A stretch of 42,969 nt of DNA, from contig JAMCUF010000005.1 in the NCBI GenBank assembly GCA_023381755.1, forward strand, positions 1 through 42,969. Direction: 5' to 3'. Below, piece after piece: positions 1-42,969 of this stretch. The translations under genes were made by a program, and so were the position numbers. This stretch comes from Deltaproteobacteria bacterium. Lineage in GTDB: Bacteria > SZUA-79 > Acidulodesulfobacterales > Acidulodesulfobacteraceae. Within the stretch, counting starts at the first letter, position 1; each line of letters starts with the position of its first letter. The notes below the pieces were generated by a model. It searched no databases. It was not told where the DNA came from and saw only the letters and a program-made list of their open reading frames with translations.

Positions 1-1
1 A

Positions 2-538
2 TTAGCAAATCTGGGGATGCAAGGTTTCTTGTTATCCTTTTTTATGACGGTTTTCTTTTTCAGTTTGCCGTTAATAGTTAAACATGAGCTTGGAACAGGC
101 TATTATTATAAAATTTTAATTCCGATGATAATTTTTGCGCTTTTTGCCATGATGAAAGCATCAAAAAAGGCTGATATGGGCCATGAAGTTCACCTCTTAA
201 AAATTAGCTTTATATTGATGGGCATATCGGCCTTTTTTCTTTTTTTCCATTTCAATAATTACGCATTACAGGTAATTATTCTGAGCGGCATTCTTTTTTT
301 TTCCGGTTTTTCTATTACAGAACCCATAATGCCTTCATTGGTTTCATCGGCATCGGATAAATCTTTCGTAGGGACATCGATGGGGGTTTATAATACGTTG
401 CAATTTTCCGGAAGTTTTTTCGGCGGGAGTGTAGCCGGACTTTTATTTAATAAATATTACGGCTTAATCCCCGCTATACTTGTTATCTCCTCGTTAGCCT
501 GTTATCTTTTAGTGACGAGGATAAAAAGGCAGGGTTGA
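2..538 (+). CDS. MFS transporter, C-terminal part (5' end outside window)
   Basis: The reading frame is open from base 2, so the gene begins upstream of the window and the ATG at 17 is internal. The visible 179 residues hold about five hydrophobic helices and short basic loops such as the KASKKADMGHE stretch, then a glycine-rich helix (SGSFFGGSVAGLLF) and a basic C-terminus. This looks like the second half of a major facilitator transporter, an integral inner-membrane secondary transporter. The substrate cannot be told from this fragment. An intergenic stretch of 122 bases separates it from trxB, so it is probably not in the same transcript. Confidence 0.7.
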   Translation, partial: LANLGMQGFLLSFFMTVFFFSLPLIVKHELGTGYYYKILIPMIIFALFAMMKASKKADMGHEVHLLKISFILMGISAFFLFFHFNNYALQVIILSGILFFSGFSITEPIMPSLVSSASDKSFVGTSMGVYNTLQFSGSFFGGSVAGLLFNKYYGLIPAILVISSLACYLLVTRIKRQG

Positions 539-542
539 TTGG

Positions 543-570
543 TTGATTAAAAAGATTATATATGTTTAAA
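543..570 (+). promoter_or_regulatory. Possible promoter of trxB
   Basis: TTGATT (543-548) lies 16 bases before TTTAAA (565-570) in an AT-rich gap ahead of trxB. The match is modest and such sequences are common in DNA this AT-rich. The ribosome-binding site GGGAGG at 647-652 is clear. Confidence 0.2.
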
Positions 571-660
571 TATATATGAATAATGATATTTCTTATATTA
601 TAAACTATAAACTGAAAAAGGGGTTTTATTTAAAAATTATAAATAAGGGAGGCAGGTTAA

Positions 661-1575
661 ATGGTTTATGATTTGATTATAATTGGCGGCGGGCCGGCCG
701 GGTTATCCGCCGCGATATATGCCCTCAGGGCGCGCCTTAATCTTATTTTGATAGAAAAAATGGCGGTCGGCGGGCAAATTGCCCTTTCCGACAATATCGA
801 AAATTATCCCGGTTTTCCATCACTTTCAGGCATTGAGCTTATACAAAAATTTGAGGAGCATGCCAAAGGACTGGGTCTAAATATTATTTATGACGAGGTA
901 AAAGACATTACCTATGGGGAGGAATATAAAATCATAAGAGGCGTTAATGAAACCTATCAGGCAAAGACCGTTATTATAACCGTCGGAGCATCGCCTAAAA
1001 GGCTTAATATACCTGGGGAAAGAGAGTTCACGGGAAGAGGAGTGTCATATTGCGCGACCTGCGACGGCCCGTTTTTTAAAGACGAGGATATTGCCGTTAT
1101 AGGAGGAGGTGATACGGCGGTTAAAGAGGCTAATTATCTCACTAAAATTGTAAAGTCGATTGTTTTAATTCATAGAAGAAAAGAATTTAGGGCCGAGAAA
1201 ATAATTCAGGAAAGACTTCATAATGCTAAAAATGCCTCTTTTGAGTTAGAACATACGCCTATCTCGATTAATGGAACAAAGACCGTGGAGTCTGTGACGA
1301 TCGAGAATGTTAAGACCAAAGAAAGAAAAACCATTCCCGTAAAGGGGGTGTTTATTTTTATCGGGATAAAACCTCAGACATCATTTTTGAAAAATATAGA
1401 AAAGGATGAAAATGGTTTTATAAAAACCGATCACTATACCTTAATGACCTCGATGCCGGGCGTATTTTGCGCAGGGGATGCCCATTCTAAAAAATTGCTT
1501 CAGGTTGCAACGGCGGTTGGCGAGGGCGCTCTTGCCGCAACATCTGCAATAGAATTTACTTGCGATATTTGCTGA
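661..1575 (+). CDS. trxB: Thioredoxin-disulfide reductase
   Basis: This is a 304-residue FAD- and NADPH-dependent enzyme that reduces thioredoxin in the cytoplasm. The FAD-binding GGGPAG motif is at residues 9-14, the redox-active CATC at 131-134, the NADPH-site GGGDTA at 148-153, and HRR at 171-173 followed by R177, the pattern that selects NADPH. A C-terminal FAD motif ending in CAGDA is also present. The length is close to the usual 310-320. The ATG at 661 has a good Shine-Dalgarno GGGAGG eight bases upstream. The next gene starts about 90 bases later. Ferredoxin-dependent relatives exist, but the HRRxxxR pattern favours NADPH. Confidence 0.95.
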   Translation: MVYDLIIIGGGPAGLSAAIYALRARLNLILIEKMAVGGQIALSDNIENYPGFPSLSGIELIQKFEEHAKGLGLNIIYDEVKDITYGEEYKIIRGVNETYQAKTVIITVGASPKRLNIPGEREFTGRGVSYCATCDGPFFKDEDIAVIGGGDTAVKEANYLTKIVKSIVLIHRRKEFRAEKIIQERLHNAKNASFELEHTPISINGTKTVESVTIENVKTKERKTIPVKGVFIFIGIKPQTSFLKNIEKDENGFIKTDHYTLMTSMPGVFCAGDAHSKKLLQVATAVGEGALAATSAIEFTCDIC

Positions 1576-1662
1576 TTTCAATTTTCCGGGCAAGATTAGG
1601 CCGCGCTTAATTTTCGTGATAAAAGTCATTTATTAGGGGTTTAAAATCTTATATGATGTTTT

Positions 1663-2682
1663 TTGTTACGCTACTATGCCATGTTATCTTATAACTGCGT
1701 AAATAGGCCGGATTACCGCTTAGGTGCGTTGGGACAAAAGGGGTGTGCATGTAACTTGGAAAATAAGTATAAAAATAAGGATAATGATAATAAAGATTCT
1801 AATCCGATGCGGGATATGGTTTTAACGAGGCACGGATTTGTTGAAGGAAAAGAAAAATCCTTTCTTCAAAACCCTAAAAATAAACCGTTTGTGGGTATTA
1901 TAGGTATCCCGCCAAAAGAGGTAATGGAAGGGCTGATACAAAAAAGCGCCATAATTCTATCGTTGGATATGTATAAGGTGGACCAGCTTATCACGGAACC
2001 GACCGATAATATACTTCCTAAAGCGTATTGCGCTCAAATAAAAAGGATAATTGCCAATATCTTGTCGGTTACGGATTATTGGACCGACGATGTGATGGAT
2101 TCGGTTTTAGTCGGGAGAAATCCAATTTCGGAGATAATAATAGAGGATTCCGAGATTTGCAGATGCAATGAAATGGGTTTTGTTGCCGATTTTATCGAAA
2201 ATGAACTTAAAATTAATTTAAGACGGGTGAAAAATAACGACTTAGAAAGAAAAGGGGATTTTATTTGTAAAAGTGATATCCCCTTAGATGAAAAATTCGG
2301 CAAAATAGCGGGATATTTTTATCGCGATATGGAAAAGAAAAAACCGTTCAAGCCGGAATATGTTAAACCGAAGTGTGCTTTCTGGGGAACCCCGCCCTGG
2401 GGAGATTTTGGCATTGCAAATTATTTTCCCGACGAAACCCATGTTTACGGTTGGACAAGATGTGTCGAAAATCTTACCCCGGGCGATCTTAAGTTAGAAT
2501 TGGAATTTAATCCCGATGTGCCGACCGTGTTTTTTTCTCAGAGTTTTTGTCCAAAGGCCGGTCTTGCATCCTACCTTGCAAGCAAACATCCGAGGGGAAT
2601 TTTTATCGATATGGACACCGGGCTTACGAGAAGCACGGTAGCCAAATTAACGGCATTCTTGCAATTAAATAATGTCATATAA
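1663..2682 (+). CDS. Cys-rich protein of unknown family, partner of the following ATPase
   Basis: I do not recognise this 339-residue protein. It has ten cysteines: C12, C28, C30, C123, C166, C168, C202, C238, C267 and C296, with two CxC pairs (28-30 and 166-168). No signal peptide or membrane helix is visible. The cysteines suggest metal or Fe-S binding. It lies 31 bases before a BadF/HgdC-type ATPase whose relatives activate 2-hydroxyacyl-CoA dehydratases by electron transfer, so it may be the target of that ATPase. It does not look like a normal HgdB or HgdC dehydratase subunit. The start is uncertain: TTG 1663 and ATG 1681 both lack a clear ribosome site, and ATG 1807 is a later option. 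Confidence 0.7.
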   Translation: MLRYYAMLSYNCVNRPDYRLGALGQKGCACNLENKYKNKDNDNKDSNPMRDMVLTRHGFVEGKEKSFLQNPKNKPFVGIIGIPPKEVMEGLIQKSAIILSLDMYKVDQLITEPTDNILPKAYCAQIKRIIANILSVTDYWTDDVMDSVLVGRNPISEIIIEDSEICRCNEMGFVADFIENELKINLRRVKNNDLERKGDFICKSDIPLDEKFGKIAGYFYRDMEKKKPFKPEYVKPKCAFWGTPPWGDFGIANYFPDETHVYGWTRCVENLTPGDLKLELEFNPDVPTVFFSQSFCPKAGLASYLASKHPRGIFIDMDTGLTRSTVAKLTAFLQLNNVI

Positions 2683-2713
2683 AGCTTAAACAGCGGATAT
2701 AAGGGGATATCAA

Positions 2714-3373
2714 ATGGTACTACTCGATGCAGGAACAACTTATGCCAAGATATTAAATACCGATACTAACGATAAAATAGTAAAAAGGGTATCGGATCTT
2801 GAAAAAACATTTAAAGCTGATATAGGCACGGGCCATAACATTAACAGGTTTGCAAACCATTCGGTTAATGAAATTATAGCCCTGGCTAACGCCGGCAAAA
2901 AACTCATAAAAGAAGATTCTTTTACTCTGATAGATGTCGGTTCGAGAGATGCAAAATACGTTGTTTTTGAGAATGGGAATTTCATACATTCGGATTGGAA
3001 TACCGAATGCGGCGCCTTCACCGGACAAGCTATCGAGATTTTGGGTAATTACCTGAATATAGATTATTCAAAGACCCCGCCGCAAAAAGAGTTTATAACG
3101 GCTACATGCGGACTTCTTGGGATGGGGCATGTTTTTGACCAAGTGGCGGGCGGCGTAGAACCCGAGGTGGCCGCCGCAAGGTTAATTAAAGGTGTTTGCA
3201 TCTCGATGCATAGATTTGCAAGAAAGCCCAAAAGAATATATTTAACCGGCGGGCTTGTAGATAACCGGCTTTTTGTAAGGTCAATGCCGTGTGAAACCTT
3301 AATCCTTGATAGATTCACCTTACTAGAGGGGGTAAAAGAATATGCGCTCAATAATCTTTCAAAAGCCGGATAA
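2714..3373 (+). CDS. BadF/BadG/HgdC-type ATPase (dehydratase-activase-like)
   Basis: This 219-residue protein belongs to the ASKHA-fold ATPases that activate 2-hydroxyacyl-CoA dehydratases and benzoyl-CoA reductases. The first phosphate motif is DAGTTYAK (5-12), the second DVGSRDAK (74-81), and a CGAFTG loop follows at 99-104. C132 and C162 sit where the two cysteines per subunit of HgdC hold the bridging [4Fe-4S] cluster at the dimer interface. The adenosine motif is LTGG (177-180). It is shorter than HgdC, which is about 260 residues. It follows the Cys-rich unknown gene by 31 bases, and no dehydratase subunits are nearby. Related ATPases also occur as methanogenesis-marker proteins, so the real partner may be the upstream gene. 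Confidence 0.8.
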   Translation: MVLLDAGTTYAKILNTDTNDKIVKRVSDLEKTFKADIGTGHNINRFANHSVNEIIALANAGKKLIKEDSFTLIDVGSRDAKYVVFENGNFIHSDWNTECGAFTGQAIEILGNYLNIDYSKTPPQKEFITATCGLLGMGHVFDQVAGGVEPEVAAARLIKGVCISMHRFARKPKRIYLTGGLVDNRLFVRSMPCETLILDRFTLLEGVKEYALNNLSKAG

Positions 3374-3402
3374 TAACAACATTAAAATTAAAAGCTTAAA
3401 CT

Positions 3403-3466
3403 AAAACACCCCTAATATTATATATAATATTATGTTTTTTAACTTGAGATTTGTCGGGGGTGTTTT
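3403..3466. terminator. Bidirectional terminator between convergent genes
   Basis: AAAACACCCC (3403-3412) pairs perfectly with GGGGTGTTTT (3457-3466). A second perfect palindrome of 20 bases (3413-3432) sits inside. The stem lies between the ends of the plus-strand ATPase gene and the minus-strand DsrE-like gene. The A-run on one arm and T-run on the other suit termination in both directions. Confidence 0.7.
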
Positions 3467-3488
3467 AAGATTTAAGTTTAAACCTGGT

Positions 3489-3866
3489 TTAGTACGATAA
3501 GGTTTTAACGGCATCGTCCATTACCATTTCGACGACATAAGCTCCACCGACAACTCCGCTACATTCCTTTATGAGATCGTCTTTTGTAAAATTATTTAAT
3601 TCAAGGGCGGGGGTGCATACCTTAAAAACAACACCTGCATCGTAGGCGTCTTTAATAAAATCATAGACGGATTTCGGGCTTCCCTCTTTGATTTTTAAGT
3701 TCTCGGCCACCCCTTTTTTCATTAAAAGGCCGGCATCGGCCGTTAAGATAACCTCTACTTCGTAATCCATTGTTGCGGCAGCCGCAGCTTGAAAAAATGG
3801 CGCCCCAAGCGTATGGGGGTTAGAAGGTGTAGTGTTTTGAAGCATAATAAAAAGCTTGTTTGCCAT
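3489..3866 (-). CDS. DsrE-family protein
   Basis: This 125-residue cytoplasmic protein has a DsrE/DsrF-like fold. It opens with a hydrophobic strand (KLFIMLQ), an Ala-rich helix (about 25-33), a strand with EVEVIL, the Gly-Val-Ala segment and a central VCTPALEL. C84 lies at the position that carries sulfur in DsrE/TusD-type proteins, and a second cysteine is C102. Relatives take part in sulfur relay or persulfide transfer, but many have no known role. A strong GGAGGG ribosome site precedes the ATG. It stands alone on the minus strand, 100 bases from trpS, and no dsr genes are in the window. The family call is good but the function is open. Confidence 0.8.
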   Translation of the reverse strand: MANKLFIMLQNTTPSNPHTLGAPFFQAAAAATMDYEVEVILTADAGLLMKKGVAENLKIKEGSPKSVYDFIKDAYDAGVVFKVCTPALELNNFTKDDLIKECSGVVGGAYVVEMVMDDAVKTLSY

Positions 3867-3966
3867 TATAAGTAACCCTCCTTTAAATTTTGCAAATAAG
3901 CGTAGAATAAGTAATAAGTATAGATGATTATGATAACATTAAAAGTCTTTATTTGCAATAGCAAAA

Positions 3967-5010
3967 TCAAGGCAGGTTATACGATATTTTCATCGCTTCT
4001 TTTACTTCTTTAAGGGTTTCCGAAGCAATTATTCCGGCCTTTTTGGTTCCCGTCGACAGGACGTCCCATACCGCGTCTTTATAATTTAAGTAAAAAGCCC
4101 TTCTTTCGTTCATCGGCTCGAGAAGTTTTTTAATGACTTCAAAAAGGTTCTCCTTGCATTTCACGCAGCCTATTTTGCCGTTTTTGCAGTTATATTCGGT
4201 TTTTTTAATAAGAGTTTCATCCGAAAATGCCTTGTGATAAGAATACACCGTGCAAATTTTTGGATTACCCTTATCGGTCGGGTGGATTCTATTCTTATCC
4301 GTTAAAGCCGATCTGATTTTGGATTTAATGAGGTCAAAACTATCGGAAAGGTTAATTGCGTTTCCGTAGGATTTACTCATTTTAAGGTTTCCGTCAAGCC
4401 CGGCTAACCTGGGAAATTTATCTATCAAGGCGAAGGGTTCTATTAATTTCCCATTATACAATTCGTTGAATTTTCTGACTATTTTTCTTGCAAGTTCTAT
4501 ATGCGGAAGCTGGTCCATGCCAACCGGCACCAAATCCGCCTTAAAAATAGCAATATCGGCGGTTTGACTGATAGGATAACCCAGAAATCCGTAAGTTAGT
4601 TCCTTATATCCCCTCTCCTTTGCCTCCGTTTTAATAGTAGGATTGTGTTTTAATGGGTTGACGGATACGAGCATCGAGAAAAGAGTTGTCAGTTCGGAAA
4701 TTTCAGGCACCATAGATTGAATAAGTATGGTGGATAGATCGGGGTTAATGCCACATGAAAGATAATCCAGGGCAACAAGAAAAATATTTTCTTTAAGGTT
4801 TTCCGGATGCTCAAAGTTTGTGGTAAGCGCCTGGATATCGGCAATTAATATAAATGTTTCATACTTATCCTGAAGCCTTACCCTGTTTCTTAGTGAACCG
4901 GCATAATGTCCAAGATGAAGGGGTCCTGTAGGCCTGTCCCCCGTTAATATCCTTTTATATTTAAATTCAGGGCCGCCTGCTATTGCGGTATTTCCCGTTT
5001 TTAAATCCAT
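3967..5010 (-). CDS. trpS: Tryptophan-tRNA ligase with Fe-S-type Cys motif
   Basis: This class Ic aminoacyl-tRNA synthetase charges tRNA-Trp. The HIGH-type signature is GPLHLGHYAGSL (29-40), KMSKS is at 210-214, and the GMDQLPHIELAR segment is at 164-175. At 347 residues it has a normal family length. It carries four cysteines, C253, C275, C282 and C285, spaced C-x21-C-x6-C-x2-C. This is nearly the motif that binds a [4Fe-4S] cluster next to the anticodon-recognition region in Thermotoga maritima TrpRS (C-x22-C-x6-C-x2-C, from memory). The 18 residues before the usual MKRILTG-like start are an extension, and no later start codon is available. Confidence 0.95.
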   Translation of the reverse strand: MDLKTGNTAIAGGPEFKYKRILTGDRPTGPLHLGHYAGSLRNRVRLQDKYETFILIADIQALTTNFEHPENLKENIFLVALDYLSCGINPDLSTILIQSMVPEISELTTLFSMLVSVNPLKHNPTIKTEAKERGYKELTYGFLGYPISQTADIAIFKADLVPVGMDQLPHIELARKIVRKFNELYNGKLIEPFALIDKFPRLAGLDGNLKMSKSYGNAINLSDSFDLIKSKIRSALTDKNRIHPTDKGNPKICTVYSYHKAFSDETLIKKTEYNCKNGKIGCVKCKENLFEVIKKLLEPMNERRAFYLNYKDAVWDVLSTGTKKAGIIASETLKEVKEAMKISYNLP

Positions 5011-5064
5011 ATTGCTTGCACCCGTTTAGACATTGGTTTTATATGTGGAAACTAAATTATAATA

Positions 5065-5073
5065 TGTTATAAT
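5065..5073 (+). promoter_or_regulatory. Extended -10 promoter ahead of the acetate transporter
   Basis: TGTTATAAT (5065-5073) is an exact extended -10 element (TGnTATAAT). A second TATAAT is at 5058-5063. No good -35 is seen at the right distance, which an extended -10 does not need. Transcription would start near 5080, about 60 bases before the ATG. The ribosome site AAGGAGG (5129-5135) is strong. Confidence 0.4.
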
Positions 5074-5139
5074 AACAGAAACAAGAATAAAATAAATTTT
5101 GTAAATCGCACGAAAGTAAAAATAACAAGGAGGTAAATT

Positions 5140-5742
5140 ATGTCAGAAGAAAAACAAGGGGTTATTTCAACTATTGTTGCAATTCAGGATACAACCGGAA
5201 ATCCGGCGCCGCTTGGTTTAATGGGATTTGGCATGACGACGGTGCTCTTGAATTTAGCAAATGCAGGCGTCTATGGCCTCGGAAGCATGATTCTCGCAAT
5301 GGGTGTCTTCTATGGCGGTATTGCACAGATTGTTGCAGGCATCGAGGAATGGAAAAAGAAAAATACCTTTGGCGCAACCGCTTTTACTTCTTATGGAGTT
5401 TTTTGGCTTTCATTAGTTGCTTTGATATTATTTTCAAAATGGGGCTGGATATCCGCAGCAGACAAAGGTAGTATGGTTGCGTATTTTATTATGTGGGGTA
5501 TTTTTACATTTATCATGTTCATCGGGACACTTAAACTCAACAAAGCGCTCCAAATTGTATTCCTTACCCTTTTTGTCCTGTTCTTCCTTCTTGCTATCGG
5601 TACAGCAACGGGCAGCACTGTTATTAATGTCGTTGCCGGCTGGGAAGGGATACTCTGCGGATTATCGGCTATTTATGCGGGGCTCGCCCAGGTTTTGAAT
5701 GAAGTTTACGAAAGAACCGTATGGCCGCTTGGGGCCAGATAG
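5140..5742 (+). CDS. Acetate uptake transporter, GPR1/FUN34/YaaH (AceTr) family
   Basis: This 200-residue inner-membrane protein has six hydrophobic helices. The family signature NPAPLGL is at residues 21-27 and is followed by a conserved helix rich in Gly and Asn. E. coli SatP of this family carries acetate and succinate as a hexameric channel. The gene lies 63 bases before acetyl-CoA synthetase, so import and activation of acetate are probably co-transcribed. A second, diverged member is on the minus strand at 29462-30034. In acidophiles such channels could also release acetic acid, so the direction of flow is not fixed by sequence. Confidence 0.92.
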
Positions 5743-5805
5743 CATTATACAAAAGACACCCGGGTATAGACTATAAAAGGGATAAAAAATATAGGGAGGA
5801 TATTC

Positions 5806-7887
5806 ATGGATGATATGAGGAATAAGAATGAAAATAATAAAAATACTATTAATTCAGATGATACTGCGGCTTCCGAGTCGCAAATCGCCGTTCACTGGAA
5901 AGAAGAAGCGTTCATCAGTCCATCTGTTAAATTTATTGCGCAAGCAAATATGGCCGACCCAAATATCCGCGAACGTTTTAAGGTGGAAAATTTTCCCGAA
6001 TGTTTCAGGGAATATGCCGATATGCTTACCTGGGATAAATATTGGCATACGACACTTGATACTAACAATCCTCCTTTCTGGAGATGGTTTACCGGCGGTA
6101 AACTAAATGCGTCTTATAACTGCGTTGATAGACATTTAGCAAAGTATAAAAATAAAGCCGCACTGATATTTGTACCGGAACCGGAAGAAGAGTCTCACAT
6201 AGTAATTACATATCAGGAGCTTTACGCAAGGGTAAACGAGTTTTCGGCGCTTTTACAGGATTTTGCGGAACTTAAAACGGGCGACAGGATAACCTTTCAT
6301 CTTCCGATGGTTCCCGAGCTTCCCGTCAGCATGCTTGCGAGCGCAAGGCTCGGCATTATTCATTCCGAAGTTTATGGCGGTTTTAGCGGTCAGGCATGCG
6401 GCGACAGGATTGCCGATTCGGGAAGCAGGGTGCTTGTGACGATAGACGGTTACTATAGATCCGGCAACCTGATTGATCATAAAGTAAATGCCGATATAGC
6501 CGTAGAAAGAGCGAAAAATCTTGGTCAGCCCGTAGATAAAGTTCTTGTATGGAGACGGCACCCGGGTAAATATGTTTCAAAATCTTCAATGGTAAAAGGC
6601 CGCGATTTTTTTATAGACGAGGTCATTAAGGATTTTTTGGGCAAACGTATCGAACCGCTACCTTTGCCGGCAGAAGCACCTTTGTTTATCATGTATACCA
6701 GCGGGACTACGGGTAAGCCTAAGGGTGCGCAGCACAGCATAGGCGGATATTTATCCTATGTGGCAGGCACATCCAAATATGTGCAGGATATACACCCCGA
6801 AGATGTGTACTGGTGTATGGCGGATATAGGCTGGATTACCGGTCATTCGTACATTGTTTACGGTCCATTGGTGTTAGCGGCAACGAGTGTAATGTATGAA
6901 GGCATTCCGACTTATCCCGATGCGGGCAGGGCATGGAGGATTGCGGAAAGGCTTAATGTGAATATCTTTCACACCGCGCCCACATCCATCCGCATGTTAC
7001 GAAAAACCGGCCCCGATGAACCGAAGAAGTACAGCTATTATTTCAAACACATGACGACGGTGGGAGAACCTATAGAGCCGGACGTATGGAAATGGTATTA
7101 TGAAATTGTCGGCAAGAAAGAGGCTGTTATCGTGGATACATGGTGGCAAACGGAAAACGGCGGTTTCCTGTGCAGTACTATTCCCGCTCTTGATTTAATG
7201 AAACCCGGAAGCGCGGGTCCCGGTTTGCCCGGCATATACCCTGTTATTTATGATGAAAACGGGGGAGAGGTTAAAGCGGGTTCTGGAAAGGCGGGGAATA
7301 TATGCATAAGGAATCCATGGCCCGGTATTATGCAGACGATATGGGGAGATCCCGAGCGCTTCGTAAATACTTACTATTCAAAATATAATAAAAACAAAGC
7401 CAGTAAAGATTGGCGCGACTGGCCATATTTTGCCGGCGACGGTGCTATGGAGGCTTCTGACGGATATTATAGGATATTGGGAAGAATAGACGACGTAATA
7501 AATGTTGCGGGGCATCGTCTTGGAACAAAGGAACTGGAGTCCGCGTGCTTAACTGTGCTTGAAGTAGCGGAAGCCGCCGCCGTGCCGGTTATGGATGAAA
7601 CAAAAGGCAGGGCGCCTGCCGTTTATATAACACTTAAGCCGGGTTTCGAAGGCAAAGAACAAGAAGTTACCCAAAAAGTGATTTCAACCATAGAGAAAGA
7701 AATTGGCAAAATAGCAAGACCGAAGTATGTTTATGTTGTTCCCGATATGCCTAAAACGCGTTCGGGTAAAATCATGCGCCGTGTGCTTTCCGCCATACCG
7801 AATAAACTTGATATCGGGGATATTACGACTCTTGCCAATCCTGAAGTCGTGGAAAAGATTAAACTGCTTGTTCAGGAAGAAGGATAA
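5806..7887 (+). CDS. acs: Acetyl-CoA synthetase (AMP-forming)
   Basis: This 693-residue enzyme converts acetate, ATP and CoA to acetyl-CoA, AMP and PPi. The P-loop-like YTSGTTGKPKG is near residues 297-307, the TWWQTENGG motif near 445-453, the hinge region GRIDDVINVAGHR lies in the C-terminal third, and RSGKIMRR near 652-659 holds the acetylatable catalytic lysine. The length is slightly above the usual 650 because of a polar N-terminal extension of about 30 residues. The ATG has a ribosome site (AGGGAGGA) upstream. It follows the acetate transporter, which supports acetate as substrate. Propionate is an alternative that sequence alone does not exclude. Confidence 0.95.
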   Translation: MDDMRNKNENNKNTINSDDTAASESQIAVHWKEEAFISPSVKFIAQANMADPNIRERFKVENFPECFREYADMLTWDKYWHTTLDTNNPPFWRWFTGGKLNASYNCVDRHLAKYKNKAALIFVPEPEEESHIVITYQELYARVNEFSALLQDFAELKTGDRITFHLPMVPELPVSMLASARLGIIHSEVYGGFSGQACGDRIADSGSRVLVTIDGYYRSGNLIDHKVNADIAVERAKNLGQPVDKVLVWRRHPGKYVSKSSMVKGRDFFIDEVIKDFLGKRIEPLPLPAEAPLFIMYTSGTTGKPKGAQHSIGGYLSYVAGTSKYVQDIHPEDVYWCMADIGWITGHSYIVYGPLVLAATSVMYEGIPTYPDAGRAWRIAERLNVNIFHTAPTSIRMLRKTGPDEPKKYSYYFKHMTTVGEPIEPDVWKWYYEIVGKKEAVIVDTWWQTENGGFLCSTIPALDLMKPGSAGPGLPGIYPVIYDENGGEVKAGSGKAGNICIRNPWPGIMQTIWGDPERFVNTYYSKYNKNKASKDWRDWPYFAGDGAMEASDGYYRILGRIDDVINVAGHRLGTKELESACLTVLEVAEAAAVPVMDETKGRAPAVYITLKPGFEGKEQEVTQKVISTIEKEIGKIARPKYVYVVPDMPKTRSGKIMRRVLSAIPNKLDIGDITTLANPEVVEKIKLLVQEEG

Positions 7888-7899
7888 CAGCCACCCGTT

Positions 7900-8880
7900 A
7901 TGACACGGAAAAGGCCGGAATATTTTGAAGATTTGGATATGGCAGATAAAAAAATGGTGGACACTAATGACAAAAACGATATAAAAACAAAACAGGAAAT
8001 AATAAAAGACCTGTTGAAAAGAAAGAATGCGATATTGCTTGCGCATAATTACCAAAGAGATGAAATTCAGGAAATCGCCGATTTCCAGGGTGATTCATTG
8101 GAGCTTTCGATTAAGGCAAATAAAACCGATGCGGATATTATCGTATTTTGCGGCGTCAGATTTATGGCGGAAAGCGCTTCTATCATGAATCCCGGTAAAA
8201 TTGTTATTCTTCCGAACGAAAATGCCGGATGTCCGATGGTAGAGATGATAACCCCTGAAGACATTATTGATTTAAAAAATGATTATCAAGGCGCACCCGT
8301 TGTCGCCTATGTGAATACGTCGGCTGAATGCAAAGCGGTTTCCGATATATGCTGCACCTCCGCCAATGCGGTTAAGGTTGTAAATTCTTTGTCCGGGAGG
8401 AGGATTATAATGGTTCCGGATAAAAATTTAGGGAGTTACGTACAAAGGTTTACCGATAAAGAGATAATAAGCTGGCCGGGATATTGCCCTCCCCATAAAA
8501 GGACTGTGCCGGAGGATATTAAAGCTCTCAAGAAAAAATATCCCGGAGCCGTATTCGTAGCCCATCCGGAATCGACTCCGGAAACCATTGATATTGCGGA
8601 CCATGTTTCTTCAACCTCCGGCATGTATAAGTTTGTTCGCGAGTCTAACGCAAAATACTTTATTATCGGAACGGAACGCGGCATAATGTATAAAATGAAG
8701 AAGGAAAATCCCGGTAAGATTTTTATTTCATCCAACAAAGGTCTTATCTGTCCGAATATGAAAAGAACCCACTTGGAAGATATTATAAATTCCTTGACGA
8801 ATATGAAAAATATTATAAAAATTTCCGAGGATATCAGGATTCGGGCAAGAAAATCTATTGAAAATATGCTTGCCCTTTAG
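7900..8880 (+). CDS. nadA: Quinolinate synthase
   Basis: This 326-residue [4Fe-4S] enzyme condenses iminoaspartate with dihydroxyacetone phosphate in NAD synthesis. Three internally related domains are present. The cluster ligands expected from the family are C111 (AGCPM), C196 (GYCPPH) and C284 (LICPNM). The LLAHNYQ motif at 46-52 and YVNTSAECK at 137-145 are typical. It begins 12 bases after acs. The ATG at 7900 has no strong ribosome site, and ATG 7939 or ATG 7957 would also leave a complete domain. nadB and nadC are not in the window. Confidence 0.95.
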   Translation: MTRKRPEYFEDLDMADKKMVDTNDKNDIKTKQEIIKDLLKRKNAILLAHNYQRDEIQEIADFQGDSLELSIKANKTDADIIVFCGVRFMAESASIMNPGKIVILPNENAGCPMVEMITPEDIIDLKNDYQGAPVVAYVNTSAECKAVSDICCTSANAVKVVNSLSGRRIIMVPDKNLGSYVQRFTDKEIISWPGYCPPHKRTVPEDIKALKKKYPGAVFVAHPESTPETIDIADHVSSTSGMYKFVRESNAKYFIIGTERGIMYKMKKENPGKIFISSNKGLICPNMKRTHLEDIINSLTNMKNIIKISEDIRIRARKSIENMLAL

Positions 8881-8889
8881 TATAATACC

Positions 8890-8919
8890 ATCTTTTAATG
8901 TGAATATTAAAAGATTTTT
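8890..8919 (+). terminator. AT-rich hairpin terminator after nadA
   Basis: ATCTTTTAAT (8890-8899) pairs perfectly with ATTAAAAGAT (8906-8915) over a 6-base loop and is followed by TTTT. The stem is A/T-rich and so weak, but the position between nadA and glyQ fits a terminator. Confidence 0.5.
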
Positions 8920-8945
8920 CGTACCGACTTTTTAATTTTTAAGGA

Positions 8946-9848
8946 GTGCAATATACCATCAAAAGCCTGGATTTTCAACATTTAATATTTAAGCTCCAGA
9001 ATTTTTGGTCTAATTTTGGCTGTGTTATTCTCCAGCCTTACGATATGGAGGTTGGCGCCGCTACTTTTGCGCCATACACCTTTCTTAGATGTTTAAAAGT
9101 GGGCGGCTGGAGGGTTGCCTATGTCCAGCCCTCAAGAAGGCCTGCCGATGGAAGATACGGCCAAAACCCGAATAGACTCGGAAGGTATTATCAGTTTCAG
9201 GTGATTATTCAGCCTTATATAAAAAATATTCAAGGGATTTATCTTAAAAGCTTGGAAAGTGTGGGTATTAGCCCCGATATGCATGATATAAGGTTTGTGG
9301 AGGACGACTGGGAATCTCCGACTCTGGGAGCATGGGGCCTTGGATGGGAGGTATGGCTTGACGGCATGGAGATTACGCAGTTTACTTATTTTCAGCAGAT
9401 TGGCGGCATCTCTCTTGATGAGCCCGCAATCGAAATTACTTATGGATTAGAAAGAATTGCAATGTATCTTCAGGATAAGGATAACGTTTTTGATTTGAGG
9501 TGGAATAAAGATCTAAGCTACGGCGATATTCATAAAGATGACGAGTTTCAATTTTCCAAATACAGCTTTGAATTTGCGGACGGAGAAACATTGTTTACAC
9601 TTTTCGGTATTTATGAAAAGGAATCAAAAAGGCTTCTTTTATTGGAAAATACGGAGCTTATTAAACCAGCCTATGAATATTGCCTCAAATGTTCCCATGT
9701 TTTTAATTTATTGGACTCAAGAGGACTTATAAGCGTTTCTGAAAGAATGAATTATATATTAAGGGTTAGAAGTTTAGCCGAGGGTTGCGCAAAACTTTAT
9801 ATAAATAATACAAATAAGGATAATCAAATCTTAAACGGTAAAAGTTAA
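8946..9848 (+). CDS. glyQ: Glycine-tRNA ligase alpha subunit
   Basis: This is the catalytic alpha chain of the tetrameric (alpha2-beta2) bacterial glycyl-tRNA synthetase, 300 residues. Family motifs are dense: [61 protein letters not shown] and [11 protein letters not shown]. The start is unusual. The only standard start codon in range is GTG 8946, and its G is the last base of the sole Shine-Dalgarno-like sequence, AAGGAG (8941-8946). No ATG, GTG or TTG lies at the normal distance downstream before the conserved [12 protein letters not shown]. The stop codon overlaps the glyS start (TAATG), implying coupled translation. Confidence 0.95.
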
Positions 9849-11965
9849 TGAGCGAGTTTCTTTTGGAAATTGGTTCGGGAGAACTTCCTTATAGCGAAGT
9901 AAAGGATATTCCCGCCGCGCTTTCGGACCGCCTTCAAGGTTTTTTTGAAAAAGATATATCGCTTCAGGAAAAACCATATATTCAATCATTTTCTACGCCA
10001 AGACGCGTTGTTGCTTTCATTAGACACCTGCCTTTAAAAACGCCGGACAGGGAAATAGAGGTTATAGGCCCTCCCCTTAATATATCTTATCATGGGGATG
10101 TGCCGGCCATGCCTTTAACCCAATTTATGAAAAGAAATGGGGTATCAAATCGCAAAAAGTTATATGTAATTAACCAAAAAAGAGGCCATTATGTGGCGTA
10201 TAAAAAGCTTATAAAAGGAAGATTATTAAAAGACCTCTTAAGCGAAAATATGCCAAACATTATTAAGAATCTTCCCTTTAAGAGGTCCATGTTTTGGTTA
10301 AATAAGGATGTCCGTTACCCAAGGCCAATTTTATGGATATTATCGCTTTTTGACGGGAAACCCCTCAGGTTTTATTACGGGGATATTAAGGCGGCAGGCT
10401 ACACTTGTCTTATAAGAAGGGGTTCGTACAAAACGTTATATACGAAAGTCAACAATTCAAAGGATTATTTTAAGCTGATTTCTTCAAACGGAATTATCCT
10501 AAAAAATGAGGACAGGAGGGCATTTATAGAAAAAGAGCTTGAAGTTATTTCCGGAAAATTAAATGCCGGCATAGTCGAATATGAAGATGACTTTATAAAT
10601 GAAATCGTCGGGCTGACTGAAACGCCGCACGCTATTACAGGCAATTTTGACAAAAAGTTTTTGCCTATCCCGAAAGAACTCTTGTCAATCGTTATGCGCA
10701 AACATCAGCGGTTTTTCCCTTTAAAAAATAAGGATAATTTGATGCCGTCTTTTATAGGTATCGCAAATATTGCACCAGATAATTTGCAAACGGATAGGCA
10801 GGAATTAGAAGACAACGTTCGCGCCGGTTATTCGAGGGTTTTGGCGGCAAGACTTGCCGATGCCGATTTTTTTTATAAAGAGGATATTAAAAAACCGCTC
10901 TCATATTTTATAGAAAAGACTAAGGATATTCTATTTTACGAAGGTTTAGGATCATACGCGGATAAGATGGAAAGGGTGAGGAGTTTAGGATTATTTATAG
11001 CTAAGGAATATAATTTTGCCAAAGATGACGTATCGGAATTTAGCCATGCGGCGAACTTATTAAAATTCGATCTTGCAACCAATGTTGTGCATGAATTTCC
11101 GGAGATGCAGGGAATAGCGGGCAGAATTTATGCAAAAAGGGTAAAAGAAAAGGGGGCCGTATCTTTGGCAATAGAAGAACATTACTACCCAGTAGTTAAA
11201 GCTAAAAAAAGGGTTATGCCGTCGAATAATCTATCGGCTTTATGCTCCTTATCCGATAAATTCGACACAATTTTTTCGTTTGTGATGTTGAAAAGGCTTC
11301 CGGGGGGCGAATCGGATCCTTTTTATTTAAGAAGGGCTATGATAGGAATGATAGAGATCATTTTGGAAAAAAAATATATTATTCAGATGGAACCGGTTTT
11401 TAATTTTTATTTTAATAATTTTTTTAAGGAGAAAAAGCTTAATTTAAATGAATTAAAAACATCTTTTATTAATTTTGCAAATGCAAGATTTAAAAATTTT
11501 CTTATGTCTTTAGGATATAAAGCAGATGAAATAGCATCCGTAACCTCCGAAGATAGCGCCTACGATTTTTATACATCGTATTTAAGGATAGACTTCATTT
11601 CTAAGCATAAGCTGCACGAGGAATTTTACGAATTGTCCCAGGCATATAAACGAATTAACAACATTACTTTAAGTTATGGAAATATTTTGGATTTTGACGT
11701 TAATAAACTCGCCTTACCCGGCGAAATTCATCTTTATAAAACATTTGAGGCCGTTAAAAGAGAGACTGTTTCTTTCTTGAAAAAAAATGATTATTTTAAG
11801 GTTATGGATCATTTTTATACCCTTGTAAAACCTATTAATATTTTTTTTGACGGTGTTTTAGTGTTAACCGATGACGAAGATGTAAAAAACTCAAGATTGG
11901 GGCTGTTGAACAATATCTTGAATTTGCTTAAAAATCTTTGCAATTTTTCAAGTTTATCTTATTAA
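9848..11965 (+). CDS. glyS: Glycine-tRNA ligase beta subunit
   Basis: This 705-residue subunit supplies the tRNA-binding part of the alpha2-beta2 enzyme. It begins LLEIGSGELPYSEV (family LLEIGTEELP), and includes FSTPRRVVAFI, KRSMFW, a VMRKHQRFFPL segment, and an HD-like region with YADKMERV and DLATNVVHEFPEMQG. The C-terminal anticodon-binding-like domain ends with FFDGVLVLTDDEDVKNSRLGLL. The length is near 690-700 as expected. Its ATG overlaps the glyQ stop by one base. A 55-base gap with a likely promoter separates it from ppdK. Confidence 0.95.
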   Translation: MSEFLLEIGSGELPYSEVKDIPAALSDRLQGFFEKDISLQEKPYIQSFSTPRRVVAFIRHLPLKTPDREIEVIGPPLNISYHGDVPAMPLTQFMKRNGVSNRKKLYVINQKRGHYVAYKKLIKGRLLKDLLSENMPNIIKNLPFKRSMFWLNKDVRYPRPILWILSLFDGKPLRFYYGDIKAAGYTCLIRRGSYKTLYTKVNNSKDYFKLISSNGIILKNEDRRAFIEKELEVISGKLNAGIVEYEDDFINEIVGLTETPHAITGNFDKKFLPIPKELLSIVMRKHQRFFPLKNKDNLMPSFIGIANIAPDNLQTDRQELEDNVRAGYSRVLAARLADADFFYKEDIKKPLSYFIEKTKDILFYEGLGSYADKMERVRSLGLFIAKEYNFAKDDVSEFSHAANLLKFDLATNVVHEFPEMQGIAGRIYAKRVKEKGAVSLAIEEHYYPVVKAKKRVMPSNNLSALCSLSDKFDTIFSFVMLKRLPGGESDPFYLRRAMIGMIEIILEKKYIIQMEPVFNFYFNNFFKEKKLNLNELKTSFINFANARFKNFLMSLGYKADEIASVTSEDSAYDFYTSYLRIDFISKHKLHEEFYELSQAYKRINNITLSYGNILDFDVNKLALPGEIHLYKTFEAVKRETVSFLKKNDYFKVMDHFYTLVKPINIFFDGVLVLTDDEDVKNSRLGLLNNILNLLKNLCNFSSLSY

Positions 11966-11967
11966 TT

Positions 11968-11995
11968 TTGATTTATTTCATTTATCTTGTATAAA
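11968..11995 (+). promoter_or_regulatory. Candidate sigma-70 promoter of ppdK
   Basis: TTGATT (11968-11973) and TATAAA (11990-11995) are 16 bases apart, directly upstream of the ppdK ribosome site. The leader would be only about 20 bases long. Confidence 0.4.
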
Positions 11996-12020
11996 AATTA
12001 CATTTTGCTTGGAGGATGTT

Positions 12021-14672
12021 ATGGCTAAGTATGTCTATTTTTTTGGAAACAAGAAAGCCGACGGCGGAGGTTCGATGAAAAATCTTCTTGGCGGCAAGGG
12101 AGCGGGGCTTGCCGAAATGACAAATATCGGGATAAGGGTGCCTTCCGGTTTTACCATAACTACGGAGGTTTGTACATACTATTATAAACATAACAAAAAA
12201 TATCCCGAAGAGTTAAGGCATGAAGTTATTAAGAGCCTCAAAATGGTTGAGGAAGCGATGGGCGCGAGGTTTGGCGACGCTTCAAATCCTCTTTTGGTTT
12301 CCGTTAGAAGCGGCGCAAGGATTTCCATGCCGGGTATGATGGATACAGTTCTTAATTTAGGATTAAACGACGAAACGGTTAAAGGGCTTATAAGGAAATC
12401 AAAAAACGAAAGATTTGCTTACGATACATACAGAAGATTTGTTCAGATGTTCTCGAATGTGGTTTTAGGCATAAATTCCGGTATTATGGAATCCATTCTC
12501 GAAAAGAAAAAGAAAGAAAAAAATGTTCAAAATGACGGCGAGATTAGTCCCGGTGATATAAAAGACCTTGTTTATGAATTCAAGGATGTAGTTAAAAAAG
12601 AAAAGGGCATAACTTTTCCCGATGACCCCGAGGCGCAATTGTGGATGGGGATATCCGCGGTACTTGAGTCGTGGAATGTGCCGAGGGCTATCACTTATAG
12701 AAAGCTCAACAAAATTCCCGATGATTGGGGAACGGCCGTAAATGTGGTTTCCATGGTATATGGAAACATGGGGGATACATCCGCAACCGGCGTAGCTTTT
12801 ACAAGGAACCCGTCAACCGGAGAAAATGGTTTTTATGGAGAGTATCTTATAAATGCCCAGGGAGAGGATGTTGTTGCCGGGACTAGAACTCCTCAACCCG
12901 TAAATGAATTATCAAAGAAGAATCCAAGCGATGTTTCGCTTGAGCGTGCAATGCCTTTGGTATATAAGGACCTTCTGGAGTACGCAAGGCTTTTAGAAAA
13001 TCACTATAAGGATATGCTTGACTTAGAATTTACTATACAGGAAGGTATTCTCTATATGCTTCAGGTTAGGACAGGCAAAAGGACAGCTAAGGCCGCCATA
13101 AGTATAGCCGTGGATATGGAAAAAGAAGGAATGATAGATAAAAAAACAGCCGTCTTAAGAATAGACCCCGGCTCCATTGCTCAATTAATGTACCCTACGG
13201 TGGATTTAAAATCTAAAAAAGATGTTTTGGCGAAAGGGTTGCCCGCCTCTCCGGGCGCCGCAAGCGGAGAAATTGTTTTTTCGGCGGAAGAAGCGGATGA
13301 AGAGACAAAAAAGGGGAAAAAGGTGATATTAGTCAGGATGGAAACCTCGCCGGAAGATATTCACGGAATGAGTATTGCGGAAGGAATCCTTACGGCAAGA
13401 GGGGGAATGACGTCTCATGCAGCTGTTGTTGCAAGGGGAATGGGAAAATGCGCGATAACGGGTTGTTCTTCGCTTGAAATAAATGAAAAAAAGGAAGAAA
13501 TAATCGTTGAAAACAGGCTGATAAAAAAAGGCGATATTATAACTTTGAACGGTTCAAACGGGGAAGTTTACCGGGGTTTTGTAAAGCTGGTAACCCCGGA
13601 GATAAATGAGGATTTTATAACCGTCATGAATTTTGCAAATATGTTCAGAAAATTAAGAATAAGGGCAAACGCCGATACCCCGGAGGATGCCAAGGTTGCC
13701 AGAAGTTACGGTGCCGAAGGAATCGGGCTTTGCAGGACAGAACATATGTTTTTTAAAGGGGATAGGATAAAAGCTGTCAGGGAGATGATACTTGCAGGTA
13801 CGGCGGAAGAGAGGCAAAAAGCCTTGGAGAAGCTGTTGCCGATGCAGAAGTCCGATTTTATAGAACTATACAATGAAATGAAAGGATATTCCGTTAATAT
13901 CCGTTTGCTTGACCCGCCGCTTCATGAATTTTTGCCGAACACGGATGAGGAGATAAAGGAGCTCTCAGATATTATGAATGTGCCGTATGAAAGGCTAAAG
14001 ACAAAGGTTGTATCGCTTCATGAGGTTAATCCTATGCTTGGTCATAGGGGGTGCAGGCTTGGGGTTAGCTATCCCGAGATTTATGAAATGCAGGTTCAGG
14101 CCATTATGGAAGCGGCATGCGAATTCCATAAAAGTGGAAATGTTATAATTCCGGAAATCATGATTCCCGTCGTCGGTATCTATGAAGAGATAAAATTGTT
14201 AAAGGAATTAGTCGTTAAAAAAGCCAATGACGTTATGTTGAAATATAGGCTTAAACTTAAGTTTCTTGTGGGAACGATGATTGAACTTCCCCGGGCATGT
14301 ATGGTTGCGAATGAAATTGCGAAAGAGGCAGAGTTTTTTTCTTTCGGAACAAACGATTTAACGCAGACCGTTTTTGGCTTTTCAAGGGATGATATAGGCT
14401 CATTTTTACCGGATTATTTAAATAAAAATATTTTAAAGGCCGATCCGTTTATCGAACTTGACAGGAATGGTGTCGGCGAACTTATGAAGATTGCCGTGCA
14501 AAAGGGGACGCAGGCGAGGCCGGATATTAAACTTGGAATATGTGGAGAACATGGCGGAGACCCCGGCTCCATTGAATTTTGCCATAACTTAAATCTCGAT
14601 TATGTAAGTTGCTCCCCTTACAGGGTTCCCGTGGCAATTATCTCTGCCGCTCATGCGTGCCTTAAGAATTAG
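12021..14672 (+). CDS. ppdK: Pyruvate, phosphate dikinase
   Basis: This enzyme interconverts pyruvate + ATP + Pi and phosphoenolpyruvate + AMP + PPi. From ATG 12021 it has 883 residues. The nucleotide-binding domain includes NLLGGKGAGLAEM and VRSGARISMPGMMDT. The phosphohistidine domain has GGMTSHAAVVARGMG with H466. The PEP/pyruvate barrel includes EGIGLCRTEHMFF and FSFGTNDLTQT, with the catalytic Cys in GICGEHGG (C841). I prefer ATG 12021 over the in-frame TTG 12009 because GGAGG (12011-12015) is well placed for the ATG and would lie inside the longer version. With acetate import upstream it probably supports PEP formation. The next gene follows by 9 bases. Confidence 0.97.
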   Translation: MAKYVYFFGNKKADGGGSMKNLLGGKGAGLAEMTNIGIRVPSGFTITTEVCTYYYKHNKKYPEELRHEVIKSLKMVEEAMGARFGDASNPLLVSVRSGARISMPGMMDTVLNLGLNDETVKGLIRKSKNERFAYDTYRRFVQMFSNVVLGINSGIMESILEKKKKEKNVQNDGEISPGDIKDLVYEFKDVVKKEKGITFPDDPEAQLWMGISAVLESWNVPRAITYRKLNKIPDDWGTAVNVVSMVYGNMGDTSATGVAFTRNPSTGENGFYGEYLINAQGEDVVAGTRTPQPVNELSKKNPSDVSLERAMPLVYKDLLEYARLLENHYKDMLDLEFTIQEGILYMLQVRTGKRTAKAAISIAVDMEKEGMIDKKTAVLRIDPGSIAQLMYPTVDLKSKKDVLAKGLPASPGAASGEIVFSAEEADEETKKGKKVILVRMETSPEDIHGMSIAEGILTARGGMTSHAAVVARGMGKCAITGCSSLEINEKKEEIIVENRLIKKGDIITLNGSNGEVYRGFVKLVTPEINEDFITVMNFANMFRKLRIRANADTPEDAKVARSYGAEGIGLCRTEHMFFKGDRIKAVREMILAGTAEERQKALEKLLPMQKSDFIELYNEMKGYSVNIRLLDPPLHEFLPNTDEEIKELSDIMNVPYERLKTKVVSLHEVNPMLGHRGCRLGVSYPEIYEMQVQAIMEAACEFHKSGNVIIPEIMIPVVGIYEEIKLLKELVVKKANDVMLKYRLKLKFLVGTMIELPRACMVANEIAKEAEFFSFGTNDLTQTVFGFSRDDIGSFLPDYLNKNILKADPFIELDRNGVGELMKIAVQKGTQARPDIKLGICGEHGGDPGSIEFCHNLNLDYVSCSPYRVPVAIISAAHACLKN

Positions 14673-14681
14673 AGTCGAAAT

Positions 14682-15743
14682 TTGAATTTAAATTTGGATG
14701 CGGAAAATAATATTTACGAAAGACAGGGATATAAAAAAGGTGCCTTAACGGCATTTGCCCTGGAGGCTGCCTTTTCGCTTAATTCCCAAAATGGTTTGTC
14801 GGTTTTTTTATGCGGCGATTATTCATCGGCAAGGGATTTATATAAAAATTTAACATTTTTTGAAAATACCTTATTATTAATTAATCCTTTATTAAAGAAA
14901 AAAAAGGTTTTTTTTTGCGAAGAGATTATTCCGATAAGCCTGTTGTATAATATAAAGACGGAAAAAGACGCTGTCATAGTTTTAACCCCCACCTCTTTTT
15001 TTTCCAAAGTTCCCGAATTTGACATTATTTCAAAATCATTAATAAACATCAAAAAGGGCTTTACATTTTCCAGGGATAAACTTATCTCTATCCTGTTATC
15101 TTACGGCTACGAACAAGTAAATCAGATTGAAAATCAAAAGGAGTTTGCGGTTAGAGGCGAAATAATAGATGTCTTTAATGCGGAAGATTTCTGTCCGGTC
15201 AGGATCGATTTTTTTGACGAAACAGTGGAAGATATAAGGTATTTCGATTTAAATACCCAAAGGAGTTTCAAAAATATAGACGGCTTTATCATATTTCCCG
15301 TTAAAGAAGACATCTACGAAAGAAACCTGAATTTATTGGATATTGCCGATAATCCCGTCTTATATGTGGAAAAACTCAATGCCGAACTTCAAAATCTTTT
15401 GAATCAAGGTATTAAAGGTATTGATAGTGTTAATAATAAAATCCTTTACACCGGGAGTTTAAATGAACCAAAAGAATTATTTTATTACGACCTTAATGAA
15501 TTAAAAATATGGCGCGGCGACGGGGATTATGAAAATTCCAAGAATTTATTTTATTCCTTTGGGGGTTTCAGTAATATAAATTTTATTAAAAATTTTAAAT
15601 ATAAAAATGGACAGCTGAATTTAAAATTGATAAAAAGGGTATTTTCCAGATTAGTCCTGAAAAATTACTTAATAATTTTAGTTTCTAAAAACGAAATTCA
15701 TCGCCAAAGGTTAAAAGATATTTTTACCTCTATCCGGGTTTAA
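14682..15743 (+). CDS. mfd: Transcription-repair coupling factor Mfd, N-terminal fragment
   Basis: This 353-residue piece matches the N-terminal UvrB-like module of Mfd. It has a helix-rich start (KGALTAFALEAAFSLN), YEQVNQIENQKEFAVRGEIIDVF near residues 146-168, and FCPVRIDFFDETVEDIRYFD, all typical of domains 1a, 2 and 1b. The TTG start at 14682 has no good ribosome site. It ends at TAA 15741-15743. The same frame then meets TAG at 15750 and is open again through the rest of Mfd, so this is one gene cut by two in-frame stops. The fragment would bind UvrA but lacks the RNA polymerase-interacting domain and translocase. Confidence 0.8.
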   Translation: MNLNLDAENNIYERQGYKKGALTAFALEAAFSLNSQNGLSVFLCGDYSSARDLYKNLTFFENTLLLINPLLKKKKVFFCEEIIPISLLYNIKTEKDAVIVLTPTSFFSKVPEFDIISKSLINIKKGFTFSRDKLISILLSYGYEQVNQIENQKEFAVRGEIIDVFNAEDFCPVRIDFFDETVEDIRYFDLNTQRSFKNIDGFIIFPVKEDIYERNLNLLDIADNPVLYVEKLNAELQNLLNQGIKGIDSVNNKILYTGSLNEPKELFYYDLNELKIWRGDGDYENSKNLFYSFGGFSNINFIKNFKYKNGQLNLKLIKRVFSRLVLKNYLIILVSKNEIHRQRLKDIFTSIRV

Positions 15744-15754
15744 GCAGATTAGGC
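15734..15754 (+). repeat. Short direct repeat at the mfd break (copy 1; copy 2 at 16116-16136)
   Basis: Bases 15734-15754 and 16116-16136 match at 20 of 21 positions. Copy 2 is in frame in mfd and codes PGLSRLG, a normal Mfd segment. Copy 1 reads PGLSRLGGKQ in a different frame, and in the mfd frame it contributes the TAA and TAG stops. The first copy therefore looks like a misplaced piece of mfd sequence. Confidence 0.75.
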
Positions 15755-17954
15755 GGAAAGCAGGTTTCATATCGTTATTGGTGAAATTTCAGCCGGAATC
15801 ATATCTAAAAAACATAAACTCTTCATATTTACGGGCGAAGAGCTTTTCAGGGAACATATTAACTTAATCGAAGAGTTGCCGCACAAGGGTTCGAAACCGG
15901 ATTTTTTTAATGGAATAAGTGAGATTGAGCCGGGCGACTTTGCGGTTCACAATGAATTTGGCATAGCAAAATTTACCGGGATAAAAAAGATCGCCTCAAG
16001 CGGCATAATATCGGACTATTTCGGACTGGTTTTCGAAGGCGGAGACAAGGTTTTTGTTCCTGCGGGCAAGATTTATTTAATTCATAAATATATTGCCGCT
16101 TCGGGGGAAAATTTACCGGGATTAAGCAGATTAGGCAGTAAATCATGGGAAAGGACGAAAATAAGGGCTAAAGAAAAAATTAAGGAAATTGCCGAGGATC
16201 TAAAAGTACTATACGCTAAAAGAATGACCCAGAGGGGATTTGCTTTTTCGGAAGAGGATGAAATTTACAGAGAGTTTGAAGAAAGTTTTGAATTTGAAGA
16301 AACCGGGGACCAGGCAAGCGCAATTAAAGATGTTCTATCGGATATGCGTCTTAATAAGCCTATGGATAGGTTAATATGCGGCGATGCGGGTTACGGAAAG
16401 ACGGAAGTGGCAATTAGAGCGGCATTTAAAGCTTCCATGGATGGGAAACAGGTGGCGTTTATTGCTCCCACAACCCTTTTAGTGGAGCAGCATTTCAATA
16501 ATTTTAAAAAAAGGTTCGAAAAATATCCGGTTAAAATAGCCTGCATCTCGAGATTTGTTGGCAAAAGCGAGGAAAACAAAATCTTGGACCGGATTAAAAG
16601 CGGAGAAATTGATATAGTAATAGGAACGCATAAACTTTTATCCGAAAAAATTAAATTTAATGATATCGGCCTTCTGATTATCGATGAAGAGCAAAAGTTT
16701 GGAGTGCTGCAGAAAGAGAGAATAAAAGAAATACGTTCTTCTATTGACGTCCTTGCCATGAGTGCCACTCCCATTCCAAGAACCTTATACCTTTCTCTGT
16801 CGGGTATCAGGGATTTAAGTATAATTAACACCCCTCCCGCGGGAAGGAAGAATATTATCACCGATATAGCCGAATATAACGATAGAATTATTAAAGATGC
16901 TGTTTTTAAGGAACTCAGAAGGGGCGGCCAGGTTTATTTTATAGACAATAGAATATTGCATTTAGAAGAAACGTTTAAAAAGATTAAAAAAATAATGCCG
17001 GATATAAGAATCGGTATCGTTCACGGGAGGCTTAGCTCTAATAATATCGAAGATGTCATGCACCTTTTTTACAACAAAAGATATGATATGCTTCTTAGCA
17101 CATCGATAATTGAATCAGGTCTTGATAACCCCAATGTTAATACGATCATTATAAATAATGCCGAAAATATGGGCTTAAGCCAGCTGTACCAGTTGCGCGG
17201 AAGGGTTGGAAGGTTTCATTTTCAGGCTTATTGCCTGCTTATAATCGGGTGCGGTTTGGGCAATTTAACAGACGAACAAAGAAAAAGGCTTAATGCCCTG
17301 AATGAATATGGCAAACTTGGGGCAGGTCTTAAGCTTGCCATGGCGGACCTGGAAATAAGGGGGGCAGGCAATATTCTTGGAGGGGCACAGTCCGGGCACA
17401 TAGATGCCGTTGGACTTGAAATGTGCATGCAGATGCTTAAAGAGGAAGTCGAAAAAATTAGGAATGTTATTCTTCCGTCCCAAATAAACCCGGAGGTAAA
17501 AATTAATTTATCTTTACATATCCCGGATTCTTATATAAGCGACGGCAAAATAAAATTATCTATTTACAGAAAGCTCGCAAATTGCAATAGCATGGACGAT
17601 GTTTACGCCCTGCGGTCGGAGCTTGCCGACAGGTTCGGAAAAATTCCTGACCCGGTGAAAAATATTCTATCGGTAGAAGAATTAAAGGTTTATATGAAAA
17701 ATTCAAAGGTTAAACTTTTGGAGGTAAAAGAAAACGAGTGCATAATCGAATTTCATGATTCGGCAAAGGCCATTTCCAATGCCTTAATCAGGTTTGTGAA
17801 CGACAAAGACGTCTCGAGGGAATTTGTTATAAACTTTCTCGGAGAATTTATAATTAGACTCAGGTTAAAAAACGGAGTGAAACTTTCAGACAGGCTTAGT
17901 GTTCCTAAAATTATCTTGCAACAATTATATAGCTATGTTAAGATTTTAAATTAA
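15753..17954 (+). CDS. mfd: Transcription-repair coupling factor Mfd, RID and translocase fragment
   Basis: The mfd frame is open from just after TAG 15750, and the first usual start codon in the clear is TTG 15876 (692 residues). Coding similarity begins at once with FHIVIGEISAG and IFTGEELF. Then follow the RNA polymerase-interacting domain (EPGDFAVHNEFGIAKF, with LSRLGSKSWERTK), the Walker A GDAGYGKTEVA, the DEEQKFG box, SATPIPRTL, the QLRGRVGR motif and the C-terminal TRCF domain. Mfd is an ATP-driven translocase that removes stalled RNA polymerase and recruits UvrA, and uvrA lies downstream. Whether this half is translated separately, or the gene is dead, or the break is a sequence error cannot be told here. 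Confidence 0.85.
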   Translation, partial: AESRFHIVIGEISAGIISKKHKLFIFTGEELFREHINLIEELPHKGSKPDFFNGISEIEPGDFAVHNEFGIAKFTGIKKIASSGIISDYFGLVFEGGDKVFVPAGKIYLIHKYIAASGENLPGLSRLGSKSWERTKIRAKEKIKEIAEDLKVLYAKRMTQRGFAFSEEDEIYREFEESFEFEETGDQASAIKDVLSDMRLNKPMDRLICGDAGYGKTEVAIRAAFKASMDGKQVAFIAPTTLLVEQHFNNFKKRFEKYPVKIACISRFVGKSEENKILDRIKSGEIDIVIGTHKLLSEKIKFNDIGLLIIDEEQKFGVLQKERIKEIRSSIDVLAMSATPIPRTLYLSLSGIRDLSIINTPPAGRKNIITDIAEYNDRIIKDAVFKELRRGGQVYFIDNRILHLEETFKKIKKIMPDIRIGIVHGRLSSNNIEDVMHLFYNKRYDMLLSTSIIESGLDNPNVNTIIINNAENMGLSQLYQLRGRVGRFHFQAYCLLIIGCGLGNLTDEQRKRLNALNEYGKLGAGLKLAMADLEIRGAGNILGGAQSGHIDAVGLEMCMQMLKEEVEKIRNVILPSQINPEVKINLSLHIPDSYISDGKIKLSIYRKLANCNSMDDVYALRSELADRFGKIPDPVKNILSVEELKVYMKNSKVKLLEVKENECIIEFHDSAKAISNALIRFVNDKDVSREFVINFLGEFIIRLRLKNGVKLSDRLSVPKIILQQLYSYVKILN

Positions 17955-18003
17955 ATATTCAAATAAATATTCAATTCGCGTATTAACATATTCAGAGGGA
18001 AAA

Positions 18004-18939
18004 ATGAAATTGAAAATTGGCAGTGTTCAAAGATTTAAAATTAAAGGCGGGGTTTTATTTATAGCATTATTTGCGGTTGTAATTTCCGTAAGTCTTTACG
18101 GTTGTGCCAAAAAAAGCGTTCCGTCTTCGAAAGTAATTGCCACGGTTGGCGAAAAGCCTATAACGGTTGGCGAGTTTAAATCTGAAATCGCCAAATTGCC
18201 GCCGAATTTAGCTGCTTATCTCCAAACTCCCGCAGGTTCGAAGAAACTGCTTAAAAGCCTTGTTGACAGACAGCTATTGGTTAATGAAGCCATTAAAGAG
18301 GGTATTAATAGATCTAAAGCTTATAATTCACAAGTTTCCGATTTTAAAAAAGGTCTTTTGGTACAGCTTCTTTTACAAAATGAGGTCGCAAACAAAGTCC
18401 TGGTAACAACGGCTGATGCAAAAGCCTACTATAAAAAACATTTCTTAAGTTTTAACCTTCCGTTAAAGATTAATGTGAGCTATATACAGTCAAATTCGCT
18501 CAAACGGGCTCAAACTGCGTACAACCTGCTTAAAAGCGGGAAGCAGTTTGCCGCTGTTGCGCGAAAGTATTCAACCGCGCCAAATGCAAAATCTGGAGGA
18601 ATTTTGGGATGGATTAAATTTGAACAAACAACGCCCGTATTTAACAATGCCGCCTTTAGCCTTCACAAAATAGGGGAGTATTCAAATATTGTTAGAGTTG
18701 GAAATAATTTCGATATAATAATGCTTAATAATATAATAGCGGGTAAGCCCAAACCGTTTTCCAAGGTAAAGAACAATATTATTATTATGATGAAACAAAA
18801 GGAGTCGGCCAAAACTCTTGAAAGCTTTGTAAAAAAGTTAAGGGCTAAATCGAATGTTAAATACTTTTACAATAATTTGCCGACCTTTAAGTCCGCTCCT
18901 CAAAAAAAGGTTACCTTAGGTAGTAAAAAACAAGGGTAA
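18004..18939 (+). CDS. PpiC-type peptidyl-prolyl isomerase, probable lipoprotein
   Basis: This is a 311-residue exported parvulin-type folding factor. A basic N-terminus and hydrophobic stretch (about 17-33) lead to a lipobox-like LYGC with Cys at about 34, so it is probably a lipoprotein. A SurA-like N-terminal helical domain follows, then a PpiC domain with NVSYIQ, a KYSTAPNAKSGGILGWI stretch and FSLHKIGEYS. The C-terminus is basic. It starts 49 bases after mfd and is 3 bases from the surA-like gene, so the two act together in the periplasm. The tyrosine in the lipobox is uncommon. Confidence 0.85.
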   Translation: MKLKIGSVQRFKIKGGVLFIALFAVVISVSLYGCAKKSVPSSKVIATVGEKPITVGEFKSEIAKLPPNLAAYLQTPAGSKKLLKSLVDRQLLVNEAIKEGINRSKAYNSQVSDFKKGLLVQLLLQNEVANKVLVTTADAKAYYKKHFLSFNLPLKINVSYIQSNSLKRAQTAYNLLKSGKQFAAVARKYSTAPNAKSGGILGWIKFEQTTPVFNNAAFSLHKIGEYSNIVRVGNNFDIIMLNNIIAGKPKPFSKVKNNIIIMMKQKESAKTLESFVKKLRAKSNVKYFYNNLPTFKSAPQKKVTLGSKKQG

Positions 18940-18942
18940 AAT

Positions 18943-19977
18943 ATGGAAAGTATAATAGAAAAAGGCAGGATTTTCGCATTTATAATCGCCTTCATTTTTT
19001 TGATTAACTTAATTAATTTGTTTCCGGTCAATACAAAAAATGCAAGCGCTGCAATAATAGACCAGGTAATTGCCGTTGTGAACAAGACCCCTGTAACGTT
19101 GGGCGACTTTGCAAGGTTTAACAGGGCGGCGTTCCTGGAATATGAGCAGATGCAAAATCAAGCTTCACGTGGCATTTTTACAAGCTCGGATTCCAGGGTA
19201 ATGTCTAAAACAAAGGATGTTATTAATCTTTTAGTGGATAATATTTTATTAAAACAGGAGGAGGAAAGAGCGGCTATTTATATATCTCCGAAACAATTGA
19301 GCTCCTATATAAATGGTATCGCCCATGCGAATAACCTTACCGAAAATCAATTCTTCAATCTTTTAAAAAAAAAGGGCATCGGCAAGCAGGCATATGTTAA
19401 ACAGATTAAAAACCATTTTATCCAAATTGAACTCCTAAGGAAGGTTTATGGCAACAGGATGGTCATAGCCAACAAGGCAATGCTTGCTTATTACAAGAAA
19501 AACATGGAAGAATTTAGAGGCATGCCCATGGTGGACTTGAAGCTTATATTTTTAGCCGTGCCCCATAATGCAAAGAAAGGATTAAAGAAAAAAATATATG
19601 AAAGGCTATTAAAAATTAGAAATTTAGCCGTAAAGGGCAATGTCAGTTTTTCATCCCTTGCAAGAAAGTATTCCGAGGACCCTTCGGAAAAAAATGGAGG
19701 AAGAATAGGTTATATTTATGAAGATAAATTATCCCCCGGTTTTTCTAAAATAGCCTTCAGGTTGAAAGTAGGGCAGATAAGCGGAATTATAAAGTCTCCG
19801 TTCGGTTATACGATACTTAAATCCGTCGGGAAAAAAATGGGGGCATTTAAGACTTTCAAACAGGTAGAACCTGAGATATTTTCAATTCTTGAAAGACGTA
19901 AAACAAGCGAATATCTCGCAAAGCTTTTGAAAAAGGATAGGAAAAATGCCTATATTAAAATTAAAATCCCGGTTTAA
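18943..19977 (+). CDS. surA: SurA-like periplasmic chaperone/peptidyl-prolyl isomerase
   Basis: This 344-residue protein has a signal peptide whose hydrophobic core is at about 10-28, with a likely cleavage after NASA near residue 37. The mature start AIIDQVIAVVNKTPVT is the classic SurA opening. A SurA_N helical domain is followed by one PpiC domain (VDLKLIFLAVP, KYSEDPSEKNGGRIGY, GQISGIIKSPFGYTILK). E. coli SurA has two parvulin domains, whereas this one has a single active-looking domain, as in many Deltaproteobacteria. The role would be folding of outer-membrane proteins in the periplasm. It sits in the mfd-ppiC-surA-pdxA-uvrA order. Confidence 0.88.
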   Translation: MESIIEKGRIFAFIIAFIFLINLINLFPVNTKNASAAIIDQVIAVVNKTPVTLGDFARFNRAAFLEYEQMQNQASRGIFTSSDSRVMSKTKDVINLLVDNILLKQEEERAAIYISPKQLSSYINGIAHANNLTENQFFNLLKKKGIGKQAYVKQIKNHFIQIELLRKVYGNRMVIANKAMLAYYKKNMEEFRGMPMVDLKLIFLAVPHNAKKGLKKKIYERLLKIRNLAVKGNVSFSSLARKYSEDPSEKNGGRIGYIYEDKLSPGFSKIAFRLKVGQISGIIKSPFGYTILKSVGKKMGAFKTFKQVEPEIFSILERRKTSEYLAKLLKKDRKNAYIKIKIPV

Positions 19978-20001
19978 CGATTAAGTAAATAAAAAATAAA
20001 A

Positions 20002-21030
20002 TTGTTTGAAGAAAACAGCTTTATCGGCATTACAATGGGAGATCCTGCCGGCATCGGTCCTGAAATAGCAGCTAAGTCCGCAGAGTACTTCATAAAAGCC
20101 GGCACGCCAATTAAACCGGTTATTTTTGGGTCTTTTAAACATATTGATCATGTTTTAAAAAACATAATCAAAAGGGATGCCCCCGTAAATTTAATTAGGC
20201 AAGACTCCTCTCTTGAGTATTCTTACAAAAATACCCATATCAATGTAATAGATTTATCTTCTAAATCATACCAATCCTTGAAATATGGCGAAATTAACCC
20301 CGAATATGCCAAAGACGCCGAATCCTTTATTTCTGCCGCGGTGGATTTTTCGCTTAGCGGAAGAATTGCGGGATTTGCAACGGCCCCTATAAATAAGGAG
20401 ATGATGATAAGAGGAGGCGCAAAATTCGGGGGACATACGGAACTTTTAGGGCACCTAACCTCTTCAAAAGACTATGTAATGCTTTTTTATTCAAAGAAAA
20501 TAATAATAGTCATTGCGACAATCCACATTCCCTTATCAATGGTTTCAAAGAGCATCACTAAAGAATATTTAAAAAATATAATAAAAATTTCTATTCTGTC
20601 CATGACAAACGATTTTGGCATAAAAGAACCTAAAGTTGCAGTCTTGGGTTTAAATCCGCATGCTGGAGAAAACGGGGAGATAGGAACCGAAGAAATAGAT
20701 ATTATATCCCCCGTTATCGCGGGGTTTAGAAATAAAGGCTTTTTTGTCGAAGGTCCGTTTCCGTCCGATAGTTTTTTTGCCGTAAAGTATAAAGATTACG
20801 ATTTAATAGTTTCGATGTATCACGACCAGGCATTAATACCTTTTAAACTGCTCTCTTTTGATGAAGGGGTAAATGTAACTATAGGGCTTAAAATCATAAG
20901 GACGTCGCCTGTGCATGGAACGGCTTATGATATAGCAGGGAAAAATGTAGCAGATTATGGCAGTATGAAAGAATCTATAAAAATGGCTTACGAGATTTCA
21001 AAAAATAGGCTCAAATGGAAAGAAAAATAA
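20002..21030 (+). CDS. pdxA: 4-hydroxythreonine-4-phosphate dehydrogenase
   Basis: This 342-residue NAD-dependent, divalent-metal enzyme acts in pyridoxal 5'-phosphate synthesis. Motifs are [12 protein letters not shown] at the N-terminus, [17 protein letters not shown] with a metal-binding His, [24 protein letters not shown] and [13 protein letters not shown]. The start is TTG 20002 with no clear ribosome site. The only early ATG lies inside the conserved ITMGDPAG motif and is too late. It overlaps uvrA by 16 bases, suggesting coupled translation. pdxJ is not in the window. Confidence 0.95.
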
Positions 21031-23819
21031 TAATAAAGGGTGCGCGGCAGCATAATTTAAAAAATATAAACTTAGAAATTCCAAAGGACAAACTTGTTGT
21101 TATAACAGGCCTTTCCGGTTCGGGAAAATCGTCGTTAGCGTTTGACACCATATTTGCCGAGGGGCAGAGAAGGTACTTAGAATCGCTTTCCACCTATGCA
21201 AGGCAGTTTATGGAACAAATGGATAAACCCGATGTTGATTTCATAGAAGGACTTTCCCCCGCCATTTCCATCGAGCAAAAATCGGTTAGCAAAAATCCCC
21301 GTTCTACCGTAGGGACCGTTACCGAAATTTATGATTACTTAAGGGTTCTCTTTGCCAGGATAGGCATGCCTTATTGTTATAAATGCGGTAAAAAAATAGA
21401 ACCCAAAACTATCGATCAGATGACGGAGGCGGTTTTTTTGCATAAAACCGGTGAAAAGCTAATTATATTATCGCCGGTCGCAATTAATAGAAAGGGCGAA
21501 TTTAAGGCTAAATTCGAGGAATATCTGAAACACGGTTTTTATAGAATATATGCCGATAAGAAGGAATATAATCTTGAAGACCCCATAACCTTGGATAAAA
21601 ATAAAAAACACGATATTGATTTGGTTATAGACCGCATTCTTATAAAAGAGGAAAATAAAAAAAGACTGGCGGATTCCATCGAACTTGCCTTAAAATTATC
21701 GCAGGGCGTTTTAAAATTAAAGTTTGAAGATAAAGAAGAAATATTAACCGAAAACTCTATCTGTTTGGATTGCGGCATAAGCTATGGAAAGCCCGAACCC
21801 TCGGCGTTTTCTTTTAATAGTCCTCAAGGCGCTTGCCCCTTTTGCGATGGCCTGGGGTATATAAAATATTTAGACGAGGATTTGATAGTTCCCGATAAAA
21901 AAATATCGCTGAAAGAGGGGGCGATATCCGTTTTGAACAATTCCAGCCCTGTTTATAAAAACCAGATAATAAATGCGTTATCAAAGCATTATGGATTCAG
22001 TGCGGATACGCCGTACGAAGATCTAACTCATGATAACAAGCAGGTTATTCTACACGGTTCTGGAGGCGAGAAAATAAAATTTTATGATGTTGTAACCGAA
22101 AAGAACTCTTTTTATTTAAAAAAATGGGAGGGAATTATTCCAATGCTCGAGGAAAGCATGAAGGGTTCCAGATATATAATTGACGCCCGCCAATTTATAA
22201 GTGAAAAAGTTTGTCCTGAATGTTGCGGTTTTAGATTAAAAAAAGACTCCTTAAGTTATAAAATTAATGATATGTCAATCATAGACATTACCAATTTAAG
22301 CGTTAAAAACGCTTTAAAGTTTTTTGAAGATACCATTTTAAATGAACACGAGCAAAATATAGCCTTCAGGTTAATCAATGAAATTAAAGACAGGCTAAAG
22401 TTTCTTGTAAATGTCGGACTTGACTATCTCACATTAGCAAGGACGGCTCAGACACTTTCGGGAGGCGAATTGCAGCGGATACGGCTTGCCTCCCAAATAG
22501 GTTCCGGTCTTACGGGTGTGCTGTATGTTCTTGATGAACCCAGTATTGGGCTTCATATGAGGGACAATGAGCGCTTGTTAAAAACCATTATGGACCTTAG
22601 AGAGAAAGGCAATAGCCTTATTGTAGTGGAACATGATATGCTTACAATGCTGGAGGCTGATTTTATTGTAGATATGGGTCCCGGGGCGGGTAAAAACGGC
22701 GGGTATGTGGTAGCTTCGGGAACCCCCCCGGAAATTATGAATAATCCCGGCTCGCTAACAGGCAAATATTTAAGCGGGCAAGTTAAGGTTAATACTCCCT
22801 TTGTGAGGAGGGGGCAGGATAAGAATTTTTTAGAAATAAAGGGTGCAAAAAAGAATAATTTAAAGAATATCGATATTGCAATACCCCTTGAAAATTTGGT
22901 TTGCGTAACGGGTGTTTCAGGTTCGGGCAAAAGCACTCTTATAATAGATACCCTTTACGCCGCGGTTTCAAATTACAAAAACGGGATAAAAGATTTTAAA
23001 AGATCTGAAATAGAAAATATAAAAAATATTGCCTTAATAGATAGAATTATAGATATCGATCAATCCCCTATCGGAAGAACCCCAAGATCCAACCCTGCAA
23101 CATATACGGGTATTTTTACATTGATAAGGGAAATCTTTGCCGGAACGAGGGAAGCGAGGGCAAGAGGTTATAATCCCGGCAGATTTAGCTTTAACGTAAA
23201 AGGCGGCAGGTGCGAGGCGTGCAGCGGCGATGGCGTAAAAAAGATAGAGATGCTGTTTATGCCTGATGTTTATGTCGTATGCGATATTTGCAAAGGAAAA
23301 AGGTATAACAGGCAGACCTTGGAAATAACCTATAAAAATAAAAATATCTATGATATTTTAAATATGACGGTTAAAGAGGCTTGTGAATTTTTTGGCAACA
23401 TACCTGCACTTTTTCACAGGCTCAAGTTCTTGACCGATGTGGGGCTTGATTACATAAACTTAGGACAGCTTGCAACGACTTTATCAGGTGGGGAGGCTCA
23501 GAGAATTAAGCTTTCAAAGGAGTTGTCAAGACCGGGGCAGTTTAAAACCTTATATATACTTGACGAGCCAACCACGGGCCTTCACTTTGACGACATAAAG
23601 AAACTGTTAAATATTCTGAATTTACTTGTTGATTCGGGTAATACCGTTATCGTTATTGAGCATAATATCGACGTCATCAAGTCATCCGATTACATTATAG
23701 ATATGGGCCCCGAAGGTGGAGATGAAGGCGGTTACATTGTGGCATGCGGTGCTCCGGAAGATATAGTTTTAAACAATAACTCGGTAACGGGCAGGTATTT
23801 GGCAGGTGTAATTTTATAA
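21015..23819 (+). CDS. uvrA: Excinuclease ABC subunit A
   Basis: This 934-residue damage-recognition ATPase belongs to nucleotide excision repair. It has two ABC modules, each with Walker A ([12 protein letters not shown] near 33-44, [10 protein letters not shown] in the second half), an LSGGE signature and LDEP. The insertion domain carries CxxC zinc ligands ([13 protein letters not shown] with [14 protein letters not shown] with CDICKG). The LSTYARQF segment and the [16 protein letters not shown] stretch are standard. It overlaps pdxA and ends before a terminator. mfd, its partner in transcription-coupled repair, is in the same cluster but interrupted. Confidence 0.97.
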
Positions 23820-23883
23820 TCAAAGGTATACGGCGAGATAAAGTTTAATACGATTAAAAGAATAATCTGGTATAATTATCATG

Positions 23884-23940
23884 GCGGATAACCTCCTTTA
23901 ATTAGCGTTAATGGTGTTATCCGCTATTTTATTATTATTT
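23884..23940 (+). terminator. Rho-independent terminator after uvrA
   Basis: GCGGATAAC (23884-23892) pairs perfectly with GTTATCCGC (23916-23924) over a 23-base loop. The second arm is followed by a T-rich tail (TATTTTATTATTATTTTTA). It closes the glyQ-to-uvrA gene block. Confidence 0.65.
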
Positions 23941-24236
23941 TTAGTTAAGGAATAGACAAATTAAAAGTTATTTATGCATAGACATTTTAAAAGTTATTAA
24001 CAAGTAAGTAAAAAAATGTTGACTTTTTAGGGTTATAGTGATAAAAAGTTATACTTAGTGTTTAAATTTTTTATCACACGGATTAAGTCCAAAAACCATG
24101 TAAAATAAAATGTAAAATAAAAAAAATAACAAGATAAATATATAAATATGCCGTAATAACAGCTTTATAAATTATAAATTGGCAAAATCTGATTATTTAA
24201 TTATAAAATAAATATAAACAGGGAGGGGGGTAAAAA
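23941..24236. other. Non-coding upstream region of the Rieske/cytochrome b operon
   Basis: This 296-base AT-rich stretch has no open frame of note. It holds the 26-base-period repeats, a TTGACT at 24019-24024, and TATAGT (24034-24039) and TATACT (24050-24055). Neither hexamer is at 16-18 bases from the TTGACT, so I cannot assign a promoter firmly. It ends with a very strong GGGAGGGGGG ribosome site before ATG 24237. Confidence 0.5.
23952..23998 (+). repeat. Pair of 21-base direct repeats upstream of the bc operon
   Basis: The pattern ATAGACAnnTTAAAAGTTATT occurs at 23952-23972 and 23978-23998, a 26-base period, and only the two n positions differ. A shorter relative, AAAAAGTTAT, is near 24043-24052. 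The copies lie about 240-285 bases before the Rieske gene and about 20 bases before a TTGACT. They may be binding sites for a regulator of the Rieske/cytochrome b operon. Confidence 0.45.
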
Positions 24237-24758
24237 ATGGCAAAAAGTTCGGAAGAGTCGCCCGCAAGGCGAACTTTTATGATGGTTGTTATTGGTTTAA
24301 TTTCCACCGTAATAGGTATTGCTCTGGCGGTACCTATTCTTGGAGAAGTTTTAAGCCCGCTATTTAAAAAAAGAGATATTGTATGGACTAAACTTAGCGC
24401 AGTCAGTGATTTGGAAAAAATATCGCCGCTTACGCCAAAATTTATTCCTGTCTATTTCAAGGTTAAAGAGGGATGGTCTATAAATACCCTTCCAAGGCAG
24501 GTTATAGTGGTTAAAGATATTACGGGTGACCTGCATTTCTTTTCAAATCAGTGTACCCATTTAGGTTGTCCTTTGCACTGGATTCCCGCAAGACAAAAAT
24601 TTATGTGTCCGTGTCATGGCGGAATGTTTAATGTTCTTGGCGAGGTAGTCGGCGGGCCCCCGCCCAGGCCATTATATGAGTGGATTCATAAAATAGACAA
24701 AGGCAGCGTATTTATTCAAAATAAGTTTTTAGATAATCCAAAGGAGAGGGGGATCTAA
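24237..24758 (+). CDS. qcrA: Rieske iron-sulfur protein of a bc-type complex
   Basis: This 173-residue subunit transfers electrons from quinol to cytochrome c-type carriers. A single N-terminal membrane helix (about 14-36) follows SPARRTF, which resembles a reduced twin-arginine signal. The [2Fe-2S] site is complete: C106-T-H108-L-G-C111 and C124-P-C126-H127. The GGPPPRPL proline loop follows. Ligands are expected to be C106, H108, C124 and H127, with a C111-C126 disulfide. The stop codon overlaps the start of the cytochrome b gene (TAATG). Confidence 0.93.
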   Translation: MAKSSEESPARRTFMMVVIGLISTVIGIALAVPILGEVLSPLFKKRDIVWTKLSAVSDLEKISPLTPKFIPVYFKVKEGWSINTLPRQVIVVKDITGDLHFFSNQCTHLGCPLHWIPARQKFMCPCHGGMFNVLGEVVGGPPPRPLYEWIHKIDKGSVFIQNKFLDNPKERGI

Positions 24759-25864
24759 TGTTTAAAAAAATTCAAGATTGGTTTGACGAAAGAATAGGGC
24801 TTACCGAATTAATAAACGAATTTAACGGCGAAAGAATACCCAGAAGGGGCGGATGGGCCTACACATTTGGCAGTCTTTTAGCGTTTCTTTTCACCATTCA
24901 GGTTGTAACGGGAATATTTCTGCTATTCTATTACGTTCCATATTTTCCAATAGCAAGGAATGCGACATATTTTATAAAGCATCATGTTATGCTCGGCAAC
25001 GTCCTCCTGGGGATTCATCTATGGGGCGCGTTTACCATGATATTTTTTCTACTGGTTCACATGTCGAGGGTATATTTTTCCGGAGCTTATAAAAAGCCAA
25101 GAGAACTTCAATGGGTTGTTGGCATGGTTCTATTCTCCGTCGTAGTTATACTTGGTTTAACAGGGTATATGCTTATTGGAAACGAAAACTCGTGGTGGAC
25201 GATTAACGTTCTTACAAATGTCGCATCCCATACCCCGGTTATCGGCGGATTTTTAAGGATTATCATTAGAGGCGGGACAGAAACATCCGTTATAACGATG
25301 CAACATATATTTGCCGTTCATGTTTGGCTTTTGCCGGCTGTTGTGATGCTGTTTATTCCCATACACCTATTCATGATTAGAAAAACAGGCCATCAGGGTA
25401 TGGCACTGGAGTATAAGAATAACAAATTGCCGGATGATGACCCAAATAAATGGATTCGTCCGGACGGAACTGTTCCATTCTTTCCTGATCAGTTTTATAA
25501 AGATATGATAGTTGCATTAGGCGTATTCGCCGTGATATATATTCTTGCAGTCGTTGTGGGTGCTCCTGTAGGGCCGATGTACAGACCGCTTGCGCTTAAC
25601 TTTGCACCTGAAGCCGATTGGTATTTTCTTGCAAACGAAGAATTATTAAAATATTTCCCAGGTCACGGACTCATTATATTTTCTACATTCCTAGTTCCTA
25701 CGATTGGATTTATGATACTGTTTGCGCTGCCCTTTATTGACAGGGGGCATGAAAGGAGCCCGTTTAAAAGACCAGCGGCCACGGTTCTGGGAATTTTGTT
25801 TCTCCTTTTGTTAGTTTATTTAACATTAATCGGCGGCGAACCAAAAGCGCCTGCTACCGTATAA
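24758..25864 (+). CDS. qcrB: Cytochrome b of a bc/b6f-type complex
   Basis: This 368-residue integral membrane protein has about seven helices. The four haem-ligand histidines are H87 and H101 (14 apart) and H188 and H203 (15 apart). The extra residue in the second pair is the b6-type spacing. N- and C-terminal cytochrome b parts are fused in one chain. The quinol-oxidation (Qo) motif usually written PEWY appears as ADWY (286-289), with the local sequence APEADWYF. It lies between the Rieske gene and a haem c membrane protein, so these three probably form one quinol:electron-acceptor oxidoreductase. Menaquinol use is possible but not shown. Confidence 0.92.
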   Translation: MFKKIQDWFDERIGLTELINEFNGERIPRRGGWAYTFGSLLAFLFTIQVVTGIFLLFYYVPYFPIARNATYFIKHHVMLGNVLLGIHLWGAFTMIFFLLVHMSRVYFSGAYKKPRELQWVVGMVLFSVVVILGLTGYMLIGNENSWWTINVLTNVASHTPVIGGFLRIIIRGGTETSVITMQHIFAVHVWLLPAVVMLFIPIHLFMIRKTGHQGMALEYKNNKLPDDDPNKWIRPDGTVPFFPDQFYKDMIVALGVFAVIYILAVVVGAPVGPMYRPLALNFAPEADWYFLANEELLKYFPGHGLIIFSTFLVPTIGFMILFALPFIDRGHERSPFKRPAATVLGILFLLLLVYLTLIGGEPKAPATV

Positions 25865-25886
25865 AATCAAAAGAGGAGTAAATACG

Positions 25887-27431
25887 ATGAATTTAGGAGT
25901 TATCGATATAATAAATCTATTTATAAATAGGTTAGCGTTGGGGTTTATGGCGATAGCCTTTATATCCCATTACATAGGGATATTTAAAAAAGAAGACAGA
26001 TATTTCAGGCTCGCAAAACCGCTTATTTTAATATCTATAATAATTGGTGCGGTTCAGACCATAATTTACTTTTACTTCTTAAGCCTCCTTAGAAACGGAA
26101 TCCCAAACTTCTGGATACTTATGAATAAACTTCAGCCTGGAGTTATAGGCTATTCGATGGACTTTCTTTTGGCATTCTTAATTTTGGGGGCGATCTATTA
26201 TTACGGTTTTGATAAAAATGCCCCAAATAGGCATCAGGGTTGGAACGTATTTGCCGGCATAATAGCATTTCTGGCAGGCTTTGCTTCAGATACGTTTTAT
26301 AGTATTTCCGAAAGCTATACAATTGGGCCGTCGCCCGAAACAGCCATCAGGACCCCGATGGTTTTGCTTTTGATAATAGAAAAAAATATAGAAATATTTG
26401 CTCTATCCGGCGCTTTACTGGCATTATGGGCCGGGGTTAAATATATAGCCGCTTCCAAACAATCGGATAAAGAATATTATGATTGGCTCGGGTCATTTGC
26501 CAGTATTATAACCGTTATGTTTTTAGTAATCTATCCCATAGTTTATTATGGGTGGTTTAAACATTTCAGGGCTACCGCAAGTGCCGGATTTAACAGGATA
26601 ATGCTCAGTAATAGCTATCAGTGGATTATGTATGTGTTTCTTGGAACAATGGGAGGGGCGCTGATACTTGAATATATTTATATGCTGTGGAAACTTATAA
26701 ACGGCAGGGATAAAACTAAAACCACGGTTTCAACAGGACTTATATTTTTTCTGATAATAGTGGGAATAATTTCATTAGCCTTCGGAATGCTTCCCTTATC
26801 TATGGGGATTTTGGGAAATATGCAGCCTGTTAAATATTTATCGCTGGCCGGACTTTTTATAACAGGTTTTTTAGTGCTCGGGTACTACCTGAAAGATCTT
26901 ACTCCCGATTTTAAATTCGGCAATATTTCAAAATTTCCCCAGATTTTTTTAATACTTACAGGATTATGTGTTGCGGTCAATGTTTCCGTTATGGGTTATA
27001 TGAAAATCGCTGCAAGGGGAACAAATAGGATTATATATCAAACGATGAATTTAAACGGAACAAAGTATGTCCCCCCCATTATTTACCCGTGGCCCGTCAA
27101 AAAAGGATTTAGCCTTTTACATGACAAATGTGTTTTATGTCATACCCTAAACAGGGTTGAAAGATATAATGGGAAGACCGACGGGGATTGGAAAAATACT
27201 ATATTAAACGTAATGAAGAATGTTAACGGCTGCCCGATAACGGTTGCCGAAGGCAAAGAAATAGTTCATTATTTAAACTCATTGAACGTAATTGCCTATA
27301 ACAAGCATCTCGAAAAAGAACATAAAAAATGGACTCCGCCTGCTTCATTGCCGTGGGGAAAACTGCCTGCACCCGTTAAGCCATCAAAGGCAAATAAGTC
27401 TGGAAAGGCGCAGAAATCCATTAAAAAATAG
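25887..27431 (+). CDS. Polytopic membrane protein with C-terminal haem c site, third gene of the bc operon
   Basis: This 514-residue protein has about ten hydrophobic helices (residues 13-371), then a soluble tail with one CVLCH haem c site (415-419) and a Lys/Pro-rich end. The first helix contains NRLALGFMAIAFISHYIG. The Arg-Leu start and the in-helix His faintly recall subunit I of cytochrome bd (CydA), but I cannot confirm homology. It starts 22 bases after qcrB with a good ribosome site (GAGGAG), so it is likely part of the same complex. There it could take electrons from the Rieske protein through its cytochrome domain. The usual bc1 partner is a cytochrome c1 or a diheme protein with few helices, so this is unusual. 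Confidence 0.75.
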   Translation: MNLGVIDIINLFINRLALGFMAIAFISHYIGIFKKEDRYFRLAKPLILISIIIGAVQTIIYFYFLSLLRNGIPNFWILMNKLQPGVIGYSMDFLLAFLILGAIYYYGFDKNAPNRHQGWNVFAGIIAFLAGFASDTFYSISESYTIGPSPETAIRTPMVLLLIIEKNIEIFALSGALLALWAGVKYIAASKQSDKEYYDWLGSFASIITVMFLVIYPIVYYGWFKHFRATASAGFNRIMLSNSYQWIMYVFLGTMGGALILEYIYMLWKLINGRDKTKTTVSTGLIFFLIIVGIISLAFGMLPLSMGILGNMQPVKYLSLAGLFITGFLVLGYYLKDLTPDFKFGNISKFPQIFLILTGLCVAVNVSVMGYMKIAARGTNRIIYQTMNLNGTKYVPPIIYPWPVKKGFSLLHDKCVLCHTLNRVERYNGKTDGDWKNTILNVMKNVNGCPITVAEGKEIVHYLNSLNVIAYNKHLEKEHKKWTPPASLPWGKLPAPVKPSKANKSGKAQKSIKK

Positions 27432-27497
27432 GCTTACCGGTTTGACGCTTCAAGTGTAATTTAACATTAGTATTGAATCAATGTAGTCGTTTTATAG

Positions 27498-27558
27498 AAG
27501 GCATTTACCGTTTTCTTATATATAAGGTATAATGATAAACGGTAAATGCCTTTTTTAT
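27498..27558. terminator. 16-base-pair inverted repeat with T-run; terminator and/or operator
   Basis: AAGGCATTTACCGTTT (27498-27513) pairs perfectly with AAACGGTAAATGCCTT (27537-27552), followed by TTTTATTT. This is a strong terminator for the bc operon. The 23-base loop contains TATAAT (27528-27533), with TTTACC (27504-27509) 18 bases before it inside the first arm. A promoter for the ATP synthase genes may therefore lie within the repeat. Confidence 0.7.
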
Positions 27559-27570
27559 TTGAAATTAAAA

Positions 27571-27786
27571 ATGGACAAAGAGTTTATTAAACAGATTGCC
27601 AGAATGAGTTCCTTGGGTTTAAATTTAATAATATCCGTATTAATCGGGATTTTTATAGGAATTGGGATAGACAAATACTCTGGTTATAAGTATCTCTTTT
27701 TGATAATTTTTTCTATTTTAGGGTTTTCGGCGGGAATTTATGAAATATACAGGGCAATTAAAAGGGAGCTCGATACAAAACCTTAA
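27571..27786 (+). CDS. atpZ: AtpZ-like ATP synthase accessory protein
   Basis: This is a 71-residue protein with two membrane helices (about 9-32 and 37-58) and a charged loop holding GIGIDKYSG, the pattern of the ATPase gene 1 (AtpZ) family. Members sit at the head of atp operons and are linked to divalent-cation transport or rotor assembly. I chose ATG 27571. The longer frame from ATG 27532 would start inside the terminator hairpin and add 13 residues foreign to the family. No good ribosome site is visible. It overlaps the next gene by 47 bases. Confidence 0.75.
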   Translation: MDKEFIKQIARMSSLGLNLIISVLIGIFIGIGIDKYSGYKYLFLIIFSILGFSAGIYEIYRAIKRELDTKP

Positions 27787-28165
27787 TGAAAAATCGTTAA
27801 AGCTTAACCTGATTTTATGGGAATTCATAACCGGTTCAATATTAGCCATAATTTCAGGTATTACATGGGGATTATTTTTTCAGCAAAATAATGTTCTGAT
27901 AAGTATATTTTTGGGTTTTATGTCTTCTTATTTTTTATTTGTAGATACGATCCTGTATTTATTTAGAAATATTAAAAAATTAAGCGTAATTAAGATTAAC
28001 TTAACCATAATCAAGGACCTGCTTATAGTTTTGCTCTTTTTTATAATATCTTACAAATTTATTAAACTGAATTTTATTTTTGTGGCCGTTGGAATTACAA
28101 TAGCCCCCGTTTCAATGACAATCCTGCGGCTATTTTTTCCATTAAACATTAAGACGAAAAATTGA
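27740..28165 (+). CDS. atpI: ATP synthase protein I (AtpI-like)
   Basis: This 141-residue protein has four hydrophobic helices in two pairs, matching the size and topology of the ATP synthase I family. That family helps assemble the c-ring and is weakly conserved. The identification rests on the place between atpZ and atpB more than on sequence motifs. The ATG 27740 start overlaps atpZ by 47 bases and has a GGCGGGA ribosome site. A later start is not excluded. The gene ends 26 bases before atpB. Confidence 0.65.
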   Translation: MKYTGQLKGSSIQNLNEKSLKLNLILWEFITGSILAIISGITWGLFFQQNNVLISIFLGFMSSYFLFVDTILYLFRNIKKLSVIKINLTIIKDLLIVLLFFIISYKFIKLNFIFVAVGITIAPVSMTILRLFFPLNIKTKN

Positions 28166-28191
28166 CAACAATATAACAATATTGCAAATAT

Positions 28192-28848
28192 ATGTTAAAA
28201 GCGCCCGTATTTGTCAGCATTCCAGGCATACCCGTGTATTGGACAATGACAATTCTTGTGATGGGTTTAATACTACTGGCGGCATTTCTTGTCGGAAGGA
28301 ATTTAAGGGTTATTCCAAACGGCATCCAGAGTTTTTTTGAATTAATATTTATTATGACCGAGTATTTTCTCAAGGAAATAATCGGTGAAGAAGGAGGTAT
28401 ATATTTACCTTTAATAGCATCCTCTGCCATTTTTATCCTTTTTTCTAATTTAATTGGGAGCATCCCAGGTTTTACCTCTCCGACGGCTACTATCGACACA
28501 ACGGCAACACTGGCGCTAATCGTATTTTTCCTTTCGCATATCGTAGGAATTAAAAAGCATGGGGCAAAATATATAAAAAAATTCCTCGGTCCGCTCATAA
28601 TAATCGCCCCCATAATGATAATCATCGAAATTATGTCCGCTTTATCACGCCCTTTTTCCCACGCATTAAGGCTGTTTGCAAACATTTTTGCGGAAGAGTT
28701 CATGGTGACGGTTCTGCTGTTCTTACTTCCATGGGTAATTCCTGTTATAATGATGTATATGCAGGTTTTTACGGACTTAATGCAGGCGTTTGTATTTTAT
28801 TTACTTGCAATTATTTATATTGCGCTTTCCTTGGAAGAAGAGCATTAA
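28192..28848 (+). CDS. atpB: ATP synthase F0 subunit a
   Basis: This 218-residue integral membrane stator subunit forms the proton half-channels beside the c-ring. The essential arginine is R160 in SHALRLFANIFAEE; most relatives have RLFGN and AGE at this site, so the second and third positions vary here. Five to six helices are visible, and the C-terminal MQAFVFYLLAIIYIALSLEEEH is typical. The spacing to atpE is 59 bases. No gene for subunit b or F1 follows, so those must be elsewhere, as is common in Deltaproteobacteria. Confidence 0.92.
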   Translation: MLKAPVFVSIPGIPVYWTMTILVMGLILLAAFLVGRNLRVIPNGIQSFFELIFIMTEYFLKEIIGEEGGIYLPLIASSAIFILFSNLIGSIPGFTSPTATIDTTATLALIVFFLSHIVGIKKHGAKYIKKFLGPLIIIAPIMIIIEIMSALSRPFSHALRLFANIFAEEFMVTVLLFLLPWVIPVIMMYMQVFTDLMQAFVFYLLAIIYIALSLEEEH

Positions 28849-28907
28849 TATATATTTTAGATAATGGGTTTATTAAAATGAAATAATTATAAAAAACGGG
28901 AGGCTTA

Positions 28908-29306
28908 ATGTTTAAGTATTATTTTTTTATTTTGGCGTTTATTCTAATGTTTTTTGGCGGAGTAAAAGCATTTGCGCAGAAATCTATAATAAATAAAACC
29001 CCCATAGTTCAACATCATATAATAATGACCCATTCCGTTTTGTTTTCGAAAAGTTTATTTTTCGGACTATCGGCGCTTGGCGGGGGTCTTGCCATAGGTC
29101 TGGGGGTTATCGGCGCTGGCGTCGGCATGGGTAATGCCGTAAGGGGGGCATTGGAATCGATGGGAAGAAACCCCGGTATGGAAAAGAAACTGGTAGTCTG
29201 GATGATTACTGGTATGGCTATTATGGAATCGCTGGCTCTTTATGCGCTTTTAATTACCTTTATTCTTTTTTACGCAAATCCGTTTCAGGGAATATTTTCG
29301 AAATAG
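28908..29306 (+). CDS. atpE: ATP synthase F0 subunit c with N-terminal extension
   Basis: The core (about 48-128) is the hairpin rotor subunit: a glycine-rich first helix (GGGLAIGLGVIGAGVGMGNA), the polar loop RNP (87-89) and a second helix with the ion-binding E107 (MAIMESLALY). The Gln of Na+-type c subunits is replaced by M74, so proton coupling is more likely. At 132 residues it is much longer than the usual 80-90. The extra 45 residues begin with a signal-peptide-like helix ending near KAFA-Q. Such extended c subunits are known in some bacteria, where the leader may be cleaved or aid insertion. A GGGAGG ribosome site precedes the ATG. Confidence 0.92.
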   Translation: MFKYYFFILAFILMFFGGVKAFAQKSIINKTPIVQHHIIMTHSVLFSKSLFFGLSALGGGLAIGLGVIGAGVGMGNAVRGALESMGRNPGMEKKLVVWMITGMAIMESLALYALLITFILFYANPFQGIFSK

Positions 29307-29388
29307 CCTGCTTCGTCGCGCACGCAAAGCAAAATATTTTAAATTCAGGGTTAAATATTATTTTGCGGCAGGTTAATGAATAGATTCA

Positions 29389-29434
29389 ATATTGTAACGG
29401 GAGCTATAAAGTATAAATAGCCCCGTTACAATAT
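29389..29434. terminator. Bidirectional terminator between atpE and acetate transporter 2
   Basis: ATATTGTAACGGG (29389-29401) pairs perfectly with CCCGTTACAATAT (29422-29434) over 20 bases. It lies between two convergent genes. A second, imperfect AT-rich stem lies just before it (about 29330-29367). Confidence 0.7.
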
Positions 29435-29461
29435 ATAAAATCATTAAGGCGCGGATGCGGA

Positions 29462-30034
29462 TTATGCCGGAATAACGTTTTTCCCCGCCGCTCCGTTAAC
29501 CAATACGGCTATAGCGGTATAGACTGCGCACAGGCCTGAAAATATGCCGACTATTCCCGCTATGGTCAGAAGACTGGCCAGCGACCCGGTAAAGAGTCCT
29601 ATAGCCTGTATTAAAAGAAAAGCGCCTGTTGTAAAAAGAGCAATCTGCAGCATTACCCATTTTTTTGCCGCATTAGCTCCGATAAACGTTGCAAAAGCAA
29701 AGATAGCCCACATTAAATGAAACCAACCGCTAAACGCGGGCGCAGGTCCGGCTGCGGCTTTTGCAATAACCGTTGAGAAAAAAAAGGTCGAAACACTCAG
29801 GAATAACAAGCCGTACCCCGTAAATGCGGTCCCACCGAAAGCGTTGCCGCGCATAAAATCGTAAACGCCTGCTAAAACCAAGCCTACCCCGCCGGTAAAA
29901 ACAATCTGGCCTAAAGTCATGCTGTTAAAGGGGCCTGCGAATCCGCCGATTATTGTGGCTAAAAGCGTGAGAGACAAACCGTACGCAAATAAACCCAACG
30001 CAGTTGGGTCTGCAACTTTTGTTTCTTCAGACAT
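29462..30034 (-). CDS. Second GPR1/FUN34/YaaH (AceTr) acetate transporter
   Basis: This 190-residue protein has six membrane helices and the family signature region as DPTALGLFAYG (9-19). The first copy at 5140 has NPAPLGL, so the two are clearly diverged paralogues and not a recent duplication. It is monocistronic and convergent with the F0 genes. A strong AAGGAGGG ribosome site precedes the ATG. It probably moves acetate, succinate or a related small acid across the inner membrane. No metabolic gene is next to it that would fix the substrate. Confidence 0.9.
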   Translation of the reverse strand: MSEETKVADPTALGLFAYGLSLTLLATIIGGFAGPFNSMTLGQIVFTGGVGLVLAGVYDFMRGNAFGGTAFTGYGLLFLSVSTFFFSTVIAKAAAGPAPAFSGWFHLMWAIFAFATFIGANAAKKWVMLQIALFTTGAFLLIQAIGLFTGSLASLLTIAGIVGIFSGLCAVYTAIAVLVNGAAGKNVIPA

Positions 30035-30445
30035 AACAACCCTCCTTACTCTTAAAGGTTTAGTTATTAAAATACCTAATTCCCCTAATAATACTAAAAC
30101 TAAAGTTGTTTAAGGTATTAAAAACTGTCATTTCTTTACTGCCCCAATGCTTTATTTATATTTATTTGTAATATTTCTTGAGCCAGTTATAGCACAAAAG
30201 TTACAGTATTTCAAAAACTGATATTTAATATTTTATAAAAAAATCTTTATTTATCGTTTAATTAGGTTATTTCATTATATATAATAACTCAAATGAAATG
30301 TCAATAAAATTTTAATATATGTTTTTAAGATAGCAAAAACGGGATATCAAGACGGCAAAAACTATTTGCATTATAAAATTTTTTATGCTAAGATTAAAAA
30401 CCTTAAATCACCTTTTATGGATATAATTCTGGCAGCATTTATTAT
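30035..30445. other. AT-rich intergenic region
   Basis: This 411-base region lies between the minus-strand acetate transporter and tRNA-Phe. I see no coding frame. ATTTCATT (30269-30276) and AATGAAAT (30292-30299) form an AT-rich inverted repeat. TATAAT at 30422-30427 is a possible -10 for the tRNA, with no convincing -35. The promoter of the acetate transporter must lie near 30060-30120. Confidence 0.5.
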
Positions 30446-30521
<76 letters not shown>

Positions 30522-30880
30522 GTTTAAAATACCCGCGTTTGTTATATTTATTATTAAGTAAGATTACTTAAAAAAAATCAAAATATATTTATTAAATTAT
30601 TTAAATTATTTAAATTGTGCCACTATAAAAAGAGCGGAATTAAACCATCCACATAAAATGCAAAAATAATTAAGGATTTTAAGCCTTATACAATCTGGGC
30701 GGGGTGCCATGTATCTTTAATAATTTGTCAAAAGTCATAAAAAAGGTCTTGATTTCAAATCGCACTTTGTATTAGAATAAAAACTGTTTTAAACCGCATG
30801 TATTGTTAAAATATTAGCAAGCTGAATTTTACGGCGGTTTTTCGTCCTAAAAAAGTAAATAATATAAGGGTTTAATTCCG
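30522..30880. other. Upstream region of the Mo-enzyme operon
   Basis: This is 359 bases without a gene. TTGATT (30749-30754) and TAGAAT (30773-30778) are 18 bases apart and could be the operon promoter. Downstream, AAACCGC (about 30791-30797) and GCGGTTT (about 30834-30840) can pair, with an inner TAAAAT/ATTTTA pairing and a T-run after the second arm. This hairpin would lie in the leader and could be an attenuator. Confidence 0.4.
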
Positions 30881-31732
30881 TTGAATAAAAAGATTGCTTA
30901 TTTCCCGGGCTGTGCGGGGCCTCGCAATGTAAATTTAGAGGCTATATTTAAACTGCTGGACGTAGAGGTGGAGCCTGTTTTGGAGTGGAACTGTTGCGGA
31001 GCACCCCCGGCCTGTTACAAGCCGAGTTTTTTCAATAGAGTGGTAATGCCTCTCAGAAACTTGGGTATTTCCCAGCAAAAAGGCGGTGATTTTTTATATT
31101 CGGGATGTCAGGTTTGCGTTAAACAGATAAACGGCGCCCTTAAAATAGTAAACTCGAATTCCATGTTCGAAAATCAAGCAGAGTACAGTCTTAAGCCTTT
31201 CAATGCAAACCTGAAAAAAATCAAAAGCGGCTCTACAGGCGCTTTCCATCTTATCGACATTATCACTGATCCAGATGTAAACAAAAATCTTTTAAATAAC
31301 GCTACAAGGAGCTTAAAGGGTCACTCAATACTGCTTTATACCGGTTGTTACCATGATAACCGGAGGGTTGGCATTTTAAAAGAAATCTTAAATTCGTTGG
31401 GTGCGGATGTCAATTTATACGGCGAGTGTTGCGGCGGAGAAAAATTACAAAATACCACCCCTGTGCATTCAAAAAGAATTGAAAATATTGATAATGTCGG
31501 CATGTTTTTCAAATTAATCAACCAAAAAGCGGATGAAACCGGTTCCGATTATATAGTCGCAATATGCTCTATGTGCGAAAAAAACATTAAGGACGGTATC
31601 GGATTATCGGATCTAGATATTTTTGCCCCGATAGCCGGGCTTATGGAGTACATAGGATTTTTGTTTGGTTTTCCGGGTTGCGGGGATTTAATAATTAGCA
31701 ATAATAGCGAAACTAAGGAATATTGCTTATAA
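30881..31732 (+). CDS. HdrB-like protein with two CCG domains
   Basis: This 283-residue protein has two cysteine-rich CCG domains of the type in heterodisulfide reductase subunit B, DsrK and related proteins. Domain 1 has C11, C38-C39, C76 and C79. Domain 2 has C156, C183-C184, C229 and C232. In HdrB each such domain holds a non-cubane [4Fe-4S] cluster that acts on disulfides. There is no membrane helix or signal. The start is TTG 30881 with an AAGGG ribosome site. It heads the operon with a molybdopterin oxidoreductase 37 bases later and has no HdrA or HdrC partner, so it probably exchanges electrons with the Mo enzyme or handles a thiol/disulfide substrate. Confidence 0.85.
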   Translation: MNKKIAYFPGCAGPRNVNLEAIFKLLDVEVEPVLEWNCCGAPPACYKPSFFNRVVMPLRNLGISQQKGGDFLYSGCQVCVKQINGALKIVNSNSMFENQAEYSLKPFNANLKKIKSGSTGAFHLIDIITDPDVNKNLLNNATRSLKGHSILLYTGCYHDNRRVGILKEILNSLGADVNLYGECCGGEKLQNTTPVHSKRIENIDNVGMFFKLINQKADETGSDYIVAICSMCEKNIKDGIGLSDLDIFAPIAGLMEYIGFLFGFPGCGDLIISNNSETKEYCL

Positions 31733-31768
31733 AATTTTAAAAAATTCTAAAAAAATGGAGGTAAAAAA

Positions 31769-34312
31769 ATGGATTTTGAGGAATTAAAAAGCGAGAAGTT
31801 TTTGCGGGTAAAGGATAACAGATTAATGAAAATAAAACCCGACCATCGCCCCCAGGAATCATCCAAAGATTATGATACCGTTCGCTATTCCACCTGCACA
31901 AATATGTGCGAGAGCGGCTGTGGACTTAAAATATTTTTAAAAGACGGCAAGATTGTCGATGTAATGGGCGATCCGGAGCATCCGCAAAACAGGGGCGGGC
32001 TTTGTTCCAAGGGTGTTGGTCAGATTCAATGGTGGTACGACCCATTAAGGGTTCATTATCCCATGATGAGAAAATCTTTAACAGGTGATTTTAAGAGAGT
32101 GTCATGGGACGACGCCCTTGATTTTGCCGCCGAAAAATTAATTAAATTATATAATGAATACGGCCCGGAGGCTTTGACAGTTTTTAGGACGGGAAGATCT
32201 TCATTTGGGAATAAAGAAGGCGGTGCAAGGTTTGCAAGAATATTCGGCACTCCAAATGTTTACGGTCAAGGGCCCATTTGCTGCGAAAGCCCAGGTGTAG
32301 CCACGAACTACGTCTTTGGCGCAAAGGGTTTGGGCAGGCTTATGAACCCGTCCCAGGACTGGAAGAATTCCAAATGTATTTTGGTTGTGGGAACGAATAT
32401 GGCGGCACAGGAGACGATAACCATGACCCATCTTTTAGATGCCAAGGATAACGGCGCGTTTTTAATAGGAGTTGACCCGCGTTTTAACGCAACTTTGTCA
32501 AAGTGCGATATTGGAATGAGAATTCGTTCCGGTTCGGATGCAATTTTATTTCTTACAATGGGAAATATTATTATTAAAGAAAAACTTTATGATAAAGAAT
32601 TTGTCGATAAGTGGGTTACGGGTTTCGAAGAGTATGCTAAAGAATGCGCCCAGTGGACGCCGGAGCGCGCCGAAAAGCTCACTTATGTGCCAAAAGAGAT
32701 GATTATAGAAGCCGCAAGAAGATTTGGTTCTGCAAGGCCGGCATCTGTCACAGGCAACTTAGGCACAGCGCAAATCTATAACTCCAACAATGTCAACAGG
32801 TCTATCGCGGCTCTTTTAGTGCTTACAGGTTCTATCGGCGTTAAAGGCGGTGGCTGGAACTGGCTTCATAATTGCCGTCCTCCGTTAAATTATGGAAATG
32901 ACTTAAAGGTTTTGCCGGGATTTAAAAGGCCCCAAATAACCGATAAATTAATATCGTGGGGGGACAGCTCCGTTCCATGTATTATAAACGCGATGATGTA
33001 TGAAAAACCGTATCCGGTTAAGGGTATTATATGGAACGGCGATCACCTGCCGCAATTTCCAAATTCATGGAAAATGGAAGAGGCAATGAAGAAGAATATC
33101 ATTAATATCCACCTTTCCATATACCCGAATCATACGTATATGTTTAGCCATGTTGCATTCCCGATAGCTATTTCCGTTGAAACCGACAGCATCTGCCATC
33201 ACGGAAACAACAGGCTTATTCAGTGGCATAACAAAGTAATACCTTATCAGCACGAACATAGGCCGGATATTGATGTTTTTGACGGCTTGGCAAAAAGACT
33301 TAAGGGACAGATAGGACACTTTAACAAGGTTGAATTTAACCAGTGGGGATATTACGAGGAAGGTCAGGATAAGGGAAGGGTTAACGAAATTAAGATGACC
33401 GATTTCTTTAACGAACAAGAATCTTTGACAAGAGGTATTACCTATGATGTGTTAGACCCTGAGAAAAACCCCAGGGGCGGCCTTATGTGGCCAGTTTCAT
33501 CAAAAAAGGAGGCGGTGTTCCAGGATGACGAAGCCCTCTTAAGAGGAAAATGGATAATGTATAAAGATGGCGAGAACTATCCCGAATCGGATAAAAGATT
33601 TCCAACTCCGTCCGGAAAAATAGAACTTGCTTCCGAGGCACTGGAAAAAATCGGCTGGTATAGCGTTCCAACGCAGGTTGAGGGGTCGGAATCTCCTCTT
33701 GGAAATCTCGAAAGGGCTAAAAAATTCCCGTTAGTCTTAAATACGACCCGTATTGCGCAGTCCTTCCATGAAGGCGGACACTGGTGGCCGTGGAATGACG
33801 AGCTCGAACCTGACAGAAATATAGAAATAAACCCTGAAACTGCCGCCGTTATGGGTATCGAAGACGGGGATATGGTTATTGTGGAAAACGACAGAGGGTG
33901 GGTAGAGGGCCCGGCATGGGTTACGGAAATGGTTCCTGAAGACGGTATATGGGCAAACTTTGGATTTGACAGATATCAGCCGTTTCATCCGTATGAGTCT
34001 ATTAATACCGTTATAGACGATATAATAAAAGACCCTGTTTACGGCCAGATACAATTCAAGGCCATCCTTTGCAGGGTTTATAGAAAGGGCGATCCTAATC
34101 CTGATTTAACGGCCAAGAATGTTCTGGAGTTTTTACAAAAAAAATTCCCGGAGGTTTGGGATCCAAAATACCAGGATAAAAATGTCATCGTTGGAAAATG
34201 GAAGGATCATTGGAAGGAATACCATGAACTCAGTATAGGGTGGAAGAAGCTTGTAAACTTCAAAGAACCGGTCGAATGCACCCCCGATTCCTGCGATATT
34301 CGCAGATACTAA
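31769..34312 (+). CDS. Molybdopterin (Mo/W-bisPGD) oxidoreductase catalytic subunit, cytoplasmic
   Basis: This 847-residue member of the DMSO reductase superfamily has a [4Fe-4S] site at C43, C47, C51 and C79 (C-x3-C-x3-C-x27-C), followed by K81 as in formate dehydrogenase and polysulfide reductase types. The likely metal ligand is C171 or C172 in GPICCESPGVA. Aligned to formate dehydrogenase, C172 is the ligand and the catalytic His is Glu, so it is not an ordinary FDH. No Tat signal is present, so it acts in the cytoplasm. The C-terminal molydopterin dinucleotide-binding domain is complete, then a tail of about 80 residues ends in CTPDSCDIRRY. The ribosome site GGAGG is strong. The substrate is unknown; sulfur or arsenic compounds are only guesses. 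Confidence 0.88.
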   Translation: MDFEELKSEKFLRVKDNRLMKIKPDHRPQESSKDYDTVRYSTCTNMCESGCGLKIFLKDGKIVDVMGDPEHPQNRGGLCSKGVGQIQWWYDPLRVHYPMMRKSLTGDFKRVSWDDALDFAAEKLIKLYNEYGPEALTVFRTGRSSFGNKEGGARFARIFGTPNVYGQGPICCESPGVATNYVFGAKGLGRLMNPSQDWKNSKCILVVGTNMAAQETITMTHLLDAKDNGAFLIGVDPRFNATLSKCDIGMRIRSGSDAILFLTMGNIIIKEKLYDKEFVDKWVTGFEEYAKECAQWTPERAEKLTYVPKEMIIEAARRFGSARPASVTGNLGTAQIYNSNNVNRSIAALLVLTGSIGVKGGGWNWLHNCRPPLNYGNDLKVLPGFKRPQITDKLISWGDSSVPCIINAMMYEKPYPVKGIIWNGDHLPQFPNSWKMEEAMKKNIINIHLSIYPNHTYMFSHVAFPIAISVETDSICHHGNNRLIQWHNKVIPYQHEHRPDIDVFDGLAKRLKGQIGHFNKVEFNQWGYYEEGQDKGRVNEIKMTDFFNEQESLTRGITYDVLDPEKNPRGGLMWPVSSKKEAVFQDDEALLRGKWIMYKDGENYPESDKRFPTPSGKIELASEALEKIGWYSVPTQVEGSESPLGNLERAKKFPLVLNTTRIAQSFHEGGHWWPWNDELEPDRNIEINPETAAVMGIEDGDMVIVENDRGWVEGPAWVTEMVPEDGIWANFGFDRYQPFHPYESINTVIDDIIKDPVYGQIQFKAILCRVYRKGDPNPDLTAKNVLEFLQKKFPEVWDPKYQDKNVIVGKWKDHWKEYHELSIGWKKLVNFKEPVECTPDSCDIRRY

Positions 34313-34338
34313 TGCTTTTAGATAAAATAATGCGGTCC

Positions 34339-34367
34339 GGTTGCGGTAATTAAAGCCTTCCGCAACC
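34339..34367 (+). other. Intercistronic hairpin after the catalytic subunit gene
   Basis: GGTTGCGG (34339-34346) pairs perfectly with CCGCAACC (34360-34367) over a 13-base loop. No T-run follows, so it may stabilise or process the mRNA, or weaken read-through, between the catalytic and Fe-S subunit genes. Confidence 0.5.
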
Positions 34368-34439
34368 AAGTTATTATAATAAATTTAATTATAAAAAATA
34401 ATAAAACAATAATTAAAATTTAAAATTTAGGAGTATAAA

Positions 34440-35093
34440 ATGTCATCAGAATATGGATTTGATAGGTTTCATCTTGGAGAGGAAAGAGCGTCCAGGGTTA
34501 CGCTTCAGTCTTCCACTCCAAAATACTCAATGAAGGTAAACGTAGATAGGTGTATAGGCTGTATGTCTTGCGAAGTATCATGCAAAAAAGAACACAATCT
34601 TCCGGTAGGTCCCCGCAGAATGAGAGTTATTCAGGTTGGTCCTTATTTTGTAAAAAAAGGGCAGTTAAAAACAGTGTACCTGCCTATGAATTGCTTTCAT
34701 TGTGACGATGCTGCCTGCGTAAGAGCCTGCCCGACCGGTTCTATGCAAAAACGAGCCGACGGTATCGTCTTTAATGACCCAAATACATGTATCGGGTGTA
34801 AATCCTGCATTCATGCCTGCCCATTCGGTTCTCCTCAGTTTAATGACGCAACGGGAAAGGTCACAAAATGCGATTATTGCAGACACAGGATAGATGAGGG
34901 GCTTTTGCCGGCCTGTGTTACGCTTTGTTCGACTGATGCGTTATGGTTCGGCAATATAAACAGGATATCGACAATCGATAGGGAAAAAACCGCAAGGAAA
35001 ATGACGGAACATTTTTTTGGGTTTGTTACACCTAATGCGGCAATGGGTACGTCGGATACCCGGGACACGGATAATCCTGTTAAGGTCGGTTAG
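34440..35093 (+). CDS. Four-cluster ferredoxin subunit (DmsB/PsrB/PhsB type)
   Basis: This 217-residue electron-transfer subunit has four [4Fe-4S] sites: CIGCMSCEVSC (from C38), CFHCDDAACVRACP, CIGCKSCIHACP and CDYCRH with CVTLC. It is the usual partner of DMSO-reductase-type Mo subunits. There is no signal sequence, in keeping with the signal-less catalytic subunit. No NrfD-type membrane anchor gene follows, so electrons probably go to or from the HdrB-like protein or another soluble partner instead of directly to quinone. Confidence 0.9.
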   Translation: MSSEYGFDRFHLGEERASRVTLQSSTPKYSMKVNVDRCIGCMSCEVSCKKEHNLPVGPRRMRVIQVGPYFVKKGQLKTVYLPMNCFHCDDAACVRACPTGSMQKRADGIVFNDPNTCIGCKSCIHACPFGSPQFNDATGKVTKCDYCRHRIDEGLLPACVTLCSTDALWFGNINRISTIDREKTARKMTEHFFGFVTPNAAMGTSDTRDTDNPVKVG

Positions 35094-35191
35094 GATTTTC
35101 TATGCGCATGCCACTTAAATTTAAATTTGACCAATATTATAAATTTTTAATTATTAAACCGATTTGAAATTTAAAAGAGGGAGGATTTTAT

Positions 35192-35437
35192 ATGGCAGAT
35201 ATTGGAGCTGTCGGCACCGTCTATAACGCGCCGATAAGGGTCGATTATATTAACGGAGACTTCGATAAAGCGGAAGAAATTTTGCAAAAAGCCAATGTTC
35301 ATATCGTGGGAAGGAATGTGGCAAGCGTGACGCCTTACCACGCCACCATATTCGTTGGGTTGAAAGAGGAAAAAAAGGCTGTCGATTTAATTAAAAAAGC
35401 GGGCATTAAAACTTATGAAGTAGAGCCTTACTTTTAA
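35192..35437 (+). CDS. Small ACT-like protein of the Mo-enzyme operon
   Basis: I do not recognise a named family for this 81-residue protein. The order strand (PIRVDYI), helix (DKAEEILQKAN), strands (HIVGRNVASV and HATIFVGL), helix (EKKAVDLIKKA) and strand (KTYEVEPYF) fits a beta-alpha-beta-beta-alpha-beta ACT or ferredoxin-like fold. It has no cysteines. It has a very strong ribosome site (GAGGGAGG) and is followed directly by a terminator, so it is the last gene of the operon. Its place suggests a regulatory, chaperone or small subunit role for the Mo enzyme, which is inference. Confidence 0.7.
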   Translation: MADIGAVGTVYNAPIRVDYINGDFDKAEEILQKANVHIVGRNVASVTPYHATIFVGLKEEKKAVDLIKKAGIKTYEVEPYF

Positions 35438-35492
35438 ATTAATAAGGTTTTGACTTAAGAATTGCATTTAAGAATCACGCTATTATGATTAT

Positions 35493-35530
35493 GCCGGCAA
35501 ATAATTTGCCGGCTTTTTATTATTTTTATT
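35493..35530 (+). terminator. Strong rho-independent terminator
   Basis: GCCGGCAAA (35493-35501) and TTTGCCGGC (35505-35513) form a 9-pair stem with a 3-base loop, followed by TTTTTATTATTTTTATT. It separates the Mo-enzyme operon from the cofactor operon that starts with moeA. Confidence 0.9.
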
Positions 35531-35545
35531 AATGAAATAAAAATT

Positions 35546-36832
35546 ATGCAGGGTAAAACAGCGCAGGATTTATTGAAATTGGCTTTTGAGAATGTCAAAA
35601 AAATAGATTTATCGGAGGAATTACCGGTTGAAGACAGCCTAGACAGAATTATATCTGAAGATATCGTTCCGGCAAATAATGTTCCTCCGTTTGTCAGGTC
35701 TGCGGTTGACGGTTTTGCTTTAATATACTCGGATGTCTTTGAAAAAAAAATAAACCGGTTTAAGGTTGTCCGGCAAATTACCGCAGGTTATTCAGGCAGG
35801 TTAAATCCTTTAAATTCGGGCGAAGCTGCTTTTGTAACTACAGGCGCCCCTGTTCCTCCCAATGCGGACAGCGTGGTTTTAGTTGAGGATGCGGACGAAT
35901 ATTCCAACGGACAAATGATATATAGAAAAAGAGTCGAAAAGGGTTCATATATATCTCCGGTCGGCGATGACATAAAAGCGGGAGAATTGCTTTTTAAAAA
36001 GGGGCATAAGATAAGGATCTGCGATATTGCGGCACTGTCGGGTATTGGATTTAAGCATGTTCCGGTTTATAAAAAGCCGGTAGTGGGAATATTATCGGGC
36101 GGAAATGAGCTTATAGCTCCGGGAGAAGATATAAGCGAAAATAAAATTTACGATATAAACACTACGGCTCTTAAATCGCTTGTGAAGGATGCCGGCGGTA
36201 TTCCCGAAGTTATCGGGGTGGTAGAGGATAAATTGGATAGGTTAATAGGTATCCTTGCCGATTCCGATAAATCAAAAAGATATGATTTGATAATTTCAAC
36301 CGGTGGTACGGGCGCTAGTTTTTTGGTTTTAGAAGACAAAGAAATTACCAACTTTTATGATTTGATACCCGCCGCTACCTCCAAAGCAGGAAAGCTTCTG
36401 TTCCACGGGGTCAGGCTTGTGCCCGGAAAACCTACATCCTTTGGAATTTTAAATTACGGGACACCCATATTTGCCCTTGCAGGCTGGCCGTATTCGGCTA
36501 TAATAACATTTGACCTTTTTGTAAGACCGTATATACAAAAGATGATGAATGCAGCCAATATTTATAAAAAATATCCCACGGTTTCTGCCAGACTTAAAGA
36601 AGACGCATCATCGGAGAAGGGTGTTAGAAAATATTTTCAGGTTAAGCTTATAAACGAAGCGGGCGCATTATTTGCTTCGCTCGTACCATCCCCCCTCCCC
36701 CCCTCCCCACCAAGGTCTTTAAGCCCCATGATTAAAGCGTCCGGAAGTTTCGTCATGGACGAAGATACAACCTTAATTAAAGCAGGGAGTATCGTTGGGG
36801 TTACATTGAACGATTATGAAATTATCGGGTAA
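35546..36832 (+). CDS. moeA: MoeA-family molybdenum insertase, divergent
   Basis: This 428-residue protein matches MoeA, which inserts molybdate (or tungstate) into adenylylated molybdopterin. Typical parts are VPPFVRSAVDGFAL, VTTGAPVPPNADSVV, GILSGGNEL, DINTTALKSLV and VPGKPTSFG. Two things differ. The usual GGxSxGxxD loop reads GGTGASFLVLED (about 253-264), and the C-terminal domain has a proline-rich PSPLPPSPPRSLSP run (about 383-396) encoded by a C-tract. No clear ribosome site precedes ATG 35546, which follows a terminator closely. It is 2 bases from the MoaA-like gene. Confidence 0.88.
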   Translation: MQGKTAQDLLKLAFENVKKIDLSEELPVEDSLDRIISEDIVPANNVPPFVRSAVDGFALIYSDVFEKKINRFKVVRQITAGYSGRLNPLNSGEAAFVTTGAPVPPNADSVVLVEDADEYSNGQMIYRKRVEKGSYISPVGDDIKAGELLFKKGHKIRICDIAALSGIGFKHVPVYKKPVVGILSGGNELIAPGEDISENKIYDINTTALKSLVKDAGGIPEVIGVVEDKLDRLIGILADSDKSKRYDLIISTGGTGASFLVLEDKEITNFYDLIPAATSKAGKLLFHGVRLVPGKPTSFGILNYGTPIFALAGWPYSAIITFDLFVRPYIQKMMNAANIYKKYPTVSARLKEDASSEKGVRKYFQVKLINEAGALFASLVPSPLPPSPPRSLSPMIKASGSFVMDEDTTLIKAGSIVGVTLNDYEIIG

Positions 36833-36834
36833 AA

Positions 36835-37686
36835 ATGAAGCAATTTTTATTTAATACATTTAGCGACAAAAAAGATTTTAAAATCGGTGCAATTGATAGG
36901 TTTGAATTTGAAATACCTTCTTTAAGAATATCCCTTATAAGCAATTGTAACGAGAAGTGTTTCTACTGCCACAATGAAGGGATTTCTTCAAAGATGCCTT
37001 CGGTTATTCAAACCGGGGACATAATAAACGCGATATATTCGGTAAAAGACTATGGGTTGCGAAAAGTAAAGTTTACCGGCGGAGAGCCGCTTTTATTTAA
37101 GGATTTGAAAAATCTTTTATATAGCGTAAAACATGTTGGAGATATGGATATATTTATCACTACCAATGGAGCGCTTATAAAAAAAAGGATAAAGGATTTA
37201 AGCCCGAATATAATAAGTAAAATATCGGTAAGTCTCGATACGCTGAGCGAAGAGAAGTATAAATTTATTACAGACAAAAGTTTGCTTAACGATGTATTGG
37301 CGGGGCTTGAACTTTTAGGAAAAAACGGCTATAAAGTCGAGATAGACAACCTGTTATTAAAAGGGTTAAATACAGACAAGCAAAGCTTAAAAAATATAAT
37401 AAATTATTGCATAAAAAATGGGTTTGACTTGCAATTTATTGAATTATCGGATAAAACAACGGCCGGCGTCTATGACAAATATTATGTTGACCCGGTAAAA
37501 ACGTTACGGAAGATAGGTTTAGATTTTAATACCGAAAAATTAAATGACAGAAAGTTTTTTAAAATAAACGGCATTAAAGTAACCCTTTGCAGAAGCGTAA
37601 AGAATTTGCGCGAATCTTCCGCCGGTAGATGCTCAGGGTTAAGACTCCTTCCAAACGGCTACCTGAAAGATTTTTTTTATGAATAA
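36835..37686 (+). CDS. MoaA-like radical SAM protein lacking the normal C-terminal cluster
   Basis: This 283-residue protein has the radical SAM cysteines C38, C42 and C45 (CNEKCFYC) and the GGEPLL motif of MoaA (GTP 3',8-cyclase). The rest follows MoaA up to CSGLRLLPNGYLKDFFYE. There, of the three C-terminal cluster cysteines (C-x2-C-x13-C), only the middle one (C266) is in place. The third is Phe, and the roughly 50-residue tail with the GG end is missing. C252 is a possible substitute ligand. No frame of the following DNA restores the tail. It is next to a PTPS-like gene, so it may make a different pterin precursor. Confidence 0.85.
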   Translation: MKQFLFNTFSDKKDFKIGAIDRFEFEIPSLRISLISNCNEKCFYCHNEGISSKMPSVIQTGDIINAIYSVKDYGLRKVKFTGGEPLLFKDLKNLLYSVKHVGDMDIFITTNGALIKKRIKDLSPNIISKISVSLDTLSEEKYKFITDKSLLNDVLAGLELLGKNGYKVEIDNLLLKGLNTDKQSLKNIINYCIKNGFDLQFIELSDKTTAGVYDKYYVDPVKTLRKIGLDFNTEKLNDRKFFKINGIKVTLCRSVKNLRESSAGRCSGLRLLPNGYLKDFFYE

Positions 37687-37709
37687 TTAATTTAAGGGGT
37701 TTATAAGCT

Positions 37710-38198
37710 ATGATAGTAGAACTAATCGGAAAAGAAGCCGGTTTGACGTTTGAATGCATGCATATAGTCCCCGGCAAGGGGGACTGCTCCAGGATTCATC
37801 CCCATTTTCACTATGTCGACGTGCTGGTTGACGGGGAATTTGACGATAAAAGAAGGATTGTGCATTTGTACAATTTGAAAGCCTTGATAAAAAAGATATG
37901 CGCTACTTTTGAAGATAGAATTTTGATGGCTGATTATCCAGAAAGTATTCAGCGCATTGTTGATAAAGGTTCGCATTATCAGATAGCAATAAATAACAAA
38001 CTTTATCTGATTCCAAAAATAGATGTCTTTAAAATTGAAATTCCATCCCTGAACATCGAAGACCTTACAGTTTACTTCGCCCGCGAGCTTGTCCATGATT
38101 TAAAGGAGGATGAATTATTTAAAACACTTAATTATGTCGAGGTTACACTTAGCGAAGGTCATGGTCAACGCGGGAAATTGCGTTTGGATTTAAAATGA
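37710..38198 (+). CDS. 6-pyruvoyl-tetrahydropterin synthase/QueD-like protein
   Basis: This 162-residue member of the PTPS/QueD fold has zinc ligands expected at H18 (FECMH), H30 and H32 (IHPH), with the catalytic-type C26 just before. The usual DH pair reads D69-R70, so the catalytic His is lost. A conserved Glu in VTLSEG is present. Known members act on 7,8-dihydroneopterin triphosphate in queuosine, folate or biopterin routes. Here it lies between a MoaA-like gene and mobA and overlaps mobA by 4 bases. A role in a pterin cofactor linked to Mo/W is therefore more likely than queuosine, but this is inference. Confidence 0.82.
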   Translation: MIVELIGKEAGLTFECMHIVPGKGDCSRIHPHFHYVDVLVDGEFDDKRRIVHLYNLKALIKKICATFEDRILMADYPESIQRIVDKGSHYQIAINNKLYLIPKIDVFKIEIPSLNIEDLTVYFARELVHDLKEDELFKTLNYVEVTLSEGHGQRGKLRLDLK

Positions 38199-39196
38199 TT
38201 AAAAAATATAAAGAATTAAGCTGTCTTATTCTTGCAGGCGGCGAATCTGAAAGGTTTGGGGAAAATAAAGCTTTATTTAATTTTGCGGGGTTTACGTTTA
38301 TAGAAAGAGCATTAAATGTTGCACTAGATGTCAGCGCCGATATAGTCATCTCTATCAGGGAAGAAATGCAAAAAAAAGACTATAGCATGGCCATAGACAG
38401 AATAGTCAGGCAAAGGCACGAAAAAAATAAACAAGAAGAATTGAATATCAGGTTAGTTTCAGATGATATAAGCTGCAGATTAAGGGGGCCCGTCAGAGGC
38501 ATCTTCAGTTCTATTAAAAGCCTGACGGGTGAATTTGTTTTGGTTATGGAGTGCGATGCCCCGTTTTTTGATGCGGAGGCCGTAAGGATGTTAATAGAGA
38601 AAGCCAAGGTGGAAAAAGTTAAAGCCGTTGCGCCGCTATGGCCAAATTCCGTTGTTGAGCCTTTGCTCGCGTGCTATAAGAGAAAAGATGCCGTTGGCAT
38701 ATTGAACCTGCTTAATGATTATTCCCTCAATCTAAAAGAGGATTTTTTGTTTAACGACACGATAAATATTTTAAGGCTCTTGTCCTCTGTTTATTATTAC
38801 TCTATTTTGGATATGGTTGAAAATAATCCAGGTTTACAGCCTTATATATTTATAAGTATAAATAGTAAAAAGGATTTAGAGAAAATGGCGCAAGGTAAAA
38901 AAATATTCCCGGCATATTTTAAATATTTAATGAAAGGCAGCGCAAAAAGTGTTAAAATAAAAAAAGCAAACAGGTTTTTTAATTTTAAAAATCCCGATAA
39001 AGAGCCGTACGGGGTTATGGCAAAGGCGCTGTATTATTGGCAGGTTTATGCCGCAACGAAAAATTACGTATATCTTGGAAAGTCTGTTTGTTTCTTTAAA
39101 AAGGACGGCGCGGTTTACCTCAAAAACAGATTAAATTTTATGGGTGGTAAATTAATACGAATATTACCGGATTTTAACAATATGATAACGATATAA
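38195..39196 (+). CDS. mobA: Molybdenum cofactor guanylyltransferase with C-terminal extension
   Basis: Residues 1-230 match MobA, which attaches GMP to molybdopterin: LILAGGESERFGENKAL (near 11-27), CRLRGPVRGIFSS, VMECDAPFF with the metal-binding Asp, AVAPLWPNSVVEPLLACY, and the closing FISINSKKDLEKM. About 100 further basic and aromatic residues follow and match nothing I know. An inserted segment after VISIREEMQKK is also longer than usual. The ATG overlaps the stop of the PTPS-like gene (ATGA). MGD-type cofactor fits the DMSO-reductase-family enzyme upstream. Confidence 0.88.
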   Translation: MIKKYKELSCLILAGGESERFGENKALFNFAGFTFIERALNVALDVSADIVISIREEMQKKDYSMAIDRIVRQRHEKNKQEELNIRLVSDDISCRLRGPVRGIFSSIKSLTGEFVLVMECDAPFFDAEAVRMLIEKAKVEKVKAVAPLWPNSVVEPLLACYKRKDAVGILNLLNDYSLNLKEDFLFNDTINILRLLSSVYYYSILDMVENNPGLQPYIFISINSKKDLEKMAQGKKIFPAYFKYLMKGSAKSVKIKKANRFFNFKNPDKEPYGVMAKALYYWQVYAATKNYVYLGKSVCFFKKDGAVYLKNRLNFMGGKLIRILPDFNNMITI

Positions 39197-39211
39197 GAAT
39201 AAGAGGTTTTT

Positions 39212-39766
39212 ATGAATAAAAATAAGCTTACCAATCTAAAAGAAGATCTCAAGAAAAATCAGGTCGAAATCATGCTTTATCCTTCAAAATGTGACGGCTG
39301 CGAGAACGAGGGATTTACGGCCTGCGTTAAGGCATGCGAGACGCATATGAATGAAAAATACGGGTCTAAATATACGGGAGCAAGGATTAACATAAAAAAA
39401 AAGGCGGATAAATTTTTTCCTGTAATATGCCGTAACTGCGAGGAAGCGCCATGCGTCGACGCATGTATGCCGGGGGCAAGATACAAAGATATGGAAACCG
39501 GCTGGACTATCACCAATTATAAAAAATGCGTCGGATGCTGGATGTGCGTAATGTCTTGTCCGTTCGGGGCTATCGAAAGGGCGAAAGAGGATCATTTTGC
39601 GTCAAAATGTGACGGGTGTGTGGACGATGATACCCCAAAATGCGTCGCGGCATGCAAGAAAGGAGCTTTAAAAAGGATAGGCATTAAAAACTATTCTTAC
39701 GAAAGAAGGCTTATGATAGCAAAAAAGATTTATGGTCCATATATAAAATCCGGCGTAAAGGGATAA
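39212..39766 (+). CDS. Four-cluster polyferredoxin (AorA/HycB-like)
   Basis: This 184-residue protein has four cysteine clusters: CDGCENEGFTACVKAC, CRNCEEAPCVDAC, CVGCWMCVMSCPFGAIE and CDGCVDDDTPKCVAAC. It is soluble, with no signal sequence. The size and pairing with the FAD/NAD oxidoreductase 16 bases downstream resemble AorA and AorC of the Aromatoleum-type tungsten aldehyde oxidoreductase, but the catalytic AorB is absent. It may shuttle electrons between the Mo enzyme and NAD(H). Confidence 0.85.
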   Translation: MNKNKLTNLKEDLKKNQVEIMLYPSKCDGCENEGFTACVKACETHMNEKYGSKYTGARINIKKKADKFFPVICRNCEEAPCVDACMPGARYKDMETGWTITNYKKCVGCWMCVMSCPFGAIERAKEDHFASKCDGCVDDDTPKCVAACKKGALKRIGIKNYSYERRLMIAKKIYGPYIKSGVKG

Positions 39767-39782
39767 AAGAGGGGATTAGGTT

Positions 39783-41111
39783 ATGAAATACGTTATTATT
39801 GGAAATTCATACGCAGGTTTATCATGCGGGAGCGCCATAAGAAGGTTTGATAAAACGGGTGAGGTTACGATTATATCCGACGAAAATTACAGGGCATATG
39901 CAAGACCGTTAATTTCTTACTATTTAGAAGGGAAAACAACGGATGAAACCATCTGGTATAAGGATGACGATTATTATGAGAAGAACGGCTTTAAACTGAT
40001 ATTGGGAAAAAAAGTGGTTTCGGTTGATACTGCCGCCAAGAAGGTTGTTATCGAAGACGGAACTAAAATTGATTATGATAAACTTTTTGTCGGATCCGGC
40101 GGGACCCCTTTTGTTCCGCCAACCGAGGGGTTTAATCCTGAGTCTTTGATGATGGGAACTTTTACAAGATTCGATGATGCTAAAAAGATAAAAAATGCCG
40201 CTAAAATGGCCAAAAACAAGGAAGCCATAGTCGTAGGCGGCGGACTCATCGGATTAAAAGCGTCGGAAGGGTTGCGGGCATTGGGTCTTCATGTTACCAT
40301 CGTGGAGCTTTTACCCCGCGTTTTAGGTTTGGCATTAGATGAAATATCCGGAAATATTACGGCAAAAAGGCTAAACGAAAACGGAATAGATACCGCAACG
40401 GGGGAAACCGTTACAAAAATTAATCTGAATGAATCGGGGAACCCCACGAGCGTTATCTTAAAAAGCGGGAAAGAACTTATCGCGGATATTGTCGTGGTTG
40501 GCGTGGGCGTCAGGCCTAATGTCGGATTTCTTGAGGGCAGCGGCGTAAAGATAGACAGGGGTATTATTGTCGATAAAACAATGATGACAAGCGTGAAAGA
40601 TGTTTATGCAGGAGGTGATGCCGTCGTTATTTACGATGTTATCAATAAAAGGCCTAATATTATCGCAATTGTTCCGCTCGCATGCGAGGAAGGAAGGGTT
40701 GCCGGCACAAATATGGCCGGAATTTACAGGGAATATTCCGGAGGGATGGGGCTAAATTCGGTTGAAATTTATGGATTGCCTATTGTAACTATAGGACTTA
40801 CCAACCCCGCTGATGACTCTCAAAAGGTTTATATGTTTCAGGACGATGAGAAGATTTATAGAAAGCTTGTTTATGACGGGGAAGTGCTGGTTGGGGCAAT
40901 TTTGCTCGGGGATATTGCCGGAAGTGGCATATTATCGGCTATTATCAGGCAGGGGTTAAAATGCCTTAAATATAAGGATGAATTTTTAAACGGAAATATA
41001 TATTCCTTTGTTATAGATAATGAGTTTGAGATATATAATATAAACGAGGGGTATGCTATAAGGGGTGATTTTGAAGATTTACCAGAGTTTTCAAGAACAA
41101 ATTGGAGATAA
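39783..41111 (+). CDS. FAD/NAD(P)-dependent oxidoreductase (AorC / rubredoxin reductase-like)
   Basis: This 442-residue flavoprotein has an N-terminal FAD motif (IIGNSYAGLSCG, 5-16), an NAD-binding motif VVGGGLIGLKASEGL (near 149-163), an FAD-closing motif VYAGGDAV (near 273-280), and a C-terminal dimerisation-like domain. It resembles the NADH-binding parts of assimilatory nitrite reductase, rubredoxin reductases and AorC. It lacks the redox CxxxxC of classic disulfide reductases. With the preceding polyferredoxin it likely links ferredoxin-type electrons to NAD. The next small gene starts 6 bases later. Confidence 0.85.
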   Translation: MKYVIIGNSYAGLSCGSAIRRFDKTGEVTIISDENYRAYARPLISYYLEGKTTDETIWYKDDDYYEKNGFKLILGKKVVSVDTAAKKVVIEDGTKIDYDKLFVGSGGTPFVPPTEGFNPESLMMGTFTRFDDAKKIKNAAKMAKNKEAIVVGGGLIGLKASEGLRALGLHVTIVELLPRVLGLALDEISGNITAKRLNENGIDTATGETVTKINLNESGNPTSVILKSGKELIADIVVVGVGVRPNVGFLEGSGVKIDRGIIVDKTMMTSVKDVYAGGDAVVIYDVINKRPNIIAIVPLACEEGRVAGTNMAGIYREYSGGMGLNSVEIYGLPIVTIGLTNPADDSQKVYMFQDDEKIYRKLVYDGEVLVGAILLGDIAGSGILSAIIRQGLKCLKYKDEFLNGNIYSFVIDNEFEIYNINEGYAIRGDFEDLPEFSRTNWR

Positions 41112-41117
41112 AAGCTT

Positions 41118-41357
41118 ATGATAGATGAAAATAATGACAATAGCGAAAATAAAAAGGGATTGAGCACAATAATAGAACAATTGTTGTTAGAGGCAGGGGA
41201 TATCGGCGAAGAAGATTTCGGCAAGTGGTACGAAAAAAAGAGGAAAGTTTTTAACATAGGAATTAGAAAAACGCCCACAAAAGAAGAATTTATAAAATAT
41301 CTTAATTATGCCTTAAGCCTATGCCCGCAAGGCGATGCCGCAATCTTTCCCAATTAA
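41118..41357 (+). CDS. Small hypothetical protein in the cofactor operon
   Basis: This 79-residue soluble protein is of no family I recognise. It has an acidic N-terminus, a predicted helix (LSTIIEQLLLEAG), a Lys-rich middle (KWYEKKRKVFNIGIRKTP) and a short helix ending in LCPQGD. It starts 6 bases after the flavoprotein gene with GGAGA upstream, which supports translation. It could be a small partner of the flavoprotein/polyferredoxin pair, but nothing in the sequence proves it. Confidence 0.6.
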   Translation: MIDENNDNSENKKGLSTIIEQLLLEAGDIGEEDFGKWYEKKRKVFNIGIRKTPTKEEFIKYLNYALSLCPQGDAAIFPN

Positions 41358-41383
41358 TCCTTTATCTATTATTCATTTATAAA

Positions 41384-42349
41384 ATGATTAAAATTAATGC
41401 AGGCAAACCTATTCTTGCCCCCATGGCCGGTATAACCGGCTATCCCTTTAGAAAAATAGCATTAAAATACGGCGCCGGTTTTTGTTTTACCGAAATGGTT
41501 AGCGCAATAGGTTTTTTGCATAACGATAAGGCCTCTTTAGAATTGGTAGAAGCCGGAAAAGATATTGAAAAGACCGGAATTCAGCTTTTTGGAAATAGTC
41601 CTGGGATTTTGGCGCAAGCCGCTGAAAAGGCGGCAGGTATCGGTTTTAAAGTTGTCGATATTAATATGGGGTGTCCCGTTAAAAAGGTTGTGAAGACCGG
41701 AGCGGGAAGCGCAATCTTGAAAGATACGAAAGAATTTTCTCTTATCGTTAAAACCGTCAGGCGCGCGATTAAAGATTGTATATTTACGATTAAGATTAGA
41801 AGCGGTTTTGACGGTAGTTCCATAAATTTTATGGAAATCGGTAAGATTGCCGAATCCTTTGGCGTCGATGCCGTATTTTTTCATCCAAGAACCAAGTCTT
41901 TAATGTTTGGAGGGATTGCTGACCACTCCTTGACTAAAAAGCTTAAGGATGCGGTTGCCATTCCCGTATATGCAAGCGGCGATATCTTTACCGTTGATGA
42001 CGCTATAAGGGTAAAAACCCTTACAGGCGCGGACGGCGTTATGTTTGCAAGGGGCGCGATCGGCAAGCCGTGGATATTTACAGAATATCTTGATGCCGGC
42101 AGCCCGCCTGCAAAAAAAGATTTAACGGATATTAGGCTAAAAACAGGCATAATTATAGAGCTTATGGAAGAAATGAGCCTGTTTTACGGTGAAAAAAGAG
42201 GGCATAAACTCATAAGGCCCCATCTGTACGGTTTTTTAAGGGGATTTAAGGGGTCAAAGGGCAAAAGAAGCGAGGTTAATAATGCCCAAAATGGAAAAGA
42301 ATTGGTAAATATATTGAAAATGGTGACAGACGAGGTTGAATTCGCCTGA
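41384..42349 (+). CDS. dusB: tRNA-dihydrouridine synthase
   Basis: From ATG 41384 the protein has 321 residues and starts MIKINAGKPILAPMAGITG, the usual Dus opening. The FMN barrel motifs are present: FTEMVSA, QLFGNSPGILAQAAE, DINMGCPVKKVVKTGAGSA with the catalytic Cys, KIRSGFD, FHPRTKS, ASGDI and GVMFARGAIGKPWIF. It reduces uridine in the tRNA D loop. A longer in-frame start at 41321 would overlap the previous gene and add 21 residues foreign to the family. Its place inside a Mo-cofactor operon is probably incidental. Confidence 0.93.
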   Translation: MIKINAGKPILAPMAGITGYPFRKIALKYGAGFCFTEMVSAIGFLHNDKASLELVEAGKDIEKTGIQLFGNSPGILAQAAEKAAGIGFKVVDINMGCPVKKVVKTGAGSAILKDTKEFSLIVKTVRRAIKDCIFTIKIRSGFDGSSINFMEIGKIAESFGVDAVFFHPRTKSLMFGGIADHSLTKKLKDAVAIPVYASGDIFTVDDAIRVKTLTGADGVMFARGAIGKPWIFTEYLDAGSPPAKKDLTDIRLKTGIIIELMEEMSLFYGEKRGHKLIRPHLYGFLRGFKGSKGKRSEVNNAQNGKELVNILKMVTDEVEFA

Positions 42350-42358
42350 AACCGGATT

Positions 42359-42910
42359 ATGATGAAAAATAATACAAATATTAATAACATGGGGAAAAGT
42401 CCGAAAATTATCTCGTTTGTCGCCAAATCAGGTACGGGCAAGACTACCTTAATCGAAAAGATAATAAAAATACTAGTAGAAAAGGGTTACAAGGTTTCAT
42501 CCCTCAAACATACCGACCATGACTTCGAGGTTGATTTTCCGGGAAAAGACTCATGGAGGCATAAAAATGCGGGCACATTTTCAACAATGCTTCTTTCGGA
42601 GAAAAAAATGGCTTTTTTTAGCGATATAGAAACGCCGTGTGGGATTAAAGATATAGCCTCAAAATTTTTTGGCGGGTCCGATATAGTTATAATAGAAGGA
42701 TTTAAAGATTTAAACGTACCTAAAATAGAACTTTTCAGAAGACAAGCCGGTTCCGGCATGGAACTTAAATACATAAACGACCCCAACTTAGTTCTCGTTT
42801 GCGGGGATAATCTTATTAAAGGCATAGAGAAACCGCAAATAAATATAAACGATGCAAAAAATATTGCAGGTTTCATTGAAAAAACAGTAATGGGCATTGA
42901 AATATCATGA
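42359..42910 (+). CDS. mobB: Molybdopterin-guanine dinucleotide biosynthesis adaptor protein
   Basis: This 183-residue GTP-binding P-loop protein assists MobA. The Walker A is AKSGTGKTTLIEK (about 22-34), then SSLKHTDHDFEVDFPGKDSWRH with the typical KHxxHDFexDxPGKDSyRH pattern, and IVIIEGFKDLNVPKIELFR for the Walker B/base region. ATG 42359 follows dusB by 9 bases. A further gene overlaps its stop (ATGA at 42907-42910). Together with MobA it points to bis-MGD cofactor. Confidence 0.93.
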   Translation: MMKNNTNINNMGKSPKIISFVAKSGTGKTTLIEKIIKILVEKGYKVSSLKHTDHDFEVDFPGKDSWRHKNAGTFSTMLLSEKKMAFFSDIETPCGIKDIASKFFGGSDIVIIEGFKDLNVPKIELFRRQAGSGMELKYINDPNLVLVCGDNLIKGIEKPQININDAKNIAGFIEKTVMGIEIS

Positions 42911-42969
42911 ATTCGATAAGTCTTTTTAACTTATTAGAAAAATTTTCAATATCTTTTCCGGCTTCTACC
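42908..42969 (+). CDS. Start of a further gene (3' end outside window)
   Basis: ATG 42908 overlaps the mobB stop codon and the frame stays open to the end of the window. Only about 20 residues are visible (MNSISLFNLLEKFSISFPAS). This is too little for a family call, but the tight overlap suggests it belongs to the same operon. Confidence 0.5.

Follow-up and report, generated by a model that had tools for sequence, protein, structure and literature searches.

The stretch of DNA analyzed here (the window, 42,969 nucleotides) carries a ten-gene unit at positions 30881 to 41111 (Table 1). In order, its genes encode an HdrB-like protein, a Mo/W catalytic subunit, a four-cluster FeS protein, an ACT-like protein, MoeA, a MoaA-like protein, a PTPS-like protein, MobA, a second four-cluster FeS protein (FeS2), and an FAD/NAD(H) flavoprotein (Ndh). 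The original prediction had described the first four of these genes; their open reading frames were found where it had placed them, and the Pfam domains, cysteines, and Foldseek comparison agree with HdrB-like, catalytic, ferredoxin, and ACT-like products. It had ended the operon at 35437, which proved too early. The TTG start of the HdrB-like frame is backed by the orthologue alignment. As had been predicted, NrfD, HdrA, and HdrC are all absent from the ten-gene unit, and neither a Tat signal nor a transmembrane segment was seen in the first four proteins. This supports a soluble, signal-less enzyme that would function without NrfD.

Table 1 Features of the conserved unit and of the two genes that follow it in the window
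Feature	Coordinates	Strand	Length	Remarks
HdrB-like protein	30881..31732	+	283 aa	First gene of conserved block; Pfam CCG, cysteine alignment
DMSO-reductase-family catalytic subunit	31769..34312	+	847 aa	Pfam, ligand alignment, tree
FeS subunit	34440..35093	+	217 aa	Four 4Fe-4S clusters expected from 16 cysteines
ACT-like protein	35192..35437	+	81 aa	
MoeA-like molybdopterin molybdotransferase	35546..36832	+	428 aa	Pfam, block conservation
MoaA-like radical SAM protein	36835..37686	+	283 aa	Below curated MoaA cut-offs
PTPS/QueD-like protein	37710..38198	+	162 aa	Pfam, NCBIfam, block conservation
MobA-like protein	38195..39196	+	333 aa	Below curated MobA cut-offs
FeS2, AorA/HycB-like protein	39212..39766	+	184 aa	16 cysteines
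Ndh, AorC/PadH-like FAD/NAD(H) flavoprotein	39783..41111	+	442 aa	Last gene of conserved block
DusB-like gene	41321..42349	+		Outside conserved block; in 2 of 11 compared loci
MobB	42359..42910	+		Outside conserved block; in 3 of 11 compared loci

The search for the four-gene order in other genomes revealed that the whole ten-gene block is intact in all 11 SZUA-79 loci compared, with flanks that are mostly different. Since the block is conserved across the phylum SZUA-79 (Ca. Acidulodesulfobacterales, acid-mine bacteria), a chance assembly of these genes is excluded. Among the 30 genomes of the phylum surveyed, the gene for the catalytic subunit is present in 25, and the HdrB-like gene is present in exactly those 25. 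The catalytic, HdrB-like, and Ndh genes are absent together from two genomes that are 99% complete (G014 and G027). At the level of sequence, the gene content of the unit, its boundaries, and the co-inheritance of its genes are established.

Relatives of the catalytic subunit were also found in a group of Nitrospirota, where the catalytic, FeS, ACT-like, FeS2, and flavoprotein genes occur together with intervening genes different from those of SZUA-79; these loci also carry a TorD-like protein. An HdrB-like protein of the SZUA-79 type was not found in the Nitrospirota relatives searched, and among the genomes searched its gene is specific to SZUA-79. Two further relatives, one from Desulfobacterota (L104) and one from Nitrospirota (L095), were left out because the ligand cysteine is missing.

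The catalytic subunit belongs, as judged from three Pfam domains above their cut-offs and the aligned ligand position, to the DMSO reductase family (Molybdop_Fe4S4, 54.9 bits against a cut-off of 22.7; Molybdopterin, 119.2 against 24; Molydop_binding, 69.2 against 26.8). Its 4Fe-4S site is formed by C43, C47, C51, and C79. The motif CCESPGVA had been assigned to the metal site, and this holds for its first cysteine, C171, which aligns with the ligand positions of FdhF, NapA, PhsA, PsrA, and ArrA; the second, C172, is a threonine in one Nitrospirota subgroup. The ligand and cluster cysteines can be regarded as established from the alignments.

No curated NCBIfam family cut-off was reached by the catalytic subunit. 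The top score among the 25 matches listed was that of Fdh-alpha (281.7 bits, cut-off 666.25), the names TtrA, SoeA, and PadB did not occur among these 25, and NapA models gave 89 to 94 bits against cut-offs of about 904 to 931. The phylogeny against FDH, PsrA/PhsA, and ArrA references placed the subunit and its relatives in a clade of their own, which a fast tree sets beside FDH/NapA. Grouping with the FDH references was rejected (AU p 0.0009), while the PsrA/PhsA/ArrA branch, from which the clade is separate in the best tree, gave an AU p of 0.25 and was not rejected. Within this reference set the catalytic subunit falls outside the families tested.

Formate dehydrogenases (FdhF, the FdhF of HDCR, and the F420- and NAD-linked enzymes) are the closest proteins by score and in the PDB, where they give the best matches, and they share the domain order and the aligned ligand position. 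However, both FDH catalytic residues are replaced, with His141 of FdhF aligning with Cys/Thr (C172 or its threonine counterpart) and Arg333 with His367. Taken with the rejected grouping, these replacements make an NAD-linked formate dehydrogenase or CO2 reductase the least probable of the functions considered, with hardly any weight left to it, and formate is an unlikely substrate. The identity of the subunit as formate dehydrogenase was rejected on the missed cut-off and the replaced residues.

The polysulfide, thiosulfate, and arsenate reductases of the PsrA/PhsA/ArrA branch share the cysteine ligand, but the enzyme described here has neither their Tat signal nor an NrfD anchor. An identity as PhsA was rejected on the missed cut-off (240.3 of 694 bits) and the lack of a Tat signal and of an NrfD-type subunit.

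An assimilatory-type nitrate reductase linked to NADH, with a NasC-like catalytic subunit and a NirB/NasB-like flavoprotein, would fit the position of the clade in the fast tree, the rank of NasC among the better NCBIfam scores, and the match of the flavoprotein to the NirB model. These scores are nevertheless below the cut-offs, both for NasC (191.9 against 1100 bits) and for the flavoprotein with the NirB model (223 against 578 bits), and the ten-gene block contains neither a nitrite reductase nor a nitrate transporter. Moreover, the passages of the order report cited here describe nitrogen fixation and the use of ammonium and urea and name no nitrate assimilation (PMC6776010). This assignment is very improbable.

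The remaining proteins suggest how the catalytic subunit may exchange electrons. Pfam 4Fe-4S domains were found in the FeS subunit, whose cysteines are enough for four clusters. In the PDB search FeS2 matches HycB proteins and AorA, and the best match of the flavoprotein is AorC (8c0z_E, E 6e-49, residues 1 to 405). On this evidence the flavoprotein is kin to AorC, the NAD subunit of tungsten aldehyde oxidoreductase, and we take this kinship as established. For the ACT-like protein there was no above-threshold Pfam or NCBIfam family; its Foldseek comparison was dominated by ACT domains, with no match below E 0.001 and a model pLDDT of 74, which supports a predicted ACT-like fold.

In the AorABC enzyme of Aromatoleum aromaticum (8c0z), the route from the W cofactor through AorA and AorC to NAD was solved by cryo-EM (PMC10413684). 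The unit described here resembles it in having a four-cluster AorA-like FeS protein and an AorC-like FAD/NAD subunit that would feed a tungsten or molybdenum enzyme. It differs in its catalytic subunit, which is of the DMSO reductase family, and in the addition of a second FeS subunit, the ACT-like protein, and the HdrB-like protein. AFOR-family (aldehyde-oxidoreductase-type) enzymes were not detected in any of the 30 SZUA-79 genomes, although positive controls were.

In SZUA-79 the four cofactor genes lie between FeS2/Ndh and the catalytic, FeS, and ACT-like genes, an arrangement that speaks against the NAD-linked assignment, as FeS2 and Ndh could serve another enzyme. They might then form a separate module of the NAD(H):ferredoxin type that sits in the operon by chance, leaving the HdrB-like protein, a free ferredoxin, or both as partners of the Mo enzyme. 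The genomes G013 and G020, in which Ndh is present and Mo and HdrB were undetected, point in the same direction, but they are 86% complete. The association recurs in Nitrospirota with other genes in between, the Mo, HdrB-like, and Ndh genes are missing together from the two 99%-complete genomes, and there is no AFOR enzyme available to use such a module. We consider the independence of the module unlikely.

The HdrB-like protein has two CCG sites (C11, C38-C39, and C76/C79; C156, C183-C184, and C229/C232), and all ten cysteines are invariant in 16 orthologues, in agreement with the two CCG domains predicted. Pfam detects the CCG domain at 39.3 bits (cut-off 20.6), with the second site visible from the cysteines. 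The resemblance to the HdrB of HdrABC lies in these two sites and ten cysteines and in the methanogen HdrB chains, which are the nearest solved proteins and the only ones that a profile search of the PDB recovered. The unit differs from HdrABC in lacking HdrA and HdrC, and the NCBIfam HdrB model scores only 29.9 bits against a cut-off of 345.15. With both CCG sites intact, the HdrB-like protein is, by sequence and distribution, a genuine, co-inherited partner in SZUA-79, as had been proposed; it is not the defining one, as the Nitrospirota relatives lack it and keep the NAD module.

CCG proteins are also established as anchor or quinone-interacting subunits. The HdrB-like protein could be an SdhE-type subunit, which would make the SZUA-79 enzyme peripheral to the membrane and link it to menaquinone besides or instead of NAD(H). 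Indeed, one of the few NCBIfam models that match almost all of the protein is SdhE of 8-methylmenaquinol:fumarate reductase (23.6 bits). It is outscored by the HdrB model, with both far below cut-off, the profile finds only methanogen HdrB chains in the PDB, and no segment stands out as hydrophobic (a mean of at most 1.51 over 19 residues). Such an anchor would by itself leave the conserved NAD module unexplained, and we consider this role unlikely.

Taken together, the ten-gene unit appears to encode an undescribed soluble Mo or W enzyme, probably wired to NAD(H); no paper that seems to describe it came up in the open-licence full-text literature. The original prediction had offered a soluble route to a quinone-free acceptor. 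The soluble route stands, and since the unit carries an AorA/AorC-type module, whose flavoprotein that prediction had missed, and the Nitrospirota relatives keep this module without HdrB, the acceptor is most simply NAD(H). The reading we prefer, at about even odds, is a soluble NAD(H)-linked oxidoreductase of the DMSO reductase family with an HdrB-type second electron port limited to SZUA-79.

From the sequences we infer which cofactor is bound, that the proteins form a physical complex, how electrons move through it, and what the HdrB-like protein does. The cytoplasmic 847-residue subunit would hold a bis-MGD Mo or W cofactor through Cys171 next to one 4Fe-4S cluster, with the cofactor supplied by MoeA, the MoaA-like protein, MobA, and perhaps the PTPS-like protein. 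Electrons would pass through the four clusters of the FeS subunit and the four of FeS2 to the FAD of the flavoprotein, and to or from NAD(H); this presupposes that electrons can move directly between the FeS subunit and FeS2, or to HdrB. The small ACT-like protein may have a structural or a regulatory role. In SZUA-79 alone, a fixed second port would be provided by the HdrB-like protein, whose probable counterpart in electron exchange is a thiol/disulfide partner. The absence of the HdrB-like protein from the Nitrospirota relatives counts against the model.

The leading guess for the substrate is an inorganic oxyanion or a sulfur compound, and the earlier suggestion that the Mo center is coupled to a thiol/disulfide or persulfide step may hold. 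More speculatively, and with low probability, the enzyme may be a natural hybrid in which a DMSO-reductase-family subunit sits on an AOR-type wire to NAD(H) and, in one phylum, an HdrB-type disulfide gate has been added. While turning over an inorganic sulfur compound, for instance sulfite, this one soluble enzyme would split or merge electrons between NAD(H) and a carrier of the thiol/disulfide kind such as DsrC. The MOLY cluster, which has been proposed for sulfur disproportionation (PMC12998232), likewise has a Mo A subunit and an FeS B subunit, and the TorD-like protein of the Nitrospirota loci is a further likeness. By its description MOLY is likely extracellular (PMC12998232), in contrast with the signal-less enzyme and NAD module found here.

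If the NAD(H) link is correct, the NAD module of tungsten aldehyde oxidoreductase would prove to be portable and to serve a different catalytic family as well, within a compact ten-gene set that includes several cofactor genes. If the HdrB port is true, CCG disulfide chemistry would be linked to a Mo/W center without HdrA or HdrC. The catalytic subunit would represent a taxonomically restricted new branch of the Mo/W-bisMGD enzymes that, with 25 of 30 genomes, appears to belong to the core of an acidophilic phylum about which little is known. In one 97%-complete SZUA-79 genome no other protein has a Molydop_binding domain.

The four open reading frames of the original prediction, encoding an HdrB-like protein (HdrB), an 847-residue DMSO-reductase-family catalytic subunit (Mo), an iron-sulfur protein (FeS) and an ACT-like protein, were found at the coordinates predicted, and Pfam detected a CCG domain, three DMSO-reductase-family domains and 4Fe-4S domains among them. 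Further same-strand genes follow at short gaps. The order HdrB-Mo-FeS-ACT-MoeA-MoaA-PTPS-MobA-FeS2-Ndh is intact across the 11 loci compared in the phylum SZUA-79, the nearest named genomes being SZUA-79 and Candidatus Acididesulfobacter, while most neighbors on both sides vary. Therefore, HdrB is part of the unit, and the boundary lies at 41111 and not at 35437: the predicted four-gene order recurs, but inside a ten-gene block that exceeds the proposed operon (30881-35437).

Coordinates of the features discussed
Feature	Sequence	Positions
Rieske, cytochrome b and 514-aa membrane protein genes	window	24237-27431
HdrB-like	window	30881-31732
Mo	window	31769-34312
FeS	window	34440-35093
ACT-like	window	35192-35437
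MoaA-like	window	36835-37686
PTPS/QueD-like	window	37710-38198
Ndh (end)	window	41111
VWA-domain-like and TorD-like genes	L088 (Nitrospirota)	4170-6581 and 3242-4090
Distant Mo relative	L104 (Desulfobacterota)	1492-3690

As anticipated for a soluble enzyme with a four-cluster ferredoxin, neither a Tat signal nor a transmembrane segment was seen in HdrB, Mo, FeS, ACT-like or FeS2 (N-terminal twin arginines were detected in the positive controls, E. coli NapA and PhsA), and 16 cysteines were counted in FeS, as in FeS2. The ACT-like protein matched no family above threshold; its predicted model (pLDDT 74) retrieved mainly ACT domains with Foldseek, none below an E value of 0.001. The MoaA-like protein is short and falls under every MoaA cutoff, and some of the customary C-terminal cysteines appear to be missing; it could be a diverged MoaA or a different radical SAM enzyme. 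The PTPS/QueD-like gene, fixed between the MoaA-like and MobA genes, encodes a CxxxHxH motif resembling that of the active family; PTPS is not known as a standard enzyme of Mo cofactor synthesis. Elsewhere in the window, Rieske and cytochrome b genes precede that of a 514-residue membrane protein that contains a single CxxCH motif and matches no NCBIfam model at 1e-20.

The metal site carries the predicted CCESPGVA motif, whose first cysteine, C171, falls at the metal-ligand position in alignments with FdhF, NapA, PhsA, PsrA and ArrA; the N-terminal cluster site is C43-x3-C47-x3-C51-x27-C79. No NCBIfam cutoff was reached by Mo (best, Fdh-alpha at 282/666 bits and PhsA at 240/694 bits). In a careful tree, the ten family members form a single long-stemmed clade (support 100/100) that falls within neither the FDH/Nap nor the PSR/PHS/ArrA references; a larger, faster tree places it beside FDH/Nap. 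The references for PsrA, ArrA, acetylene hydratase and two FDHs were fragments copied from alignments, and TtrA, SoeA and PadB were left out. Formate is disfavored as substrate: the FDH grouping, which the original prediction had proposed checking, is rejected (AU test, p 0.0009), and the catalytic FdhF His141 and Arg333 are replaced by C172 (Thr in L090 and L092) and His367. Grouping with PSR/PHS/ArrA is not rejected (p 0.25). The clade fails the tests of every curated family tried.

The best solved match to Ndh, over residues 1-405 (E 6e-49), is AorC, which is the NAD subunit in the tungsten aldehyde oxidoreductase (AOR) of Aromatoleum; the next solved relatives are weaker by about 11 orders of magnitude. 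FeS2 matches HycB proteins and AorA. In AOR, the electron path from W cofactor through AorA clusters and AorC FAD to NAD was established by cryo-EM (PMC10413684). A scan of 30 SZUA-79 genomes found no AFOR-family enzyme (control genomes were positive). On the most economical inference, the NAD module would serve the DMSO-reductase-family enzyme of its own operon.

The two predicted CCG domains are borne out by ten CCG cysteines invariant across 16 orthologues, some of them only about 51% identical to the window sequence. Among solved structures, the closest relatives are HdrB proteins of methanogens. From both observations, the capacity for two noncubane clusters is probably kept; the protein may serve disulfide reduction, quinone-site docking or mere electron relay. 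Within the phylum, HdrB identity drops to about 48-50% where the adjacent Mo remains 90-96% identical, an unusual contrast for operon partners.

Mo is present in 25 of the 30 phylum genomes, and the HdrB orthologue in exactly the same 25 (457-506 bits versus at most 72 for the next CCG paralogue). Simple counting puts the probability of five identical absences at 1 in 142,506, a descriptive figure only, given physical linkage and kinship. Ndh occurs in 26/30: Mo, HdrB and Ndh are all absent from genomes G014 and G027 (each 99% complete), and in G013 and G020 (86% complete) Ndh is present with Mo and HdrB undetected. Mo is the sole Molydop_binding-domain protein of G000 and of the 97%-complete G016.

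Nitrospirota catalytic subunits share ~53-54% identity (9/296 sampled genomes; 6/6 in one class), and better assembled loci read Mo-FeS-ACT-(VWA protein)-TorD-like-FeS2-Ndh. The absence of an HdrB orthologue from these relatives, which have distant CCG proteins only, indicates that the core enzyme can do without it. The VWA-domain-like protein (about 780 residues, no NCBIfam match) and TorD-like chaperone, seen in L088, L091 and L023, possibly act in cofactor insertion.

The best reading is a soluble Mo/W oxidoreductase that would exchange electrons with NAD(H) via the AorA/AorC-type module, with the HdrB-type protein as a putative second port in SZUA-79. The parts are of known kinds; the literature search did not turn up this combination of them. 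In a Nitrospirota subgroup (L089, L090, L092), the divergent neighbors of Mo on the opposite strand include an HdrB gene and genes for QmoA/QmoB-like proteins. Given this neighborhood and the sulfur-cycling lifestyle described for the order (PMC6776010), our guess, drawn from context and not from the enzyme itself, is that the substrate is either a sulfur compound or another inorganic oxyanion.

The family may range beyond Nitrospirota and SZUA-79, in-depth searches having covered few phyla. One distant match (L104) arose among 395 Desulfobacterota genomes, with Ser seemingly replacing the ligand Cys and a gene resembling a corrinoid-activation ATPase preceding it. A distant Nitrospirota relative (L095) also has no Cys at this position and lies near an apparent 2-oxoacid oxidoreductase subunit.
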